Source: Bacteroidota bacterium (GTDB taxonomy: Bacteria; Bacteroidota; Bacteroidia; JABDFU01). From it: 64,000 nt of DNA. The notes beneath the pieces are model-generated. The model had not been told where the DNA came from and did not search any database. It saw nothing but the letters and a program-made list of their open reading frames with translations. The stretch covers positions 1 through 64,000 of the forward strand of contig JACPDY010000093.1 in assembly GCA_016183775.1 (NCBI GenBank). The letters run 5' to 3'. The position numbers and the translations under genes were made by a program. Every line of letters begins with the position of its first letter. Positions within the stretch are counted from its first letter, which is position 1. Shown in pieces: positions 1 through 64,000 of this stretch.

Positions 1-2
1 GA

Positions 3-1865
3 GCAGGAAATATTTTTATTACGGGTGATACGTATTCAACAAATATGCCTCAAAAACACCTTGCAGGGGCATATAATCAGCTTGTTAACTCCGGGGGATA
101 CGATGCTTTTGTTATTAAGTTTGATATTGTAAAGAGTGAATTACTTTGGGCTACTTATTATGGGGGGAGTGGCGATGAATGGGGAGCAAGTATAGGTACT
201 GATATAGCAGGAAATATTTTTATAACCGGGCAAACCACATCAGCTAACTTTCCACTACAAGCTTCTGGCACAGCTTACTATCAGTCAATCATAAAAGTAA
301 CGGGAAGTAACTTTGATGCCTTTGTTGTTAAATTTAATAATCTAAATTCATTAGTATGGAGTACCTTTTATGGTGGAGGAAATTTTGATTGTGGCAACTC
401 GGTTGTAACAGACTTTTTTGGAAACATATACTTAACCGGTCAAACTAATTCTTCTGACTTCCCGATTTTTTCTTCAACGGGGGCTTATAACCAATCAGTA
501 TGGGGAGGAAGCAATGACTCGTACGTAGTAAAATTTTCAAATTCCGGTTTGTTACTTTGGTCTTCTTATCTCGGAGGTAAGGGTACTGAATTTGGTGCAA
601 CAGCTATTGCAGACGCCAGTGGTAATATTTTTATAAACGGACGGATATCGGGTTTTTCTACCGGGTTTCCACTATTGAATCCATTTGCTGGAAGCTATTT
701 TCAGGGAAGCCTCTCCGGCTCTTTATCGGATTATTTTATAGTTAAGTTTAACCCGCTAGGAGTAATACTTTGGTCAACTTTTTTTGGTGGCACTTCTGAT
801 GAAGAACAATCGAATTCTTTCGACAACTGCTCAATAGATTCCTGTGGAAATATTTTTGTTGCGTTCATCACCAAATCTTCCGACTTGCCTCTAATCAAGG
901 GTTGTGATGAGTTTCATGATGGAACTTATGGAGGTGGGAATTCCTGGGGCGATTGTTTTGTTACAAAATTTTCTAATACAGGTATATTATTATGGAATAC
1001 ATACTTGGGCGGCGGAAGTGACGAGTTTAATATTTCTATTGCAAATGATAATAATGGTGCGCTGTTTCTCACATTAAGAACTTTCTCAAATGGTGGTATG
1101 CCAATCTTAAATAAAGCAGCTGCATATAATGACAACACCTTTAACGGAATTTCTGATCTTTTTATAACAAAATTTTCTCATACAAATACATATAGTCAAT
1201 CCCAGGTAAATAGTGATTGTAGTTGCAGTGGATCAGCAACAGTAACGTTGAACTGCCACTACCAAGACTTCAATTATGTATGGAGCACAGGCAGCCAAAC
1301 ATTAAATACTCCAAATAAAACAAATACCATTACAGGTTTATGTATGGGTACATATACAGTAACTGTAACAAGTAATTGTAATCAATCACTAACAGCTATT
1401 TATAATATTATTGGTGGTGGTGGCACAATTTCTTTAAGCAGCACCATAATAAATCCAACATGTACTACTTCAGGGATGGCTTCTATTACAGCCAATGGAG
1501 GAACTGCCCCTTATTCTTATTTGTGGAGCACCGGTAATTCCACACAAACTGTCACTGGTTTATCCGCAGGTCAATTTACCGTAACAGTTACTGATAAAAA
1601 CAGCTGTACTGCCATTGCTACAATAGTAATAATTTCACCTGTGAAATTGGTTGTGCAGTTTGATAAAGGAACAGCCAACTGTGCAGGTTGCGGTTGCAAG
1701 GAATGGATAATGATAAATGCTGTAGGTGGCACAAGCCCATATAGTTATTTATGGTCGGATGGCTCTGTAAACAGGTATAAAAATAAACTTTGTTCCGGAA
1801 CACATAAAGTGAATATTAAAGATAAAAACGGATGTAGTGTAGATGTTAACCTTACCGCACCTTAA
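3..1865 (+). CDS. Partial SBBP-repeat surface protein with SprB repeat and CGCKEW C-terminal domain
   Basis: The reading frame is open to the left edge, so the 5' end (signal peptide, N-terminal domain) lies outside the window. The visible 620 or so residues hold about seven SBBP beta-propeller repeats, recognisable by recurring FVVKF, LWSTYYGG and GNIFITG signatures, over roughly the first 390 residues. A diverged Cys-containing SprB-like repeat and one typical SprB repeat (APYSYLWSTG ... FTVTVTDKNSC) follow. The last 70 residues are the Cys-rich domain shared with five other proteins here (CAGCGCKEW ... LCSG ... NGCSVDVNLTAP). Such proteins are normally exported cell-surface or adhesin-like proteins. 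The secretion route by the final domain is inferred. The frame ends in TAA, and the downstream gene is convergent. Confidence 0.85.
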   Translation, partial: AGNIFITGDTYSTNMPQKHLAGAYNQLVNSGGYDAFVIKFDIVKSELLWATYYGGSGDEWGASIGTDIAGNIFITGQTTSANFPLQASGTAYYQSIIKVTGSNFDAFVVKFNNLNSLVWSTFYGGGNFDCGNSVVTDFFGNIYLTGQTNSSDFPIFSSTGAYNQSVWGGSNDSYVVKFSNSGLLLWSSYLGGKGTEFGATAIADASGNIFINGRISGFSTGFPLLNPFAGSYFQGSLSGSLSDYFIVKFNPLGVILWSTFFGGTSDEEQSNSFDNCSIDSCGNIFVAFITKSSDLPLIKGCDEFHDGTYGGGNSWGDCFVTKFSNTGILLWNTYLGGGSDEFNISIANDNNGALFLTLRTFSNGGMPILNKAAAYNDNTFNGISDLFITKFSHTNTYSQSQVNSDCSCSGSATVTLNCHYQDFNYVWSTGSQTLNTPNKTNTITGLCMGTYTVTVTSNCNQSLTAIYNIIGGGGTISLSSTIINPTCTTSGMASITANGGTAPYSYLWSTGNSTQTVTGLSAGQFTVTVTDKNSCTAIATIVIISPVKLVVQFDKGTANCAGCGCKEWIMINAVGGTSPYSYLWSDGSVNRYKNKLCSGTHKVNIKDKNGCSVDVNLTAP

Positions 1866-1892
1866 AAACAAAATCATCAGAGTAAAATCTCT

Positions 1893-2309
1893 TTACTTAT
1901 AAGGCGACCCCATTTTAAAAATATTCATGCCTTCATCCCCTTCTCTCCTGATTTTTGCCTGCATTTTAAAGGCCATATCCGCATAGTGATAAAGTTTCGC
2001 GTTTTTAAGAAACATTATTGCTTTTTCATCACCATTAATAATATTGGCAGCTGCGGCCCAATGGAAAGCTCTTTTTTGAAATAGAATGTCGAAGGCTTTG
2101 GGGTCTTCCCAAACAGCATTAATAAAGGCAGCTAAAATATAATGTTTGTTTTGTATAAGCCATTGCAGACTTTTAACATCGCCACTTACACCGTCTCTAA
2201 GCATGGTCAGTTCTTTAAAGTTGTGTTGAATTAACCAGTTAAAGGCAGCAGTATCGCCGCATTCAATATAAAGTGATAATTTTTCTATGGCTTCCTGCGG
2301 ATAATTCAT
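1893..2309 (-). CDS. Hypothetical helical protein, 138 aa
   Basis: A small cytoplasmic-looking protein with no signal peptide or membrane segment. It is almost entirely alpha-helical, with recurring short units (AFNWLIQHNF, SLQWLIQNKH, AFDILFQKRA, AIMFLKNAKL) spaced about 30 residues apart, reminiscent of ankyrin-like or other solenoid repeats. I do not recognise a specific family. It sits 20 bp downstream of the TonB receptor gene on the same strand, so it may be co-transcribed, though a role in receptor function cannot be inferred. Confidence 0.7.
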   Translation of the reverse strand: MNYPQEAIEKLSLYIECGDTAAFNWLIQHNFKELTMLRDGVSGDVKSLQWLIQNKHYILAAFINAVWEDPKAFDILFQKRAFHWAAAANIINGDEKAIMFLKNAKLYHYADMAFKMQAKIRREGDEGMNIFKMGSPYK

Positions 2310-2329
2310 CTGTATATATTTTTAAGCGT

Positions 2330-4870
2330 TTAATGGTCAGATGCCGTGCCTGCCGGCCGGCAGGGAATAGTCAATATATTCATTTTCAGCTTGTCTCGGC
2401 CCGGAATAGCATAGGTTCTGTTAGTAACATCTTTGACCCAATAGTAAGAAATGGTGTTGTTAACCTGCAGTAAATTTAAAACTTCAACCCCAAGCCACAC
2501 TGATCTTAAATTATGGAAAGGATTGTGTGGAAGCAATTTTTTACCTTCCTTCAGAAGTTGGTATGAAAATCCGATATCAACTCTTCTGTAAGGAGGCATG
2601 CGCAATGTATCTTTGTAACGTTGATAGGTAGGAGGGCCGAAGGGTAAAGAACTTCCGAATAATAAGTTCAGGTGCATTTTAAAGTCGGGAAATTTCGGCA
2701 GGTAATCCTGAAAGAAAAGACTGAAATTAACCAGTTGGTCGGAAGGGCGTGGGATATAGCCGGGCTCGTGCCGCACACTATCCGTCTTTACAATGTTGTT
2801 TGTATATCCGGCAATTATTTTTTCACCGTCACTGTTGTAATAATCATAATAATAATCATTGCGGATATTTTCTTTGGTTTGAAGTAACGACAGGCTGAAC
2901 CATGATTCTATTCCATTTACAAACTCGCCATTGATCTTAAAGTCCATGCCGGTGGCATAACCATGTGCATTGTTGGAGGCGAAATAACGGATGCGTACGT
3001 TATCAATTTCATAGGGAATAAGATCGTTTAATATTTTGTAATAAGCTTCTGACACAAATTTGAACGGACGGTTCCAGAGTTTAAAATTATAATCACTTGC
3101 TAACACCAGGTGAATGGATTGCTGCGCTTTAACATCGGTATGCACAACTCCATCCATACTTCGAAGCTCGCGGTAAAACGGAGGCTGGTAATAAAACCCT
3201 CCTGATGCCCGGAAAAGAAAATTGTGTTTCCAATTGGGTTTATACGCGAAGGTAGCTCGCGGGCTGATAACAGTTTGTTGATTAAGGTCCCAGTAATTGG
3301 CCCGCAAACCCGCCGTGATGATAAGCGTAGAGGTGTCGCGCAGATCTTTGTTCCATATGTACTGTGTGTAAGCTGAAAAGCGATTTGAAGAAAGAGTATT
3401 TTCTGTTTTTAATACTTTTTGCAAATTAATTTCGGAGAGGTTGCCCTGTGGCAAGGAATAGCCCGCTGAATCAACATAATTCCATTCACTCAGCTTGTCT
3501 GTTATCAATTCATGCTGAGCTTTTACACCCCATAACATCAGATTTTTTCCTCTCAGGTAACTTCCTTTATGCTCAGCGTTCATTACTGTTCCATCAAGAT
3601 AATTACGCGCATGGTTAAGGTAGGTGCCAACTCCAAGGTTCGCTTTTACCTGTCCGAAACTTGGTTTGCCAAAATCTGTTTCTATCTGGTCAATGTAATA
3701 TTGCCCCATAATATCAAATGTTTCATCTTCCGAAGTTTTATAAACAGATGAAATAAATTTCATTTGCAGCCTGTCGTTCGGCCTATAGATGGCGGATAAC
3801 GCGGCCTGGCCTGTTTCAAACCGGTCAACTTCCTGTCCGTCGAAATAAACCAGGAAGCGAAGCGCCTGGTTTACGGTACCAAACTGTGTTTCGCGGGTTT
3901 GAGGAACCACATTGTATTTATTGTTTGAATACATACCCAGCAGATCGATCTCCCATTTATCTGAAATATCATACGTTAAAAAGGTCTGCAGATCAATGAA
4001 TGATGGCCGGTAATCACCTTTCACATCTGTTTTGCCGAGCAGGTATTGATTCGTTTTATAACGCGCACCAATTATCCATGTAAAGCGAAAGTCCTTTGAA
4101 GCTCCTTCCAGGTGTGCACTTCCGCCAAGAAGGCTGGCCGACCCTGTCCCGTTGAATTTACGAGGTCTGCGGTACTGTATATCAAGCACCGATGAAAGTT
4201 TGTCTCCGTATTTTGCTTCAAAGCCTCCTGCAGAAAAAAGGATAGAGGAGACCATATCTCCGTTCACAAAACTTAATCCTTCCTGCTGACCGGATCGGGC
4301 TAGGAAAGGGCGATACACTTCAATGTCGTTCACGTACACCAGATTCTCATCATAATTCCCGCCTCTTACTGAATAGGCGGAGCTTAGTTCATTTCTGCTC
4401 GAAACACCGGGTTGCGAAAACAGTATGGCATTGAAATCGCCGGAAGCTGTAGGAATGAAAGAGACTACTTTGGGATCGAGCCGGGTGGTACCTGTTGCAC
4501 GGATGTTATCCGTTACTTCAACATCGGGTAAAATTATTTTTGTGTTTAATGTGAGCGAAATGTTTAGTTCGAAGCGCTGTCCGGGTTTTAAGTTGACCGC
4601 TTTCTTTTGCTGATTGTATCCGAGGTTTGAAAAAACAATTTCAATCTCTTTGTTGGCCGGAACTTTGTATTCGTAATTGCCGTCTTTATCTGTATAAACA
4701 GGGGCCTGTGAAGATCCGAACACGGATATCTGTATGTCTTCAGCAGGTTTGTTCTCGGCATTTATCAGCTTGCCATATATTGTTGCTGTGTTTTGGGCTT
4801 TAACAGTATAAAATGAAAAACTACAACTAAGTATAATTAAGGTGCAAAATGTATTTATTCCTCTTTTCAA
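2330..4870 (-). CDS. TonB-dependent outer-membrane receptor with carboxypeptidase-like N-terminal domain
   Basis: The 846 residues begin with a signal peptide ending near VKAQN. A CarboxypepD_reg-like beta-sandwich follows (about 28-110: TIYGKLINAENKPAEDIQIS, then a GNYEYKVPA turn), then a plug domain (about 120-235, with SAYSVRGGNYDENLVYVNDIEVY) and a 22-strand-type barrel to the C-terminus. The family takes up nutrients or siderophores by energy from TonB-ExbBD. No SusD partner is adjacent, so a glycan-uptake role is not indicated. The C-terminus reads IPCRPAGTASDH and is encoded by a GC-rich palindromic repeat (2348-2364), so the natural end has probably been replaced or extended. The next gene upstream (4976-5629) shares the N-terminal sandwich fold and may be in the same transcription unit. 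Confidence 0.9.
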   Translation of the reverse strand: MKRGINTFCTLIILSCSFSFYTVKAQNTATIYGKLINAENKPAEDIQISVFGSSQAPVYTDKDGNYEYKVPANKEIEIVFSNLGYNQQKKAVNLKPGQRFELNISLTLNTKIILPDVEVTDNIRATGTTRLDPKVVSFIPTASGDFNAILFSQPGVSSRNELSSAYSVRGGNYDENLVYVNDIEVYRPFLARSGQQEGLSFVNGDMVSSILFSAGGFEAKYGDKLSSVLDIQYRRPRKFNGTGSASLLGGSAHLEGASKDFRFTWIIGARYKTNQYLLGKTDVKGDYRPSFIDLQTFLTYDISDKWEIDLLGMYSNNKYNVVPQTRETQFGTVNQALRFLVYFDGQEVDRFETGQAALSAIYRPNDRLQMKFISSVYKTSEDETFDIMGQYYIDQIETDFGKPSFGQVKANLGVGTYLNHARNYLDGTVMNAEHKGSYLRGKNLMLWGVKAQHELITDKLSEWNYVDSAGYSLPQGNLSEINLQKVLKTENTLSSNRFSAYTQYIWNKDLRDTSTLIITAGLRANYWDLNQQTVISPRATFAYKPNWKHNFLFRASGGFYYQPPFYRELRSMDGVVHTDVKAQQSIHLVLASDYNFKLWNRPFKFVSEAYYKILNDLIPYEIDNVRIRYFASNNAHGYATGMDFKINGEFVNGIESWFSLSLLQTKENIRNDYYYDYYNSDGEKIIAGYTNNIVKTDSVRHEPGYIPRPSDQLVNFSLFFQDYLPKFPDFKMHLNLLFGSSLPFGPPTYQRYKDTLRMPPYRRVDIGFSYQLLKEGKKLLPHNPFHNLRSVWLGVEVLNLLQVNNTISYYWVKDVTNRTYAIPGRDKLKMNILTIPCRPAGTASDH
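2348..2364. repeat. GC-rich dispersed palindrome, copy 1
   Basis: The sequence CCTGCCGGCCGGCAGGG is a near-perfect palindrome in otherwise AT-rich DNA. Related CCTGCCTGCCGGCAGG sequences occur at about 22147, 40598, 52241 and 53012. Here it encodes the last residues of the TonB receptor. Confidence 0.7.
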
Positions 4871-4880
4871 AATTTATTTT

Positions 4881-4966
4881 GTTCAAAGTTCAAGGTTCAA
4901 CGTTCAGGATTTTATGTTTATCAATACATATTTATCTTGTTCTTCTTCAACTTTGAACCTTGAACC
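4881..4966. repeat. Inverted repeat of GTTCAAAGTTCAAGGTTCAA type in spacer
   Basis: The left arm GTTCAAAGTTCAAGGTTCAA (4881-4900) is complementary to TTCAACTTTGAACCTTGAAC (4946-4965). The arms are themselves tandem variants of a GTTCAA unit and almost fill the 105-bp spacer between two same-strand genes. This could form a long hairpin in RNA, but there is no T-run, so a terminator role is unproven. Confidence 0.65.
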
Positions 4967-4975
4967 CGTAACTTT

Positions 4976-5629
4976 TTAGTCCTTCTTCTTAAAATCACCC
5001 CTTTTCCAGGCTTGAATAAATTGTGTCCAGGCGATTGGGTTAAGTATGCTGTAGGATGGATATTGCCCGGCATAATATATTTTACTGTAACGCTGTTCCA
5101 TAGCGTATTTGTAATTCATAGATCCATCCATGGGCATAGTAGTATATAGTTCTTTCATATTGTCATAAGCCAGGTTTTTCCTTGCACGGTCCAGATCATC
5201 TTCCGGAGCGCGAAGGTTTAGAAACACCTGTTTGAATTGCTCTTTGGTTGGCCATGGAAATACTACAGATTCTTTTAACCAGATCGAATCCTTGTGAAGC
5301 ATTTGGATCAATGAATAACGGTTGGTAGATAAAGTGTCCGGAATAACAAACTCTGCCCTGGCATAACCCAATTCTGAAAAAACGAGCGTGTCGCCTTTTT
5401 GGGCCACAAATGAAAAGTATCCATAATAGTCAGCCACTGTTCCGTGACGGGTATGTTTTACGAAAATATTTGTAAATGGTACCGGTTTAAGGCTGTCTAC
5501 TTCAACTACAACTCCCGAAAATTGTATCAGGTCCTTGCTGTTTTGTGTTGTGTTTGCTTTATTTTGGGCGAATGAAATATTAATAATTCCGGTCGCAACA
5601 AGTGAAAAAATAAGGGCTATCTGGCGCAT
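4976..5629 (-). CDS. Secreted protein with carboxypeptidase-like regulatory domain, 217 aa
   Basis: A signal peptide (MRQIALIFSLVATGIINISFAQ) is followed by a CarboxypepD_reg-like beta-sandwich at about residues 35-110 (SGVVVEVDSLKPVPFTNIFV, YGYFSFVAQKGDTLVFSELGY). This is the fold used as the N-terminal extension of Bacteroidota TonB receptors. The C-terminal half is basic and aromatic-rich and not assignable. It is probably periplasmic or outer-membrane associated. The gene lies just upstream of, and on the same strand as, the TonB receptor, separated by an inverted-repeat spacer. It is divergent, with about 90 bp between start codons, from the T9SS protein at 5723. Confidence 0.8.
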   Translation of the reverse strand: MRQIALIFSLVATGIINISFAQNKANTTQNSKDLIQFSGVVVEVDSLKPVPFTNIFVKHTRHGTVADYYGYFSFVAQKGDTLVFSELGYARAEFVIPDTLSTNRYSLIQMLHKDSIWLKESVVFPWPTKEQFKQVFLNLRAPEDDLDRARKNLAYDNMKELYTTMPMDGSMNYKYAMEQRYSKIYYAGQYPSYSILNPIAWTQFIQAWKRGDFKKKD

Positions 5630-5722
5630 TAAAAATTGTTTAAAACCAAAGTTACAAATAACCTTTGTTTTATTTCAAAAATCGCTAATTTGGTGTCCGT
5701 TTTAACAATAAATAACTCAACA

Positions 5723-8557
5723 ATGAGCAAAAAATTATATGCAGCGTTACTTTTTTGGGCAATTTTCATTTCAACTCAATTGGTTGCAGGTAAATTCTAT
5801 TGGGTAGGAGGGAATGGCTTTTGGGATTATCAAACAACTCAATACTGGTCGTTAACAAGCGGAGGTACAGGCTTTGGAGGTGTTCCGGGTCCAAATGACA
5901 CAGTGTATTTCGATGCTAATTCGTTTGCAGGGACTTTTGGATCGGCGACAGTGGCAATATACGGAAGCAGCACAAACCCCGTTAAAGTACATACTATTGA
6001 TTTCACCGGTGTTACTGACAACCCAACGCTTTCTATGGGAGCGAATGACAACCTTGAAATATTCGGTTCAGTGATCCTGGATAGCCTCATATCGGTTAGT
6101 GTAAGCGGAAATGTAACGTTCAAGTCTGCAAAAAAAGGAAATATTATTAATCTGTTTGATAGGATCGTAAACTTTTCATCGATAATATTTGATGGCCCGG
6201 GTGGTGAATGGACACTGGGTGATAGTTTGCTTTCCAATGCTGCGATATCTTTATTTGCGGGTAATATTATTACAAATGGGTACAATATTCGTTGTAATAC
6301 TTTTACTGAAAGTGATATGGGGGCAGCCCGTGGAATTCAGTTGTCAAATGGATCGAAAATAATTTCAACCGGCGGCTGGAACTTTAACGATCAGGCAGGG
6401 ACGCTCAATTTTGTAATGGATGCGGGAACAACAATCATTATGAAAAATCCGGGATCTCTCACCACATTTGATGGGGGAGGATTGACGTATGCAAATGTGG
6501 CCTTCATGGGCATGGGAGGAAGTATAAACGGTGCTAACTATTATGATACATTATCGGTTCATCCGCAATCGACATTAACTATTCCTTCCGACATACAGCA
6601 TTTTAACGCGATTATGAGTTATGCTGCTCCGGGAGTGCCTGCCTCTGTTAACGGGGGAGCCTCACCCATAGTATTATATGATCAGGATGGCGGTTTAAAT
6701 TGTTTGAACTATACCGACCTGTTCAATATTGATGCGCAGGGTCCTGCCGGAACAACCTATAGCAGTTATGCAGGTACTAATTCAGGTGTGGTAACAGGGG
6801 TTTCTGTTGCAACTCCTACGTCATTCACATATGCTGCGTACAAAACAGCCAACTGCGCTGACGGAAATGATGCGGCCGTTGCAGTACAGGGTTCAGGTGG
6901 AATAGCTCCTTACACCTTCCAATGGCTTCCCGGAAATTATGTGGGCGATACTTTAAAAACTGCTATTGGAGGCACCACATATACAATAAATATGAAGGAT
7001 GTTTGTCATGCCGTTTATACATCCACTGTTTATGCCAATGGCCTGCCCGATAATGTAGTGTCGCCAACGATCAGTAATGACAGTGTTCTGTGTTATGGTC
7101 AAGGGATGGACGTATTTATTTCTACAATTTCAACCGGGGTGAATTACTCATGGAGCCCCGCTGCAGGTTTAAGCAGCACTAACTCAAATTACGCGTTTGC
7201 GAATCCCACCGCCACCACCACATATACTGTGACCATGTCGAGCGGTACATGTGTGAAATCATTAACTATAGCAATTAAGATCGAAAATCCCAAGGCCGTA
7301 TTGTCGCCTGATAGCATGGTGGTTTGCAGCGGCAGCGAATTTGTTTTAGATGGAGGCTCGAGTACCGGTATAATTAATTATCCTTCATGGGGAGGCTTGG
7401 AAATTGCCGATTTTACTGATTCATTAAGACCTAAAATTGTTGAAAAAAATATCGGGGGTATTTGGTATTATTTAAGCCTTTCCGGTAAGCAGTGCAGTTC
7501 AATGGATTCAATATATGTAGATATTGTTGATTCAATTATCAAGATACATGGAAATATAACCTACGATAACGGAACAGGTACTGTTACAAAGGGATATGTG
7601 AAGCTTTTTAAAGATACAAGCATTATCACACTTAAAGGGAAATTACAGATGATCGATTCGGTGCTGATACAGGCTAACGGCAGCTATGCGTTTGACTCTA
7701 CAAAGATCAAACCGGGCTATTATTTTATCAGCGCATATCCCGATCCGGTTATGTATCCCCGCGTAACCCCAATGTATTACCTGGATCCTGTTTATGCCAA
7801 TGATACATGTACTTTTTATTGGGATTCGGCTTACGCAATCACGGCAAATTGCGCTGATGATCTCCAGAAGAATATTGATATAGATCAATTGCCTGATCTT
7901 ACAACCATGGGCGGGAAGGCTGTTGTTAATGGCCATATACTTGAGGGTGCCGGGTATGTTGAATTGGGTAAAGGAAAATCCAACTTTATAACAATGAAAG
8001 TGGGTGATCCTGTAAAGGGTGTTGGTGTTGGTCTTGGAAAAAAACCAAACCCATCGGCGAATATAATAGCAACTGCAGCAACCGATACATCCGGCTTTTA
8101 CCAGTTTAAAAATATACCTCCGGGTAATTATGTGATATTCGCTGATATTCCGGGTTTGCCAATGGATTCAACTTACGAAATAAATATAACCGGTGTTGAT
8201 TCTGTTCCTGACATGGATTATTATGTGAATGACAGTATTATATATATTGATATTAGTACAACCTCTGTTAAAAATATTTCCGGTGCATCCGCTTACTCTG
8301 TATTTAAAGTATACCCTAATCCATATAATGGCGCTGTTACCTTTCACCTGAGTCTGAATGAAAAGTCGGCAGTAGCAATGGAAGTTTTCAATCTGCTTGG
8401 CGAAAAAATTTCTACACTGGAAAGGGCTGTTTTAAATGAAGGCGATCATCGGTATTCATTTAGTGCCAAGGACATTGGTTTGTCAGCGGGTATTTATGTA
8501 GTAAAACTAACAGTGAACAATAACATTTATACGAAACGCATTGTTGAGTTGAAGTAG
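5723..8557 (+). CDS. Large secreted protein with T9SS type A sorting domain
   Basis: I start at the ATG at 5723 because MSKKLYAALLFWAIFISTQLVAG is a clear signal peptide. An upstream in-frame ATG at 5636 would add 29 residues ahead of it. The mature protein (about 920 residues) has an N-terminal WVGGNGFWD / YWSLTSGG motif typical of large Bacteroidota adhesins, beta-rich stretches, an Ig/PKD-like domain (about 440-560) and carboxypeptidase-like sandwiches (about 630-890). The last 80 residues are a type A sorting domain (VYPNPYNGAVTFHL ... VFNLLGEKI ... GIYVVKLTVNN..YTKRIVEL). It should therefore be exported by the type IX secretion system and anchored or released at the surface. Its binding target is unknown. 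Confidence 0.9.
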   Translation: MSKKLYAALLFWAIFISTQLVAGKFYWVGGNGFWDYQTTQYWSLTSGGTGFGGVPGPNDTVYFDANSFAGTFGSATVAIYGSSTNPVKVHTIDFTGVTDNPTLSMGANDNLEIFGSVILDSLISVSVSGNVTFKSAKKGNIINLFDRIVNFSSIIFDGPGGEWTLGDSLLSNAAISLFAGNIITNGYNIRCNTFTESDMGAARGIQLSNGSKIISTGGWNFNDQAGTLNFVMDAGTTIIMKNPGSLTTFDGGGLTYANVAFMGMGGSINGANYYDTLSVHPQSTLTIPSDIQHFNAIMSYAAPGVPASVNGGASPIVLYDQDGGLNCLNYTDLFNIDAQGPAGTTYSSYAGTNSGVVTGVSVATPTSFTYAAYKTANCADGNDAAVAVQGSGGIAPYTFQWLPGNYVGDTLKTAIGGTTYTINMKDVCHAVYTSTVYANGLPDNVVSPTISNDSVLCYGQGMDVFISTISTGVNYSWSPAAGLSSTNSNYAFANPTATTTYTVTMSSGTCVKSLTIAIKIENPKAVLSPDSMVVCSGSEFVLDGGSSTGIINYPSWGGLEIADFTDSLRPKIVEKNIGGIWYYLSLSGKQCSSMDSIYVDIVDSIIKIHGNITYDNGTGTVTKGYVKLFKDTSIITLKGKLQMIDSVLIQANGSYAFDSTKIKPGYYFISAYPDPVMYPRVTPMYYLDPVYANDTCTFYWDSAYAITANCADDLQKNIDIDQLPDLTTMGGKAVVNGHILEGAGYVELGKGKSNFITMKVGDPVKGVGVGLGKKPNPSANIIATAATDTSGFYQFKNIPPGNYVIFADIPGLPMDSTYEINITGVDSVPDMDYYVNDSIIYIDISTTSVKNISGASAYSVFKVYPNPYNGAVTFHLSLNEKSAVAMEVFNLLGEKISTLERAVLNEGDHRYSFSAKDIGLSAGIYVVKLTVNNNIYTKRIVELK

Positions 8558-8579
8558 AATATGTGCAATAGTGCCAGGT

Positions 8580-8618
8580 ATAGATCCCCTCGCCATTCGC
8601 GGAGGGATCTATTTTTTT
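8580..8618 (+). terminator. Rho-independent terminator after T9SS protein gene
   Basis: A stem of ATAGATCCC-type arms (8580-8588 with 8604-8612) extends inward through further GC pairs, and is followed by a run of seven T. It lies 22 bp after the stop codon at 8557. Confidence 0.85.
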
Positions 8619-8633
8619 AAGCTGATTATTACT

Positions 8634-8641
8634 TACTTTTG
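8634..8641 (+). promoter_or_regulatory. Candidate -7 box TACTTTTG
   Basis: It matches the Bacteroidota TAnnTTTG -7 consensus exactly and lies only five bases before the ATG at 8647, which would give a leaderless or near-leaderless mRNA. No clear -33 TTG element at the usual distance was found. Confidence 0.35.
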
Positions 8642-8646
8642 TTTGA

Positions 8647-10785
8647 ATGGTTAAAACATCCCGATCAGGTAAATATTTATCCGGTTTTATTCTGCTTTTA
8701 AATCTTTGTTTAAGCGGCTACGCGAATAAGTGGCAGGATAGTGTATTGGCTGTTTTGCCAGGGTTAAAAGACAGTGCAAGGGTTGATTGTTTAAACAGGT
8801 TAGCAGATTCATTCTCCGAAAACGATCCCGGTAGATCAGGACAATATGCAGTTTCTGCAATGCATTTGTCTGATAGTATAAGTTATGGGCATGGTAAGGT
8901 TACAAGCCGGGATAATCTGGGATATGTATTTCTGTTGACTGCCCAATATGACAAGGCTGTTAATATATATAAAGAGGCGATCTCGGTCGCAGAGCATATT
9001 GGTTTAGTAAAGAAACTCGACTGGTTGTATAACCGATTGTCCGCGGCATATTATTACAAGGGTGATTACGAAGAATCGTTAAAAAGTTATATCAAAACGG
9101 CAGATTATGCGAAAAGGATCAACAACAAAAATACGCTGTTTGAAGCTTATAGCGGAATGGCGAATATTTTTATGGCCCGAACAGATTATAACAATACGGA
9201 GAAATATTATCACGAAGCACTTGTAATTGCTAATAATCTGAATGACAGCGGCAGCATTGCGCTCATTGAGAATAATTTTGGGATAATGTATGAGGCGCAG
9301 CAAAGATATAATGAAGCTTTGACTCATTATGAAAAAGCGTTGGGCATATACAAAAGCAAAAGAGACAGTTCTTCTACGGCCCTCACTTTGCTGAATATAG
9401 GAGGTTGCAATAGTTTAACCGGCAATTATACGGGCGCTCTGAATTTTTACAATGAAGCGCGTCAAATATTTATGCGCAGTAATGATAAAAACAACCTGGT
9501 TCTGTGTTATACCAATATTGCCATCTTATTTTCGAAGAAGAAAGATTTTATTACAGCAATAGAATTTTTAAATAAGGCGCTTGAGTTGTCGAAAGAAACA
9601 GGGCGAAAAGAATTAATTAAAAAGTGTTATGAGGAACTGGCTGATTTATATTATCAGACCGGCAAGTATCAAAAGGCGTATGATTATTTTAAAATGTATG
9701 CAGAGATAAAGGATTCCATATTTAATGAGGTTAACGCGAAAAGTATCAATGAACTGCAAACCAAATATGATACAGAACGAAAAGAAAATGAGATCGTGCG
9801 GCTTAACTTACAAAGTGAAGCGCAGGAAGCCCGCATCAAGCAGCAAAATATCCGCACCTATTTTATAGGAACCGGCCTTTTACTGGTTTTAATAATTGTG
9901 TTTGTTGTATACAGACAATACAAAATTTCGCGAAGAACCAACAAAGAACTTGCCTTAAAAAATACTGCTATCCGTAAACAAAAAAGGGAGATCGAGACCC
10001 AAAAATTGGTTGTAGAGAACCAGAATAAGGAGATTACTGACAGTATCAACTACGCGCGACAGATACAGCAAGCCATATTGCCATCCGACCTGCTGATCAG
10101 CAAAGTGCTGCCCAATCATTTTATTTTGTATAAACCCAAAGCTATTGTAAGCGGCGATTTTTACTTTTTTGCTGAAAAAAAGGATAAGTTTTTTATCGCA
10201 GCGGTTGACTGCACAGGTCATGGTGTTCCGGGCGCATTTATGAGCATGATCGGGCATAATTTGTTGACTCAGATAATCAGTGAAAAGGATATTACCGAAC
10301 CTGCCGAAATTTTGAACCAATTGCATAAGGGTGTACGACATGTTTTGCAGCAGGATACTGAAAATGCCGGCAACCGTGATGGAATGGATATTGCTTTACT
10401 TGCGATCAGCAAAAATTTCAAAGAGGTCGAATATGCCGGTGCAAACCGTCCTTTATATTTAATACGACAAAATGCGATTAATGAAACAAAAGGTGATAAA
10501 TTTCCGATCGGGGGTTTGCAATACGAATTGGAGCGCAAATTCACTGGTCATTCTATTCAGATCCAAAGCGGGGATTCTATTTACCTGTTCAGTGATGGTT
10601 ACGCGGATCAGTTTGGGGGTGAAAAAGGAAAGAAGTTCATGGTTAAGAGCTTACAGAGAACTTTACTTGAGGTAAGCTCCCTGCCATTGCACAACAGGAA
10701 AAGTAAATTGGATGCTGTGATTGAGAATTGGAGAGGAAACCTGGAGCAGATTGATGATATACTTGTTATTGGATTGGAGATTTAA
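8647..10785 (+). CDS. TPR-containing SpoIIE-type serine phosphatase, membrane-bound sensor
   Basis: The 712 residues carry an N-terminal signal/anchor (SGFILLLNLCLSGYAN). About eight tetratricopeptide repeats (about 60-370) include NLGYVFLLTAQYDKAVNIYKEA and NFGIMYEAQQRYNEALTHYE. A single membrane helix (about 403-424) and a charged coiled coil (about 425-465) follow. The C-terminal PP2C/SpoIIE phosphatase domain (about 465-712) has the metal-binding signatures KAIVSGDFYFF, AAVDCTGHGVPGAFMSMIG and LFSDGYADQFGG. Proteins of this type dephosphorylate anti-sigma-factor antagonists or other Ser/Thr-phosphorylated targets after sensing by the periplasmic TPR part. No partner-switch genes are adjacent. 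The gene stands alone after a terminator. Confidence 0.88.
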   Translation: MVKTSRSGKYLSGFILLLNLCLSGYANKWQDSVLAVLPGLKDSARVDCLNRLADSFSENDPGRSGQYAVSAMHLSDSISYGHGKVTSRDNLGYVFLLTAQYDKAVNIYKEAISVAEHIGLVKKLDWLYNRLSAAYYYKGDYEESLKSYIKTADYAKRINNKNTLFEAYSGMANIFMARTDYNNTEKYYHEALVIANNLNDSGSIALIENNFGIMYEAQQRYNEALTHYEKALGIYKSKRDSSSTALTLLNIGGCNSLTGNYTGALNFYNEARQIFMRSNDKNNLVLCYTNIAILFSKKKDFITAIEFLNKALELSKETGRKELIKKCYEELADLYYQTGKYQKAYDYFKMYAEIKDSIFNEVNAKSINELQTKYDTERKENEIVRLNLQSEAQEARIKQQNIRTYFIGTGLLLVLIIVFVVYRQYKISRRTNKELALKNTAIRKQKREIETQKLVVENQNKEITDSINYARQIQQAILPSDLLISKVLPNHFILYKPKAIVSGDFYFFAEKKDKFFIAAVDCTGHGVPGAFMSMIGHNLLTQIISEKDITEPAEILNQLHKGVRHVLQQDTENAGNRDGMDIALLAISKNFKEVEYAGANRPLYLIRQNAINETKGDKFPIGGLQYELERKFTGHSIQIQSGDSIYLFSDGYADQFGGEKGKKFMVKSLQRTLLEVSSLPLHNRKSKLDAVIENWRGNLEQIDDILVIGLEI

Positions 10786-10856
10786 AACCGGTGAATAAGA
10801 GAATGGGTTTCATTCATTAACAAAATAAACAGAACGTAAACATTATCCGTCACTTT

Positions 10857-11480
10857 GTGAAAGTCAATCTGACTAATATAGGCAAACGTTATAACCGCCA
10901 TTGGATCTTCAAAGGTCTTAGTTACGAGTTCAGTTCGGAAAACGCGTATGTAATAATGGGCGCGAATGGTTCGGGCAAGTCAACTTTGTTACAGCTTATT
11001 GCCGGCAGCCTGTCACCGTCAGAAGGGGAAATTTCTTATCACAATGATTTAGTGCAGGTGCCTGGTGAGCAGATTTATTCAAGTGTAGGAGTCGTAGCTC
11101 CTTACCTTGACCTGATTGAAGCATACACCCTTGAGGAGATAATTGCTTTCCATTTTCAGTTCAAACAATTTTATGCAGGCATTAGTGCAAAAATTTTTAT
11201 TGAGATCATTGATCTGCCTTCAGCGCAGAATAAACCGCTAAAGGAGTTCTCTTCAGGAATGAAGCAGCGTGTTAAGCTCGCACTTGCCATATTAAGTGAT
11301 ACCCCGTTATTATTATTGGATGAACCTGCAGCAAATCTTGACAAAAAGGGAGTTGAATGGTACAGTCAATTAATGAACAAATACCGAAACAACAGGCTGG
11401 TAATAGTATGTTCTAACCAGCAAAAAGAAGAGTACGGGTTTTGTAATAGAGAGTTGATGATTGAAAATTACAAGGGATGA
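10857..11480 (+). CDS. ABC transporter ATP-binding protein, 207 aa
   Basis: This is a single nucleotide-binding domain. The Walker A motif is GANGSGKST (about 37-45), the Q-loop area is SVGVVAPYLDL, the signature is FSSGMKQRVKLA, and Walker B is LLLLDEPAANLD. The start is GTG at 10857, since no in-frame ATG precedes the conserved LTNIGKRY beginning. No permease is adjacent, so the transported substrate is unknown. It resembles the short Bacteroidota ATPases related to CcmA/GldA. The last two codons and the stop (GGA TGA) lie inside the terminal inverted repeat of the palindromic element that follows, so the gene's end was rewritten by that element. Confidence 0.85.
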   Translation: MKVNLTNIGKRYNRHWIFKGLSYEFSSENAYVIMGANGSGKSTLLQLIAGSLSPSEGEISYHNDLVQVPGEQIYSSVGVVAPYLDLIEAYTLEEIIAFHFQFKQFYAGISAKIFIEIIDLPSAQNKPLKEFSSGMKQRVKLALAILSDTPLLLLDEPAANLDKKGVEWYSQLMNKYRNNRLVIVCSNQQKEEYGFCNRELMIENYKG

Positions 11481-11758
11481 CATTGCTTTTAGCGCAATGT
11501 CATTAAGTTAAGCCTGAAGGGCTTGAATAGAAATAACCGCCGGTGAAACGGAGGAAAAAATAACACAAGCCATTATCCAACCCCGAAAGGGTTGAATATC
11601 ATCAATGTAAATATATTTAACCCTTTCAGGGTTGGGCTTTTCTCCCACTCATAACCCCCGATACAATCGGGGGTTATTTATATTCAAGCCCTTCGGGCTT
11701 ATTGCAATAAACTATTACTCTTAACTTAATGACATTGCGCTCAAAGCGATGTCATCCC
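11474..11758. mobile_element. 285-bp MITE-like element of nested palindromes
   Basis: Terminal inverted repeats of 39 bp (11474-11512 and 11720-11758) match at 37 positions. Each contains its own palindrome (GACATTGC ... GCAATGTC). Nested inside are a second inverted repeat (GCCTGAAGGGCTTGAATA near 11512-11529 with its complement near 11681-11698), a third (AACCC..AAAGGGTT type, 11577-11597 and 11617-11636), and a perfect hairpin ATAACCCCCGAT / ATCGGGGGTTAT (11651-11677). No open reading frame is present. No convincing target-site duplication is visible. It could be a non-autonomous transposon, a REP-like element or a structured RNA. Confidence 0.7.
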
Positions 11759-11765
11759 TATAATG

Positions 11766-12104
11766 TTACCCCTCCCTCCACATTTTAGGAAAGTAAAAAA
11801 AAAGCCACCAACTGATAATAATAAGGCCAATAAAAAAGGCGGGGTAGCTGATCCAGCGCATTTTTAAGTTAAAAAACTCATCACACATCCAAAGCGAGTT
11901 CGCCAGGATCCAAAAAGTAATTGCAAGGTTAGGCAGGCAATTGGCTGCATTTAATCTTGTTTTATATACTATCATTAACGAAAGCGTAAGTGTAGGAAAG
12001 ATCATCGCGATACCCAGCGGTTTTATTTGTAATGCCCAGCAGGAATCTTTTACAAGCCAGAAAGGTATATGCAGGTTTTCATATATAAGCAGGTTTTTCC
12101 TCAT
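11766..12104 (-). CDS. Small integral membrane protein, 112 aa
   Basis: It has about three to four hydrophobic segments (IAMIFPTLTLSLMIVY, LAITFWILANSLWMC, YPAFFIGLIIISWWLFFYF) and a conserved-looking N-terminus rich in Trp and His. I do not recognise the family by name. The start codon overlaps the stop of the upstream gene (12101-12694) by four bases (ATGA), so the two are translationally coupled. The partner carries the UPF0316/DUF2179 domain, so both are probably inner-membrane proteins of one operon. Confidence 0.75.
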   Translation of the reverse strand: MRKNLLIYENLHIPFWLVKDSCWALQIKPLGIAMIFPTLTLSLMIVYKTRLNAANCLPNLAITFWILANSLWMCDEFFNLKMRWISYPAFFIGLIIISWWLFFYFPKMWREG

Positions 12105-12694
12105 TTTCTTACAGAAAGAATACGTCGGAGAGCTGAAGAATTTTCCCTGCTTGTAAACACACCCTGGCCTTTATCTCTTATATCTTCAACCGAATAAAAT
12201 GCAGTAGGATTGTTCTTATTTATAATTCTGATCACCGAGTTAATATTAGTCCGGCTCACAATGCTTAAAATGACTTTAACCGGGCCTACAGCACCTTGTG
12301 CGTCAATAACAGTGATCCCATGATTTTTTCCTTTTAATTCGGCAACAAGGCTATCGCAATTCTGGTTGGTAATGATACGAATGATCTGCAGCCCAAGCGC
12401 CAGGCGTTCTTCAATAAGTAAGCCGATATAAGTGCCGGCCGCAAACCCTGCTGCCCAGCCGAAATAGCAAGCCCAGTTATTGAGGTTTTTCATTACCTGT
12501 GCCACTACAATGATCCAGATCAACACTTCGAAAAAACCAAGGAATGGCACAATTGTTTTGTATCCTTTTGAAATGAATACATGGCGTAGTGTACCAAGGG
12601 TTACATCACCAATACGGGAAAGAAATATAATGCAGGGTAAAATGATCCAACTGTAATAGTCGAATGATCCTACGGTTATTGATAGAAATGTCAT
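12101..12694 (-). CDS. UPF0316 / DUF2179 membrane protein
   Basis: This 197-residue protein has three N-terminal transmembrane helices (IILPCIIFLSRIGDVTLGTL, VPFLGFFEVLIWIIVVAQVM, FGWAAGFAAGTYIGLLIEE) and a soluble C-terminal DUF2179 domain (about 105-197, ending in a VEDIRDKGQGVF element). The layout matches the UPF0316 family, whose molecular function is not established. In other DUF2179 proteins the C-terminal domain is thought to be a ligand sensor. It is the first gene of a two-gene unit with the small membrane protein at 11766. Confidence 0.82.
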   Translation of the reverse strand: MTFLSITVGSFDYYSWIILPCIIFLSRIGDVTLGTLRHVFISKGYKTIVPFLGFFEVLIWIIVVAQVMKNLNNWACYFGWAAGFAAGTYIGLLIEERLALGLQIIRIITNQNCDSLVAELKGKNHGITVIDAQGAVGPVKVILSIVSRTNINSVIRIINKNNPTAFYSVEDIRDKGQGVFTSRENSSALRRILSVRK

Positions 12695-12716
12695 GGTTGC
12701 AAAAGTAAATATTAAA

Positions 12717-14360
<1,644 letters not shown>

Positions 14361-14401
14361 TTATAGGAGTGCAAAGGTAGTGTTTATGAGGGATATTTTT
14401 C

Positions 14402-14431
14402 GGTAATTGGTGATCAGTAATCGGTAATCAA
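14402..14431. repeat. Short tandem-like repeat GGTAATTGGTGATCAGTAATC
   Basis: The spacer between the ABC-F gene and the following surface-protein gene contains three imperfect copies of a G(G/A)TAAT(C/T) unit: GGTAATTGG, CAGTAATC and GGTAATCA. The rest of this 227-bp spacer shows nothing recognisable. Confidence 0.45.
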
Positions 14432-14575
14432 TTGTATAGGGAAGGAGTGATGGGGACAATATGTTATCGTGGGTTCTGAATTTAAGTAAATGATATTAAG
14501 AACATTAAGAGGTTGTTTTAATTTCATAAATGTAATAAACAGATCGCCCCCAATGGATAAACAACGATGAACCGA

Positions 14576-17500
14576 TCACGGCGCCGTCAGATTTACATTT
14601 ATACTGCACTCATTTTTATCTTTAATATTTACAGTGTAAGCTCCCGGGCACATCTGACTCCTATACCTGTTAACATATCCATCCGGCCAGGAGTAGGAGT
14701 AGGGGCTTGTTCCGCCAGTGGCAGTTATCATTAACCATTCTTTGCATCCACATCCGCTGCAGCTCGCTGTACCTTTTGTAAATTGCCCGACTAGTGGAGG
14801 TGATGAAATTATTGTTGCCGTTGAGGTTGAAGAGCAGCCTTTACTGTCCCTTACAGTTACTGTATAATTACCGGCACTCAAACCTGAAACCGTTGAACCT
14901 GAAAGCCCTCCACTCCAGCTATAAGTATAAGGTGTACTGCCACTGTTAACGGATGCGGTTGCTGAGCCTGTCGAAGCACCGCTACAGGTTATATTAGTTG
15001 CAGTGGTGGTTATACTTACGGTCGGGTTAACTGTTACCGCTGCGGTTGAAGTGGAGGTATTTCCTCCGGTATCTTTTATAGTAACGGTGTAAGTAGTAGT
15101 GGAAATAGGACACGGATTAATACTTTGTGTTGTTGCTCCGTTACTCCATGTATAGGTATAAGGACTGGTGCCGCCGATACCGTTCGCATTTATTGTAGCA
15201 CATGCGCCCATACATACAGAACTTCCGGTAGCGGTTACGGTAGGACCCGTACAGTTTAATATTATTATTGGCAAGGTTATCTGGTTTTTGCATCCTCCCG
15301 TAGTTACTTCGTGCGACATACTATATGTTCCGGCTGATAAAAATGCGTAAGAAATGTTTGCAGTGGAGCCAGAGTTGATAATGTATGGCATATTTGAATA
15401 CCAGAGCTGGGGACCCGAAGAACCTGTTCGTGTAAAAGTTACAGTAGTTCCAGCGCAAACTGTATCATTCGGACTTATTGAAAATGACGCATTCGCGGCA
15501 CTTGAGCTGGTTAAGGTAAATGTTTGTGTAGCAGAGCATCCGCTTACGTCTCTTACAGTCACAGTATAGCTTCCAGCTGCCGCCGCCGAAATATATGAAC
15601 CTGTTTGTCCGTTGCTCCAGTTATAAGTGTACGGAGCAACACCGCTGCTGACATTAACCGAAGCACTGCCTGATACATTGCAACTGATATTTGTGCTGGA
15701 TACATTTATTGATACCGGCGGGTCAATAATAGTTGATCTGATGGATGTGCATCCGTTTGCGTCAGTAACTGTAACCGAATAGATACCTATACTCAGCCCG
15801 CTAATCGTTTGAGCATTGATCCCGTTGCTCCACGAATAGAAATAGCCCGGTGTGCCATTCGTTGCTGTTGCAGAAGCGCTTCCGTTATTTCCCCCGCTAC
15901 AACTTAAATTTTGTTTAGTCACAGTTAAACTTACACTACCGCTGTTCATTATTGTAAGAGTCTGAACAGAAATGCAGCCGCTGTTGTCTCTGACATTTAC
16001 AGTATATGTACCGGCTTTTAGTCCGGTTGCGGTTGGTCCGGCTTGTCCGTTACTCCAGCTATATGTGTATGGCGCAATTCCTCCGGATGCAAAAGCTATT
16101 GCTGTTCCATTATTCAGATCACAGGTTGAGTTGGATGGATTTGCAGTTATCGAAACAGAACTTACTCCTCCGCCGATAATAACCGAATCTGTTTCTGTAT
16201 TATTCAGGGCGCATGTGCCGGATCTTGACGCCGAAAATTTATATTTTCCGGGACATAAACCAGTAGCGTTTAGTGTCGTTTGCCCGTTACTCCACAAATA
16301 ATTAAATCCGGTGGAGCAGCCGTTAATAGTTGCAGTGGCTGTCCCATTACAGGTACAGGCTGCGGCAGGAGTGGAGCTAAATGTTATATAGTCGTTAACG
16401 GAGACAAGATCTACCTGAGTAATAAACCCGTTTCCGCAGGCATAAAGCTTATTGTTGTTTCCAAATTTCACATCATAAACAGTGTTAGGCAATGGGAATG
16501 TATTTACAAGTGCAAGAGATGTGTTATATTGTTTAACAGACGATTGAACTCCTACATAAATATTGTCGAACATATCAGAAGATATTCCCGCCCATGAGAA
16601 TAAAGGCGTTGTACCCGGAGTTAAGGTTGAGACCAAAGCTCCGGAATTTTTATTCCAACGCTTCATGGTCTGTCCATCATATGTATACAAATAGCAAGGG
16701 CTCGCATTCATTCCGTTAAAACCAACGGGCCTGTCACCCACATAAGTCGGAGTATAAAATACGATTGGACCAACCTCCTTAAAGGCATGTCCGCTATTAA
16801 TAGCAAATGATGTAGGACTAAGGCTTGGGATAGGGCATTTTATCATTGTATTATTAAATGAGCCGGGGTTGATATTACTTAACGCCGCAAGCATATAACT
16901 AAAAGGATTCAGGGGATCAACAGCAAGTATGGCCATGTCATGATAAGAGTCGGTTGCTCCAAGTACATTCACAATATTTAACGATGCCATATTTGTATCA
17001 AGTATACCGGCCTGGTCAGTTCCGGATATTCCACCTCCGCCTATTACAATTCTTCCGGTACATACATCAAATTCAGATCTCCAGAATTCTCCCATATGAA
17101 AAAGGTTTACAGCAGAAGGAGTATGCGTTGCTACAAGGTTTCCCAATGTGTTAATTTTATAATGGGTAGGCCCGATCGCGGTTAAAATATAGCTGGTTCC
17201 TGATGTGGGGTCTAAAGCAAAATCGCCGTATTCTTCCTGCGCATACTGGCCACCAACCAGGGGTACATTGTATATCCACTGAACAACCCCTGCATTGTTT
17301 ATTTTGCATAACTTAAAAGGGGTAAAAGATCCATAAACATAAATGTTGCCATTGTAATCATAATTTATATCAAAGGCTTTGTTGGTTCCCGCGAATACCG
17401 GAGTTTTTACCCAGGGGTCAATAATAGTTGTTTGTTGAATGTTGTTTGTTGTAAGGGACTGAACAGTTGACGTTTTAAGTTTGAACCCAACAGTATTACC

Positions 17501-18271
17501 ATTCAATTCAAATGAAGATGGAATAGTTGCTCCATCGGCAAAAAAGCTAATAGGAGCATGGTCAATAAAGTCACCAAATTCACTTTTAATCACTATGTTA
17601 TTTTCACTGTTTAATATTAATCCTTTAGTGTTATTGTACTGCATTTTAATATGCAAAGGGTCAGCGCCGGGGTGGAGAATAAGTGTGTATTTAATTCCGC
17701 CTTTTTCAGGGAGAATATATTCAACGTCTATATTTGGATATAGATCTTTGCATGTAATTTTTTTGCAGGCATTCGCCCTGATCGTTTTATTTGTTTCATC
17801 ACTGTATGTATAATAAAACGACTGGATTGCTTCAGCTATAATCGTCGGAGATTGATTGGCTCCGATCCATTCCATATCAAGCGTTTGTGTTTTTTTAATT
17901 CCGGATTTTCGCAACTCATCCTCTTTTCCACGTCTTTCCAGTTTTTCTTTTTTTCTTTCACTGAATGTTGAGCTGGTTTCGCCGTGAACATAGGTTAATC
18001 CATTCCCTGTAAAATAAACATCTATTCCTCCAACGTTTGCACTATACAGAACTGCCTTATTTTTAACACCCGACTTGTTGTCAAATTGGCCTTTGTTCTC
18101 AATAAAAACAAATTGTTCAAATGGACTCGTGGTCCAGGAAGGAGAAATGCTTGATGAAGATGACCCGACTGATTGAGGCCAAACCGGATCTGCTAACAAT
18201 AACAGCACTATTACAGAATGATAGAGTAGACCTATTCTCATACATTTTCCATATTTGATAATATCACGCAT
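14576..18271 (-). CDS. Large SprB-repeat surface protein with CGCKEW C-terminal domain
   Basis: I favour the ATG at 18271 (MRDIIKYGKCMRIGLLYHS), which precedes a hydrophobic signal (VIVLLLLADPVWPQ). Another ATG at 18316 adds 15 residues. The N-terminal region (FIENKGQFDNKSG, VDVEYILPEKGGIKYTLILHP) is the DUF7948-like module found in the neighbouring propeller proteins. A propeller-like region follows to about residue 650 without classic SBBP signatures. Then come about six SprB repeats (GIAPYTYSWSNGQ, GLSIGIYSVTVTDANGC), a PKD-like domain (APNDTVCAGTTVTFTRT-type) and the conserved final 70 residues (CSGCGCKEW ... MCPG ... ECSINVNLTAP). Probably a surface adhesin. It is divergent from the 500-residue protein gene at 18412. 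Confidence 0.87.
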   Translation of the reverse strand: MRDIIKYGKCMRIGLLYHSVIVLLLLADPVWPQSVGSSSSSISPSWTTSPFEQFVFIENKGQFDNKSGVKNKAVLYSANVGGIDVYFTGNGLTYVHGETSSTFSERKKEKLERRGKEDELRKSGIKKTQTLDMEWIGANQSPTIIAEAIQSFYYTYSDETNKTIRANACKKITCKDLYPNIDVEYILPEKGGIKYTLILHPGADPLHIKMQYNNTKGLILNSENNIVIKSEFGDFIDHAPISFFADGATIPSSFELNGNTVGFKLKTSTVQSLTTNNIQQTTIIDPWVKTPVFAGTNKAFDINYDYNGNIYVYGSFTPFKLCKINNAGVVQWIYNVPLVGGQYAQEEYGDFALDPTSGTSYILTAIGPTHYKINTLGNLVATHTPSAVNLFHMGEFWRSEFDVCTGRIVIGGGGISGTDQAGILDTNMASLNIVNVLGATDSYHDMAILAVDPLNPFSYMLAALSNINPGSFNNTMIKCPIPSLSPTSFAINSGHAFKEVGPIVFYTPTYVGDRPVGFNGMNASPCYLYTYDGQTMKRWNKNSGALVSTLTPGTTPLFSWAGISSDMFDNIYVGVQSSVKQYNTSLALVNTFPLPNTVYDVKFGNNNKLYACGNGFITQVDLVSVNDYITFSSTPAAACTCNGTATATINGCSTGFNYLWSNGQTTLNATGLCPGKYKFSASRSGTCALNNTETDSVIIGGGVSSVSITANPSNSTCDLNNGTAIAFASGGIAPYTYSWSNGQAGPTATGLKAGTYTVNVRDNSGCISVQTLTIMNSGSVSLTVTKQNLSCSGGNNGSASATATNGTPGYFYSWSNGINAQTISGLSIGIYSVTVTDANGCTSIRSTIIDPPVSINVSSTNISCNVSGSASVNVSSGVAPYTYNWSNGQTGSYISAAAAGSYTVTVRDVSGCSATQTFTLTSSSAANASFSISPNDTVCAGTTVTFTRTGSSGPQLWYSNMPYIINSGSTANISYAFLSAGTYSMSHEVTTGGCKNQITLPIIILNCTGPTVTATGSSVCMGACATINANGIGGTSPYTYTWSNGATTQSINPCPISTTTYTVTIKDTGGNTSTSTAAVTVNPTVSITTTATNITCSGASTGSATASVNSGSTPYTYSWSGGLSGSTVSGLSAGNYTVTVRDSKGCSSTSTATIISSPPLVGQFTKGTASCSGCGCKEWLMITATGGTSPYSYSWPDGYVNRYRSQMCPGAYTVNIKDKNECSINVNLTAP

Positions 18272-18361
18272 TGCTTTCAACTTTATAAAAATACTTATAC
18301 CAGGTTTATAATACAATCTAATAATTATTTAAAATCGCTTTAGATATGATGTCTAAAATTG

Positions 18362-18369
18362 TAAATTTG
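18362..18369 (+). promoter_or_regulatory. Candidate -7 box TAAATTTG
   Basis: An exact TAnnTTTG match 43 bp before the ATG at 18412, in the short divergent spacer. No good -33 element was found, so the call is weak. Confidence 0.3.
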
Positions 18370-18411
18370 ATCACTATGTTGCATTAAAATGTTAACTTTC
18401 TATTTCGTGTC

Positions 18412-19923
18412 ATGAAAACATCATCGTCAGATCTGCATTCATTGGTACATTCTTTAACAACCCGTGAAAAATCATTTATTGTCACTAAATTAAGACATAA
18501 CAGGGACGATAGCTATAAGTTAAAGCTCTTTTCATTGGTCAATAAACAGAAGACATTTAATGAAAATAAGTTGTATGTTAAATTAAGGAGTGAATTGACA
18601 CCGAAAAAATTTATTGATGTTAAAAATCGCCTTAGTTACACTATTTTATCATTGCTTGAAAACTATCATGCTCAAGACAAAGTGAATTATATACTTCAGA
18701 GCAGCCTCAGGCAGGCCGAGATATTGCAATCAAAGGAGCTTTATAAGATGGCCGGTAAAATACTTCATAAAGCGCAGAAACTGGCTATGGAGCAGGAGAA
18801 ATTCGAATACCTTATGCTTATCAGGAGGATGATCGTGTTCGGTTATAGGATGAATCGTGACCTCGAAAAGCTGGAAGATCATATTCATAATAAGGAATAT
18901 AAAAGACAGGATGAGATCATCGAAAATATCCGGAACGAAGAGGAATACCGCAGGCTTATGATCAGAACTGAATTATTGCTTTCGAAGGGGCATTCAATTG
19001 TACATTATAGATCAACAAAAAGAGATCTCGAAACATTGGCTGCCTCCGGGTATTTGACCGATCCGGTCAATGCAAAAACCATTTTGGGAAAACTCTATTT
19101 CCACTATGTGCTTGCTTCAATAGCCACTTTGCAGGGAAAAGGGAAAAAAGCATTGGCGACGAGAATGGCCTGGCTGAACTATTTAAAAAATAAAGCGACG
19201 GGGTGGGAGGTCTTCAATAAAGAATATCTGACAACTTTGGCTAATATTTCGGCTTCAGGAATTGCTGGTAAGGGAATGGAGTTGTATAAAAGGGCGAATA
19301 AATTTTTTTTTGCAATTCCTTCAAAAAAGAGAGCCGGACTTGAAATGATCCAGATTCATCATCTCTCAAATATTATATCCAATGTCCAACCGATAGAAGC
19401 AGTTGAGTTATATAAGGATGCTATTTCAATTATTGAGAAAAAAATAGATCACAGTACACGAATATTATTTTATATTAATATGACTATGGTTTTTTGTCAG
19501 ATCAGCGATTTTCATTCCGCTATCAGGCTGTTGAACAAGATCATAAATTACAAAGGAATGGAACGAAAAAATGATGTACAGATACTGGCGAGAATCTTTT
19601 GTCTTATTTGTCATTATGAACTTGAGAATTATGATTTGTTGTTATCGTTACATAATTCCTTTTTCAGATGGATGATCCGGAACCATCCCCTGTTTAAAGT
19701 TGAAATTGAGATTATTTCAATGTTTAAAAAGATTCCTTTAAAGAGTGAAAGTAAAGAACAAAAAAAACAATTTTTTGTTGACATGCTGAATGTTCTAAAA
19801 AATCAAGCAAGCGGAAAGCCGGGACTTATTGGTAGTGACAAATTTTTTAATATTTGGCATGAAAGCAAAATCGAGGATCGTCCTTTCGCGGAAGTACTAA
19901 AGGAGAAAGCGAAAAATAGTTGA
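18412..19923 (+). CDS. Helical protein of a three-member paralogous family, 503 aa
   Basis: The protein has no signal peptide. It is Lys/Arg-rich and almost wholly alpha-helical, consistent with a TPR/SPL-type solenoid (AGKILHKAQKLAMEQEKFEYL; AIRLLNKIINYKGM). Two paralogues lie at 23152 and 37830. All three share an N-terminal motif of the form SL(S/T)..E+..F.., a conserved ..+LSYTILSLL.NYH-like segment at about 75-85, and a C-terminal motif W.ESKIE(D/N)RPFA(E/D)V. It is divergent from one CGCKEW surface protein and convergent with another. A regulatory or scaffold role is inferred only from this position. I do not recognise a named domain. Confidence 0.78.
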   Translation: MKTSSSDLHSLVHSLTTREKSFIVTKLRHNRDDSYKLKLFSLVNKQKTFNENKLYVKLRSELTPKKFIDVKNRLSYTILSLLENYHAQDKVNYILQSSLRQAEILQSKELYKMAGKILHKAQKLAMEQEKFEYLMLIRRMIVFGYRMNRDLEKLEDHIHNKEYKRQDEIIENIRNEEEYRRLMIRTELLLSKGHSIVHYRSTKRDLETLAASGYLTDPVNAKTILGKLYFHYVLASIATLQGKGKKALATRMAWLNYLKNKATGWEVFNKEYLTTLANISASGIAGKGMELYKRANKFFFAIPSKKRAGLEMIQIHHLSNIISNVQPIEAVELYKDAISIIEKKIDHSTRILFYINMTMVFCQISDFHSAIRLLNKIINYKGMERKNDVQILARIFCLICHYELENYDLLLSLHNSFFRWMIRNHPLFKVEIEIISMFKKIPLKSESKEQKKQFFVDMLNVLKNQASGKPGLIGSDKFFNIWHESKIEDRPFAEVLKEKAKNS

Positions 19924-19930
19924 GGGTTTT

Positions 19931-19979
19931 AGTTGGTGGTTGGCAGTCTGTTTTTCCCAACAACTGACAACCAACAACA
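19931..19979. terminator. Inverted repeat between convergent genes, likely bidirectional terminator
   Basis: AGTTGGTGGTTGGCAGT (19931-19947) pairs with ACTGACAACCAACAAC (19963-19978), with a short T-run in the loop region. The right half and its flank (TTTTCCCAACAACTGACAAC) are repeated almost exactly at 24716-24744 in the next module. Confidence 0.6.
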
Positions 19980-19988
19980 ATTAACTAA

Positions 19989-22943
19989 TCATGGCGCCGT
20001 CAGATTCAGATTTACACTACACCCATTTTTATCTTTAATATTTATAATATACGTTCCAGGACAAAGCTGATTTTTGTATCTGTTGGTATATCCATCCGGC
20101 CATAGGTAAGTGTATGGGCTTGTGCCGCCTGTGGCATTTACCAGTATCCATTCCTTGCATCCGCAGCCTGTGCAACTGGCTGTTCCTTTAGTGAATTGCC
20201 CTTCCAAATTGCATGTCACACATTGGGTTGTAGTAATATAACTGTATTTTGTTATACTATCTTTTTTACAAGCTGTTGTAAGCACCAGTTTAACATCATG
20301 GGTACCCATACCGGAAAAAGTAACAGTTGGTTTTACGGAATCTGAAACTGCAGGGCTGCCGCCGGTAAATGTCCAATGAAACTTATATCCTGTGGTATCG
20401 CAGGAGTTGGCTATAGAAGGTGTAAATTTTATCGGCGCATTACTGCATACACTCATAGTACTCGCAGTGTAGTCTAACCCAAGCACCTTGCTTTCGCAAA
20501 TATTAATACATAACTTATCCATAAAAGCATCCCACGTTCCTCCATAGGCTGTTTGGAACGCGCCTGAACTTACCGGATATCCGCCATAAGTAGAGCCGGT
20601 AATGTATAATGAATTACCATAAATGGCAATTGCACCACAACCATTGCTTAACGTTGTAAATTCATAGTCATCATGTCCTGAACCACCGATGTAAGTTATA
20701 CAGCGTTGGTTTCCGCCAGGATCGTATTTTGCTATAAATCCATCTTCCACTCCTCCAAAATTTGGTTGATAGGCACATGAACTTATAGGATAGTTACCAG
20801 CATCTGTATCCTCAAATTCTCCATAAACATATATATTATCGTTTCCATCAGCAGCAAGGCCAATAGGAATTTCCCAGTTACTTCCGCCCAAATAAGTTCC
20901 CCACAGGCGCGTACCTGTTGCGTTAAATTTAACAAGAGCCATGTCTCCCATTGAAACTGATCCGGCATAAACCTGTTGGTAGGCGCCAACTGTTGCAATG
21001 GCATTTCCTGTATTTGAAGAAAATGTATTTAACCCTAAAAGTACGTTGCCGGAAAAATCAGTTGCTATTACTGTCCTCCAGTCTCCGTCAGAAGCAGATC
21101 CACCATAATATGTTGACCATGTCGGAAAACCAGTTACTGGATTAAGGCGACAAAGAAAAGCATCCACGCCTCCGCCTATAGCCGGCTGCGATGCCATAAG
21201 TACAGGGAAATTAACAGAATTTGTTACACCACAAACATATATGTTATTTGCAAAATCAACTGTTATCCCAGAAGCAAAGTCAGATAGTGTGCCACCGTAA
21301 AAAGTCGACCATTGGCGAATGCCTGCATTATTAAATTTAACAATAAAAGCATCTCCTCCGAGATTTGCAATTACAGGCTGATAGGCCGACTGAATTGGAA
21401 AATTGGACGAACGAGCATTGCCTGTAAATATAATATTGTTATTCCCATCGGTAATTATATCAGCACCACCGTCATAATTGCTACCACCATAATAAGTGGA
21501 CCAGATTAAAATTCCTGCCGCTGAAAACTTCGCTACAAAAGCAGTATAATTTGCGACACCAATTGGCGTAAAATTTATAGCCTGCATAAATGCTCCTCCC
21601 CACACTTTAGTTGGGAAATTGCCGGAATGTGTATTTCCGGTAATATAAATATCGTTATTGCCATCGGCATCAATACCGTATGCCTGATCATCATAAGTAC
21701 CTCCTATATAAGAGGCAAAAACAGGAACTCCTGCCGGGTTCATTTTTACAATAAAAGCATCCGATTTACCCCCCAAAACTGCCTGAAAGGCGCCAGCCTG
21801 AACCGGAAAATTCAACGACTTCGTAAACCCGGAGAAAATAGGATTACCAATGTTATCTGTTGTTACAGAAACACCCTGTTCTATATCATTCCCGCCATAA
21901 TAGGTAATCCACATAGCAGGGTCAATAATTAGAGCGTAATCCTCGTTGTAGGCTCCAAGTAGAAAACTTACTTCGTAAGATTTGAAATGATGTGGTTGTT
22001 GTCCAGCCTCTTCATTCATGGTTGCTGCATTGGAGAGAGAGGTAAGTTTATATTCAGTTTTTATGTCTATTATTTGACCATTTATGATTTGGTATACCCT
22101 GGGAATAGATTCGTAAAATTCATTGACACTTGTTTTAATTTTTAACCTGCCTGCCGTCGCCCGGTTCTCGTTATGGAAGCCAGGTTTTCCCTGCCCATCC
22201 GGCAGGTGGACATCCTCAATTGTTAATTCCTCTGCACCTTTCCAGTGTAAAGCTATTTGATTTGGATCTGCATGTGGCTGCACGATGATGTCGTATTTTA
22301 TTCCGGAATTTTTATTGCCATAATAACTTACATCAATATTGTTGTAAATATTTTTGCAGGTTACTTTGTTGTATTGGTGTACGTTGGTAATACCTTGCGG
22401 ACAATGGGCATAATAATAATTGTTGTATCCTTCTGATTCATCTTCGACTGTTGTAGTATAATTAATGTTGCAGTTTGCAAAGTCCATATCTATACGATGC
22501 ACATTTACCTTTGTCTTTTGTAGTAACTCCTGTTTTTTGTTTTGTTGGATAACTTCAGAAACATTTCCGGCATTTCCCAATTCTTCTACTTGCTCATTTA
22601 CTTCGTGCATTACTTCACCCATATTGCTGTATACATAGCTTATGCCGGTTTTGCGCAGGTAAATATCAGCTCCTCCACTATCGCCTTTGTATAATACCTC
22701 CAAAGCCGGTTTGCCATTCATATTGGCTACCTGTCCTTTGTTTGGGGTAAAAGCAATCCCGTTTCCTTTAAGCGATTGGAGGTTTGCCTGCCCGGCGTAC
22801 CCGTCTGGGATTTTAGGCTCAGGGGGATTTCCATGCCCCTTAATATTCTGGGCAGAGCAAGAACCCATGAATAGCATAACCATTAAAGGGCTGAATGTCC
22901 TTTTTACGATACCTATTCTGCTTTTATACCGTGGTTTTATCAT
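19989..22943 (-). CDS. SBBP-repeat surface lipoprotein with PKD and CGCKEW C-terminal domain
   Basis: The N-terminus has a hydrophobic signal ending in a lipobox-like FMGSCSA, so it may be a lipoprotein (Cys at about 29). A DUF7948-like module (about 55-330: GIAFTPNKGQ, YYYAHCPQGITNVHQYNKVT, SGIKYDIIVQPHADP) is followed by about eight SBBP repeats (about 345-770, TYYGG / DAFIVKFN signatures), a PKD-like domain (about 810-905) and the shared terminal domain (CTGCGCKEW ... QLCPG ... NLTAP). About 19 residues near position 255 (LPDGQG ... ATAGR) are absent from the paralogue at 24754 and are encoded by a GC-rich repeat insertion (22147-22213). It is convergent with the 503-residue protein and divergent from its paralogue at 23152. 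Confidence 0.88.
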   Translation of the reverse strand: MIKPRYKSRIGIVKRTFSPLMVMLFMGSCSAQNIKGHGNPPEPKIPDGYAGQANLQSLKGNGIAFTPNKGQVANMNGKPALEVLYKGDSGGADIYLRKTGISYVYSNMGEVMHEVNEQVEELGNAGNVSEVIQQNKKQELLQKTKVNVHRIDMDFANCNINYTTTVEDESEGYNNYYYAHCPQGITNVHQYNKVTCKNIYNNIDVSYYGNKNSGIKYDIIVQPHADPNQIALHWKGAEELTIEDVHLPDGQGKPGFHNENRATAGRLKIKTSVNEFYESIPRVYQIINGQIIDIKTEYKLTSLSNAATMNEEAGQQPHHFKSYEVSFLLGAYNEDYALIIDPAMWITYYGGNDIEQGVSVTTDNIGNPIFSGFTKSLNFPVQAGAFQAVLGGKSDAFIVKMNPAGVPVFASYIGGTYDDQAYGIDADGNNDIYITGNTHSGNFPTKVWGGAFMQAINFTPIGVANYTAFVAKFSAAGILIWSTYYGGSNYDGGADIITDGNNNIIFTGNARSSNFPIQSAYQPVIANLGGDAFIVKFNNAGIRQWSTFYGGTLSDFASGITVDFANNIYVCGVTNSVNFPVLMASQPAIGGGVDAFLCRLNPVTGFPTWSTYYGGSASDGDWRTVIATDFSGNVLLGLNTFSSNTGNAIATVGAYQQVYAGSVSMGDMALVKFNATGTRLWGTYLGGSNWEIPIGLAADGNDNIYVYGEFEDTDAGNYPISSCAYQPNFGGVEDGFIAKYDPGGNQRCITYIGGSGHDDYEFTTLSNGCGAIAIYGNSLYITGSTYGGYPVSSGAFQTAYGGTWDAFMDKLCINICESKVLGLDYTASTMSVCSNAPIKFTPSIANSCDTTGYKFHWTFTGGSPAVSDSVKPTVTFSGMGTHDVKLVLTTACKKDSITKYSYITTTQCVTCNLEGQFTKGTASCTGCGCKEWILVNATGGTSPYTYLWPDGYTNRYKNQLCPGTYIINIKDKNGCSVNLNLTAP
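22147..22213. repeat. GC-rich repeat pair inserted in frame in SBBP protein gene, copy 2
   Basis: ACCTGCCTGCCG at the left and CCGGCAGGTGG at the right bracket about 60 bp that is missing from the homologous position of the 24754 gene. The insert keeps the reading frame, adding about 19 residues. Confidence 0.65.
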
Positions 22944-23151
22944 TTGTTCTATCGCGTTTATGTACTGTAGAAACGAAACCTTTCCGAAAAAAAATAAATG
23001 ACTTCTTTCTATGGGAATGAAATATTAATAAAATTATGCTTGATTGTTAAAAATTAAAAAACTAATTTACCAGAAAAGTAAAAGTCTACCCAATAATAAA
23101 TAGATATATTTTACATAAATATTTTAAATTAAGCATAATAATATAGATAAA

Positions 23152-24690
23152 ATGAAAAAGTCCAGTAATAATACGGATAAACTTTTTGAACTTATAAAAT
23201 CACTTTCAAAAACTGAAAAGAGATATTTTAAGTTGATGGTTTCGCCCCATAAAGGGGAAAAAAGTTATCTATTGCTTTTTAATACTATTAGTTTGCAAAA
23301 AAGGTATAATGAAGAAAAATTGAAAGCAGATTTATCCAGTAAAATTGCACCTGAAAGCATACGGATATATAAAAAATATTTGTACGACCTGATCATCAAG
23401 TCTTTGGATAGCTATCATGGTAAGTCTGCATGGCCATCCAAACAGTGTGCGGATATTTTAGGAGCAATAGAAATTTTATATCGAAGAAAATTGTATTCGC
23501 ATTGTAACGCTTTGCTTAAAAAAGCTGAGAAGCTGGCTTCTGATGCCGAGGATTATCCTTCTTTAATGAAAATTATGGACTGGAAAAGAATATTAATGCC
23601 ATACGAGCCTTTGAGAAATAATATTGAAAGCTATATGCGTCTTGAGAAAGTGCTGGAGAATCTGGCTTTGACTTATACGCTTTTTATCAAATATAATTTT
23701 CGACACATACAATTATACTTTTTATCACAAAAAAAATTCTTTCACAGGGGATCGGGAAAATCCCTGAGTAAGATAAAAGAAATAACATCCATGCTCCCAC
23801 CGCCGGGACAAATTGACAAAATGCCCGGTGGCTTACAGAGAGCCATTTTGGAATGTTATTCCATGTATTACCAATATACCCGGAACTGGAAGCAATTATA
23901 TATTGCACGAAAAAAATTGCTTGAAATTGAAAGAGAAAGGTATAAAGTGAAGATGATATCGCAAGATACGTTATCTAAAAGTTTGTATAATTTTCTCGTA
24001 TATGCTGTTTACATGAACTATTTTGGGGAGGATTTTGAAAATGCCCTGGAAGAGTATGCCCTTCTTATGGAAAACGATGAAAAGAAAAAGCACACAACAC
24101 TTATGTTTAAGTTGGCAAAATGCACATCTCTTGTTTTAACTGACGATGCAAAAGTGATACTAATAGAATACGAAAGGGTTGTCCGGGAATTACAGGAGCA
24201 AAAAGAATACGAAAACACAGGGGTATATGGTTTGTTTTTCAATATATATTTTATACTCGGGGATTATTCACAAGCTTTAATATGGGTTAATAAGCTGATG
24301 AATGAGTCGATGAAAGATTCCCGCATAGATCGCCTCGGTATGGGAAAATTGCTCCTGATTGTCGTCCATTACGAGAAACAGAATATGGACATGTTGGAAA
24401 GTCTTATCCGTTCTTCTGAAAGGTTCATGAAAAAGAAAGGAGTATTTTATGAATTCGAAAGGGTGTTTTTATCGTTTTTTAGGAGGGGTCTTTATATAAA
24501 AGGCCAAACAAAAGAGAACAAAGGGACGTTCATCGAGCTCAGGAAAAAACTACAGAAAATATTGACAAAAAGCAACGACAATTTTATTTTAGAGTATTTT
24601 GATTTTATTTCATGGTTGGAAAGTAAAATAGAGAACCGCCCCTTTGCAGATGTAGTGAAGGGGAAAAGCGAAAGGAGGGGTGGTTCTTAA
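23152..24690 (+). CDS. Helical protein of a three-member paralogous family, 512 aa
   Basis: This is a paralogue of the genes at 18412 and 37830. The N-terminus reads LIKSLSKTEKRYFKLMVSPH, followed by KYLYDLIIKSLDSYHG at about 80. The C-terminus reads WLESKIENRPFADVVKG. It is all-helical and basic, without a signal peptide or membrane helix, which suggests a cytoplasmic solenoid protein. The gene is divergent from the SBBP lipoprotein gene and convergent with the next SBBP gene, repeating the arrangement at 18412-19989, so the gene pair has been duplicated in tandem. The 208-bp upstream spacer is extremely AT-rich and shows no clear promoter consensus. Confidence 0.78.
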   Translation: MKKSSNNTDKLFELIKSLSKTEKRYFKLMVSPHKGEKSYLLLFNTISLQKRYNEEKLKADLSSKIAPESIRIYKKYLYDLIIKSLDSYHGKSAWPSKQCADILGAIEILYRRKLYSHCNALLKKAEKLASDAEDYPSLMKIMDWKRILMPYEPLRNNIESYMRLEKVLENLALTYTLFIKYNFRHIQLYFLSQKKFFHRGSGKSLSKIKEITSMLPPPGQIDKMPGGLQRAILECYSMYYQYTRNWKQLYIARKKLLEIERERYKVKMISQDTLSKSLYNFLVYAVYMNYFGEDFENALEEYALLMENDEKKKHTTLMFKLAKCTSLVLTDDAKVILIEYERVVRELQEQKEYENTGVYGLFFNIYFILGDYSQALIWVNKLMNESMKDSRIDRLGMGKLLLIVVHYEKQNMDMLESLIRSSERFMKKKGVFYEFERVFLSFFRRGLYIKGQTKENKGTFIELRKKLQKILTKSNDNFILEYFDFISWLESKIENRPFADVVKGKSERRGGS

Positions 24691-24744
24691 TTGTTGGTTG
24701 TAAGTGTAGCATCTTATTTTCCCAACAACCGACAACAAACAACG
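24691..24744. terminator. Inverted repeat between convergent genes, likely bidirectional terminator
   Basis: TTGTTGGTTGTAAG (24691-24704) pairs imperfectly with CCGACAACAAACAACG (24729-24744). The right part matches the spacer at 19951-19985 with few changes, showing that the spacer was duplicated together with the flanking genes. Confidence 0.55.
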
Positions 24745-24753
24745 ATTAACCGA

Positions 24754-27498
24754 TCAGGGCACTACCAGATTAACATTCACACTACATCCGTTCTTATCTT
24801 TAATATTTATGTTGTAAGTCCCCGGGCAAAGTTGATTTTTATATCTATTGGTATATCCGTCGGGCCAGGAATAACTGTATGGGCCTGTGCCGCCTGTTGC
24901 AGTTACCATTATCCATTCCTTGCAACCGCAGCCTGTGCAATTGGTTGTTCCTTTTGTAAATTGGCCTGTTAAATTACATGCGGTACATTGAGTAGTAGTA
25001 ATATAATTGTTTATTGTAATACTATCTTTTTTGCAAATTGTTGTTACAACTAATTTAACATCGTGAGTGCCGACACCGGAAAATGTAACAGTAGGTTTTA
25101 CGGAATCCGAACTTGCCGGGTTACCACCAGCAAATGTCCATTGAAATTTATATCCTGTGGTATCACAGGAGTTGGTGACGGAAGGTGTGAAAATAACCGG
25201 GGCATTCGTACATAAATTGGTATTACTGGCAGTATAATCTAAGCCAAGTACCTTGGCTTCACAAAGATTAATACATAGTTTATCAATAAAAGCATCTGTA
25301 CTTCCGCTATATACTGTTTGAAAAGCACCGGCAGTTACCGGATACCCACCATTTGTATAACCGGTAATGTATAAATCATTTCCATATATGGCTATTGGAC
25401 CTGGTCCAAGTTCTATCTCGTCCTCTGTTGTACCACCTAAATATGTTATACATTTTTGCTTCCCGTTAGAATCATATTTTGCTATAAATTGATCCTCCAA
25501 TATTCCAGAAGGTTCTCCTCCACTATTTGTTTGGTAAGCACAGGTACTGATAGGGTAATTACCCACATCCTGATCCTCAAAATCTCCACAGGCATATATG
25601 TTGCCCTTTCCATCTATTGCACAGCCCATTATCCATTCTTTACTATTACCTCCCATGTACGTTCCCCATTGCCTTACTCCTGCATTATTAAATTTTACTA
25701 TAAAGGCATCAAGCGGGCCTCCTGCAAAAGCAATCTGTTGGGCACCAGCAGTAGCAATGTTAGTTGCGGAAGCTGTTGCTCCGGCTAAAATGCAATTGCC
25801 CGAAGCATCTACAGCTATGGCGGAGCCAAACTCAATTGCAGATCCTCCATAATACGTAGACCAAATGGGAAAACCAGTTGCGGGATTTAATTTGGCGGCA
25901 AAAGCATCTCCGCCTCCACCATAACCTGGCTGATGAGCAAGTAATATAGGGAAGTTTGCTTCAGCGTAACCACAAATAAAAATAACATTGCTATTATCAA
26001 CGGCAACCCCACAGATTTCCTCTTCGTTTGGGCTCCCATAATAAGTTGCCCATTGTCTTATCCCGACGCTGTTAAACTTAACAATATATCCATCATACAA
26101 AGCACCTGCAAAAGCAGCCTGGTATGGTGCCATTGTTGGAAAATTAGTAGAATTTGTATAACCTGTTATTATAATGCTGGATGTATTGTCGGCTACTATT
26201 GCATGTCCAACATCACTGCTGTTGCCCCCATAATAAGTAGACCAGGTAAGAAATCCGGCGGGAGTAAATTTTACAATAAATGCATCATCTTGTGCTCCTT
26301 TTGCCGATTGAAAATATGCCCCTCCTCCCGGGCCTAACAGGGGAAAATTAATGGAATAGGTCCAACCGGTCAAAATAATATTGTTGGCACCATCAGCGTC
26401 TACGCCTTTACCGCAGTCTCCGGCACTTCCTCCTAAATAAGTAGCATAACTAAGTACTCCTGCTGAAGTCATTTTTACAATAAATGCATCTGACGATCCT
26501 GCTAAAGCTATTTGAGAAGCACCAATGCTTATTGGAAAGTTTAGAGAATACGTTTGGCCACTAAAGATCACATTACCTAAATTATCGGTACAAACAGACA
26601 AACCTGCATCATAATTATTACCACCGTAATAACTTAGCCATGGGTCTATAATGAGGGGGTAAAAGGTATTCCATGTTCCAAGTTCAAAGTTCACCGTTGT
26701 GCCATGTAAAATGTACCGAGCTTCCACATCAATAATTTTTCCATTTATGTTTTGGTAAACTTTGGGTAGGGTTTCGGTAAATTCGTTTATGCCGGTTTTA
26801 ATTACCAAAGCCCCTTCATGGTTTATGCTTATGTGATCTGCTCCTTTCCAGCGAAGTTTGATTTGGTCGGGGTCGGCGTGGGGGTGTACGATGAGGTCGT
26901 ACTTGATGCCATTTTGTTTGTCTCCGTAATAAGCAATGTCAATACCCTCGTAAATATTTTTGTAGGTTACCTTGTTGTATTGTTTTACGTTTAATACGCC
27001 GTTGGGGCAATGGCCGTAGTAGTAGTTATTGTAGCCTTCCAGTTCCTCTTCGTTAATGGTTTGTATGTATTTGTTACAGCTTTCAAATTCCATGTCCACG
27101 CGGTGCAGCTTTATCCGTGCTTTGCGCATGAGTTCTTCTTTCAGCTCTTTTTCTTCCTGTTCCGTTATTTCTCCGGCTTTCTCTTTTTCCTCCACCTGTT
27201 CTTCTATTTCGTGCATCACTTGGTTCATGTTGCTTAGCACGTAGCTTAGGCCTGTTTTGCGAAGGTATATGTCGGCTCCGGGTGTTTCACTCTTATACAA
27301 TACCTCGGGGCAGGGTTTGCCGTTCCTATCGGCTATTTGTCCTTTGTTGAGGGTAAAGCTCATGCCGGAACCCCGAAGTGAGTGCGGGTTGGCTGTTGCC
27401 AGCGAAACAGCTTGTGGATTTTGCGCATGGTAATTGGGAACTCCAAAAGCAATTAAGATAGCGCTTGCACAAAAACGAATGAGGATTATTTTATTCAT
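24754..27498 (-). CDS. SBBP-repeat surface protein with PKD and CGCKEW C-terminal domain
   Basis: It has a signal peptide (IILIRFCASAILIAFGVPNYHAQ) and a DUF7948-like module (about 45-285) with a strongly charged helix (EEQVEEKEKAGEITEQEEK at about 95-115). SBBP repeats follow (about 290-710), then a PKD-like domain (about 735-835) and the shared tail (CTGCGCKEW ... QLCPG ... VNLVVP). It is closely related over its whole length to the 19989 gene, including the conserved YYYGHCPNGVLNVKQYNKVT block. It has an 83-bp stretch near its 3' end identical to the otherwise more distant 27529 gene. Predicted to be a surface-exposed propeller protein; ligand unknown. Confidence 0.88.
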   Translation of the reverse strand: MNKIILIRFCASAILIAFGVPNYHAQNPQAVSLATANPHSLRGSGMSFTLNKGQIADRNGKPCPEVLYKSETPGADIYLRKTGLSYVLSNMNQVMHEIEEQVEEKEKAGEITEQEEKELKEELMRKARIKLHRVDMEFESCNKYIQTINEEELEGYNNYYYGHCPNGVLNVKQYNKVTYKNIYEGIDIAYYGDKQNGIKYDLIVHPHADPDQIKLRWKGADHISINHEGALVIKTGINEFTETLPKVYQNINGKIIDVEARYILHGTTVNFELGTWNTFYPLIIDPWLSYYGGNNYDAGLSVCTDNLGNVIFSGQTYSLNFPISIGASQIALAGSSDAFIVKMTSAGVLSYATYLGGSAGDCGKGVDADGANNIILTGWTYSINFPLLGPGGGAYFQSAKGAQDDAFIVKFTPAGFLTWSTYYGGNSSDVGHAIVADNTSSIIITGYTNSTNFPTMAPYQAAFAGALYDGYIVKFNSVGIRQWATYYGSPNEEEICGVAVDNSNVIFICGYAEANFPILLAHQPGYGGGGDAFAAKLNPATGFPIWSTYYGGSAIEFGSAIAVDASGNCILAGATASATNIATAGAQQIAFAGGPLDAFIVKFNNAGVRQWGTYMGGNSKEWIMGCAIDGKGNIYACGDFEDQDVGNYPISTCAYQTNSGGEPSGILEDQFIAKYDSNGKQKCITYLGGTTEDEIELGPGPIAIYGNDLYITGYTNGGYPVTAGAFQTVYSGSTDAFIDKLCINLCEAKVLGLDYTASNTNLCTNAPVIFTPSVTNSCDTTGYKFQWTFAGGNPASSDSVKPTVTFSGVGTHDVKLVVTTICKKDSITINNYITTTQCTACNLTGQFTKGTTNCTGCGCKEWIMVTATGGTGPYSYSWPDGYTNRYKNQLCPGTYNINIKDKNGCSVNVNLVVP

Positions 27499-27528
27499 GT
27501 TGTTTGTTATTTTCGCTGGCGCAGTTCA

Positions 27529-30267
27529 TCAAGGCGCCGAAAGATTAATATTTACACTGCATCCGTTTTTGTCAGTAACTTTTACATTGTACGCTCCCGG
27601 GCACAGCCCGTTCCTGTAACGTTTGTCATACCCGTCGGGCCAGGAATAACTGTATGGGCCTGTGCCGCCTGTTGCAGTTACCATTATCCATTCCTTGCAA
27701 CCGCAGCCTGTGCAGTTGGCGGTCCCTTTGGTAAATTGTCCGGTTAAAGTGCAGGTATTGCATGATGCCCCCGTAATAACAAACGTTGCTGTTTGTGTTT
27801 GATTGCAATTACTTGTTGCGGTAACAGTGTAGGTACCAGGACAAAGACCCGTTATAGTATTGCTATTATTCGTTGTATTTAATGTTGAACTGCCATTGCT
27901 CCACATATAACTAAAGGGTGCGCAGCCTACTGTTATAGTTACAGAAGCACTCCCTGTGCAACCGCAACCTGAATTTACTGAGTTGGGAGTAATAGCAAGA
28001 GGTAATTTATTAAATTTGGCGATATACAAATCTTCCATCTGCTGATTTTGATTGTTATCATAATAAGCCCCACCTGCCGGATTGGTAAAGGGGAAAGTAT
28101 TAGCAGTAGCTACTGATTCACCTGAAATGAAGAGCCTTCCACTATTATCCACTGCCAAGGGAGCGCGAAAATCTGATCCATTTCCGCCAAGATAGGTAGC
28201 CCAAAGCAATGCACCTGTGTTGGAAAAATTAGCAATAAAAATGTCGCTGGTACTTCCGTTATAAGTATTATCGTAATATCCCCCGTCGCAGGCTGGTTTG
28301 GTATTTATATTTGTAGATGTTGTTTCAAAACTCGCATATATGTTTCCGCAGGCGTCAATAGCCAAATTGTCAAATGTAATAGCGGGCAATATTCCTGGTG
28401 GTTCCTCTGCTCCACTACCTCCGTAATAAGTAGCCCATAGGCGATTGCCCACATTATCGAACTTTAGAATAAAAGCATCAGACGTTCCACTTAACGCTCC
28501 ATCAAAATAAGCACCTGCTACCGAGCCTGGAGTAGGGAAATTTCCTGACTTAGTTAGTCCCAGTATAAATACATTTCCGTTATTGTCAACAGCAATAGAA
28601 CGACCAGAATCATCCCCGCTGCCTCCATAATAGGTTGCCCAAAGAACGGTACCTGCCCCATCCAATTTTATAATTGCAGCATCTGAAAGTCCACCACCAA
28701 AGCTTGCCTGAAAATATCCCGGACAGGTGGAGCAAAGGTCTGGAAAAACCGGTGGAGAAAACATAAAAAAAATGCTTCCCGTTATAAATACATTTCCGGT
28801 TGCATCGGTTGCAATGGCTCTTGGGATTACATCACCAGTTTTGTGTGTCCAAAGTAAGACTCCTGTATTACTGAATTTTTCAACGCTGAGTAAGTTATTA
28901 TAAAATACCGATACAAACACATTCCCTGCTCCATCAGTAGCAACAGAATAGCCCTGTTCATTACTTCCGCTAAGTGCTGTTCCGTAGTATGTTGCCCATA
29001 GTCTAGTGCCGGCATTATTAAATTTCAAAATAAATGCATCTTGGGTTCCGCCTAAAGTGGCATCAAAATAACCTGGGCAAATGTTGCATACCGGAAAGTT
29101 ACCTGACTGAGTAAATCCTGTTATAAAAATATTTCCGATATTATCAGCAGCAATTGAATTGGCTGCATCGCTCCCATTCCCCCCATAATAGGTAGCCCAA
29201 AGGAGAACTCCTGTATTGCTAAATTTCAAAATAAAGGCATCGCTGGTTCCAAGCGCACCACCGCCAGATGTTCCTTGAAAAAAAGTTCCGGCATTGAGCA
29301 AAGGAATGCGAATAACTGCTGAAGCGGTGTATCCAACTATAAAAAGATTGCCTGCATTATCGGTAGTTATTGACATCGAACCTTCGTACCCAGCTTGACC
29401 AAAATCTCCATTGCCCCCATATAATGTAGCCCAAAATAATTGAGGATCTATAACTAATGTAGAGTTAGGATTGACAAATGAGGAATCTAAAAGAAATGAA
29501 ATAGTGGTTTGGTAATAGTTGTTATCAATGTGTCGTTGATCCATAATCTCAAAGTGGCTTGCTACTTCCTCACGAGTTTCTTTGATGTAGCTGTATGGCG
29601 CATTTTCAGTAAGTGTTCCAAGTTTGTTTTTTATTATAATACTGCCATCATTGTTAAGTTTTAATGGTTTTAAAGAAGAATAGACCAAGGCAATTTGTTT
29701 TGAATCAGCTCCCGGATGAACAATAAAATCGTATTTAAAGCCTTTTGTATCTGAATTATAAAGAACCCAATCTATTCCCGGATAAATTTCTTTGATGGTT
29801 ATTTTATCATACGTATGTACATCAGAAATCCCATCAGGGCAATGAGCATAAAAATATTGTGAAAAAGCAGTACTCGCCCCTTCTTTAATTATATTTTCCT
29901 TTTTAATGGATGCGCCTTTTAAAGCCATATCTATACGGTTCCATTCCGCTTTTGTGTTTTCTTTTTTTTGTTCATCTCCCTTCTCTTTTTCATGCTCTTC
30001 ATGTTCTATTTTCATGAACAGGTATGTTAAGCCTTTTTCCGTCACATACATATTCATTCCGGGAACAGAAGCGGTAAATAATACATACGGAACAGGTTGT
30101 CCATTGATGTCAGCCATTTGCCCTTTATTTTCAAGAAACCTGACAGGTTGTTCACGCATCCATTGTTGAGCATTAGTTTTTAAATTGGGATCGGTTCTTT
30201 TGCTGCCATAGACAATAGCTGCTGTTATCAAAAAAATAGCTAAGATGCTGATGCGCGTCCGTTTCAT
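27529..30267 (-). CDS. SBBP-repeat surface protein with SprB-like repeat and CGCKEW C-terminal domain
   Basis: It has a signal peptide (ISILAIFLITAAIVYGS) and a DUF7948-like N-terminal module (about 35-270: RFLENKGQMADINGQPVPY, YFYAHCPDGISDVHTYDKIT). About eight SBBP repeats follow (about 275-755, LWATYYGGNGSDAANSIA), then one SprB-like unit lacking the usual turn (CGCTGSASVTITVGCAPFSY), and the shared tail (CTGCGCKEW ... GLCPG ... INLSAP). The stop is 30 bp before the start of the 24754 gene on the same strand, so these two could be one transcript. It has no 500-residue partner gene of its own. Confidence 0.88.
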   Translation of the reverse strand: MKRTRISILAIFLITAAIVYGSKRTDPNLKTNAQQWMREQPVRFLENKGQMADINGQPVPYVLFTASVPGMNMYVTEKGLTYLFMKIEHEEHEKEKGDEQKKENTKAEWNRIDMALKGASIKKENIIKEGASTAFSQYFYAHCPDGISDVHTYDKITIKEIYPGIDWVLYNSDTKGFKYDFIVHPGADSKQIALVYSSLKPLKLNNDGSIIIKNKLGTLTENAPYSYIKETREEVASHFEIMDQRHIDNNYYQTTISFLLDSSFVNPNSTLVIDPQLFWATLYGGNGDFGQAGYEGSMSITTDNAGNLFIVGYTASAVIRIPLLNAGTFFQGTSGGGALGTSDAFILKFSNTGVLLWATYYGGNGSDAANSIAADNIGNIFITGFTQSGNFPVCNICPGYFDATLGGTQDAFILKFNNAGTRLWATYYGTALSGSNEQGYSVATDGAGNVFVSVFYNNLLSVEKFSNTGVLLWTHKTGDVIPRAIATDATGNVFITGSIFFMFSPPVFPDLCSTCPGYFQASFGGGLSDAAIIKLDGAGTVLWATYYGGSGDDSGRSIAVDNNGNVFILGLTKSGNFPTPGSVAGAYFDGALSGTSDAFILKFDNVGNRLWATYYGGSGAEEPPGILPAITFDNLAIDACGNIYASFETTSTNINTKPACDGGYYDNTYNGSTSDIFIANFSNTGALLWATYLGGNGSDFRAPLAVDNSGRLFISGESVATANTFPFTNPAGGAYYDNNQNQQMEDLYIAKFNKLPLAITPNSVNSGCGCTGSASVTITVGCAPFSYMWSNGSSTLNTTNNSNTITGLCPGTYTVTATSNCNQTQTATFVITGASCNTCTLTGQFTKGTANCTGCGCKEWIMVTATGGTGPYSYSWPDGYDKRYRNGLCPGAYNVKVTDKNGCSVNINLSAP

Positions 30268-30339
30268 CGACTTGTTTTTATTTAAATACTTGTTGTTTTA
30301 ATACCCTTTATGTAAGCTTCTCTAAAACAAGGGTTACAT

Positions 30340-31047
30340 TTATTCGAACATTACTTTTTTACTTAGCAATTTATTGTCGCCTGCTGCCCCTATCATATAT
30401 ACACCTTTTGGTAGTGTGGTACTGCTCCCTATAGCAACCTTTACACTTCCTTTGTTGTCAGTTAATACTATTTTCGAGTAATATTCCCTACCTAATACAT
30501 CATACAAAACTACCAAGACGGAGGAGTCTGCTTGCAGCCCAGACAATGTAAGTGAAAAGTTCTCGCCGGCCAATATATTTATCGGATTTGGATAAACTGA
30601 AAAGTTGACGATACTATTATTTTCAAAATCTATTGGTATTACATGTGAATAGGAGTACTTTCCGTCAAAATCGGTTTGTTTAAGTCTGTAATAAGAGGTT
30701 TCGGGTAAAAGGTTCTCGTCTACTCCTGTATAATCTCTAATCGTGCTGCTATTTCCGGCCGCTTTTACATTTAGTACTTCCTTAAAATTAATTCCATCAC
30801 TACATTTTTCGATAGTAAAATAATCGTTATTAATTTCTGTCGCGGTTGCCCATGTTAAATACACACTGCCTTGCTTACATATAGCTTCAAACCTAAGTAA
30901 TTCTATGGGTAAAGGCACCTCATTACCAACAGAGCCAACACAACTGAACGAAAACCCACCATCGTTTCCTACATTGTATTGAGCATAAGCTACTGTTCGG
31001 ACAACGAGTAACAAAAGAACTGAATATATTGATTTGAGTTTTTTCAT
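30340..31047 (-). CDS. Secreted protein with T9SS type A sorting domain, 235 aa
   Basis: The signal peptide (IYSVLLLLVVRTVAYAQ) is followed by a short fibronectin-like segment (LRFEAICKQGSVYLTWATAT, YYRLKQTDFDGKYSYS). This is the usual linker before a C-terminal type A sorting domain (FSVYPNPINILAGENFSLTL ... VLYDVLGREYYSK ... LPKGVYMIGA ... KKVMFE). It should be secreted by the T9SS. With so little sequence beyond the export signals, a structural or anchoring role is possible. It is 39 bp downstream of the SUMF1-fold gene and probably co-transcribed with it. Confidence 0.85.
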   Translation of the reverse strand: MKKLKSIYSVLLLLVVRTVAYAQYNVGNDGGFSFSCVGSVGNEVPLPIELLRFEAICKQGSVYLTWATATEINNDYFTIEKCSDGINFKEVLNVKAAGNSSTIRDYTGVDENLLPETSYYRLKQTDFDGKYSYSHVIPIDFENNSIVNFSVYPNPINILAGENFSLTLSGLQADSSVLVVLYDVLGREYYSKIVLTDNKGSVKVAIGSSTTLPKGVYMIGAAGDNKLLSKKVMFE

Positions 31048-31086
31048 CTGGCTTGTATTTTAAATGTCTCTTTTGAAAAACCCCGG

Positions 31087-32676
31087 CTAAGGCACCACAC
31101 GAATACCACGACCACCGTGACGGACACTACGCACGCTGTAGGACTCAGCTGCGTTACGGCGGTCGGACACACGCAGGTTAAGTGCAGAGGTGTACCAAGC
31201 ACCGCCACGAAAGCCAGTGCCTATGGCATCGGTTACTGGCCAGTTGTTCGCATCGGCATCGCCACCACTGGTTAGTACACCATTGCCATGAGTGCCTGTA
31301 AAGGCTCTGCCTGTGGCGTTACCCACTGATACAGAGCGATCCCAAAGGTTGCCAGTTAACTCCATGATACCGTAATAACTTGCCCCTACGCCTTCTCGTG
31401 TATTTACACCCTGCCCAAAATTGCCTACCCGCATGGGTCCTTGTATGCTGGCATGATTTCCATAAGCACCATTAGCACCTGCATTGCTGGCAGTTTCGTT
31501 GTTTGCTCCGCTATTGCTGATACCGGTTGCCTGTGTTATGCTGGTGGAGCCCCATGCATATTCATCGGCAAGAGCAGCCTGCGTGCCACGGCATGCTTTT
31601 TCGTATTCCAGCTCGGTCATGGGGCGTAGCGCTGCCCAATCAAGGTAAGCGGAAAGGTCTGCCCAATTTAATAAGTTGCAGGCAATATTTTGTCCGTCAA
31701 CGCTTTCGTTAGCTGTTCCATCACCATCTAAATCGCAATAAAAAGTTATCGGGTCGGAGGTGTGTATGGTTGCATCACAACGTATTCCATTTCGATACAA
31801 AAGAGTTGAAGTATTCGACATGACATACCTGTTTGTAACAGAAGTAATTCCAGTAGCAAGATCCGTATTAGTCCTGGCATTCTGTTGATCCCTGGTTAAC
31901 TTGTTTAAAAATGCTACATATTGATCCTGGGAAATTTCATACTTCATGCAATAAAATGCGTTATATCCTTTTGGGAAGGCTGCCGGAAGGCTTTGGCTTG
32001 TGACATCGTTAAAATCATCGGGTACCCCCATCGCGAAAGCATTATTATTCCCCAAAGTGCCGGCACCACCACCGCCAAGGGTTAAAGCGCCTTCGGAGGT
32101 TATTTGAAAGACTGTTCCTGCTGTAGCGTTTTCAAAGTGCCCTTCTCTATTACTACTTGTACCATCACCGGCATCAAAACTACCCTGGGGCACATATACC
32201 ATTTCTATGGCAAATACGCATACTTCCACACTATCGCCATCAGCCAGCCCGTCTACACCATAGTTCCAACGCAGCTTAACTCCGGTATAATTTACGCTAC
32301 CATTTACCATATCGGCATCGCGGTGTATAAACACACCATAAGCGCCACCGGCGCTGTTGTCGTTTCTGCTGGCTATATTGCTATTCGCGGGTTCGGTGTG
32401 TCCATCACCACTGCCAGTACCGTCCACCCAATTGAGTGTAGCGTGGTTCCATGTGGTTTGCGTTTTTAAACGGTATTTTATAAATACCCAGGCAGCATCC
32501 CAATTTGATGGTCCTGCACTGGTTCGCCAGGAGTTATTCCAACTAATGTCGCAATTTACGAGGGTGTAATCCGATGTGGCGTTTCGCCCGTTGAGAACTA
32601 TATTGCTCACTGTAACTCCATTGCCAAATACGCACAATGGCATGAATGCCAACGATAGTAAAATGCTTCTTTTCAT
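31087..32676 (-). CDS. Secreted SUMF1/FGE-fold protein, probably non-catalytic
   Basis: The start chosen at 32676 gives the signal peptide MKRSILLSLAFMPLCVFG; an upstream in-frame ATG adds 17 residues. About residues 19-150 form a beta-rich domain of unknown type (TVSNIVLNGRNATSDYTLVN). From about 155 the formylglycine-generating-enzyme (SUMF1) fold follows: VYVPQGSFDAGDG, MKYEISQDQYVAFLN, RPMTELEYEKACRG, YYGIMELTGNLWDR, GFRGGAWYTSALNLRVSDRR, GGRGIRVV. The paired catalytic cysteines of true FGE are not evident, so it is likely a binding protein of the C-type-lectin-like fold. The 3' quarter of the gene is notably GC-rich. The following gene has a T9SS tail, while this one has none. Confidence 0.85.
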   Translation of the reverse strand: MKRSILLSLAFMPLCVFGNGVTVSNIVLNGRNATSDYTLVNCDISWNNSWRTSAGPSNWDAAWVFIKYRLKTQTTWNHATLNWVDGTGSGDGHTEPANSNIASRNDNSAGGAYGVFIHRDADMVNGSVNYTGVKLRWNYGVDGLADGDSVEVCVFAIEMVYVPQGSFDAGDGTSSNREGHFENATAGTVFQITSEGALTLGGGGAGTLGNNNAFAMGVPDDFNDVTSQSLPAAFPKGYNAFYCMKYEISQDQYVAFLNKLTRDQQNARTNTDLATGITSVTNRYVMSNTSTLLYRNGIRCDATIHTSDPITFYCDLDGDGTANESVDGQNIACNLLNWADLSAYLDWAALRPMTELEYEKACRGTQAALADEYAWGSTSITQATGISNSGANNETASNAGANGAYGNHASIQGPMRVGNFGQGVNTREGVGASYYGIMELTGNLWDRSVSVGNATGRAFTGTHGNGVLTSGGDADANNWPVTDAIGTGFRGGAWYTSALNLRVSDRRNAAESYSVRSVRHGGRGIRVVP

Positions 32677-32730
32677 GGACAGGCATTGGACTACGCGCCT
32701 AAATATTTTCAACAGACTACTGATCATCAG

Positions 32731-34800
32731 TCAGGGAGATGTTACAGTTATGTTTATGTTACAATTATTTTTATCCTTAATGTTTATCGTGTATGCTCCC
32801 GGACACAGCTTATTTTTGTACCTGTTTGCGTATCCATCCGGCCATAGGTAAGTGTATGGGCTTGTGCCGCCTGTGGCATTTACCAGTATCCATTCCTTGC
32901 ATCCGCATTCCGTACAATTGGCGGTGCCCTTGGTGAATAGGCCGACTAATGGAGAAGGGGAAGATATTGTTGCAGCAGATGTTGCTGTACAGCCATTCGC
33001 ATCAGTTACTGTTACAATATAAGATCCCGCTATAAGGCCTGTTGCTGTTATGCCGGTTTGTCCTGTAGCAGGCCATAAATAGGTATAAGGACTTGTGCCT
33101 CCGTTGGCTGCAACTGTTGCCGATCCATTGCTGCCTGAATCACAACTTACATTCGTTTGCGTTGAAATACCTGCGGTAAGAGTACAGCCGCAATTGTTGA
33201 TAGTAACAATTTGTGTTATAGAATCTTTACTTGCCGTACAATTAGTAACTACTACTTTTACAGAATATGATCCCGCGGAGCTGTATGTATGTGACGGGTT
33301 GATAAGGGTGGATATGTTATTGATACCTGAACCCGGATCTCCAAAATCCCATGAATAAGATTTTATTTCATTACAACCTGGAACGCTGGCATCCGTGAAT
33401 GAAACATTTGCAGGTGCACAGCTATTGTTAGGGTTGAATGTATATGATGCTGTAGGTTTATCGGGAACATACCTCCACATATTATTAAGCCTTGCAGCGG
33501 GTGATCCTCCTGAAAAAAACCATAATTCATTTGTATTGGGTCTTCTAAAGGGAAGATTCCCTAGTCCGGCTTTGGGCATATTAGTTGGCGCTGAGACACC
33601 CTTTGCACCATAAACTCCGGCTTGATTTGGAAGTTTAGAACCACTTACCCAAGTCCAATTCCCTGTTGCATGGCTGTATCTCCATAAGTCATTTCGGAGA
33701 TTGCTACCATCAGAGACTGATCCTCCCCATAACCAAAAATTTCCACAATCATCTTCCCACCGGCCACGATTTTCATATACTGCTGGAGGATTATTTGCAG
33801 GGGCATCTGCACAAAGCGTTCCATATGTTCCGTTTGGATTACCCGGACCATTTGTACCTTTCATCCAGGTCCATTCGTTTGTAAGCGGATCATATTTCCA
33901 TAAATCATCCAATGTTGAAATATTGTTCTTTCCTCCAAACAACCAGAAATTACCAACCAGATCCTTCCAACTGGCATATACAAACCTGGATCCGGGAACA
34001 TTGGCAGAAGCGGATATACCCATTGTGCCATAAACACCAGTCTGGTTGCTAAGATTACTTCCACTCATCCATGTCCATTGACTACTAACCGGGTCAAATT
34101 TCCATAAGTCGTTCAAAAGACCCGTTGCGCCACTTCCATCATAGCCCTGTCCTCCAAACATCCATATGTTTCCTTGGGCATCAGCCCACATTGCATCAGT
34201 TTCTGCTCTGCCACCTGGGTTGTTTGTTGGGGATGGAATTCCTTTCGTTCCATATATTCCAGATTGATTTGATAAGGTGCTACCTGCCATCCAGGTCCAC
34301 TCGTTTGTTAAGGGATCATATTTCCATAAATCATTCGTGAATCCTCCGTTGTATATTCCTCCAAACAACCAAAATTTTCCTTGTAAATCAACACAGGTGG
34401 CTGAGGCAAATCCTCTTCGACTGGGAGTATTTGCAATATTCGGAATACCTAATACGCCGTAAACCCCAGCTGCAGGTACTCCTGGACCTCCTTTCATCCA
34501 GGTCCATTCATTTGTGACAGGATTAAATTTCCATAGATCAGTACTATATAGGGTGGCATTTGTAACAGATCCACCAAAATGCCAAAAATTACCCTGCAAG
34601 TCCACCCATTCTCCGCCCCCTTCATATCTTCCGGCTGGCTTATTTGCCGGGGAGGCTACACCTTGTATTCCGAAAACAGCTGTCGGGTTTATTATATTAT
34701 CACCGGCCATCCATGTCCATTCATTATACTGTGCAATACAACTTGCAGATAGAAAACAGGAAACGAAGAGCAAGAGCAGTGGCAGGCAGAGAACTTGCAT
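32731..34800 (-). CDS. Kelch-repeat surface protein with PKD, SprB and CGCKEW C-terminal domain
   Basis: The start at 34800 gives the signal peptide MQVLCLPLLLLFVSCFLSAS; a longer frame starting at 34920 would put 40 charged residues before it. About six Kelch repeats follow (about 25-415), each with NEWTWM.G, GVYG..G and LW.FDP..N blocks, forming a beta-propeller. Next come a PKD domain (about 430-510, SYSWDFGDPGSGINNISTL), an SprB repeat (about 520-600) and the shared terminal domain (CTECGCKEW ... LCPG ... VTSP). It shows that the terminal domain is attached to different propeller types. It shares a 77-bp identical block with the SBBP gene at 19989. Confidence 0.88.
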   Translation of the reverse strand: MQVLCLPLLLLFVSCFLSASCIAQYNEWTWMAGDNIINPTAVFGIQGVASPANKPAGRYEGGGEWVDLQGNFWHFGGSVTNATLYSTDLWKFNPVTNEWTWMKGGPGVPAAGVYGVLGIPNIANTPSRRGFASATCVDLQGKFWLFGGIYNGGFTNDLWKYDPLTNEWTWMAGSTLSNQSGIYGTKGIPSPTNNPGGRAETDAMWADAQGNIWMFGGQGYDGSGATGLLNDLWKFDPVSSQWTWMSGSNLSNQTGVYGTMGISASANVPGSRFVYASWKDLVGNFWLFGGKNNISTLDDLWKYDPLTNEWTWMKGTNGPGNPNGTYGTLCADAPANNPPAVYENRGRWEDDCGNFWLWGGSVSDGSNLRNDLWRYSHATGNWTWVSGSKLPNQAGVYGAKGVSAPTNMPKAGLGNLPFRRPNTNELWFFSGGSPAARLNNMWRYVPDKPTASYTFNPNNSCAPANVSFTDASVPGCNEIKSYSWDFGDPGSGINNISTLINPSHTYSSAGSYSVKVVVTNCTASKDSITQIVTINNCGCTLTAGISTQTNVSCDSGSNGSATVAANGGTSPYTYLWPATGQTGITATGLIAGSYIVTVTDANGCTATSAATISSPSPLVGLFTKGTANCTECGCKEWILVNATGGTSPYTYLWPDGYANRYKNKLCPGAYTINIKDKNNCNINITVTSP

Positions 34801-34916
34801 TTTATGTTCCTGGCTCTTTGTGTAAATTGTACATGCTCGTTTCAAATTGAAAGAAATAATTGTCAAGTTACAAGAAAATTTTCTATCAAAAATTTGGCAG
34901 ACATAATTTCGTTTTT

Positions 34917-35120
34917 TCATTTGTATCCGATGCGTATGATAAAATCTTTTGTTTTTGTTTTCGCGGATTTTGATAATGATGGGAAGTCGAAATCCGTGTT
35001 ATCGATGCCTACCCGTTTCTTGATCCATTTGCTGTTGCCTCCGATGTCGAGCTTTTCCAGGAAATCATTGCTGATAATATTTTCCGGGTAAAATGTTCCT
35101 ATTCCGTGCAGGTATAACAT
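34917..35120 (-). pseudogene. Truncated ketoacyl-ACP synthase III (FabH-like) fragment
   Basis: The first 39 residues (MLYLHGIGTFYPENIIS, DFLEKLDIGGNSKWI, KKRVGI) match the N-terminus of 3-oxoacyl-ACP synthase III family proteins, which use the same G.G.Y.PEN.ISN..L pattern. The remaining 28 residues (DNTDFDFPSLSKSAKTKTKDF...) do not follow the family, and the frame stops after 67 residues instead of about 330-350. The catalytic Cys, His and Asn regions are missing. It is best read as the remnant of a larger gene cut by a deletion. It lies just downstream of the E1-methyltransferase gene on the same strand. Confidence 0.6.
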
Positions 35121-35160
35121 AGGTTATTTTTTTAAATGGTTACTAAGTTATTGTTTGCAT

Positions 35161-36843
35161 TTATAGCAACACTTTTCGTGCAGTAAATTCAAAACAATTC
35201 CCACTTATTTTTTCAAAGATTAATTTAAAACCTGCGTTACTGATTATTTCTTTTACCTCTGCAACCTGGTAAGGTCGATGAAGAATTCCTTTTTTCATTC
35301 CCCAGGAATTGATTCGATTGGAAATTTGATCCCATATGCTTTGGGCATGAGGGTATAGTAGGACATTTCCGGCCAAAGTTCCATTGGGCTTCAATACCCG
35401 GTGGAGCTCTTTCATGCCAGCCTCTATGGCTGGAAGGCAGTGAATGGCATTGGCGATATTCGCTGTATCAAAAGACTCACTGGAATAAGGCAATCTGGAA
35501 ATGTCAGCCCGGAGCAATTCGACGGACTTTTCGTTCTGAAATCTTTTTCGAGCTCCGACCAGCATTCGATCAGCATAATCGAAACCGAAAATTTGCGAGG
35601 GCTTCATTTTTCTCCACCGTCGCCATTTCAATATCAGATCGAGTAAAGTTCCAGTTCCTATAGCCGCCTCTAAATGTTTGTCACCCATATTTTTAGAAAA
35701 CAGACGAACCTGTGCAAGCAGAGTACTTCGATAAGAAAAGGTCAAAATCAAAAAACCGCGAAGATCGTACCACCAGGGTTCGGATGAATAAGCCTTATCG
35801 ATTTTATTTATTTCAAAATCATTTTGAACGCAGGCAACTGGCTTGTTTATACTTAGTGTGTTCGAGTTAATCTGAGTGTTTTTTTCAACTGTTAGTTTAG
35901 CCATTTGTTTAATTTTTATTTTATATACTGCTACTTTTAGTTTTTGTATGGGATTTCTATTGCCCAATGGCATATATCCTGTAATGAATTTTTTTAACCA
36001 TAAGTCGTATTGAAAATAATGAGGCGCTGATTTCACTTTATTTGGTTGAAGTAGTATTCGTATTACTTCAGTTGCGGCAGCAGCAGTAGATAAATGGCAG
36101 CTAAGGCCTAATGATGGCCCTTTTCGCGCATCCACGCTAAAACGACTCATATCCAAATAGCGTAAATGTGTTAGCCTGGGACTAAGGCCTATACCAAATT
36201 GCAAAACCATATCTTTTTCAGACATGGAGTCATGAATATTAAAGTATTTGTCGAAACTCATTGTGTCTGGAGCAAACACAAGCATAGCAGTACTGTATCC
36301 CATAGGACCAGCCGTGATCACATATATTTTCTTTTCTTTTGCTTTATTAAAAAGCATTCTCCTGATTTTCATTTCAAAGAAGTCCAGGCTGTCAACAACC
36401 ACATCAACACCTTCTAAAAAAGCGTCAATGTTATCGGAGTTAATGCCATTTTCAAAGACTTGCAGGTTAAGATAGGGGTTTATATCCATAGCTTCCCGAG
36501 CCATGGCAAACACTTTGGATCGGTTCAGATTAGTTCTTTTAGCTCCATATTGCCTGTTGATGTTTCCAATTTCAAATTTATCGAAATCCGCAATGTGAAA
36601 ATTGCTAATGCCTAAACGGACTAAATTAACAAGATGTAAACCGCCTACTCCACCCATTCCCGGTATGCCAACTTTGCTGCCCCTTAAAAATGCTTGTTCC
36701 GATAAGCTTAATAAACCAAGGTTTCTGGAGAAAGCTTCTTTATAGTAGAATTCTTCGCCTGAAATTTCTGTGTTGACACTTTCAATATCGAAGGTGTGAA
36801 TTACTGCTTTTGGGCACTTTGGTTCTTTGGTTAATGTTTTCAT
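35161..36843 (-). CDS. E1/ThiF-like adenylyltransferase fused to class I SAM-dependent methyltransferase
   Basis: Residues about 40-285 form an E1-like (ThiF/MoeB/UBA) adenylation domain. It has a nucleotide-binding GMGGVGG loop (62-68), ADFDKFEIGNINRQ (85-98) with the ATP-contacting Asp, Asn and Arg, and YVITAGPMGYST (184-195). The zinc-binding CxxC pairs of MoeB/ThiF are absent. After a linker of about 100 residues, residues about 390-555 form a class I methyltransferase: motif I LEAAIGTGTLLDL, acidic loop GFDYADRML, RADISRLPYSSESFD and HRVLKPNGTL. The E1 half should activate a carboxylate as acyl-adenylate, and the other half should transfer a methyl group. The substrate is unknown. The acyltransferase at 37017 lies upstream on the same strand. 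Confidence 0.85.
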   Translation of the reverse strand: MKTLTKEPKCPKAVIHTFDIESVNTEISGEEFYYKEAFSRNLGLLSLSEQAFLRGSKVGIPGMGGVGGLHLVNLVRLGISNFHIADFDKFEIGNINRQYGAKRTNLNRSKVFAMAREAMDINPYLNLQVFENGINSDNIDAFLEGVDVVVDSLDFFEMKIRRMLFNKAKEKKIYVITAGPMGYSTAMLVFAPDTMSFDKYFNIHDSMSEKDMVLQFGIGLSPRLTHLRYLDMSRFSVDARKGPSLGLSCHLSTAAAATEVIRILLQPNKVKSAPHYFQYDLWLKKFITGYMPLGNRNPIQKLKVAVYKIKIKQMAKLTVEKNTQINSNTLSINKPVACVQNDFEINKIDKAYSSEPWWYDLRGFLILTFSYRSTLLAQVRLFSKNMGDKHLEAAIGTGTLLDLILKWRRWRKMKPSQIFGFDYADRMLVGARKRFQNEKSVELLRADISRLPYSSESFDTANIANAIHCLPAIEAGMKELHRVLKPNGTLAGNVLLYPHAQSIWDQISNRINSWGMKKGILHRPYQVAEVKEIISNAGFKLIFEKISGNCFEFTARKVLL

Positions 36844-37016
36844 AGTAATTAAGTTTAAAGTGTACTTTTAGAAAGCTTTGTTTCCTGAATAATAGCCCGG
36901 TAAACTTTTATAATCCTTTTGATTGGCGTAAGTATCAGAAATCAACATATAAATTGCGAACCTCTTGACAATACAGCATTTCTGTAAATATTTGCGAAAA
37001 ACTACCAGGGCAATTG

Positions 37017-37631
37017 TTAACAATAGTATCCTTTTATAGCAAATCGTTGTGCCATTTTTTTAACCTCCAACATCATTGGGGCAACGTAAGTGCCAACATG
37101 CTCATTGTATTTTGTTTCACCTACTAAGATCGCCCCTAAACGTTCTAATGTTGGCTGCAATATATAATTGGCAGGAAATAACGCATAATCTACCCGATTA
37201 GCACTTCCTATTTTAATTGCTTCTTTTATTAAGGAATATAGAAGTTGTACACTACAATCTTGCTTTTTAATGGCTAACATACTCACACTCGCAAATTTGC
37301 CTTTTAGTTTGGAGCGCAATTTTTTATATTCTTCATGATAATGATCGCAGGGGAATTCCTGTTCCCGATTTTCAATTATGGTCACTCGTATTGTCCCTAT
37401 GCAGTTTTCACTATTACATACCAGTAAGTTCAGAGTGCCATTTTGCGTATCGAACTTGTCGTTTAACTTTTCATCCGAAAAGGCAGCTTTGTTAAAATAT
37501 TTATTGTCCTCTACATATACTTTATAACGTAATTTATATACCTCATTTAATTGCTCAACAGATATCGCTTCTTGCACTATATAAGTAAGTCTTTTCGGAT
37601 TCCTTTCTATCGTTGTAGTTTCTGTTTGCAT
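37017..37631 (-). CDS. FeeM/LuxI-like GNAT acyltransferase
   Basis: These 204 residues match the layout of N-acyl amino acid synthases and autoinducer synthases of the GNAT fold (Acetyltransf_5 / LuxI-like). VYKLRYKVYVEDNKYF (about 31-46) is the R-x-x-V-Y entry. DKFDTQNGTLNLLVCN carries the acidic residue after the first strands, IGTIRVTI is the GTxR strand, and FASVSMLAIKK is the acyl-donor strand. Enzymes of this type take an acyl group from acyl-ACP or acyl-CoA and attach it to an amino acid or amine. Next to an E1-like adenylyltransferase it suggests production of an acylated small molecule. It is divergent from the regulator-like gene at 37830. Confidence 0.75.
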   Translation of the reverse strand: MQTETTTIERNPKRLTYIVQEAISVEQLNEVYKLRYKVYVEDNKYFNKAAFSDEKLNDKFDTQNGTLNLLVCNSENCIGTIRVTIIENREQEFPCDHYHEEYKKLRSKLKGKFASVSMLAIKKQDCSVQLLYSLIKEAIKIGSANRVDYALFPANYILQPTLERLGAILVGETKYNEHVGTYVAPMMLEVKKMAQRFAIKGYYC

Positions 37632-37770
37632 AGGGTTTTGTTTTTAGTTTGATTCAGTTTTTAGACTATGTTTAATTTATAATCTATGAAACGTTATGGC
37701 AAACCATTATTTCTACAATGAGATAATCATAAAGTGATATTTGAAAATAAAAATTGCTTAAATTGTTTAA

Positions 37771-37787
37771 ATTCAAGTAATTTGAAT
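37771..37787. promoter_or_regulatory. Palindrome ATTCAA-N5-TTGAAT in divergent spacer
   Basis: Six-base perfect arms separated by five bases, about 43 bp before the TTG start at 37830 and within the 197-bp spacer shared with the acyltransferase gene. It could be an operator, but chance palindromes are common in such AT-rich DNA. The rest of the spacer shows nothing else. Confidence 0.3.
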
Positions 37788-37829
37788 AAATTTATGTAAT
37801 TACTTGTCCCAAACTTAATTTCAAAATAA

Positions 37830-39323
37830 TTGAAAATCGATCTCTTTAAATTAATAAAATCACTCAGCAAGGGCGAAAGAAAAACCTTTAATCTTTTTGC
37901 TAACTATTATTCTGATGGTAAAAAAAATTACCTGCGCCTGTTTGAAATAATAGATTCACAGAAAGAATATGACGAAGACTTTATTAAACAAAAGTTAAAA
38001 GATGAGAAAATTCTTACCTCACTTCCAAAAATCAAAAAGTATTTACTGGAACTTATTTTAAAATCTCTGCGGTTTTATTATTCGGGGAAAACCATTGAAG
38101 GAAAAATAAGAGAGCATCAGGCCAATGTTGAGATATGCAATACCAAAGGATTGATGAGAATGAGAGATAAAGTACTGGAAAGGGCAGAGCGTATTGCAAG
38201 AGTAAATGAAAAACACGAAATTTTACTGGAGTTGTTGAATAAAAAATTTAGCTACAAATCTGATCAACAACGTACAGATATACTTATTGAACAGGAACAA
38301 ATAACTGCAAAAATAATAGCGGTCAGAAAATATAAGCATCTTTCAGAAAAAATTGACGAACTGAAAAAAAGGGGGCTAATAAGAGATGCAAGTATGAAGG
38401 AAGAATGGGATAAAATATTTCGAGATCCCATTTTGAGCCAAGCCCACGAACCATCAGGGTATGAAGAAAGTTTGTATTACCACAATATGTGGGGAATGTA
38501 CTATGAACAAACGAATGATATTGCAAAAGAACTTTATCATTCGGAATCATTGGTAAAAAGGATGGAATCACGACCTGATTTGCTTATTCAGGATAAACAA
38601 AAATATATAATTATAGTCACTAATTTGGGAAGTGCTAGAGCCAAAAACAAAGAATTGCTGAAAGCAAATGAAACGTTGGAGAAGCTTATACAAATACAGG
38701 AGTGGGGACTAAGCGCAATAGAAACACACACACTTTCAAATTGTATTGCTATGACTTTTAGCACTTTGTTGGGAAGTTTTTCAAGAGCGAAGAGTTTTGA
38801 TGCAGGATTACAGTTGGCAAAAAAGGCAGAAATTTTTGTAAAGATGAAAAATATTAATATGCTTTTCAGGTCAATCTTGTATATAAATTTAGCGAGCATT
38901 TATATTCATTCAGGCCATTATAATTCTGCTCGTATTTGGAATACCAATTTGTTAAATGAATTAAACCAGAATTTCAGGGAAGGTTTGTACGCCCATGCGA
39001 AAATAATTAGTCTTATCATTCATTTTGAATTGGAAAGCGATCAACTGTTGCCATATTTAATACGTTCCACCTATCGCTACCTGTATAAGAGAAAAATGCT
39101 GTACAAAACCGAAGAGGCAATACTGCGATTTATCAGAAATAAATTACCAAAAGCAAATTCGCGAAAAGAATTAATTGAATTTTTTAAAGACTTTAAAACA
39201 GAATTGGAGGAAATTACCAAAGATGAATATGAAGCAAAGGTTTTAGAATATTTCGATTACATACGCTGGCTTGAACGTAAAATTGGCAACAGACCGGTTG
39301 CCGGAATAGCAGGGTTGGTATAA
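37830..39323 (+). CDS. Helical protein of a three-member paralogous family, 497 aa
   Basis: Third paralogue of the 18412 and 23152 genes. It has N-terminal LIKSLSKGERKTFNLFANYY, KYLLELILKSLRFYYSG at about 75-90 and C-terminal IRWLERKIGNRPVAGI. The start is TTG at 37830, directly before the conserved KIDLFKLIKSLSKGE; no in-frame ATG lies near. It is helical, basic and without a signal. Unlike the other two, it is divergent from an acyltransferase gene and not from a surface-protein gene. That suggests the family accompanies different target genes, as a regulator might, though no HTH motif is evident. Confidence 0.75.
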   Translation: MKIDLFKLIKSLSKGERKTFNLFANYYSDGKKNYLRLFEIIDSQKEYDEDFIKQKLKDEKILTSLPKIKKYLLELILKSLRFYYSGKTIEGKIREHQANVEICNTKGLMRMRDKVLERAERIARVNEKHEILLELLNKKFSYKSDQQRTDILIEQEQITAKIIAVRKYKHLSEKIDELKKRGLIRDASMKEEWDKIFRDPILSQAHEPSGYEESLYYHNMWGMYYEQTNDIAKELYHSESLVKRMESRPDLLIQDKQKYIIIVTNLGSARAKNKELLKANETLEKLIQIQEWGLSAIETHTLSNCIAMTFSTLLGSFSRAKSFDAGLQLAKKAEIFVKMKNINMLFRSILYINLASIYIHSGHYNSARIWNTNLLNELNQNFREGLYAHAKIISLIIHFELESDQLLPYLIRSTYRYLYKRKMLYKTEEAILRFIRNKLPKANSRKELIEFFKDFKTELEEITKDEYEAKVLEYFDYIRWLERKIGNRPVAGIAGLV

Positions 39324-39353
39324 ATATGTATATATAAGTGTAATCACCAATAA

Positions 39354-39386
39354 AAAAGCCCTCCTGATACTATCAGCAGGGCTTTT
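39354..39386. terminator. Bidirectional Rho-independent terminator
   Basis: AAAAGCCCTCCTGATA (39354-39369) pairs with TATCAGCAGGGCTTTT (39371-39386). It lies between the convergent ends of the 37830 and 39403 genes, with A- and T-runs on both sides. Confidence 0.85.
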
Positions 39387-39402
39387 AGGGTAAATATCAA
39401 AA

Positions 39403-39786
39403 TTATTTATTCCCCAAGTCTTCAAAACGTACATCGGAAAAGCTTCCATTTCCATTTGATGTATGATTAGCAGTGACAGTTGTGTTTGAAGTGGTTGGCA
39501 CAGCAGGAGAATTGGTTTTGATATAGGAAACAACTTCGTTCAGGCCCTCTACAAATTTTTCAAAATCTTCTTTATAAAGGAATAACTTGTGTTTCTCGAA
39601 GAAAAATTTTCCTTCTTCACCAAAACGTTTTTTGCTTTCAGTGATTGTAAGATAGTAATCATTTCCTTTTGTGCTTTTCACATCAAAGAAATACGTCCTT
39701 TTACCTGCACGAACTGCCTTCGAGAATATTTCTTCCCTCTCCGCAGTCGCTGTTCCATTTTTTTCAAATTCTGTCTCCATCGTCAT
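39403..39786 (-). CDS. DUF3276 PurA-like nucleic-acid-binding protein
   Basis: The 127-residue protein has the PUR-alpha-like core at about 15-92 (EEIFSKAVRAGKRTYFFDVK, NDYYLTITESKKRF, KHKLFLYKEDFEKFVEGLNE) and a low-complexity Thr/Asn/Ser tail. PUR-domain proteins bind single-stranded DNA or RNA; the Bacteroidota DUF3276 members are small cytoplasmic proteins of this type. It is monocistronic, with its own terminator (39354-39386). The start MTMETEF offers two ATGs six bases apart. Confidence 0.88.
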   Translation of the reverse strand: MTMETEFEKNGTATAEREEIFSKAVRAGKRTYFFDVKSTKGNDYYLTITESKKRFGEEGKFFFEKHKLFLYKEDFEKFVEGLNEVVSYIKTNSPAVPTTSNTTVTANHTSNGNGSFSDVRFEDLGNK

Positions 39787-39883
39787 AAAGTTTAAGTTTG
39801 TCGTTAATATTTTGGGTTTCGTAAAGGTATATAAATATTTTGATATTCAAAACAATATTGCAAACCGCTGATTATTAAATAGT

Positions 39884-41692
39884 TCAGATGGATGAATTCT
39901 CTTTTTCCAATAATTGCTTTTGGTGTAATTCGAAATAGATACCTTTTCTGCCCAGGAGTTCGTGGTGTGAGCCTTGTTCAACAATGCTTCCGTGATCGAG
40001 TACTATTATATGATCGGCATGTTTAACTGAAGATACACGATGACTGATAACGATGGTAGTTTTATTCCGCATCAGCCGGTTTAAATTGTTCAGTATTTCT
40101 TCTTCCGTTTCTGTATCAACCGCCGAAAGACAATCGTCGAAGATAAGTAGCCGCGGTTCCCTGATAATGGCACGCGCAATGGAAATACGCTGTTTTTGTC
40201 CTCCTGAAAGTGTAATGCCGCGTTCACCCACCACTGTGTCAAATTTTTCGGGGAAATTAATAATGCTGGCATAAATAGCGGCGTCTTTGGCGGCCTGTTC
40301 GATCATACTCCGGTCTGTTTTTAATTTTCCTGTATTATGCGCCGAAAAACCAATGTTGGCTGCTATGCTGTCGGAAAATAAAAATACTTCCTGCGGAACA
40401 TAGCCAAGCTGATCGCGCAGATCATACAGGTTAATGGTTTTAATATTATTACCGTCAATCAGTATCTCCCCTGAATCAACATCATAAAGCCGGCATAATA
40501 AATTAGCGATTGTTGATTTGCCTGAACCGGTTCGGCCAATTATAGCAAGAGACTTGCCCTGCGGGATCGTAAATGAAACATCGTTTAAAGCTTTAACCCT
40601 CGCCTGCGGGTCGAACTGTCCTTCGGCAGGCAGGCCTGAGTCTTTGTAAGTGAAGCTTACATTTTTTAATTCAATACCTCCCTTTATCGTGAAGGGTTCA
40701 TCCGTTGGTGACCTGATGCCGGGTTCTGTGTTCAAAAATTCATTGATACGCTGCTGTGATGCCGCCGCACGCTGTACCAGTGATGTCACCCAGCCCAATG
40801 AAGCCACCGGCCAGGTTAAGCGGTTCACATAAATAATAAACTCGGCAATATTACCGACGGTTATTTTCTCATCTATCGCTTCTTTGCCGCCTATGTAAAT
40901 GGTGGCAATGGTGCTTAACCCGATCATCAAAATCATGAACGGCTGGAAGAGGGAATCGGTTTTGACCAGGTCCATGTTTTTATCCTTATACAGTTCGCTT
41001 TCACGTTCAAAATCTTTATTCCAGTTTGCCTCACGGCTGAATGATTTAATTATCCGTATGCCGGAAAAAGCTTCCTGGGCAATGGTGGAAAGCTTTGACA
41101 ATTGTTCCTGCACCTTATTGCCTTTTTTGTTAAGCGTAGCGCTTACATAGTAAATGGAGAAGGCGAGAACAGGCAATGGAAGTAATACATACAGTGTGAG
41201 CCGGGAATCGATGTTTATCATAATGCCAATGGTAAAAACAAAGGTCATAATGGTATTAACAATGTACATAATAGAGGGGCCTATATACATGCGTACCCTG
41301 CCGACATCTTCGCTGATGCGGTTCATCAGGTCGCCGGTGCTGTTTCGTTTGTAAAAGCCTGTATCAAGTTTCTGATAATGTTCGTAAACATCATTTTTAA
41401 GGTCATATTCGATGAGCCTCGACATAACGATAATGGTTTGCCGCATGAGAAAGAGGAAGAAGCCTTGCAGCAAAGCCATTCCCAGGGTCATCAAAGCGAA
41501 AAAAAGTAATTTATTGCTGATGTCTGCCGGGGCATCAGCCAGGTTAATATCTTTTATATAGTCAATGCCTTTTCGTATAAATGTAATTGAGTAAACGGCA
41601 AAGTAGTTGGATATGCCGACAAAAGCGATACCCAGTGTCAATCGCCATTTATAGCGCAGAAAATATTTATTAAGTGTTAAAAGCGTTTTCAA
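39884..41692 (-). CDS. ABC transporter, fused permease and ATPase (MsbA/MdlB type)
   Basis: This 602-residue half-transporter has six transmembrane helices in residues 1-320. A linker and an ATPase domain follow (about 340-595) with Walker A GRTGSGKST, signature LSGGQKQRISIARA and Walker B LLIFDDCLSAVD, where the usual catalytic Glu is Asp, as in some heterodimeric exporters. It probably works as a homo- or heterodimer exporting lipids or drugs. Between the first two strands of the ATPase domain, residues about 353-365 (GLPAEGQFDPQAR) look like an insertion encoded by a dispersed GC-rich repeat (40598-40636). It is monocistronic and divergent from nusB. Confidence 0.9.
   Translation of the reverse strand: MKTLLTLNKYFLRYKWRLTLGIAFVGISNYFAVYSITFIRKGIDYIKDINLADAPADISNKLLFFALMTLGMALLQGFFLFLMRQTIIVMSRLIEYDLKNDVYEHYQKLDTGFYKRNSTGDLMNRISEDVGRVRMYIGPSIMYIVNTIMTFVFTIGIMINIDSRLTLYVLLPLPVLAFSIYYVSATLNKKGNKVQEQLSKLSTIAQEAFSGIRIIKSFSREANWNKDFERESELYKDKNMDLVKTDSLFQPFMILMIGLSTIATIYIGGKEAIDEKITVGNIAEFIIYVNRLTWPVASLGWVTSLVQRAAASQQRINEFLNTEPGIRSPTDEPFTIKGGIELKNVSFTYKDSGLPAEGQFDPQARVKALNDVSFTIPQGKSLAIIGRTGSGKSTIANLLCRLYDVDSGEILIDGNNIKTINLYDLRDQLGYVPQEVFLFSDSIAANIGFSAHNTGKLKTDRSMIEQAAKDAAIYASIINFPEKFDTVVGERGITLSGGQKQRISIARAIIREPRLLIFDDCLSAVDTETEEEILNNLNRLMRNKTTIVISHRVSSVKHADHIIVLDHGSIVEQGSHHELLGRKGIYFELHQKQLLEKENSSI
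40598..40636. repeat. GC-rich repeat inserted in frame in ABC transporter gene, copy 3
   Basis: This 39-bp block starts with CCTCGCCTGCGGG and ends with GGCAGGCAGGCC. It encodes 13 residues placed between two beta strands of the ATPase domain where the family normally has a short turn. It belongs to the CCTGCCTGCC family by its ends. Confidence 0.6.
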
Positions 41693-41711
41693 TTGAATTT
41701 CATTTTTCTAG

Positions 41712-41800
41712 TCACCAAAGCACCCAAACACCAACCTGTCCGCCTGAATAATTTTACCAAATATTTTTCGTGGGCTTTGGTGTTTTGGTGCTTTGGTGGC
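41712..41800. repeat. Inverted repeat CACCAAAGCACC / GGTGCTTTGGTG in spacer
   Basis: TCACCAAAGCACCCAAACACC (41712-41732) is complementary to GGTGTTTTGGTGCTTTGGTGG (41779-41799) with few mismatches. It lies between two divergent genes, so it is not a terminator for either. It is another spacer of this genome built from a short motif and its complement. Confidence 0.65.
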
Positions 41801-41811
41801 AAAAATTCACG

Positions 41812-41819
41812 TAACTTTG
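41812..41819 (+). promoter_or_regulatory. Candidate -7 box TAACTTTG before nusB
   Basis: An exact TAnnTTTG match 46 bp before the nusB ATG. TTG triplets upstream, contributed by the inverted repeat, are possible -33 elements, but none has the usual spacing. Confidence 0.4.
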
Positions 41820-41865
41820 TGCCTGTTCATTATATATCAAAAATACTCATTTTGCAAGGTTATTT

Positions 41866-42810
41866 ATGTTAAACAGGAGATATTTAAGAGTGAAGGTAAT
41901 GCAGGCCTTGTATGCTTTTTTCCAAAGCGATAACAAAGACCGTGGCAAAGGTGAAAAGGAATTGCTTAACAGCATTGAGAAGATCTATGACCTTTATGTT
42001 TACCTGTTGTTACTCCTCATTGAAATACGCGACCAGGCCGAGCGTATAACCGCGGATGCCAGAAATAAAAGACTTCCTACAGAATCGGACCTGAATCCAA
42101 GTACGTTGTTCATTGATAATGCTGTTGTTAAACAGTTATCAGAAAACAGCAGGTTGAAGAAGGAAGTAACTAACCGGAAAATAACCTGGCAAACGGACGA
42201 TGAATTGGTGCGCAAAATTTTAACCACAATTAAAAACAGCCAGGAGTATCAGCAATACATGAATGGAGGAGAGCACTCCTACGAAACAGATAAACAATTT
42301 ATCCTGGCTATCTATAAAAATTGTATCACCGATTTTGAATTGCTCGAGCATTATTTTGAAGAGAAAAGTATATACTGGGTTGATGACTTGCGCCTGGCAC
42401 ATAATGGGGTGCTTAAAACTATTGAAGGGTTAAGTTCTTCTGCGAATGATTTTGCTCTAATGCCTTTATATAAGGACGAAGCAGAGGATAAGCAGTTTGT
42501 CATTGACTTATTCAGGAAGACTATCCTTCATGAAAAAGATTCCGAGCAGGTGATATCTGAAAAAACAAAGAACTGGGAAGTTGAGCGTATAGCAATGATG
42601 GACATATTGCTGATGAAAATGGCCATCACCGAGATATTACATTTTGAAAGTATTCCCGTTAAGGTGAGTCTTAACGAGTATATTGAAATATCAAAATTGT
42701 ACAGTTCACCCAAGAGTAAAATGTTCATTAATGGTATACTTGATAAGCTGGTGCAGGATTTCAAAAGGGACAGTAAGCTGGTGAAAACCGGCAGGGGGTT
42801 GATGGAGTAG
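41866..42810 (+). CDS. nusB: Transcription antitermination protein NusB
   Basis: The 314 residues begin with LNRRYLRVKVMQALYAFFQS, the conserved NusB start, and end with a typical NusB C-terminal half (about 215-305: ERIAMMDILLMKMAITEILHF, PVKVSLNEYIEISKLYSSPKS, FINGILDKL). The middle insertion of about 130 residues is usual for the long Bacteroidota NusB. NusB binds the boxA RNA with NusE (S10) and supports rRNA antitermination. It appears to head a same-strand run of housekeeping genes (nusB, DUF1573, yajC, YbbR, coaE, nnr) extending to about 46.9 kb. Confidence 0.93.
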   Translation: MLNRRYLRVKVMQALYAFFQSDNKDRGKGEKELLNSIEKIYDLYVYLLLLLIEIRDQAERITADARNKRLPTESDLNPSTLFIDNAVVKQLSENSRLKKEVTNRKITWQTDDELVRKILTTIKNSQEYQQYMNGGEHSYETDKQFILAIYKNCITDFELLEHYFEEKSIYWVDDLRLAHNGVLKTIEGLSSSANDFALMPLYKDEAEDKQFVIDLFRKTILHEKDSEQVISEKTKNWEVERIAMMDILLMKMAITEILHFESIPVKVSLNEYIEISKLYSSPKSKMFINGILDKLVQDFKRDSKLVKTGRGLME

Positions 42811-42943
42811 GAACTTATTAAAGTTTCTTCTGTGGATTAAGAGAACATTGTTCAATTTATTATTTTTGAGTAAAATTTGATTCAAATGAGTAGAGATAGA
42901 ATTTCATTGTTTTTTTTAATCCAAAACTGTTACGACCGATGCT

Positions 42944-43315
42944 GTGAACATTACCGCGACCGCTTCTGAGAATAAAACCGATCCCGGCTCTCAGCCGCAG
43001 TTTAGTTTCGCGGTAGAGTCGCATGATTTTGGAAAAATAACACAGGGAGAGAAAGTTTCCTATTCATTTAAATTCAGAAATACAGGTGGAAGTGATCTTG
43101 TCATTGCCGAAGCACATGCGAGTTGCGGCTGTACTGTGCCGCAGTATTCAAGGGCTCCCATTCCTCCCGGAAGTGAAGGTATTATTGATGTTACATTTGA
43201 CAGTGATGGCAAATCGGGTAAGGTAGAAAAAACAGTGACTATTACAGCGAACACATCACCTAATACCAAAGTTTTAAAAATAATAGCGCAAATTGAAGTG
43301 CCTGAAGAGAAGTAA
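42944..43315 (+). CDS. DUF1573 domain protein
   Basis: Residues about 20-118 are a DUF1573 Ig-like domain: FSFAVESHDFGKITQGEKVS, FRNTGGSDLVI, ASCGCTVPQYSRAPIPPGSEG and VTFDSDGKSGK. Members are usually secreted or lipoproteins. The GTG start used here gives no signal peptide, and an in-frame TAA lies just upstream, so export is not supported as the sequence stands. A short frame from an ATG at 42886 has a hydrophobic beginning (RISLFFLI), but in a different phase. Function is unknown; in this phylum it commonly lies near yajC. Confidence 0.82.
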   Translation: MNITATASENKTDPGSQPQFSFAVESHDFGKITQGEKVSYSFKFRNTGGSDLVIAEAHASCGCTVPQYSRAPIPPGSEGIIDVTFDSDGKSGKVEKTVTITANTSPNTKVLKIIAQIEVPEEK

Positions 43316-43352
43316 TTTTCAATTTTAATTTAACTAATAATAAATCTGTTCT

Positions 43353-43679
43353 ATGAATCTGTTACACATTTTACTCATGGGTCCTCCTGCAAAAGGTGGG
43401 GGCTTTGACATTATGGGAATGTTACCCCTGTTATTGATCATTGTTGTATTTTACTTTTTTATGATCCGTCCGCAGCTAAAAAAGGCGAAGGATCAGAAAA
43501 AATACCGTGAAGAACTTAAGAAGGGTGATAAGGTTATTACCATTGGCGGGATACATGGCAAAATTGTTGAGATGAATGATAAAACATTCGTTATCGAAGT
43601 GGAGGGTGGTGTGCGTTTGAAGATCGAGAAATCTGCTGTATCAATGGAGTTTTCGGCTAACTTGAACCAGGGTACTTAA
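43353..43679 (+). CDS. yajC: Preprotein translocase subunit YajC
   Basis: One N-terminal transmembrane helix ([20 protein letters not shown], about 21-40) is followed by the conserved YajC cytoplasmic part: [36 protein letters not shown] and [16 protein letters not shown]. Length (108 residues) is normal. YajC associates with SecDF in the Sec translocon of the inner membrane. It lies 37 bp after the DUF1573 gene, with the YbbR-domain gene after it. Confidence 0.93.
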
Positions 43680-43680
43680 T

Positions 43681-43773
43681 AGTTGTTGGTTGATTGTTGT
43701 CAGTTGTTAGTTTTTCTATCTATAAATTAGTTCATAATAACCGACAACCAACAACCGGCAACCGGCAACTAAC
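43681..43773. repeat. Inverted repeat of GTTGTTGGTTG / CAACCAACAAC type
   Basis: AGTTGTTGGTTGATTGTTG (43681-43699) is complementary to CGACAACCAACAACCGGCAAC (43742-43762). It fills the spacer between yajC and the YbbR gene and belongs to the same motif family as the convergent-gene spacers at 19931 and 24691. Confidence 0.65.
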
Positions 43774-43777
43774 ATCT

Positions 43778-44767
43778 TTGAAAACCAATCTTTTAAAATT
43801 ATTCCGGCGCAGCACTGACGGTGGTAACGTGAGGCTGAATAGAAAGCTGATCACTTTTCTGATCTGTATATTTTTGTCGCTCTTTTTCTGGTTCATTACT
43901 ACGTTTAGTAAGGATTATAATTCAATCATCACCTTTCCGGTGACCTATCTTAATATTCCTAAATCAAAGGTCATTGTTAATCATTTGCCGGAGAACATTG
44001 ATATAGAGATCAACGCCAGCGGCTTTACCATTCTTTATTATAAACTTCGTAACGCGACACAGTCAATAAGGATCGATCTCAAAGAACTTCGCCCTTTAAA
44101 AGATGCCCCGGGCTATTATTTTGCAGTGAATAACAGGTTGGAAAAAATAGGCAGGCAATTTGGCAGCAAGATCAAGGTGCTTAAAATTGTTCCTGATACT
44201 TTATTTGTTAATTACAGCAAACGTCTTAGTAAAACGGTTCCGGTAAAATTAAATGCGAACATAACTTATAATAAAGAATATCAGCTGAAGGACAGCATTC
44301 GTCTTATACCGGATAAAGTAACGATCTCGGGTCCTGAAGAGCGCGTGCTTAAACTAAAATATGCAGAGACCGAGCTGGTGAAACTGGAGGACGTGGATAG
44401 TGAAATAAAAAAGGATATTAAATTGATCCTGGCAAATGATACGTCTTTGGTGCAGGTTTCAAATTCGACTGTTGAGCTGATCGTACCCGTTACAAAATTC
44501 ACGGAAGCGACCCTGGAAATACCGGTTCAGGTCGATAATTTACCTAAGGGTTATTCGTTGAAGGTATTTCCTGACAAGATTTCTGTAAAGTTTATTGTTC
44601 CATTTGATGAGTTTGAGAAAATGGACGCTTCCGCATTTCGTGCCCGTGTTGATTACTCGAAGAAAACAGGCAGCAAAAAATTAAAGGTTGAAATTGTTAA
44701 AAAACCATCAAATATTAAATCCCTCAAAGTAAATCCTGAGAAAGTTGAATTTTTAGTTCGTAAATAA
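43778..44767 (+). CDS. YbbR-like domain membrane-anchored protein
   Basis: I start at TTG 43778 (KTNLLKLFRRSTDGG). The alternative in-frame ATG at 43694 would translate the CAACCAACAAC repeat. The protein (329 residues) has a membrane anchor (KLITFLICIFLSLFFWFITT, about 23-42), then YbbR-like beta domains (about 50-260) with FPVTYLNIPKSKVIVNHLPE and KTVPVKLNANITYNKEYQLK, and repeats of P.KV.I.GPEE type. YbbR-domain proteins are poorly characterised; in Firmicutes CdaR regulates the c-di-AMP cyclase. The stop overlaps the coaE start by one base (TAATG), so the two are translationally coupled. Confidence 0.85.
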   Translation: MKTNLLKLFRRSTDGGNVRLNRKLITFLICIFLSLFFWFITTFSKDYNSIITFPVTYLNIPKSKVIVNHLPENIDIEINASGFTILYYKLRNATQSIRIDLKELRPLKDAPGYYFAVNNRLEKIGRQFGSKIKVLKIVPDTLFVNYSKRLSKTVPVKLNANITYNKEYQLKDSIRLIPDKVTISGPEERVLKLKYAETELVKLEDVDSEIKKDIKLILANDTSLVQVSNSTVELIVPVTKFTEATLEIPVQVDNLPKGYSLKVFPDKISVKFIVPFDEFEKMDASAFRARVDYSKKTGSKKLKVEIVKKPSNIKSLKVNPEKVEFLVRK

Positions 44768-45354
44768 TGTTAAGAATTGGAGTCACCGGAGGTATTGGAA
44801 GCGGTAAAACCCTTGTCTGCAAAATATTTGAAAAATTGGGTGTTCCTGTTTATTATGCGGATGTGGCAGCCACTGAGGTATTTTACCGGAAAGATATTCA
44901 ACAACGGATCATACAGGTTTTTGGTGAGGAGCTAATTGATGATAAAGGATTCGTCGATCGTAAAAAATTATCGGATCTTGTATTCAATGATAAGCCTTTA
45001 TTGGAAAAGCTCAATGCTATTATTCATCCTGCCGTGGCACTTGATGTGGAAAATTGGAGCAGGAGAAATGCCCAGGCGAAATACGCGTTGAAAGAAGCTG
45101 CTATACTTTTTGAGAGCGGTACAAATAAGCAACTGGATAAGGTTATCACTGTTACAGCTCCCGTTGATCTTAAGATCGTTCGCGTTATGAAACGTGAAGG
45201 CTGGAGCAGGGAAGAAGTTGAAAAGCGTATGCTGAACCAATGGAGTGATGAAGAAAAAATAAAACGTTCTGATTTTGTGATCTATAATGATGAGCAGCAG
45301 CTTGTCATTCCGCAGGTGCTTGCTATTCATGAGCAATTGTTAAAGTTAATTTAA
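44767..45354 (+). CDS. coaE: Dephospho-CoA kinase
   Basis: The 195 residues start with the P-loop LRIGVTGGIGSGKT and contain the family's PVYYADVAATEV (CoA-binding DxxA region), AIIHPAV motif, LLFESG-type loop (AAILFESGTNKQLDKVITV) and the lid with REGWSREEVEKRMLNQWSDEEKIKRSDFVIYN. It phosphorylates the 3' hydroxyl of dephospho-CoA in the last step of coenzyme A synthesis. The ATG overlaps the stop of the YbbR gene. A perfect 31-bp palindrome follows the stop. Confidence 0.95.
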   Translation: MLRIGVTGGIGSGKTLVCKIFEKLGVPVYYADVAATEVFYRKDIQQRIIQVFGEELIDDKGFVDRKKLSDLVFNDKPLLEKLNAIIHPAVALDVENWSRRNAQAKYALKEAAILFESGTNKQLDKVITVTAPVDLKIVRVMKREGWSREEVEKRMLNQWSDEEKIKRSDFVIYNDEQQLVIPQVLAIHEQLLKLI

Positions 45355-45359
45355 ACAGA

Positions 45360-45390
45360 GGGATGTCATCGCTTTAAGCGATGACATCCC
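45360..45390. repeat. Perfect palindrome with 15-bp arms, solo relative of the 11474 element
   Basis: GGGATGTCATCGCTT (45360-45374) and AAGCGATGACATCCC (45376-45390) are exact complements around one T. The sequence resembles the terminal repeat of the 285-bp element at 11474 (GGGATGACATCGCTT on its right end). It could also end transcription of coaE, though no T-run follows. Confidence 0.75.
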
Positions 45391-45401
45391 TTGAATGTCC
45401 A

Positions 45402-46916
45402 ATGAAAATACTTACTACAGAACAAATCCGTGAAGCCGATGCTTACACCATAAAGCATGAGCCAGTCGCTTCGGTTGACCTTATGGAACGGGCGGCGGTG
45501 GCTTGTATGCAATGGATCACTTCTGCTTACCGGGAGCCAATTAAAATGCATGTGTTTTGTGGCTTGGGAAATAATGGCGGGGACGGACTTGCCATCGCGC
45601 GTTTGTTGGCTGAAAAAAAATATAAGATCATAGTTTATATTGTTCGTTGTTCCGACAAATGTTCGGGGGATTTCAAGACAAATGAACAACGACTCAAAGG
45701 TACCGGCGTCACTGTCCTTGATATCAGATCAGCAGATGATCTGAAAAACATTAAAGCTCAGTCATCCGACATTGTTATTGATGCTATATTTGGTTCAGGT
45801 CTCAATAAACCGGTCGAAGGTCTTGCCGCGGATGTGATAAAGTACATTAATGCACTTAAATTACCTGTAATTGCAATTGATGTACCCTCCGGGTTGCCGC
45901 TTTCTGCAAAGGAGAAGCCGGATGCCTGGGTCTGTATCAATTCAACACATACACTTACATTCCAGGCGCCAAAGCTGGTCTTTATGTTTCCTCAGGCAGG
46001 GAAGCACATAGGTGATTTTACAATACTTGACATTGGTCTCGATGCTTCATTTATCAATAAGCAGGAAACAATTAATTATTTTATAACGTTATCTGATGTT
46101 CAGGCAATATTAAAACCACGAAAGAAATTCTCTCACAAAGGAACTTATGGCCATGCGTTGATCATTTCCGGTAGTTATGGAAAAATAGGTGCCGCTGTTT
46201 TGGCTGCTAACGCCTGTTTGCGAAGCGGAGCCGGCCTGGTAACAGTTCATATTCCAAAGTGTGGTTACGAAATTATTCAGACAGCCCTGCCTGAAGTCAT
46301 GGTTAGTGTTGATTCAACAGATCATTATATTTCAGAATTACCTAAACTTGAAAAGTACAATGCAATTGGCGTTGGTCCGGGTTTGGACAATGAAAAGCAA
46401 ACGCAGAATACATTAAAACTGCTTATACAAAATGCCGTTGTTCCTTTGGTATTGGATGCCGATGCGATCAATATATTATCCATGAACAAAACATGGTTGC
46501 CCTTTTTGCCGAAGAACAGTATTTTAACACCCCACCCGAAGGAATTCGAACGATTGGTTGGGAAAACGGATAGCGACTATGCCCGCTATGATCAGTTGCG
46601 CGAGTTTGCTTTCAAATACGGGGTATATGTGGTTTTAAAAGGTGCGCATACAGCAGTCGCTTGTCCCGATGCCACTGTTTATTTTAATTCCACCGGCAAC
46701 CCGGGGATGGCCACAGGAGGAAGCGGTGATGTACTTACAGGCATTATTACGGGTTTATTGGCACAAGGTTATGCACCAAAGGAAGCTGCTGTATTTGGAG
46801 TTTATTGGCATGGGCTTGCCGGTGATATTTCAATGGACAGATCAGGTACCTCTTGTATTATTGCCGGCGATATAATTGAAGCACTAAGTTTTGCTTATAA
46901 AGCAATTGTAAAATAA
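45402..46916 (+). CDS. nnr: Bifunctional NAD(P)H-hydrate epimerase / ADP-dependent dehydratase
   Basis: The start at 45402 (MKILTTEQIREADAYTI) is the family's usual beginning; the ATG at 45381 lies inside the palindrome. The N-terminal epimerase domain (about 1-215, YjeF_N) has FCGLGNNGGDGLAIAR and DAIFGSGLNKPVEG. The C-terminal dehydratase domain (about 225-500) has HKGTYGHALIISGSYGKIGA, LVLDADAINIL, ILTPHPKEFERL and NPGMATGGSGDVLTGIITG. The enzyme repairs hydrated NADH and NADPH. It is 505 residues long, normal for the fusion. Confidence 0.94.
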   Translation: MKILTTEQIREADAYTIKHEPVASVDLMERAAVACMQWITSAYREPIKMHVFCGLGNNGGDGLAIARLLAEKKYKIIVYIVRCSDKCSGDFKTNEQRLKGTGVTVLDIRSADDLKNIKAQSSDIVIDAIFGSGLNKPVEGLAADVIKYINALKLPVIAIDVPSGLPLSAKEKPDAWVCINSTHTLTFQAPKLVFMFPQAGKHIGDFTILDIGLDASFINKQETINYFITLSDVQAILKPRKKFSHKGTYGHALIISGSYGKIGAAVLAANACLRSGAGLVTVHIPKCGYEIIQTALPEVMVSVDSTDHYISELPKLEKYNAIGVGPGLDNEKQTQNTLKLLIQNAVVPLVLDADAINILSMNKTWLPFLPKNSILTPHPKEFERLVGKTDSDYARYDQLREFAFKYGVYVVLKGAHTAVACPDATVYFNSTGNPGMATGGSGDVLTGIITGLLAQGYAPKEAAVFGVYWHGLAGDISMDRSGTSCIIAGDIIEALSFAYKAIVK

Positions 46917-46958
46917 ATTTTAGACTTACATTTGTTTTGATTCATATAAACAAGTAGT

Positions 46959-47519
46959 TTGACCACTATCAAGAACCAATATGTTATCCCAAATATCTTA
47001 CCGGCAACGGAAGCTTTGCTGCTGAATGATATTTACCTGGTTGTGTTATATGCAACCCGCATTCCACCGCATTTGGCTATATCTGTAAATGGTAAATTAT
47101 TTACGCTTACTGTTAAAGGCGCTACTGTGGATGGAGAATTAAAGGCTTTGTTAAAGCTTATTCGCCAGCGCAACATCGATTCTATATTTATTAAATTATC
47201 CGTGCCAGCTGTGTTTACCCTTGATCAGCTTCGTGATGAGATAAAGAAATATACGCTGGCTTATCCTCGTGTAGATATAGGCATAGCCACCTGCCTGAGT
47301 CCGATCAAGGATTTTTGCTCGGAGGTATACGAAGCAGAAATGCAACGTGTAAATTATGTATTCGATCTGCTGCCCAAACTTTATGAGCGTAACATCATTA
47401 CATCCTGTTACCAGCTTAATCTTGACCGTTACCTGGCTGGAAATTCATTTTATCTTTCAAAATACAATATGAACGATATTTACGAAGGGATCCGTTCCGC
47501 TTCATACTCCGCTGTTTAA
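46959..47519 (+). CDS. Conserved hypothetical protein, 186 aa
   Basis: It is a soluble alpha/beta protein (LLNDIYLVVLYATRIPPHLAI, KLIRQRNIDSIFIKLSVPAV, YPRVDIGIATCLSPIKDF) without a signal peptide. I do not recognise a named family. The start is TTG at 46959 with no in-frame ATG nearby. Its stop overlaps the ATG of the GNAT gene (TAATG), so the two products are made in coupled fashion, probably as part of one pathway. Confidence 0.72.
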   Translation: MTTIKNQYVIPNILPATEALLLNDIYLVVLYATRIPPHLAISVNGKLFTLTVKGATVDGELKALLKLIRQRNIDSIFIKLSVPAVFTLDQLRDEIKKYTLAYPRVDIGIATCLSPIKDFCSEVYEAEMQRVNYVFDLLPKLYERNIITSCYQLNLDRYLAGNSFYLSKYNMNDIYEGIRSASYSAV

Positions 47520-48109
47520 TGCTCTCTGATAACAATATAAAGCTCCGCGCACTCGAACCTTCAGATATTGATTGGTTGTATAAATGGGAGAATGATATTT
47601 CTGTATGGCAGGTATCAAATACCTTAACTCCATATTCCCGGCATGTGCTCGAACAATATATCTTAAATGCGCAATTGGACATTTATACCACCAAACAGTT
47701 GCGCCTGATTATTTGTATAAACGAACCATCTTCTCCTCTCCAAATGGAGAGAAGGCCGGGAGGTGAGGCCAAAGTTATAGGTTGTGTCGATCTTTTTGAT
47801 TTCGATCCCCATAATAAACGTGCAGGTGTAGGAATACTTATCGCCGATAAAACGGAACGTGGAAATGGCTACGCTTCAGCCGCGTTAGCACTTTTAACCA
47901 ATTATGCATTTAAAATTTTAAGCCTTCAGCAATTGTATTGTAATGTCAGCGTGGATAATAAAGCAAGTCTGAAATTATTTGCGAAACATAAATTTGAAAC
48001 AGTAGGCGTAAAAAAGAAATGGATCAATGATGGAGGAGTATGGAAGGATGAGTGTTTGATGCAGTTGGTGGCTGGTTCCGGGTTCCAGGTTCCAGGTTCA
48101 GGGTTATAG
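47519..48109 (+). CDS. GNAT family N-acetyltransferase with repeat-encoded insertion
   Basis: This is a RimJ/RimL-type acetyltransferase: KLRALEPSDIDWLYKWEND at the N-terminus, VDLFDFDPHNKRAGVGILIAD, ERGNGYASAALALLTNYAF (acetyl-CoA pyrophosphate loop) and LYCNVSVDNKASLKLFAKHKFE. About 15 residues (PSSPLQMERRPGGEA) between two strands are encoded by a dispersed repeat and have no family counterpart. The last residues (GSGFQVPGSGL) come from a GGTTCCAGGTTCC tandem repeat. Substrate unknown. Translationally coupled to the 186-residue protein before it. Confidence 0.85.
   Translation: MLSDNNIKLRALEPSDIDWLYKWENDISVWQVSNTLTPYSRHVLEQYILNAQLDIYTTKQLRLIICINEPSSPLQMERRPGGEAKVIGCVDLFDFDPHNKRAGVGILIADKTERGNGYASAALALLTNYAFKILSLQQLYCNVSVDNKASLKLFAKHKFETVGVKKKWINDGGVWKDECLMQLVAGSGFQVPGSGL
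47731..47771. repeat. Dispersed repeat CTCTCCAAATGGAGAG inserted in frame
   Basis: A hairpin (TCTCC..AAAT..GGAGA) is followed by GGCCGGGAGGTGAGG inside the acetyltransferase gene. Similar sequences are familiar as spacer repeats in Bacteroidota genomes. Here the roughly 45-bp insertion keeps the frame. Confidence 0.65.
48074..48105. repeat. Tandem repeat GGTTCC(A/G)G at the 3' end of the acetyltransferase gene
   Basis: Four successive variants of GGTTCCAG / GGTTCAGG run into the stop codon at 48109, encoding the terminal GSGFQVPGSGL. Confidence 0.6.
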
Positions 48110-48150
48110 AATCGGATTCTATTATGCTTTTTAAAGTTGATATTTGTGTG

Positions 48151-48180
48151 AGGGATATCCTGAGCGAGGTCGAAGGAGTG
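48151..48180. repeat. Short repeat CCTGAGCGAGGTCGAAGGA
   Basis: In the spacer before the cytochrome gene. It resembles a spacer motif of the CCCTGAGCGGAGTCGAAGGG type that I know from other Bacteroidota genomes. A single copy here, so the call is modest. Confidence 0.4.
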
Positions 48181-48215
48181 CCTTGGTAACCTACTTTTGA
48201 TAAATCTTTTATTTC

Positions 48216-50228
48216 TTGCTTAAAATTAAATTTTCAAATACGGTATATTTTTTTCTAACCACTTCCCTTTGTTTCCTTTTTGCATATTGCGGTTCTGATT
48301 CTACTTCTGAAAAATCTCCGGCAGAAAACCCTTCAACGTACCTCAACCATAATGACTCTGTTCATCATGTAGGTATTAATACCTGTAAGCAATGCCACAT
48401 GGATATTTACAAAACATTTATCCATACAGGCATGGGGCAATCGTTTGATCTCGCTACCAAAGCTAAAAGCTCCGCTAAGTTCGATAAGCACACTGTAGTA
48501 TATGATAAGTCCTCTGATTTTTATTATTATCCGTTTTGGGAGGGAGATAGTTTTAAGATAACCGAGTTCAGGCTGGATGGAAGGGATACAATTTACAAAC
48601 GTACAGAGAAGGTTGATTATATCATTGGTTCGGGCCAGCATACAAATTCACATATATTTAATACGAATGGGTATTTGCATCAAATGCCAATGACATATTA
48701 TACCCAAAAGGGACAATGGGACCTGCCTCCGGGTTTTGAGAATGGCATGAATACGCGTTTTTCCAGGAAGATCGGGCTGGAATGTATGAGTTGCCATAAT
48801 GCTTTACCGGGTTTTATTCAGGGTTCCGAGAATAAATATTCTGAAGTGCCCGAAGGTATCGATTGTGAGCGGTGTCATGGACCGGGCAGTGCCCACGTTG
48901 TGTTAAAGCAGCAAGGAGTTTTTGTCGATACAACTAAAGAGATCGATTATAGTATCGTCAACCCTGCCAAACTTTCCATTGATCTCCAGTTTGATGTTTG
49001 TCAGCGCTGCCACTTGCAGGGTAACACGGTGTTGAAGGAGGGTAAATCATTTTTTGATTTCAAACCGGGGATGAAGCTTTCGGATATAATGACAATTTTT
49101 TTGCCGAAATATGAAGGAGCTGATGCTGAATTCATCATGGCTTCTCATGCTGATCGTTTAAAAATGAGCCAATGTTTTATTAAAAGTTTTAAGCCTGCGG
49201 AAAACTCCGCCTCTCTGAAGCCTTATAAGGAATCACTTACCTGTGTTACCTGCCACGATCCCCATGTAAGTGTTAGGGTCACGGATAACAGTGTATTTAA
49301 TAATGCCTGTAAAAATTGTCATGGAACTAAAAATAATATTTTGTGTAATGAAAAGCCGGAAGTCCGGAATAAAAAAACTGATAACTGTGTAGGCTGTCAT
49401 ATGCCAAAATCAGGATCGATCGATATCCCGCATGTGCGTGTAACAGATCATTATATACGAAAACCTGTATCAGTTGCTGAAAAAGAAAATATAAAGAAAT
49501 TTATAGGTCTGTATGCCATCAATGAAAAAGATCCTTCAGCTAAGGTAAAAGCACAGGCATATATTAATCAATTTGAAAAATTTGATCTAAAAAACAGTTC
49601 ATTATTGGATAGCGCAAAAAAATATTTAAAGGATAATACTAAAGAGAAATTATTAAATAATTTTCCTCAGCTGGTTCAGATTTATTTTTTGGAACAAAAT
49701 TATAGCCGGATTGCAGGTTATGTATCAAAATTAGGCAGTCAGGAAGTGTTAACTGTTTTTAACCGAAGGGCGCATAGTAATGATGATGCCTGGACATTGT
49801 ACAGAATAGGAGAGAGTTACAATAGATTGGGAAATGCTTTTGAAGCATATACTTATTTTACTAAAGCGGTTGAGTTAGCTCCGTTTAGCCTGGAATTTAA
49901 AAGTAAGTTAGGAACGGCGTTAGTTGCAGTGAATAAAATAGATGAGGCACAGGCCATTTATGAGAGTATAATTTCCGAAAATCCGAAGTTCGCGCAGGCT
50001 CATTGTAACCTGGGCTACTTGTTTCTGCTTAAAGGGAATACTTTTATGGCTGAAATGTATTATAACCAGGCATTGGCATTGGATCCCGATTATGAGCAGG
50101 CCATAATGAATAAAGCCGGACTTTACCTTTCACAAAAGCAAATTGACAAGGGAAAGCGGCTTCTTCAGCAATATATAAAATATCATCCCCAAAGCGCTCA
50201 GGTCAAAGCATTGTTGAACAAGCTTTAG
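48216..50228 (+). CDS. Seven-haem c-type cytochrome lipoprotein with C-terminal TPR repeats
   Basis: The N-terminus is a lipoprotein signal (YFFLTTSLCFLFAYCGS, lipobox Cys at about 25). Seven CxxCH haem sites follow: CKQCH (57-61), CMSCH (190-194), CERCH (217-221), CQRCH (262-266), CVTCH (343-347), CKNCH (365-369) and CVGCH (391-395), as in the cytochrome c554/NrfA-like multihaem group. Residues about 500-670 hold three to four TPR units (DDAWTLYRIGESYNRLGNAFEA, AQAHCNLGYLFLLKGNTFMA). It is likely an outer- or inner-membrane anchored electron carrier facing the periplasm. No oxidase or reductase partner is adjacent. The start is TTG at 48216, chosen because it leads directly into the signal. 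Confidence 0.87.
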   Translation: MLKIKFSNTVYFFLTTSLCFLFAYCGSDSTSEKSPAENPSTYLNHNDSVHHVGINTCKQCHMDIYKTFIHTGMGQSFDLATKAKSSAKFDKHTVVYDKSSDFYYYPFWEGDSFKITEFRLDGRDTIYKRTEKVDYIIGSGQHTNSHIFNTNGYLHQMPMTYYTQKGQWDLPPGFENGMNTRFSRKIGLECMSCHNALPGFIQGSENKYSEVPEGIDCERCHGPGSAHVVLKQQGVFVDTTKEIDYSIVNPAKLSIDLQFDVCQRCHLQGNTVLKEGKSFFDFKPGMKLSDIMTIFLPKYEGADAEFIMASHADRLKMSQCFIKSFKPAENSASLKPYKESLTCVTCHDPHVSVRVTDNSVFNNACKNCHGTKNNILCNEKPEVRNKKTDNCVGCHMPKSGSIDIPHVRVTDHYIRKPVSVAEKENIKKFIGLYAINEKDPSAKVKAQAYINQFEKFDLKNSSLLDSAKKYLKDNTKEKLLNNFPQLVQIYFLEQNYSRIAGYVSKLGSQEVLTVFNRRAHSNDDAWTLYRIGESYNRLGNAFEAYTYFTKAVELAPFSLEFKSKLGTALVAVNKIDEAQAIYESIISENPKFAQAHCNLGYLFLLKGNTFMAEMYYNQALALDPDYEQAIMNKAGLYLSQKQIDKGKRLLQQYIKYHPQSAQVKALLNKL

Positions 50229-50277
50229 ATCAACCCGACTGCATGTCGAGGAGGTAAATTTCTTATATTCGTGACCC

Positions 50278-51336
50278 ATGTCCGGAAGAAAAATATCGTT
50301 TTTTAAAAAGGTGATTATCTCCTTTCTATTCCTGGTGATCGCGGGTGGAGGTATTGTTGTTTATTGGGGTTATAAGCTCGTATATCAACCTAATGTAAAA
50401 CTAGATGGAAAAAGTGTGGAGTATTTTTATATTCCTACAGGTTCCACTTTTGATGATGTGATAAATAGTTTAACCGACAAACGGGTCATTGTAAACCGGG
50501 CCTCTTTTCAACGTTTAGCTGAACTCAAAAAGTATAAAAATAAAGTGAAACCCGGTCGTTACCGTATCAGGAATAATATGAATAATAATGAACTGGTGAA
50601 CATGCTACGTGCGGGTATTCAGGAACCCGTTATGCTCGCGTTCAATAATATCCGGACAAAAGAACAACTCGCTTCGCGCGTAGGAAAAAAATTGGAGGCC
50701 GATTCACTTCAATTGCTGAAAATACTTAACAGTAGTGAATTTGCTGCGAAGTGCGGTTTAAAGAAAGAAACAATTTTGACCTTATTTATTCCCAATACCT
50801 ATGAAATGTATTGGAACACTTCGGCCGATGAGTTTATTGAACGAATGGTAAGTGAGTATGATAATTTCTGGAATGAAAAAAGAAAAGCGAAGGCAAAAGA
50901 AATAGGTTTGTCGCGCACTGAGGTCGCGACCCTCGCTTCAATTGTACAGGCCGAGCAGAACAGGTTTAATGATGAAAAGCCTGTCATAGCCGGTTTATAT
51001 CTTAATCGTTTAAAGATCGGAATGCCGCTTCAAAGTGATCCCACATTGATCTACGCGCTTGGTAATTTCAATATTAACCGCGTTTTAAATGGGGATAAAG
51101 GAATTGATTCACCCTATAATACATACAGGAATATTGGTTTGCCCCCCGGCCCTATAAATTTGCCGGAGATATCATCCCTGGATGCGGTATTGAACTACCG
51201 GAAAAATAATTATTTGTATATGTGTGCTAAAGAAGATTTCTCAGGTCGCCATAACTTTGCAGTAACCATGGAGCAGCATGCCGTTTTTGCCAGGCGTTTC
51301 AGGGAGGCATTGGATAAACATAATATAAAGCGCTAG
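50278..51336 (+). CDS. mltG: Endolytic peptidoglycan transglycosylase MltG
   Basis: The 352 residues have an N-terminal membrane anchor (KVIISFLFLVIAGGGIVVYWG), a LysM-like region (about 45-115, FYIPTGSTFDDVINSL) and the YceG/MltG catalytic domain (about 130-345). The conserved blocks are LFIPNTYEMYWNTSADEF, LASIVQAEQNRFNDEKPVIAGLYLNRL (quoted in parts as ASIVQAEQ with the catalytic Glu, and GLYLNRL), MPLQSDPTLIYALG and SPYNTY.N.GLPPGPI. MltG cuts nascent glycan strands and sets their length. The gene is preceded by AGGAGGT about 20 bp before the ATG. Confidence 0.93.
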   Translation: MSGRKISFFKKVIISFLFLVIAGGGIVVYWGYKLVYQPNVKLDGKSVEYFYIPTGSTFDDVINSLTDKRVIVNRASFQRLAELKKYKNKVKPGRYRIRNNMNNNELVNMLRAGIQEPVMLAFNNIRTKEQLASRVGKKLEADSLQLLKILNSSEFAAKCGLKKETILTLFIPNTYEMYWNTSADEFIERMVSEYDNFWNEKRKAKAKEIGLSRTEVATLASIVQAEQNRFNDEKPVIAGLYLNRLKIGMPLQSDPTLIYALGNFNINRVLNGDKGIDSPYNTYRNIGLPPGPINLPEISSLDAVLNYRKNNYLYMCAKEDFSGRHNFAVTMEQHAVFARRFREALDKHNIKR

Positions 51337-51391
51337 TGTCATTATGTTATGCCGCGAACAGGATAAATTTCTGCATAGGTGTATTTAAGGA

Positions 51392-51427
51392 TCGGACTTC
51401 CGACTTCCGACTTCGGACTTCCGACTT
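51392..51427. repeat. Tandem CGGACTTC / CCGACTTC repeat in spacer
   Basis: Five near-identical 7-8 bp units of CGGACTTC and CCGACTTC occur in a row before the phosphohexomutase gene. Partly self-complementary (CGACTTCGG). Function unknown. Confidence 0.6.
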
Positions 51428-51521
51428 TTTCAAAATGGGCCATTTATACCGTTTAATGTATTGCCGTTTTTAAACAGAAATTCGTATTTTGTATGGATAT
51501 AAAAAATAAAGTGTGACAAGT

Positions 51522-52949
51522 ATGAGCAAAATTAAATTCGGCACAGATGGCTGGAGAGCCATTATTGCCAGAGATTTTACGGTTGAGAATGTAATCCGCG
51601 TTGCGGAAGCAACTGCCGTATGGCTAAAGAAAAATTTTTCGGTTCCTTCAGTTGTTATCGGTCACGATTGCCGCTTTGGCGGAGAATTGTTTGCGGAAAC
51701 TGTTGCTAAAGTAATGGCGGTAAACAATGTGAAAGTATTTTTGGCCAGGGGATTTGTTTCAACACCGATGATATCATTAGGTACAGTGAGGCACAAAGCT
51801 GATGTGGGTATTATTATTACCGCAAGTCATAATCCCCCTTCGTACAATGGCTATAAACTTAAAGGAAGTTACGGAGGTCCCTTATTGCCGGAAAAGGTAC
51901 AGGAAGTGGAGGATTTGATAAAAGATAAATCAACTATTGATATCGAAAAATATTCCCTCCCTGATTTCATCAATGCAAAAAAAATTGAGATCACTGATCT
52001 GGAAGAGATGTATTGTAAGCATGTTGAAGATAATTTTGACCTGGATGCGATCCGTAATTCCGGTTTAAAACTGGCTTACGATGCCATGTATGGCGCGGGG
52101 CAGAATGTGATCAGGCGTTTATTGCCCGATGTAACATTACTGCATTGCGAGTATAATCCGTCGTTTAACGGACAGGCTCCTGAACCTATTCATAAGAACT
52201 TAAAAGAGTTTGCAGAGTTGATTAAAGTCTCGGGAAAACACCTGCCTGCCGGCAGCCAGATTGATTGCGGACTGGCAACGGACGGAGATGCTGATCGCAT
52301 TGGATTGTATGATAAACATGGTAATTTTATCGATTCGCATCATATTATTTTACTTTTAATAAAATATCTTTTTGAGCAGAAGAAAATGACAGGTAAAGTG
52401 GTTACGGCTTTTTCAGTAACTCCCCGTGTTAAACAAATGTGTGAACATTTCGGATTGCCTTACCAGGTTGTAAAAATAGGTTTCAAATATGTTGCCGCCA
52501 TAATGCTGCAGGAAGACGTATTGCTTGGAGGTGAAGAATCAGGAGGGATAGCTATAAAGGGGCATATCCCGGAGCGGGATGGAATCTGGATCGGCTTAAC
52601 TATCTGGGAATATATGGCAAAGTCAGGGAAGTCGCTTGACGACCTGATACAGGAGGTTTACAAAATAACAGGCGCTTTTTCATTTGAACGCTCCGACCTG
52701 CATTTGAAAGAAGATTTGAAAAACACTATTGTGGAAAATTGTAAAAACAACAATTACAAAGCCTTTGGTAAGTATAAAATACAGCGCACCGAGACTATAG
52801 ATGGATATAAATACTTCTTCAGCGATACGGAATGGTTAATGATACGGGCTTCCGGCACAGAACCGATATTACGTAACTATGCCGAAGCCGGAAGCAGCGA
52901 AGCGGCCTTTGCTATTTTAAATGCTGCTGAAAAAACCTTTCTTAATTAA
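51522..52949 (+). CDS. Phosphoglucomutase/phosphomannomutase family protein
   Basis: This alpha-D-phosphohexomutase of about 475 residues is identified by the N-terminal KFGTDGWRAII, the catalytic phosphoserine loop ITASHNPPSYNGYK, the metal loop TDGDADRIGL, the sugar-binding GGEESGGI and the C-terminal phosphate-binding RASGTEPILRNYAE. The ATG at 51522 is preferred over the GTG at 51513. Whether glucose or mannose phosphate is the substrate cannot be told. Residues before the metal loop read HLPAGSQIDCG; the LPAGS part is encoded by a copy of the GC-rich palindrome (52241-52256), an in-frame insertion next to the active site. Confidence 0.92.
   Translation: MSKIKFGTDGWRAIIARDFTVENVIRVAEATAVWLKKNFSVPSVVIGHDCRFGGELFAETVAKVMAVNNVKVFLARGFVSTPMISLGTVRHKADVGIIITASHNPPSYNGYKLKGSYGGPLLPEKVQEVEDLIKDKSTIDIEKYSLPDFINAKKIEITDLEEMYCKHVEDNFDLDAIRNSGLKLAYDAMYGAGQNVIRRLLPDVTLLHCEYNPSFNGQAPEPIHKNLKEFAELIKVSGKHLPAGSQIDCGLATDGDADRIGLYDKHGNFIDSHHIILLLIKYLFEQKKMTGKVVTAFSVTPRVKQMCEHFGLPYQVVKIGFKYVAAIMLQEDVLLGGEESGGIAIKGHIPERDGIWIGLTIWEYMAKSGKSLDDLIQEVYKITGAFSFERSDLHLKEDLKNTIVENCKNNNYKAFGKYKIQRTETIDGYKYFFSDTEWLMIRASGTEPILRNYAEAGSSEAAFAILNAAEKTFLN
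52241..52256. repeat. GC-rich palindrome CCTGCCTGCCGGCAGC, copy 4, within gene
   Basis: Inside the phosphohexomutase gene about 15 codons before the metal-binding loop, keeping the reading frame. Confidence 0.65.
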
Positions 52950-52966
52950 GGTAATGGTATTTTTAA

Positions 52967-52974
52967 TACCTTTG
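52967..52974 (+). promoter_or_regulatory. Candidate -7 box TACCTTTG of the broken tRNA-Arg gene
   Basis: An exact TAnnTTTG match ending 15 bases before the first tRNA base at 52990. The intact tRNA gene at 53425 has the same box with nearly the same spacing. It overlaps the short hairpin GGTAT-TTTTA-ATACC (52956-52970) that follows the phosphohexomutase gene. Confidence 0.45.
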
Positions 52975-52989
52975 CATGAATACAAAAAG

Positions 52990-53040
52990 GGTTCCGTAGC
53001 TCAACTGAATACCTGCCTGCCGGCGGGGAGCATCAGACTA
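52990..53040 (+). pseudogene. tRNA-Arg 5' fragment A, interrupted by GC-rich repeat
   Basis: GGTTCCGTAGCTCAACTGAAT (start at 52990) is the acceptor and D-arm of a tRNA. A 16-17 bp CCTGCCTGCCGGCGGGG insert (copy 5 of the GC-rich palindrome, 53012-53028) follows. Then comes AGCATCAGACTA, matching the next tRNA segment AGCATCTGACTA of fragment B, before the sequence switches to the nuclease gene. No T-arm or 3' half follows. Confidence 0.7.
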
Positions 53041-53046
53041 GAGAAA

Positions 53047-53281
53047 ATGAATTTTTTTGTATATGTTCTTTATAGTATAAGATTTGACAGAATGTATGTT
53101 GGCATGAGTAGGGATGTTGAGAATCGTTTGAATTAACATAATTCAGGTAAAACAAAATCTACAAAAGGAAGAGTTTTCTAGTCGGGTTGAAGCCAGAAAT
53201 CGTGAAGTTTATTTAAAGAGTGGAATAGGAAGAGAATATATTAAGAGTTTTACAAAAGGGTTCCGTAGCTCAACTGAATAG
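53047..53281 (+). pseudogene. Decayed GIY-YIG nuclease gene ending inside a tRNA gene
   Basis: MNFFVYVLYSIRFDRMYVGM is the GIY-YIG family N-terminus (YVLYS ... YVGMS), followed by RDVENRLN. The frame then meets TAA where the family has Glu, and continues HNSGKTKSTKGRVF. About 20 residues appear deleted. A different frame carries the family's C-terminal part VEARNREVYLKSGIGREYIK, then SFTKGFRSSTE. The last residues are encoded by the 5' end of tRNA fragment B, and the stop TAG is in the tRNA D-loop. One nonsense change plus a frame-breaking deletion makes the gene inactive. GIY-YIG enzymes of this small type are single-domain endonucleases. Confidence 0.75.
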
Positions 53282-53298
53282 AGCATCTGACTACGGAT
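53259..53298 (+). pseudogene. tRNA-Arg 5' fragment B, truncated after the anticodon loop
   Basis: GGTTCCGTAGCTCAACTGAA (53259-53278) repeats fragment A exactly, with the flanking TACAAAAGG also shared. It continues through TAGAGCATCTGACTACGGAT, i.e. the D-arm, 5' anticodon stem TCTGA and loop CTACGGA (anticodon ACG). The matching 3' stem TCAGA and the T-arm are missing, so no functional tRNA can form. Confidence 0.72.
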
Positions 53299-53402
53299 GT
53301 TAATGTAGTATCCTCTGTTCGCCTTTAAAATCAAGGTGTTCAGAAATCGAAGGTAAGTATTTGCAAGCAATTTGCAAGCACTTAGAAGATTTATAAAATT
53401 GA

Positions 53403-53410
53403 TAGCTTTG
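53403..53410 (+). promoter_or_regulatory. Candidate -7 box TAGCTTTG of tRNA-Arg
   Basis: An exact TAnnTTTG match ending 14 bases before the tRNA's first base. Confidence 0.45.
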
Positions 53411-53424
53411 CAAAAAAACAATTT

Positions 53425-53498
53425 GCACTCGTAGCTTAACTGGATGAAGCACATGGCTACGGACCATGAGATTGGGGGTTCGAATCCCTCCGAGTGCA
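53425..53498 (+). tRNA. tRNA-Arg (anticodon ACG)
   Basis: A full cloverleaf can be drawn. The acceptor is GCACTCG / CGAGTGC, D-stem GCTT / AAGC, anticodon stem CATGG / CCATG with loop CTACGGA (anticodon ACG at 53459-53461), variable loop AGATT, T-stem GGGGG / CCCTC with loop TTCGAAT, and discriminator A at 53498. CCA is not encoded. It has a different acceptor stem from the broken tRNA-Arg upstream, so it is a separate gene with the same anticodon. A strong terminator follows. Confidence 0.93.
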
Positions 53499-53501
53499 CT
53501 T

Positions 53502-53539
53502 AAAAGGGAAGTGATGTTAAATACATCCTTCCCTTTTTT
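53502..53539 (+). terminator. Rho-independent terminator after tRNA-Arg
   Basis: AAAAGGGAAG (53502-53511) pairs with CTTCCCTTTT (53528-53537), with an inner GATGT/ACATC stem and a T-run. Confidence 0.88.
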
Positions 53540-53712
53540 AATTGCCTTAATTCTTTGAGTTATTCTTGTCGCACATTTAGTAAATATTTGCGACAAGATA
53601 TTACCTAAATATTTTCAGAAACATTAGATAGATATTTTATCATTTTATTTTTTCTTTTAAGATTAGCGCTCTATGAAATTAGTACTACAGCACAAACAAA
53701 AAATTGTATATA

Positions 53713-55266
53713 CTACTTTTTAATTGTAGCCACTGGAGTTCCTTTGAGGCTTTCTTTTACGAGGTAAGCTATAAATTTCGCAAACGCTTCTATGTTTTGG
53801 TCAACACTTGCTTTTTCGAGTGCTGCCATATACGTTTTACGTTCTTCAACAGGAATTACCGTCCAGGGATATCCGCCCGATGCCAACATTACATTCATTA
53901 AAAACCTTCCAATTCGGCCATTACCATCCACGTAGGGATGTATAAATACAAATATAAAATGTCCCAAGACGGCTCTTACAGAAGCCTCAGACTCATTCTC
54001 CAATAGTTCAAAGAGTGTCGGCATTACATCACGAACAGCATCTTTATTAAGAGGGACGTGCTTTGATCCGCCTATATATACCTGGCTATTTCTGTAACCA
54101 GCCAGATCAGATGCCTTCAATATACCAGCAGCTACGCTTGGAGCAAAAAGCTCCCTGTACCATTCTCCATGACCTGTATCTGCAACTTTACCGGAGTTTT
54201 TTCCATTGAGTATTTTTGTAATACTGTCCCTTACTTTTTGAGTAGCCTGCCAATAGCCCCTGGCAGCCATAGCATCTCTTTGTTTTTTATCTTCCTTGTT
54301 TTTAACTGCATCCCACGCTCCGCTGCGTACACGTTCAATCAATTCCGGTGTAACTCTATATTGCTCTATTGATAATGAGTGATAAGCATCCGTTACATAT
54401 ATTTCCTCCACAAGTTTCATGTATTTTTCATGATTTTTGGGAAGTCCGGGAGCTTTAGGAAAATGTTTAATAATAACAGTCCTCATTTCATGCCACATTA
54501 AACGTACCCTGTTTACATAAGGCGATTTTTCTCTGGCTGACAATACAATCGGAGTGGTAGTTTCAAACGGATCTATTTCTCGTACATCATAATCTGCCTT
54601 TTGCATGGTACTTAAAATATCGTTGGCAATTCTTTCCTGCCCGATATTCCGAAAAGCACCGGCAAGTCGCCCGGCAATTTTACTGTGTCCGCCATCCAGA
54701 AGCAAGCCGAGTATTTCAGACGAATCCCTGATCATAGCAAGTGCCGTTCGAACATCCGTTGGATTTTTAGTAAACATGGTTGGTGTGCAGTGAATGAGGG
54801 CTGATGGCAATGTTAACATTCGGATTCCTTCTATCACTACAATTTCTGCTGCTTCCGGCAAAGGAGACTTCATGCTGAATAAAGATGTTCCATATGGCAA
54901 TGGGGTAGCAGAGTTTGTTACACTTTTTGATCTTACAATAAGTTGATGTGGTACTGTCCAATTGCCCGAATGTATTTGTAATGATTGTTCAGCTGATATA
55001 CAGTAGAAATCACCATACCTGTCAGCTAAATATCTTGAACAAAAATGCCAATATGATGCATACCAGGAAGTACTGTCACCTTGTTGTTCATAGGAAGGTA
55101 CCGTTATATACCATCCCTTGACAACTTCTTTAAGAAACCCGTTCTTCAATAGACGTTGTCTGTGAACGCGACTTAATTCAGATACATTGATAGCCATGAT
55201 TTCCTGATCTTGAAGCACTTTAAGCGCTTCAAGTGATTCTGCTAATTTTTCGCTTGGTGTTGCCAT
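53713..55266 (-). CDS. Fic (AMPylase) protein with AbiEi-like N-terminal domain
   Basis: Residues about 15-230 look like an AbiEi-type antitoxin: a small winged helix (SRVHRQRLLKNGFLKEVVKGWYIT) followed by the alpha/beta domain (ISAEQSLQIHSGNWTVPHQ). Residues about 240-517 are a Fic domain with the active-site motif HPYVDGNGRIGR (443-454). A class II-type inhibitory helix (SLSIE, 297-301, resembling SSxIEG) places the regulatory Glu before the core. Fic enzymes transfer AMP or similar groups to protein hydroxyls. The N-terminal half may bind the gene's own promoter, where three repeats are phased at 24 bp (55276-55370). It heads the accessory island downstream of the tRNA and may be a self-contained toxin-antitoxin or host-interaction factor. 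Confidence 0.86.
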   Translation of the reverse strand: MATPSEKLAESLEALKVLQDQEIMAINVSELSRVHRQRLLKNGFLKEVVKGWYITVPSYEQQGDSTSWYASYWHFCSRYLADRYGDFYCISAEQSLQIHSGNWTVPHQLIVRSKSVTNSATPLPYGTSLFSMKSPLPEAAEIVVIEGIRMLTLPSALIHCTPTMFTKNPTDVRTALAMIRDSSEILGLLLDGGHSKIAGRLAGAFRNIGQERIANDILSTMQKADYDVREIDPFETTTPIVLSAREKSPYVNRVRLMWHEMRTVIIKHFPKAPGLPKNHEKYMKLVEEIYVTDAYHSLSIEQYRVTPELIERVRSGAWDAVKNKEDKKQRDAMAARGYWQATQKVRDSITKILNGKNSGKVADTGHGEWYRELFAPSVAAGILKASDLAGYRNSQVYIGGSKHVPLNKDAVRDVMPTLFELLENESEASVRAVLGHFIFVFIHPYVDGNGRIGRFLMNVMLASGGYPWTVIPVEERKTYMAALEKASVDQNIEAFAKFIAYLVKESLKGTPVATIKK

Positions 55267-55275
55267 GCTTTATCG

Positions 55276-55370
55276 TACTATAAATTCGATTTACTTGCTG
55301 TACTATAATTCGGTTTTCGTGTTGTGTTAAAATTCGGTTTGGCAGCAAATTTAATATAAAATTCTGTATT
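55276..55370. promoter_or_regulatory. Phased AATTCGGTTT repeats upstream of the Fic gene, candidate operator
   Basis: AATTCGATTT (55283-55292), AATTCGGTTT (55307-55316) and AATTCGGTTT (55331-55340) start exactly 24 bp apart, each preceded by TACTATA-like bases. A weaker AATTCTGTAT starts at 55360. They begin 17 bp upstream of the Fic start codon. The arrangement suggests cooperative binding of a regulator, possibly the AbiEi-like part of the Fic protein. Confidence 0.6.
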
Positions 55371-55430
55371 GGGTATTTATGATCGTGTTTTCAAAATTCT
55401 GAAAAAGGATGGGGAAACTACTTTCAAATA

Positions 55431-55718
55431 TTACCCTGAAAAAGGTTCTGAATCCTTATCAAAAAGGAACTCTGAATTAATATTGTAATCATGGACTAAA
55501 CCCCAAAGCATTATGTGCGGAGCATCTTGTCTTCCTTTTGCAATTTGTGTAATTGTATTACTGCTATAACCATACCTTTCAGTAAAATCCTTATACTCCA
55601 CAATTTCACCCTTCTGTTTTAAGAGATTAATAGCTTGAATAAACTTATGGCTGATAATACTTTTTTCCAAAAATTTTCCGATATACTTCTTAGGTACTTT
55701 GCGTGGCTTTGATGGCAT
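55431..55718 (-). CDS. Small HTH regulator, XRE-like, 95 aa
   Basis: The C-terminal half reads FTERYGYSSNTITQIAKGRQD followed by MLWGLVHDYNINSEFLF. This is the helix-turn-helix plus YNIN..(F/W)LF ending of Bacteroidota XRE regulators. The N-terminus is basic. It is related in layout to the next protein (55754) and lies on the same strand 35 bp downstream, so the two repressor-like genes probably form one operon. Confidence 0.7.
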   Translation of the reverse strand: MPSKPRKVPKKYIGKFLEKSIISHKFIQAINLLKQKGEIVEYKDFTERYGYSSNTITQIAKGRQDAPHIMLWGLVHDYNINSEFLFDKDSEPFSG

Positions 55719-55753
55719 TTTGTGTAAATTTCCTATAAAATATTCCTATTCTA

Positions 55754-56398
55754 TTATTTGTGTTTCTTGTCTGAAAGTTTCTCCTTCAAGTTGATAATAA
55801 TCTCTTTGTGAAGTTCCTTGATTTCTGCATCTTTCGCATGAATAATTTCGTCTTTTTCATGAATAATAACGTCTTTTCTCCGAACATCCTCCTTGGCTTC
55901 GTCTGCAATTTTTTTTAAAGCCTCAATGCGATCTTCTTGAGTAGTTATTCTTGTCTGTACCTCCTTAAAAAAGTCAATAGTCTCCTTTTGAAATTTCTTG
56001 GGCAGTTCATTTATTATATTTCCAGCTGCCTGCATAATTGTACCATTATTATGCACTCCCCCCTTTCCACCCTGAATATTCATTGATTTATTCCCTGTCT
56101 GAATACCACTATTTTTTTCTGCCTTATTTAATACCGATGAATTATCATCAAGATCAGTTTCATCATAAAGGGATTCCTTTTCCTTAAAAAAGAAATTGGC
56201 ATTTAGATTATAGACACCGATAGTTGTCGCTACTTGCTCCATAGTAACAGACCGTTTGCCCTTCTTAATATCACTAACCAGGTTAGCGTAGGCTCCAATT
56301 GAAGTGGAGAAGCGCGAAGCGTTTTTAACCTTTTCGTCCTTTATAAGAAGGTCAATTCCGGCCAGAAAACGCTCATCAAATGGGTTTTTTAGTTCCAT
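55754..56398 (-). CDS. XRE-like repressor with C-terminal coiled coil, 214 aa
   Basis: Residues 1-70 are an HTH domain of the same type as the 55431 protein (FLAGIDLLIKDEKVKNASRF, YANLVSDIKKGKRSVTMEQV, YNLNANFFF). A Gly/Asn-rich linker (MNIQGGKGGVHNNGTIMQAAGN) follows, then a long coiled coil (about 135-210, EDRIEALKKIADEAKEDVRR) with alternating Glu and Lys that should drive oligomerisation. It is divergent from the 56526 gene across a 127-bp spacer containing three TGTCAG half-sites, the layout of a phage or ICE master repressor. Confidence 0.78.
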   Translation of the reverse strand: MELKNPFDERFLAGIDLLIKDEKVKNASRFSTSIGAYANLVSDIKKGKRSVTMEQVATTIGVYNLNANFFFKEKESLYDETDLDDNSSVLNKAEKNSGIQTGNKSMNIQGGKGGVHNNGTIMQAAGNIINELPKKFQKETIDFFKEVQTRITTQEDRIEALKKIADEAKEDVRRKDVIIHEKDEIIHAKDAEIKELHKEIIINLKEKLSDKKHK

Positions 56399-56420
56399 AG
56401 GAAACTATTGTTTAAAAATA

Positions 56421-56495
56421 TATCAGTAAAATTTTGCATACGTAAAACTATTTTTTATAAATTTGTCAGCAAAATTACTAAATAATTTACTGACA
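56421..56495. promoter_or_regulatory. Three TRTCAGYAAA half-sites, candidate repressor operator
   Basis: TATCAGTAAAATT (56421-56433) and TGTCAGCAAAATT (56464-56476) are in direct orientation. AATTTACTGACA (56484-56495) is the inverted copy, forming a palindrome with the second. They lie between the divergent 55754 repressor gene and the 56526 gene. Confidence 0.6.
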
Positions 56496-56525
56496 TAATA
56501 ATATTTTTAACTAAATTTTTACAAA

Positions 56526-56801
56526 ATGTTTACTAAACGGGAGGCAAACTTACTAAAAAAACAGTTACCAACTAACTCCATAATAGAAATTTCTACTAAA
56601 AGAAATATATCAAGACCAACAATATACAAGTTTTTTCGTGGAGAAAAAATACGTTCCTATCACGCTAAAGCCATATATGAAGAGGCTTTGGAGATTCTTG
56701 AAAGGGAGAAAACCGAAACATCTAACCTGGTTAGAAAGGCAGAAGAAATAATTTTTTCTGATGAAATGCCTGTAAAACCCTCAAAATCTTCTAAAAAATG
56801 A
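56526..56801 (+). CDS. Small HTH DNA-binding protein, 91 aa
   Basis: The helix pattern IIEISTKRNISRPTIYKFFRGEKIRSYHAKAI is a helix-turn-helix (quoted in parts: STKRNISRPTIYKFFRG). A charged helix and a Lys-rich tail follow. It is first in the rightward run of island genes and divergent from the repressor, comparable to a Cro-like regulator. The stop overlaps the start of the next gene (ATGA). Confidence 0.72.
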   Translation: MFTKREANLLKKQLPTNSIIEISTKRNISRPTIYKFFRGEKIRSYHAKAIYEEALEILEREKTETSNLVRKAEEIIFSDEMPVKPSKSSKK

Positions 56802-57148
56802 AAGTAATACTACTTGAAGACGACCAGGCATATTTGCATTTAATGACGGACATACGAAAATTGGTTAAGGATACCATCAAAGAAATTAAGGAGCAGGAAA
56901 AGTCAGAAAAGGAGAAGAAGGATGAAGACGATGATTGGGTATCTGAAGGAATTGCAAAACAAATTTTAGGTATTAAAGGCAGAAGTAAGATGCAGGCATT
57001 AAGAGATCAACGGGACGTTGAATTTAGCCAGTTCGGTAGGACAATCCGTTATTTTAAACCAAGCCTCTATGAATTTCTCGAAAAAAATGTTGTAAAAAAA
57101 AGGAACATACATGAAACACGCAGAAAATCGCAGCCAAATATGGTTTAA
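56798..57148 (+). CDS. HTH/excisionase-like protein, 116 aa
   Basis: A charged N-terminal helix (TIKEIKEQEKSEKEKKDEDD) leads into WVSEGIAKQILGIKGRSKM and FGRTIRYFKPSLYEFLEKN, the MerR/excisionase-like winged HTH common in Bacteroidota mobile elements. It overlaps the upstream gene by four bases and the downstream gene by 38, suggesting a compact phage- or ICE-type operon. It may control excision or early gene expression. Confidence 0.7.
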   Translation: MKVILLEDDQAYLHLMTDIRKLVKDTIKEIKEQEKSEKEKKDEDDDWVSEGIAKQILGIKGRSKMQALRDQRDVEFSQFGRTIRYFKPSLYEFLEKNVVKKRNIHETRRKSQPNMV

Positions 57149-57449
57149 GGTTCTCACTCCGGAAGGACGTGATTTGGACAATGAAACGAAGAAGTGGTTT
57201 CTTCCTGAAGGAGTTAAAAAAGGAGAATGGTTTACTTCAGGTAGCCGAATTGGAACCTGGTTAGTTTCCAATCCAAAAGAGTTCCTACAAAAAACTAACA
57301 GAATATTTGTTGTCGAATTGGGTGAAGAAGAACCAATCATTGAATTAAACGGAATGATATGGGTTAGAAAAGTGAGACTGGTTAGGGAAGCCACCAACCT
57401 TGATCTTAAACGCTTCGGTATTCACAGAGCCTTCCGACAAATTATTTAA
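57111..57449 (+). CDS. Hypothetical protein, 112 aa
   Basis: A soluble, mixed alpha/beta protein (RSQIWFKVLTPEGRDLDNET, WFTSGSRIGTWLVSNPKEF, RIFVVELGEEEPIIELNGMI). No family recognised. The start ATG lies inside the 3' end of the previous gene. Part of the rightward island operon. Confidence 0.6.
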   Translation: MKHAENRSQIWFKVLTPEGRDLDNETKKWFLPEGVKKGEWFTSGSRIGTWLVSNPKEFLQKTNRIFVVELGEEEPIIELNGMIWVRKVRLVREATNLDLKRFGIHRAFRQII

Positions 57450-57464
57450 TCATATCTAAAAGCA

Positions 57465-57647
57465 ATGCAACAATATATACAACGCTCAAAAACAAAGTTC
57501 AACACAATCATGGAGGCATGGGCAGACATTATAAAAAGCACCAGCCTTACACAAAAGAGTGTTGGCCCGGCACATACAAGACATTATTGGAAATGGAAAA
57601 TCCTACGTGTAAATCTAAACACTCAACATAATAAAGTATGCAAGTAA
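57465..57647 (+). CDS. Possible small protein, 60 aa, frame uncertain
   Basis: MQQYIQRSKTKFNTIMEAW begins a 60-codon frame filling the gap between two better genes and overlapping the next start by ten bases. Another frame (57518-57631, MGRHYKKHQPYTKECWPGTY) has an equally protein-like composition. At most one is real. No family recognised. Confidence 0.25.
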   Translation: MQQYIQRSKTKFNTIMEAWADIIKSTSLTQKSVGPAHTRHYWKWKILRVNLNTQHNKVCK

Positions 57648-57883
57648 AATTACTCACATGGGAATACGTAGGTACTGAACACTGCCTATGGCGGGGTAAG
57701 ACAGACGGGCTGTTATGTCATGTATTGTTTTTTATTACTCCGACAGAAAGGATCCCGGACGAATACCTGGTGAGAACTGATATAAATGGGATTGCAAATA
57801 AAACCTGTATTGGTATTGAAAAAGCTAAAGCAAAAGCCCAGGTATTGTTAAACAGTTATGCACTCTGTCTTATCATTCCATAG
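57638..57883 (+). CDS. Hypothetical protein, 81 aa
   Basis: A small protein with LLTWEYVGTEHCLWRGKTDG and an alpha-helical Lys/Ala-rich end (IEKAKAKAQVLLNSYALC). No family recognised. It is followed at five bases by the PAPS-reductase-like gene and may be a partner protein. Confidence 0.5.
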   Translation: MQVKLLTWEYVGTEHCLWRGKTDGLLCHVLFFITPTERIPDEYLVRTDINGIANKTCIGIEKAKAKAQVLLNSYALCLIIP

Positions 57884-57887
57884 AACT

Positions 57888-58805
57888 ATGGTAAAAAAAA
57901 TAAAAACAGTTTTTCAGAATATATACCGAAAAATGCAAAGACGTAATAAACTCGCGATAAATAAGAACTACAAAATCATTTCGTTGGGTTTGGGGCAACA
58001 ATCTACAACCCTTTACCTGATGAGTTCTATTGGATTCATTGAACGAGCTGATTATGCAATATTCTCCGATACCGGTTCTGAAAGTGAAGCAACCTATGAG
58101 CATTTAAAATGGTTGAAAAAATGGTCAAAACAAAACAAAGGGATTCCCATTATTTGTACGGGAAAGAAATCGCTATACAAAGATTTAATATTCGGTACAA
58201 GCACATCAGGAAATCGTTTTGCTTCTATACCCGCCTTCACTAAAGACGAGTCAGGGAATGTCGGAATACTTAAACGACAATGCACGGAAGAATACAAAAC
58301 ACACGAAATTTTCAGAGCCATACGAAAGCTATATAGCTTAAAGTCCCGCAAAAGAACTCCGGCTACGGAGGTATGGCTCGGTATAACGTTAGAAGAAATC
58401 GAACGAATGAAATATCCACGTACCAATTGGATGACGTTTGTATATCCATTCTTGAATATCAAATCAAGGAAAAGCGGACATGAAAAGGTACCTTATACTA
58501 CCATTTTCAGAAGGTCTGACTGTGTGGCGTGGTTGAAGACAAACAACTATCCTATACCTCCCAAAAGCGCTTGCATTTTTTGTCCTTTCCAATCTGATAG
58601 CAGGTGGCGTGACATGAAGCTCAATAAACCGAAAGAGTGGAGCAAAGTAATTAAGCTGGATGCAAAAATCCGCAACAGCACTCAAAAAGGTGTTGAAAGA
58701 CCAATCTACCTGCATCGAAGCGGACAGCCACTTACAGAAGTGGATTTACAGGAAAATCAACTGGATATATTCACCTCTGAATGCAGCGGTGTATGTGGAA
58801 TTTAA
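57888..58805 (+). CDS. PAPS-reductase-like adenine nucleotide alpha-hydrolase, island type
   Basis: About 305 residues from the ATG at 57888; an in-frame ATG at 57858 overlaps the previous gene. The PP-loop is YKIISLGLGQQSTTLYLMS (about 30-48), a variant of the SGGxDS pyrophosphate loop. AIFSDTGSESEATYEHLKWL (about 58-77) and PIICTGKKSLYKDLIF follow the PAPS-reductase fold. Near the C-terminus CIFCPFQSDSRWRDMKLNKP and a terminal Cys cluster (CSGVCGI) could bind metal. Phages and integrative elements carry such proteins. Their role (sulfur or nucleotide chemistry, or DNA modification as in DndC/SspD relatives) is not established for this branch. Confidence 0.75.
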   Translation: MVKKIKTVFQNIYRKMQRRNKLAINKNYKIISLGLGQQSTTLYLMSSIGFIERADYAIFSDTGSESEATYEHLKWLKKWSKQNKGIPIICTGKKSLYKDLIFGTSTSGNRFASIPAFTKDESGNVGILKRQCTEEYKTHEIFRAIRKLYSLKSRKRTPATEVWLGITLEEIERMKYPRTNWMTFVYPFLNIKSRKSGHEKVPYTTIFRRSDCVAWLKTNNYPIPPKSACIFCPFQSDSRWRDMKLNKPKEWSKVIKLDAKIRNSTQKGVERPIYLHRSGQPLTEVDLQENQLDIFTSECSGVCGI

Positions 58806-58816
58806 AACCTAATAAA

Positions 58817-59125
58817 ATGCACGCACGATTAGAATACTCAGCAGCAGAAGGAAAGTTTAACCAGGCGCAGCCGGAAGATCAAACAGATGTTGCAAAAGGA
58901 TACAGAACGCTTTGCTGTTTTGTTAATGTCGAAAGAGCAAACCGGTTTACCGGTGCAATTCATATTAAATATCCTGAATTAAGTTCCGGTACCGGCCAGT
59001 CCTTCTCCTCTTTCTCTGTAATGAAAGACGAGCTGTATCAATTCTTAGCAGAAGACATAAAGTTATTGGAACAGCACATGAATACCACATTCAAAAGAAG
59101 AATACAATTATTAAATCAATTATAA
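58817..59125 (+). CDS. Hypothetical protein, 102 aa
   Basis: I start at ATG 58817 (MHARLEYSAAEGKFNQAQPE), since the in-frame ATG at 58781 lies inside the preceding gene. The centre reads RTLCCFVNVERANRFTGAIH and the C-terminus is helical. No family recognised. Part of the rightward island run. Confidence 0.5.
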   Translation: MHARLEYSAAEGKFNQAQPEDQTDVAKGYRTLCCFVNVERANRFTGAIHIKYPELSSGTGQSFSSFSVMKDELYQFLAEDIKLLEQHMNTTFKRRIQLLNQL

Positions 59126-59142
59126 ACTAAAAATCTACAAAT

Positions 59143-59307
59143 ATGAAACGTCTAAACTTTTTGCAAGGGTTACTGTTACTACCGATTATAGTAGTATCTG
59201 TTCCGCTGACCATCATTGAAGAAATAGGAAAATTTATTTTTTCACTTCCACAAAAAATAAAATTCAATTATCAATTAATGATGTTCGTAGGAAATCTCTC
59301 CAAATAG
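59143..59307 (+). CDS. Small membrane-associated protein, 54 aa
   Basis: MKRLNFLQGLLLLPIIVVSV followed by PLTIIEEIGKFIFSLPQKIK gives a basic start and a strong hydrophobic helix, fitting one transmembrane segment or a small membrane-active peptide. It lies in the 194-bp gap between two island genes with normal spacing. No family recognised. Confidence 0.5.
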   Translation: MKRLNFLQGLLLLPIIVVSVPLTIIEEIGKFIFSLPQKIKFNYQLMMFVGNLSK

Positions 59308-59319
59308 AAAACACACCAC

Positions 59320-60582
59320 ATGATTGTAATACATTACCCAACAGCTTTTAAAGCCTTAGACTGCTATATTGATACCTATAATGAATGTGCGGAGAATCGA
59401 AAAGATAAACTCCGCACAGGCGCAGTAATGACGGCCAAAGAGCTAATCAGGATTTATGGAATCTCTTTACTGAAAGCAAACGGATCCAAAGAGATAGTAG
59501 CAGAAAATCTGCCTACTCTACAAACTAACAATATGCAGCTGGCAAAATTAGTCAAGTGTAGTTCCAGGACAATTCAGCGACACGTTCTTAAACTTCAGAC
59601 AGCTGGCATCATCACCAGCAAAATATTTCATGGCTCTAACTCGAATTTTGAGCTGTTGATAAACCCCCAAATATTGTTAGTAAAGCGGAAATTAAATGTT
59701 GATAACGTCAAAAAGGAGTTCCAGGAAGCGATTGAGCGATCTAAGCAAATCGACCTAAAATCAACCTTTTCCGAATTTCAAAAGACAAATTGTCCTGATA
59801 CATATTCTGGTAACATAAATAAAATAAATAATAATATAATAATAGGTGTTCATAACTCTGAACAAAGGAGTTCGCTCTCGCTCACGTCTAAAATTAATTC
59901 GGGCAACGTTTCGGGCAACAGATCAGGAGACACAGGGGAAATTGTTAAAGTTTCGTTTGAAAAACAAAAAAATAGTGTAGAAAAAAAATTTCAAGAAACA
60001 GGGGAAATTGTTTCGCGGGCGGACAAATCAGGTCATAGGAATATTGCGCCTGATCCTGCCCGCGACAATTCCCTACTTCTTAATGTCAGTTTGTTTTGGA
60101 TGACCGCACGAAACCTGCTTTATAAAAATGTGGATTTAACGGAACACCAGGTTGAAATCGCAAAAAAATTAATTAGAAAATTATACGAACCTGCTTCAAC
60201 AGAAAACCTTGACAAGATACACCAACACTACATTCAGCGCATTTCTCTTGTTGCTAAATACATTAAAAAAGATCCTGTGAACCGCTATGTAACATTGCCC
60301 TATCTCTATTTTGACACAAACAATCTCAAAGGTTTTGTCGGTACAAAAAAATGGTATCAGGACGATCAAAAAAGAAAAAGAGAAGTTGAACGTGAGCTGA
60401 CGTTGAGCCGTGTAATCAGAAAATTTCACAACAACGAAAAAAAGGAAACTACAATAAAAAAACCAGCGCTTCAACTATTCCGTGAATGCGAAAACACTAT
60501 CGGAAAATTCAACGATCCATCCCTAACACAACGCTTTCATGCTGCGGTTTTACAACATGGAATTTACCGGCAACTTTCCTGA
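59320..60582 (+). CDS. Replication-initiator-like HTH protein, 420 aa
   Basis: The N-terminal part (about 65-125) holds a winged HTH: NNMQLAKLVKCSSRTIQRHV then LKLQTAGIITSKIFHGSNSN. The middle is Asn/Ser/Gly-rich and low in complexity (about 165-245). The C-terminal part (about 255-420) is helical and basic (NLLYKNVDLTEHQVEIAKKL, IHQHYIQRISLVAKYIKKDP). This organisation resembles phage O-like or plasmid replication proteins of Bacteroidota elements. The middle of the gene contains short direct and inverted repeats next to an AT-rich tract (59813-60074), which suggests that, as in lambda O, the origin may lie in the gene. Confidence 0.6.
   Translation: MIVIHYPTAFKALDCYIDTYNECAENRKDKLRTGAVMTAKELIRIYGISLLKANGSKEIVAENLPTLQTNNMQLAKLVKCSSRTIQRHVLKLQTAGIITSKIFHGSNSNFELLINPQILLVKRKLNVDNVKKEFQEAIERSKQIDLKSTFSEFQKTNCPDTYSGNINKINNNIIIGVHNSEQRSSLSLTSKINSGNVSGNRSGDTGEIVKVSFEKQKNSVEKKFQETGEIVSRADKSGHRNIAPDPARDNSLLLNVSLFWMTARNLLYKNVDLTEHQVEIAKKLIRKLYEPASTENLDKIHQHYIQRISLVAKYIKKDPVNRYVTLPYLYFDTNNLKGFVGTKKWYQDDQKRKREVERELTLSRVIRKFHNNEKKETTIKKPALQLFRECENTIGKFNDPSLTQRFHAAVLQHGIYRQLS
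59898..60074. other. Origin-like cluster of direct and inverted repeats within the HTH gene
   Basis: TTCGGGCAAC occurs at 59898-59907 and 59910-59919 (12-bp period). ACAGGGGAAATTGTT occurs at 59932-59946 and 59998-60012. An inverted relative GCCCGCGACAATTCCCT (60058-60074) pairs with GGGGAAATTGTTTCGCGGGC (60001-60020). An inner ATCAGG / CCTGAT pair sits at 60027-60032 and 60049-60054. A very AT-rich tract (about 59813-59850) precedes the cluster. The coding role (TGEIV repeated in the protein) is an alternative explanation. Confidence 0.4.
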
Positions 60583-60633
60583 AAAAATCACAAAGAATTT
60601 ACAGAACGACATTAAACCTAAATTAAAAATAAA

Positions 60634-61008
60634 ATGAAAAAGTACACGAAAACTCATGCTAACAAAAAAGCATTTGACAATCATTTAAAAAAAATTAAAG
60701 CAAGGGAAGGCCAGTATGAAATAAATGGAAATAACATCACCTATTGGTTTGGCGATACCGGAATTTACAATACACAGCAAAAGAAAATAGATTTTGCCAG
60801 CAAAAAAGGAAATCTTCTGACGTTCAAAAAACCTATTAGCTGGAAAGGGGAATCGAAAAAGCAAATAATAAATTATGGATTAGAAAAGGATAGAAAATCG
60901 GGAGCCATTAAGATCATAGGCTTCGGATATGATTCTCCCTGGTATAAAAACATGAAGGAATTAATTGATGCTATGGATTGGGAGCAAATGGCCAAGTGGC
61001 ATTCATAA
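60634..61008 (+). CDS. Hypothetical protein, 124 aa
   Basis: A basic soluble protein (KKAFDNHLKKIKAREGQYEI, ITYWFGDTGIYNTQQKKIDF, IGFGYDSPWYKNMKELIDAM). The start has a helical Lys-rich stretch, and the rest is mixed alpha/beta. No family recognised. Its location after the initiator-like gene suggests an element-specific function. Confidence 0.55.
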   Translation: MKKYTKTHANKKAFDNHLKKIKAREGQYEINGNNITYWFGDTGIYNTQQKKIDFASKKGNLLTFKKPISWKGESKKQIINYGLEKDRKSGAIKIIGFGYDSPWYKNMKELIDAMDWEQMAKWHS

Positions 61009-61054
61009 TAAAAATAAACGCAAAAAATATTAATCATTAAAATAAATAAAATCT

Positions 61055-61462
61055 ATGCTTGACATTTTTAATCTCGAAAAGCAGACGAATAAAAGAGTTC
61101 AAAAGTTCCTGCTTCATAAATCAACGGAAGAAAATATTGAATCGAAAAATGCAAAACTCCTTATTGCCTGCAAGGACAAAGCGGTTTTAGTTCTTCTTCT
61201 TAATCAGAATATGATTGTTAAACCACTTCAACTGAAAGACATTGCCACCTTTTTTGGAAAAGATTTTGACGAAAGTAACGAGCGTTCAATAATGGATTAT
61301 TTATTCAAGCTCTCCAAAGAAAACCAAGTGGAGCTTTCCAAACTCAACGTAGTAATATGCGAAACCAAAAACGAGCTGGGTGCACATCTCTACGATGATA
61401 CCAAATACAAAAAACGCATCCCAACGCTCGATCTATTAATTCATTTTAATTCTAACAAATAA
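61055..61462 (+). CDS. Hypothetical protein, 135 aa
   Basis: Helical N-terminus (FNLEKQTNKRVQKFLLHKST), a hydrophobic centre (LLIACKDKAVLVLLLNQNMI) and a possible winged-helix-like part (LQLKDIATFFGKDFDESNER). No family recognised. The stop overlaps the next start by one base (AATG), so the two are coupled. Confidence 0.55.
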   Translation: MLDIFNLEKQTNKRVQKFLLHKSTEENIESKNAKLLIACKDKAVLVLLLNQNMIVKPLQLKDIATFFGKDFDESNERSIMDYLFKLSKENQVELSKLNVVICETKNELGAHLYDDTKYKKRIPTLDLLIHFNSNK

Positions 61463-61722
61463 TGGCTTGGAAACTTGGAAGGGATTCATTCCACAAAATG
61501 ATCGTGTGGTTTGCAGATAAAAATACACGTACCCGCTATTCAATAGACTGGAGGCATTCATTATCGAAACAAAGAGATCCGCAAATTGGACTTAATAGGT
61601 ACTATAAGAAAATCCATGAGTGGGGTGAAAGAGCCGAAACAATTGAAATATACGTCAATATCTATGGAACAAAAAACGGAGCATTGGTAGAAAAATATTC
61701 TAAAGGAATTAAACAACTATAA
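61462..61722 (+). CDS. Hypothetical protein, 86 aa
   Basis: A small basic protein rich in aromatic residues (SFHKMIVWFADKNTRTRYSI, GLNRYYKKIHEWGERAETIE). No family recognised. It is translationally coupled to the 135-residue protein and two bases before the glycosyltransferase start. Confidence 0.55.
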   Translation: MAWKLGRDSFHKMIVWFADKNTRTRYSIDWRHSLSKQRDPQIGLNRYYKKIHEWGERAETIEIYVNIYGTKNGALVEKYSKGIKQL

Positions 61723-61724
61723 TT

Positions 61725-62894
61725 ATGAAAACACTAAAAGAAATGTATTCTCGCTTAAACACGGCAAAAGATTTTAAAGAAATGTATCCACATTACGACA
61801 TGGAGGATAATAAAATTCATGTGCTGTTTCTTTCTCCCTGCATGAATGAACCAGGATATTACAGGATGATATTGCCTGCGCTGGAGCTGAACCGGACAAA
61901 TACCCATGCTTCAATTATAGGCCATATTCACAAATGGGATTTCAATAAAATGTTTGATGATTACGATAGCCCGGTTGATTTTCGTTTGGTGAAATGGGCT
62001 GACTATGTTGTTATCCCAGCCATGTTCACTGATGTCAGTTATATTATCAAAAATATGCGTGAAATAAATGACGATATAGAATTTGTAATGGATCTCGACA
62101 CCAATTATCACGAGCTGCCGGAGTACCATCCTGATTACAAAAAGTTAAAACCGGAATTGAAAGAAATGATAGTTCGCAATTTATCCCAGGTTGATATTCT
62201 CTCTGCTCCCAACAATCAGATATTGAATTTTTATAATGACCTGGTGCAAAAGCATGAGGAGGAATTTCTATTATATTTTGAGCGCTTTCCTAATCTGTTA
62301 TCCAACTTTACCTTTGAGGAAATTCCGCAGATCAACCGCAATACAACGGACAAAGTAAGAATTGGTATTATTCTCGATGCAAGCCAGGGAAACGATCTTA
62401 AAACGATTGAAAAACCTATTATTTCCCTATTGGAGAAACACAAGCAGAGTATAGAGTTTGTACTATTCGGCTGGTCCCCAAAAATAGCTGAACAGTATAA
62501 TGTTTTAAAGGAGCTTAGAATAACATACGAGAAACCAGTTCCATTCTATGATTATCATTTTAAACTAAACAGCTTGGCATTTGATATTGGACTACTTCCT
62601 TTTGTAGATAACAGCTATAATACTTCAGGCAAATCGTTTAATCGGTTACTTGATTTTTCTGCCAATATGGTTCCGGTGGTCGCTCCCAATATGCTGCCCC
62701 TGAATAAAATTATAAAGGACGGAGAAAATGGTTGTATAGCTTCTTCAGAAGAAGAATGGATAAAGAAAACCGATCAATTGATAACGAACATTCAACTACG
62801 CAAGGACATTGGAAACAATGCCTTTAAAACAGTTTGGGAGAACTTCAGTTATACACCAAAAGCAATTGACCGGCTAAGGAATATATTTATATAA
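61725..62894 (+). CDS. GT-B fold glycosyltransferase, 389 aa
   Basis: The N-terminal Rossmann half starts at about residue 28 (HVLFLSPCMNEPGYYRMILP) with FVMDLDTNYHELPEY. The C-terminal half carries the GT4-like blocks KVRIGIILDASQGND, FVLFGWSPKIAEQYN, AFDIGLLPFVDNSYNTSGKS and the nucleotide-sugar region FNRLLDFSANMVPVVAPN with NGCIASSEEEW. Length is normal for the family. It ends the compact rightward run of the island and may glycosylate surface structures or DNA/protein of the element. The stop abuts the remnant of the convergent gene with no gap. Confidence 0.78.
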   Translation: MKTLKEMYSRLNTAKDFKEMYPHYDMEDNKIHVLFLSPCMNEPGYYRMILPALELNRTNTHASIIGHIHKWDFNKMFDDYDSPVDFRLVKWADYVVIPAMFTDVSYIIKNMREINDDIEFVMDLDTNYHELPEYHPDYKKLKPELKEMIVRNLSQVDILSAPNNQILNFYNDLVQKHEEEFLLYFERFPNLLSNFTFEEIPQINRNTTDKVRIGIILDASQGNDLKTIEKPIISLLEKHKQSIEFVLFGWSPKIAEQYNVLKELRITYEKPVPFYDYHFKLNSLAFDIGLLPFVDNSYNTSGKSFNRLLDFSANMVPVVAPNMLPLNKIIKDGENGCIASSEEEWIKKTDQLITNIQLRKDIGNNAFKTVWENFSYTPKAIDRLRNIFI

Positions 62895-63058
62895 TTAGTG
62901 GTGCAATTCATAATAAGAACCTGCATCTTTGGGTGTCAGATGACTTTAAACATCTTTTTCAACTAATTCTGCCAAATCCCTGATTGCTTTGTTTTTCAAA
63001 CCTTGTCTTTATTGTGGCGGTATTATGGCGTTATTGGCGGTATTATGGCGTTATTCAA
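62895..63058 (-). pseudogene. Degraded 3' tail of the ATP-binding protein gene
   Basis: Downstream of the stop at 63062 the sense strand still reads RLNNAIIPP, then a 20-bp tandem duplication (63016-63055), then GLKNKAIRDLAELVEKDV and SHLTPKDAGSYYELHH, separated by TAA codons. Removing one 20-bp copy puts all pieces in one frame, suggesting they once extended the protein with a further helical/winged-helix end. Confidence 0.45.
63016..63055. repeat. 20-bp perfect tandem duplication
   Basis: GGCGGTATTATGGCGTTATT occurs twice in direct succession. 20 is not a multiple of three, so the duplication shifts the frame of the old tail. Confidence 0.85.
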
Positions 63059-63061
63059 TCT

Positions 63062-64000
63062 TTAGACAAGATAATAGAAAGCTCCTGCTCCCTTTATTCC
63101 CGAACTTTTAAGGAGTTGTTTTTCTACTAAATCGGATAAATCTCTTGATGCTGTTCTTTCAGTAGTTTCATTTAAAGTCTGATATTCTTTGTTAGTTATC
63201 CGTCCTTTCTTCTTCACAAAAAGCACCGCTTTCAATTGCCGGTCATTAAGTCCAAGTTTAATTAATTGATCTTGGTTCAAATTGTCTTTGAAAAGAGTGA
63301 CTAAAAAACCTCCATCTCTCTCAGTCATTTCGGGTTCGGGTAATTCTGCGGCTTTACAGGTGTCTATAATTTTTATAGTTCCACGTCCCCATGCATCAAT
63401 TAAGCCACCTTTAAAGCATACTTCAGCAATTATCGGATTTCGGGGGATAGAGGAATGTGTTTTCTTTAAAGATGCGAGTGTTAACCCATCGGGCAAAGAG
63501 CCTTCGTTCCAAATATTTATTTTATCGCTATACACACGTATTTGTATTGGTGCTCCCATATAATTACGATGCACCAAAGCATTCAAAAGCATTTCACGAA
63601 TAGCAGGGACAGGATATTCTCCCTTCTCAATACGATACATTCCTTCAAACTCAATTGACCTGGTCAAAAACTTATGGTTTAGCTGGTTTAATACAGCTGG
63701 CAATAACGAATTTATATTGCCTTCTTCTGTTTCCTGAAATTTCAAATCAACATTATCATCCCCGAAGCGACCAATTTTTACGAACGTGTTAGGATAAAAC
63801 TTTCCCGGATCCTTCCCGAACAAAATTATTGCAGCTCGTTTCAATTGTCCGTTTTTAGAAAGGCGTAATTTTTCCAATAATTCTTCCGTAGAAAGTCCAT
63901 CATGTTCCGGCAAGCGACCAGATTTTACAGCAGCACCCAGGTATAATTTGATACTGCTCTCGTCAATATCACTTAAGGTTGCATCTGGTTCTATGATATC
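63062..64000 (-). CDS. Partial ATP-binding (AlbA_2 / GHKL type) transcriptional regulator
   Basis: The frame is open to the right edge (DIIEPDATLSDIDESSIKLY...), so the true start lies outside. The visible 312 residues contain the end of the Schlafen/AlbA_2-like region (LLEKLRLSKNGQLKRAAIIL FGKDPGKFYPN in two parts), then the HATPase_c_4 GHKL part (YPVPAIREMLLNALVHRNY with the Asn and Asn/His of the ATP site; GSLPDGLTL; GLIDAWGRGTIKI) and a C-terminal winged helix (NDRQLKAVLFVKKKGRITNK). Such proteins are predicted DNA-binding regulators common in mobile regions of Bacteroidota. The last residues YYLV precede a TAA that probably cut an older, longer end. Confidence 0.82.
   Translation of the reverse strand, partial: DIIEPDATLSDIDESSIKLYLGAAVKSGRLPEHDGLSTEELLEKLRLSKNGQLKRAAIILFGKDPGKFYPNTFVKIGRFGDDNVDLKFQETEEGNINSLLPAVLNQLNHKFLTRSIEFEGMYRIEKGEYPVPAIREMLLNALVHRNYMGAPIQIRVYSDKINIWNEGSLPDGLTLASLKKTHSSIPRNPIIAEVCFKGGLIDAWGRGTIKIIDTCKAAELPEPEMTERDGGFLVTLFKDNLNQDQLIKLGLNDRQLKAVLFVKKKGRITNKEYQTLNETTERTASRDLSDLVEKQLLKSSGIKGAGAFYYLV

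Follow-up and report, generated by a model that had tools for sequence, protein, structure and literature searches.

A ThiF-methyltransferase fusion beside a FeeM-like acyltransferase in a Bacteroidota genome looks like an undescribed variant of the acyl-oxazolone pathways

The window we analyzed, a 64,000-nucleotide stretch of contig JACPDY010000093.1 from a Bacteroidota bacterium, carries between 34917 and 37631 three features that the first-pass annotation had placed together on one strand, and all three are there, on the minus strand. The central one (35161-36843) is an intact gene with a single open frame of 560 amino acids in which, as had been read from the sequence, an E1-like adenylyltransferase is fused to a SAM methyltransferase. 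The ThiF/E1-like adenylyltransferase (cyclase) domain occupies amino acids 39-285 (35989-36729) and matches PF00899 with an E value of 1.7e-42 and 145.7 bits (cut-off 28.1). An interdomain linker (35818-35904), which as read from the sequence begins at an internal methionine, Met314, leads to a class I SAM methyltransferase domain at amino acids 343-560 (35164-35817), of which residues 392-491 match Methyltransf_11 (PF08241; E 1.2e-15). A FeeM/LuxI-fold N-acyltransferase gene (37017-37631, minus strand, 204 amino acids) lies 173 bp upstream of the fusion gene, and a truncated KASIII (FabH-like) stub lies at 34917-35120.

As the first-pass annotation had argued, the ThiF domain falls outside the molybdenum cofactor/thiamin type. 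It passed the NCBIfam model PRK08223 (367 bits, cut-off 266), with PRK14851 (390 bits) and PRK14852 as the next best models, whereas MoeB, ThiF and the other sulfur-carrier models scored 57-94 bits on the fusion, far below their cut-offs of 152-377. The five cysteines (residues 10, 249, 338, 469 and 550) form no CxxC pair anywhere in the fusion protein, and no ThiS/MoaD-like sulfur carrier or ubiquitin-like gene was found among the scanned neighbors, the absence of which had also been claimed correctly. In an alignment with 12 relatives, G62, G64-G65-V66-G67, D86, D88, N94, N96, R97, K110, D151 and D154 are invariant or nearly so, giving the motifs G62xGGVG67, D86xD88 and N94xN96-R97 followed by K110, D151 and D154; these are the positions that serve ATP use and adenylation across the E1 superfamily. 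They are common to a FeeM-ThiF-nitroreductase fusion described below and most also occur in a TrzS-type protein, with D154 likely the equivalent of TrzS Asp217 when compared through a differently numbered plasmid homolog. A structure predicted for the ThiF core has the ThiF/MoeB fold and matches ThiF, MoeB and AclA at Z scores of about 23, three proteins that are inseparable here because the ranking rests on fold; the comparison lists contained E1/ThiF-type chains only and were ranked on the ThiF part of the fusion. The nearest solved folds include ThiF, MoeB, PaaA, MccB and AclA of Tenacibaculum, the last being the top match both by fold and by sequence. In the model of the entire fusion the ThiF core is good and the methyltransferase domain and linker are weak, so that the domain interface is unreadable.

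The methyltransferase domain belongs to a family with the signature WWYDxRGF / HLEAAIGTGT / NAIHC / INxWGMKKGILHRPY. Its best named match is UbiE, at 56.8 bits against a cut-off of 216 and 56 bits against one of 158, and it shares the class I fold of the UbiE/MenG C-methyltransferases but has distinct signature motifs. Stand-alone homologs are 43-62% identical to it in Bdellovibrionota and 48% in a prophage, and one scan of genome contigs gave a single stand-alone methyltransferase. These homologs start at about amino acids 327-348 of the fusion, and Met314 possibly marks where a methyltransferase gene of its own once began; together these suggest that the fusion may be recent. At the thresholds used, two partly overlapping samples of 395 Bacteroidota genomes gave no relative of the fusion, and no such fusion turned up in 143 Bdellovibrionia or the plasmids searched; it was found in its own genome only, and horizontal gain is likely.

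The acyltransferase had been assigned to the N-acyl amino acid/autoinducer synthase fold, an assignment borne out by its match to FeeM PF21926 (E 2.3e-17, 63.7 bits, above the Pfam gathering cut-off of 27). To the PEP-CTERM/exosortase-associated model TIGR03694, a type described as N-acyl amino acid synthases (PMC9762135), it scored 52 bits, below the cut-off of 112, and we predict that it N-acylates an amino acid. It is distant both from FeeM of known function and from the prophage acyltransferase discussed below (42% over 36 amino acids, E 3e-6); among the other genomes of the class sample, distant relatives were present in one only, and an AlphaFold model built with three sequences was uninformative (pLDDT 35). 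Within its own genome there is a 71% identical paralog (contig C2, 61768-62364), which adjoins genes for a WbuX-like amidotransferase, an acyl-CoA ligase and a thioester reductase. The pair has a dN of 0.17 and a dS of 1.26 (dN/dS about 0.14), which points to purifying selection on at least the acyltransferase gene. A third FeeM-like gene of the genome (contig C84, 1-5930) lies with genes for an SDR reductase, KASII, KASIII, FabZ, ACP and a possible 4'-phosphopantetheinyl transferase, a group that is a small dedicated fatty-acid synthesis set; the first ~240 bases of that contig look foreign and may be an assembly chimera. A TrzS-type ThiF-oxidase is encoded separately, on contig C44.

The KASIII feature was noted correctly as a fragment, but it has no place as a working part of a pathway, and we rejected it as a pathway enzyme. 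Its 67 codons match NCBIfam FabH over amino acids 4-44 (E 4e-5) and are 55% identical to residues 1-59 of an intact KASIII, where homology stops; nothing matching the remaining ~270 residues was found anywhere in the window, and an unrelated Kelch-repeat gene follows. Elsewhere in the genome the stub matched one gene only, an intact KASIII carried by a different contig (57% identity over 59 amino acids). Stubs of 58-67 codons, of acyl-CoA ligase and KASIII, lie directly before secreted FGE/T9SS or Kelch genes both on C2 (11372-15601 of the locus examined there, L013) and in the window (30340-35120). On C2 the 58-codon ligase stub is joined in frame to an FGE-domain protein and is followed by an intact ligase copy with which it shares 95-96% DNA identity over 174-195 bp, an arrangement that suggests the secreted-protein genes may have been inserted by recombination.

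Large secreted proteins are encoded in the window at 45-1865, 14576-18316, 19989-22943, 24754-27498, 27529-30267 and 32731-34920 and also on C2 (L013 and L014). They share a conserved, partly SprB-like C-terminal segment of ~65 amino acids, QFTKGTAxCxGCGCKEWIxVxATGGTxPYxYxWPDG...RYKNxLCPGxYxxxIKDKNGC, which may serve as a dispersed domain for sorting or anchoring. Paralogs of ~500 amino acids with weak TPR matches (window 18412-19923, 23152-24690 and 37830-39323; L013 4115-5671 and 17574-19130) lie divergently upstream of both FeeM-like loci as well as of these genes for secreted proteins, and are possibly a regulator family.

Do the three parts recur together elsewhere? The strongest evidence that they do is a prophage contig with P2-like tail genes, IMGVR_UViG_2600255192_000003, in which separate genes for ThiF (2741-3622), an acyltransferase (3658-4407) and a methyltransferase (4429-5091) follow one another on the same strand with gaps of 35 and 21 bp. 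The ThiF protein scores 398 bits against PRK08223, the acyltransferase is of the exosortase-associated type (TIGR03694, 183 bits, above the cut-off of 112), the methyltransferase is of the same family as that of the window (48% identical), and the three-part cassette contains no nitroreductase-type oxidase. It adjoins tail-fiber genes and may serve lysogenic conversion as the source of a small acylated metabolite; Fels-2 matches this contig closely in the tail-fiber part only, and E. coli genomes lack the cassette.

In Bdellovibrionota, a ThiF or FeeM gene is nearby at seven of 13 loci of the methyltransferase family against 0.23 expected by chance, the latter a rough Poisson estimate from ThiF and FeeM gene counts per genome that ignores shared ancestry and assumes a single ThiF gene in each of G1022, G918 and G972, three genomes that did not belong to the first sample. 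The arrangements are varied: ThiF then methyltransferase, 1 bp apart (L076); FeeM, a FAD_binding_4 oxidase, ThiF and methyltransferase (L077); an O-methyltransferase overlapping ThiF, then a regulator and the methyltransferase (L072); FeeM 95 bp from the methyltransferase with ThiF 3 kb off (L100); and FeeM near the methyltransferase (L098, L103 and L069). At a further locus, L038, FeeM and ThiF flank a different methyltransferase. Roughly half of the Bdellovibrionota loci lack both ThiF and FeeM in their vicinity, and several of these adjoin a DUF4423-type HTH regulator, so the methyltransferase family may have other jobs and the link is not universal. Plasmid pDVUL01 of Nitratidesulfovibrio vulgaris encodes FeeM, ThiF and nitroreductase domains in one 989-amino-acid protein (11170-14139 of locus L011) within an XrtA/PEP-CTERM polysaccharide region, possibly the whole oxazolone pathway in one chain. 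The neighborhood check proposed with the first-pass annotation thus came out in favor of an association: the parts co-occur in Bdellovibrionota and the prophage, and FeeM and ThiF are fused in Nitratidesulfovibrio. Separately, G395 and other Bdellovibrionota each carry as many as nine FeeM-domain genes, of which several are fused to the c-di-GMP-binding PilZ domain and lie beside ThiF genes; this abundance suggests that the group may make a wide range of N-acyl metabolites linked to c-di-GMP.

What might such a gene pair make? The pathway type is a known one, so that the proposal of a wholly new acyl-conjugate pathway was too strong, although an undescribed variant of it stands. Papers of 2023-2025 describe three acyl-oxazolone makers, OxzAB, TyzABC and TrzAS, in which the substrate of the N-acyltransferase is Tyr, Phe or Trp, a ThiF-like protein uses ATP to close the oxazolone, and a nitroreductase-superfamily flavin oxidase, ThiF-fused and acting after ring closure in the case of TrzS, desaturates it (PMC10404671, PMC12856293). 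Two nitroreductase domains searched against the window gave no match at E values up to 1, and the methyltransferase occupies the oxidase's place in the locus. The order suggested earlier, N-acylation, adenylation and then methylation, was broadly right but missed that ThiF in the known pathways closes the oxazolone ring.

The sequences establish the genes, their families, the conserved catalytic residues and the recurrence of the three-part set, and the family placement of the window enzymes is well supported; the substrates, ring closure in the fusion protein, methylation site, product and role put forward here are inferences. On balance, we think it probable that the two genes provide a three-activity branch of the acyl-oxazolone/N-acyl amino acid pathways: N-acylation, ring closure and methylation. 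The FeeM-like enzyme would move a fatty acyl group onto the amine of an amino acid. The ThiF domain, with ATP, would then adenylate the carboxylate of the N-acyl amino acid, and attack of the amide oxygen on the adenylate would give a 5(4H)-oxazolone, the reaction known from TyzB and TrzS. Finally, the fused methyltransferase, in place of the flavin oxidase of OxzB/TrzS, would methylate the short-lived product on its enolate, at C4 or the ring oxygen, or else on the side chain. The first two activities are suggested by homology to characterized enzymes and the third by the architecture of the fusion. An oxazolone has an acidic proton at C4, and on chemical reasoning its enolate would therefore be a reasonable methyl acceptor, which an acyl-adenylate is not in any obvious way. 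Oxazolones are also unstable (PMC12856293) and, since their enolate could be methylated, fusing the methyltransferase to ThiF would help. That methylation falls on the oxazolone ring itself is nevertheless only a tentative suggestion. Equally speculative is the fuller idea that the pair is an oxazolone methylase, in which ring closure would acidify the alpha carbon and the methyltransferase would trap the enolate to give alpha-methyl (quaternary) N-acyl amino acids or 5-methoxyoxazoles, the pair having spread by horizontal transfer, prophages included; we found no report of such a lipid or signal class in the literature searched. Counting against the scheme are the occurrence of the fusion in a single genome, the distance of its acyltransferase partner from the prophage enzyme and from FeeM of known function, the methyltransferase loci that lack both ThiF and FeeM, the stieleriacine and thalassotalic acid producers, which have ThiF but in which no oxazolone was seen (PMC12479983), and the TrzS-type ThiF-oxidase on another contig, which could act in trans.

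The same oxidase lends something to a second reading, rather unlikely in our view, in which the methyltransferase targets the side chain of the amino acid (ring C- or O-methylation), ThiF merely aids a desaturation that an oxidase from another part of the genome carries out, and the product is an open-chain, methylated N-acyl amino acid of the stieleriacine type. The Stieleria clusters combine NAS, ThiF, nitroreductase and a methyltransferase that adjoins ThiF and is UbiE-like in S. neptunia (PMC12479983). UbiE is also the best named score of the window methyltransferase, though far below the cut-off; however, an oxidase is absent both beside the fusion and in the three-part prophage cassette. 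We give still less credence to carrier chemistry, in which the ThiF domain would activate a ubiquitin-like protein or peptide (as an E1 or an MccB/AclA-type enzyme) and the methyltransferase would modify the product: several of the nearest folds (ThiF, MoeB, PaaA, MccB and AclA) act on proteins or peptides, and PADLOC gave weak E1-E2 matches, to E1 only, but no ubiquitin-like, E2, JAB or precursor peptide gene was identified among the scanned neighbors (short open reading frames covered in part), the CxxC zinc pairs are missing, and the recurrent partner is an N-acyltransferase. Just as improbable is a non-functional remnant of a larger, decaying cluster, which the broken KASIII gene and the rearranged paralogous FeeM locus on C2, with its ligase stub before an intact copy, would fit, but which sits poorly with two intact open frames, the family-conserved residues kept in the fusion and the low dN/dS of the FeeM paralogs.

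The acyl-oxazolones form a young class of molecules. If the branch of N-acylation, ring closure and methylation that we favor is correct, then the recurrent exchange of an oxidase for a methyltransferase, seen in Bacteroidota, Bdellovibrionota and a prophage, would imply a new class of product. A testable function would also come within reach for the PRK08223-type ThiF proteins, whose annotation is merely hypothetical, and for the unnamed methyltransferase family, and the window offers a compact gene pair for testing it.

Three comparisons place the locus among known systems. The clusters for stieleriacines, thalassotalic acid and kyonggic acid (NasY, ThiF, nitroreductase, methyltransferase) pair an N-acyl amino acid synthase with ThiF as the window does, but in Stieleria the methyltransferase gene is adjacent to ThiF whereas in the window it is fused to it and no nitroreductase is present. 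The PRK14852-type protein of pDVUL01 holds in one chain FeeM and ThiF parts homologous to those of the window (ThiF 43.8% identical), but it ends in a nitroreductase domain where the window fusion ends in a methyltransferase. We found no description of a ThiF-methyltransferase fusion in the open-access literature. OxzAB of Pseudoalteromonas rubra, TyzABC, and TrzAS of Mycobacterium tuberculosis have, like the window, a LuxI/FeeM-fold N-acyltransferase beside a ThiF-like adenylating cyclase, and their cyclase too is often fused to the follow-on enzyme, which is a nitroreductase-superfamily flavin oxidase in those systems and a SAM methyltransferase here. To judge from their sequences, the window genes look like a real and undescribed variant of that pathway type.

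Follow-up and report, generated by a model that had tools for sequence, protein, structure and literature searches.

A decayed GIY-YIG nuclease gene between partial copies of a bacterial tRNA-Arg gene: a putative minimal selfish element with relatives at tRNA genes of many isotypes

By analogy, the closest precedent for the locus described here is SegB of phages T4 and T6, a free-standing GIY-YIG nuclease whose gene adjoins tRNA genes. The T6 enzyme cleaves tRNA genes internally at RAWTSGAAC, a motif complementary to the T-loop sequence GTTCSAWTY (PMC13096335), and SegB is required for the tandem amplification of the tRNA together with its own gene (PMC13096335; PMC2988022). SegB, however, is phage-borne and situated between clustered tRNA genes, and neither a rebuilt tRNA nor a partial tRNA copy broken by a palindrome is reported for it in these accounts; the family considered here, in contrast, is chromosomal, encodes proteins of about 80 aa, and is associated with 14 tRNA isotypes in several phyla. 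The best sequence and fold matches of its proteins are to the UPF0213/Slx1-like proteins (e.g., BH0048 and EF2693), which are likewise single-domain proteins of ~80–100 aa but have no link to tRNA genes in the literature searched. Fusion to a TrmH tRNA methylase occurs in some of the bacterial Slx1-like GIY-YIG proteins, and it is solely via this fusion that a survey of the GIY-YIG superfamily mentions tRNA (PMC1564403).

Several other systems share individual features with the present one. Group I introns with homing endonucleases in bacterial tRNA genes are likewise selfish DNA that leaves the tRNA functional, but in the present case the tRNA is restored through a duplicated part rather than by splicing, and no intron family was detected at the studied locus with Rfam. 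Integrative and conjugative elements (ICEs) and prophages with tRNA attachment sites also insert at tRNA genes and restore one end, but these are large and possess an integrase and short att repeats, whereas the units described below are 300–450 bp in length and carry a nuclease only. REP/RAYT systems resemble them in the association of a small nuclease gene with palindromes; however, RAYTs are HUH-type enzymes (Y1 transposases) found outside tRNA genes, whereas the present enzyme belongs to the GIY-YIG fold and is followed by tRNA isotype and not by palindrome.

The locus in question lies in a 64,000-nucleotide stretch of a Bacteroidota genome (hereafter the window), downstream of a phosphoglucomutase-like gene (Table 1). 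An earlier note, made from the letters of the window alone, had claimed that the 5′ end of a tRNA-Arg gene is repeated there exactly over at least 22 bases; the exact direct repeat in fact spans 27 nt (52985–53011 and 53254–53280, spacing 269 bp) and represents the 5′ end of tRNA-Arg-ACG, with tRNA starts at 52990 and 53259. As a control for chance, even an 18-mer was common to just 8 of 2000 random neighbouring stretches of the window. The flank said to be shared by the two copies is near-identical and not exactly so (ACAAAAAGG vs ACAAAAGG). Likewise, the description of the copies as duplicated 5′ halves holds for copy B, which keeps only the 5′ half, and not for copy A, which is interrupted in the D-loop by a 16-nt palindrome, a feature that the note had missed, and then resumes as GAGCATCAGACTA. 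Over its first ~40 nt, the tRNA agrees with the intact tRNA-Arg-ACG that two same-genus genomes carry at the orthologous position. No tRNA was called at copy B by either ARAGORN or Rfam.

Table 1. Features of the tRNA-Arg locus in the window
Feature	Coordinates	Strand	Remarks
Phosphoglucomutase/phosphomannomutase-type gene (named by sequence)	51513..52949	+	ORF of 478 aa; syntenic anchor
TACCTTTG, putative promoter element of the original tRNA gene, now 5′ of copy A	52967..52974	+	Equivalent in L210
Copy A: 5′ part of tRNA-Arg-ACG with palindrome in the D-loop	52990..53040	+	
GC-rich inserted palindrome CCTGCCTGCCGGCGGG, 16 nt, after tRNA position 22	53012..53027	+	Alignment to empty-site tRNA
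GIY-YIG pseudogene, N-terminal piece (MNFFVYVLYSIRFDRMYVGMSRDVENRLN*)	53047..53136	+	Ends at TAA 53134–53136
GIY-YIG pseudogene, C-terminal piece, other frame (...SRVEARNREVYLKSGIGREYIKSFTKGFRSSTE*)	53159..53281	+	Ends at copy B tRNA positions 21–23
Copy B: rebuilt 5′ half of tRNA-Arg-ACG (acceptor strand, D-arm, anticodon 5′ arm and loop)	53259..53298	+	
Decayed 3′ half of copy B, without T-arm match	53299..53345	+	
Intact tRNA-Arg-ACG with a different acceptor stem	53425..53499	+	Rfam, 64.7 bits

Between the two copies, the homology to GIY-YIG nucleases postulated in the note is borne out by a match to Pfam PF01541 (E = 2.5e-8, with both pieces joined and an X at the stop), but the open reading frame it had assumed is not there: the gene is broken by a TAA codon, a frame change, and further stops, and since its N-terminal part halts at the TAA and its C-terminal part (53159–53251 being 84% identical to query residues 39–69) lies in another frame, it is a pseudogene. 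As had been noted, its last residues (SFTKGFRSSTE) and stop codon (TAG, 53279–53281) are encoded by the tRNA sequence of copy B. Both of the same-genus genomes mentioned above have the site in an empty state, with an ortholog of the anchor gene (85% and 81% identical) followed directly by a single intact tRNA-Arg-ACG and no GIY-YIG gene in the examined flanks. In one of these alleles (L210), TAATACCTTTG occupies the position 5′ of the intact tRNA equivalent to that of TACCTTTG, which we take to be a Bacteroidota −7-like promoter element. Because this promoter-like element sits 5′ of copy A, as it does at the empty site, copy A is the old 5′ end and copy B the rebuilt one. The only intact tRNA-Arg-ACG in the window departs from that of its genus in the acceptor stem and is unmatched in the five same-genus genomes searched, all of them incomplete, its best match (89%) being from another family; it was possibly acquired from elsewhere. 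The window locus is likely to hold a decayed copy of a tiny (300–450 base) selfish gene residing in bacterial tRNA genes, with a hairpin-broken tRNA fragment to one side of it and an intact tRNA to the other.

Relatives of this gene recur at tRNA genes, as the note had suggested checking. With the window protein alone as query against a sample of 295 genomes of its class, we recovered relatives at 13 places in 12 other genomes, and in 12 of the 13 cases (all but L056) the place is a tRNA gene or a fragment of one. A profile of 15 such proteins, which is biased to the tRNA type, matched 214 of 395 genomes, and 115 regions were retrieved. Across the genomes of the class, a tRNA gene lies within 400 bp of 100 of the 118 related GIY-YIG loci, the nearest tRNA being on the same strand in every case; most of the loci beyond this distance hold tRNA pieces on one or both sides, except for four without them (L144, L158, L163, and L180). 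A less biased, single-protein scan of named genomes, with some loci in Patescibacteria, Omnitrophota, and Ignavibacteria, placed 40 of 43 loci at tRNA genes, again all on the same strand. A recount that accepted any tRNA within 400 bp, instead of the nearest, yielded 136 loci, one of them on the opposite strand, with 26 isoacceptors and 14 isotypes in use. When all PF01541 matches were surveyed in six genomes chosen regardless of tRNA, about nine places were tRNA-linked, and UvrC and a repeat-flanked class of GIY-YIG genes were without such linkage. These counts indicate a widespread family of tRNA-associated GIY-YIG genes, whose other copies number well above one hundred and span several bacterial phyla.

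An intact unit of this family measures 300–450 bp and combines a partial tRNA copy, in most cases interrupted by a GC-rich palindrome within one of its loops, a gene for the ~80-aa nuclease, and an intact tRNA. In the 5′ type the order is promoter, partial tRNA copy, ORF, and intact tRNA, with the original promoter remaining beside the dead 5′ copy; in the 3′ type it is intact tRNA, terminator-bearing flank, ORF, and partial 3′ copy, with the 3′ part of the tRNA and the terminator-bearing flank duplicated around the gene. The insertion on the 5′ side proposed from the window thus describes the 5′ type and fails as a general rule, about two-thirds of the elements being on the 3′ side. Similarly, a C-terminus encoded by the tRNA is a property of some 5′-type units only: their ORF stop falls mostly between −23 and +11 nt relative to the tRNA start and within the tRNA in 25 of 64; in four other tRNA-Arg loci it is again 23 nt into the tRNA as in the window. 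Some units adjoin only a tRNA fragment (L095, L149, and L154). Tandem arrays of up to 10 units are common, such as the ten 457-bp units beside a tRNA-Met in genome G110, where eight of nine successive periods are identical base for base, and the eight units of ~365 bp in genome G165. Beside a tRNA-Met in a further genome from the genus of G110 (L221; G199:C21), palindrome-tagged tRNA 3′ fragments occur as repeated units, each of a T-arm with the palindrome TCCCGATAGCTATCGGGA and a terminator, and no GIY-YIG gene is found as far as the contig end.

We aligned 81 partial copies (55 of the 3′ type and 26 of the 5′ type) from the side of the ORF opposite the intact tRNA. A strictly defined GC-rich perfect palindrome, a definition that misses imperfect ones, is present in 60 of these (74%). 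Among control windows the share is 5.4%, and among the 81 intact tRNAs only 2 contain one; this enrichment speaks against palindromes as neutral background. The insertions are concentrated at positions of the D-, anticodon/variable-, and T-loops, mainly after tRNA positions 12–26 in the 5′ type and 36–70 in the 3′ type, and several partial copies hold two or more palindromes. Related palindromes are also present at other points of the window, unaccompanied by a nuclease: a CCTGCCTGCCGGCAGG-type one at 52241–52260 lies within the phosphoglucomutase-like gene, where it reads LPAGSQ, and another is at 2345–2364.

The protein (82 aa) was confidently modeled (pLDDT 90.8) as a single GIY-YIG fold with a short C-terminal helix. 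Among 28 relatives, the catalytic-type residues (Y, Y-x-G, R, H, and K) are invariant and E is nearly so. It is closest to UPF0213 BH0048, Slx1, and I-TevI: the best sequence matches are to BH0048 and EF2693 (E = 1.9e-10 and 4.6e-10), the top fold match has E = 1.4e-3, and the TIGR01453 model (group I intron endonuclease) is matched by 26 of the 28 relatives, with one member shown falling below the cut-off. Purifying selection on the nuclease is indicated by a median dN/dS of 0.14 across 32 pairs, many of which come from a single array. In a tree built on 77 columns, with many forks unresolved, tRNA isotype needs 32 changes (61 when shuffled, at the lowest 55), host family 77 (85 when shuffled, at the lowest 80), and the side of the tRNA 23 (29 when shuffled, at the lowest 22); moreover, the same nuclease clades are found 5′ or 3′ of the same isotype. 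The enzyme thus follows tRNA isotype, and host and side only weakly, which suggests that its target lies within the tRNA gene itself, making the tRNA the likely target of the nuclease.

Empty tRNA loci, whose comparison the note had also proposed, were found at the window site and, in another genus, at a tRNA-Leu-CAA gene. Of the species compared at the latter, two carry the unit, one has a decayed version of it, and five have an empty site. An intact nuclease at tRNA-Leu-CAA is, for example, that of Algoriphagus kandeliae (L238). Comparison of these alleles shows the unit to be present or absent at one tRNA locus among related species. Within this genus, the first ~45 nt of the intact tRNA are identical in the filled and most empty alleles, so that this half of the tRNA, which the element copies, has no protective mutation in the filled alleles; immunity through mutation of the intact tRNA was thus not seen in the 5′ half.

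We propose that these genes are probably chromosomal, homing-like, nuclease-only selfish elements that target tRNA genes. The nuclease would cut inside tRNA genes of its isotype, and repair of the break from an element-bearing allele would copy in the gene along with the tRNA part that restores a working tRNA. The palindrome-broken copy would then be a poor target and recombine poorly with the intact copy, and tandem arrays could arise from repeated rounds or from recombination between units. In the window, the nuclease has decayed and the rebuilt tRNA-Arg has lost its 3′ half, with the neighboring tRNA-Arg-ACG probably having taken over its role. The 300–450 bp units contain the GIY-YIG ORF alone, with no integrase or recombinase. 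Of the possible vehicles, plasmids gave no match and phages just three weak ones, and both were set aside in that role. The central idea of the note, a nuclease that inserts at a tRNA gene and rebuilds the tRNA, is thus supported, with the cutting and insertion themselves inferred.

Among other explanations, the most serious, though unlikely in our estimate, is that the GIY-YIG protein mobilizes palindromes in the manner of RAYT/REP systems, the tRNA fragments being mere landing places for both. The high frequency of palindromes in the partial copies, including several in one copy, the existence of a sister GIY-YIG class between inverted REP-like repeats (see below), and the palindrome inside a coding gene of the window would all fit this idea; yet a single nuclease clade is accompanied by several different palindromes, and what the tree preserves is the tRNA isotype. 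Further, GIY-YIG enzymes are hydrolytic and are not known to perform strand transfer. Somewhat more improbable is neutral hitchhiking, whereby break-prone tRNA genes undergo partial duplication and a GIY-YIG gene mobilized by other means is tolerated in their flanks without any tRNA-directed cutting. Bacterial tRNA genes often serve as insertion sites, and the units that adjoin a tRNA fragment only could be explained in this way, but the strict same-strand order, the close fusion of the ORF to the tRNA, as seen from the confined position of its stop in the 5′ type, the isotype-ordered tree, and the small units devoid of an integrase are hard to reconcile with passive tolerance.

We judge it more improbable still that the unit acts on the tRNA itself, with the nuclease cleaving or processing RNA or controlling the tRNA as part of a regulatory, toxin-like, or defense module. 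Such a role would accord with the presence of nuclease and tRNA on one strand, with the promoter upstream of both in the 5′ type, and with the TrmH-fused Slx1-like proteins, which have been read as pointing to RNA metabolism (PMC1564403). A selfish element nevertheless better explains the patchy presence, the decay to pseudogenes, the identical units in arrays, and the existence of empty alleles, and matches to defense-gene models (PADLOC) were only weak, which led us to reject a defense module. Lastly, the window alone, its gene being dead, could not distinguish the proposed element from a tRNA 5′ half that had been tandemly duplicated by chance on either side of a GIY-YIG relic unrelated to it. 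The note had named simple tandem duplication without the nuclease as the outcome that would count against it; recurrence at over a hundred loci, the same structure at 14 isotypes, the isotype-ordered tree, and the existence of an empty site make this explanation exceedingly improbable.

The selfish-element reading thus stands as the favored one, and in three respects the element resembles a free-standing homing endonuclease gene: it encodes the catalytic domain of a homing-endonuclease superfamily (GIY-YIG) with conserved active-site residues, its inheritance is at odds with the host tree and tied to the target, and it shows a present/absent polymorphism at a conserved site. We nevertheless withhold membership in that class, because the 82-aa protein as modeled has no separate C-terminal DNA-binding region of the I-TevI kind and because the cutting is inferred. 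GIY-YIG genes that duplicate and rebuild chromosomal tRNA genes of bacteria are undescribed in the open-licence literature searched, and the family is likely, but not certainly, new. A bolder proposal, which we offer only tentatively, is that these are autonomous mini-elements of a new class, for which a one-domain nuclease and a tRNA-derived segment might suffice: the element would duplicate a tRNA end, mark the dead copy with a palindrome, and rebuild the tRNA, having diversified into many isotype-specific lineages across phyla, and gene-less tagged fragments such as L221 may be its non-autonomous, SINE-like offspring.

If the selfish reading is correct, many Bacteroidota and other bacteria would host hidden selfish genes within tRNA genes, the most essential of their RNA genes, under an annotation that usually says no more than small GIY-YIG protein. 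In size they would rank with the smallest known selfish elements. Their nucleases would form a naturally occurring set, each matched to certain tRNA genes, and their activity would account for the partial duplications that tRNA genes repeatedly show, for some pseudo-tRNAs, and perhaps for turnover of tRNA genes. They would also extend the SegB-type logic of cutting tRNA genes and amplifying tRNA with nuclease from phage to bacterial chromosomes. Because close relatives differ in having filled or empty alleles, the cutting can be tested directly.

Our searches also brought up two further classes of small GIY-YIG genes. The members of one (L001, L005, L275, L286, L288, and L294) are flanked by inverted REP-like repeats (e.g., GTCATTGCGAGCGAAGCGAAGCAATC) and not by tRNA, with scores above all shuffles; two of them (L001 and L005) are in the window's own genome, and this class is possibly a counterpart of the RAYT/REP systems. 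The other (L144, L158, L163, L180, and L056) has short CCCCGTAGGAT/ATCCTACGGGG-like ends near the ORF, with scores near or slightly above the best shuffles. In the window itself, an ORF of 517 aa on the minus strand (53713–55266) with the Fic-like motif HPYVDGNGRIGRF adjoins the tRNA, and a long exact direct repeat of at least 45 bases occurs at 20089 and 32831, 12.7 kb apart.
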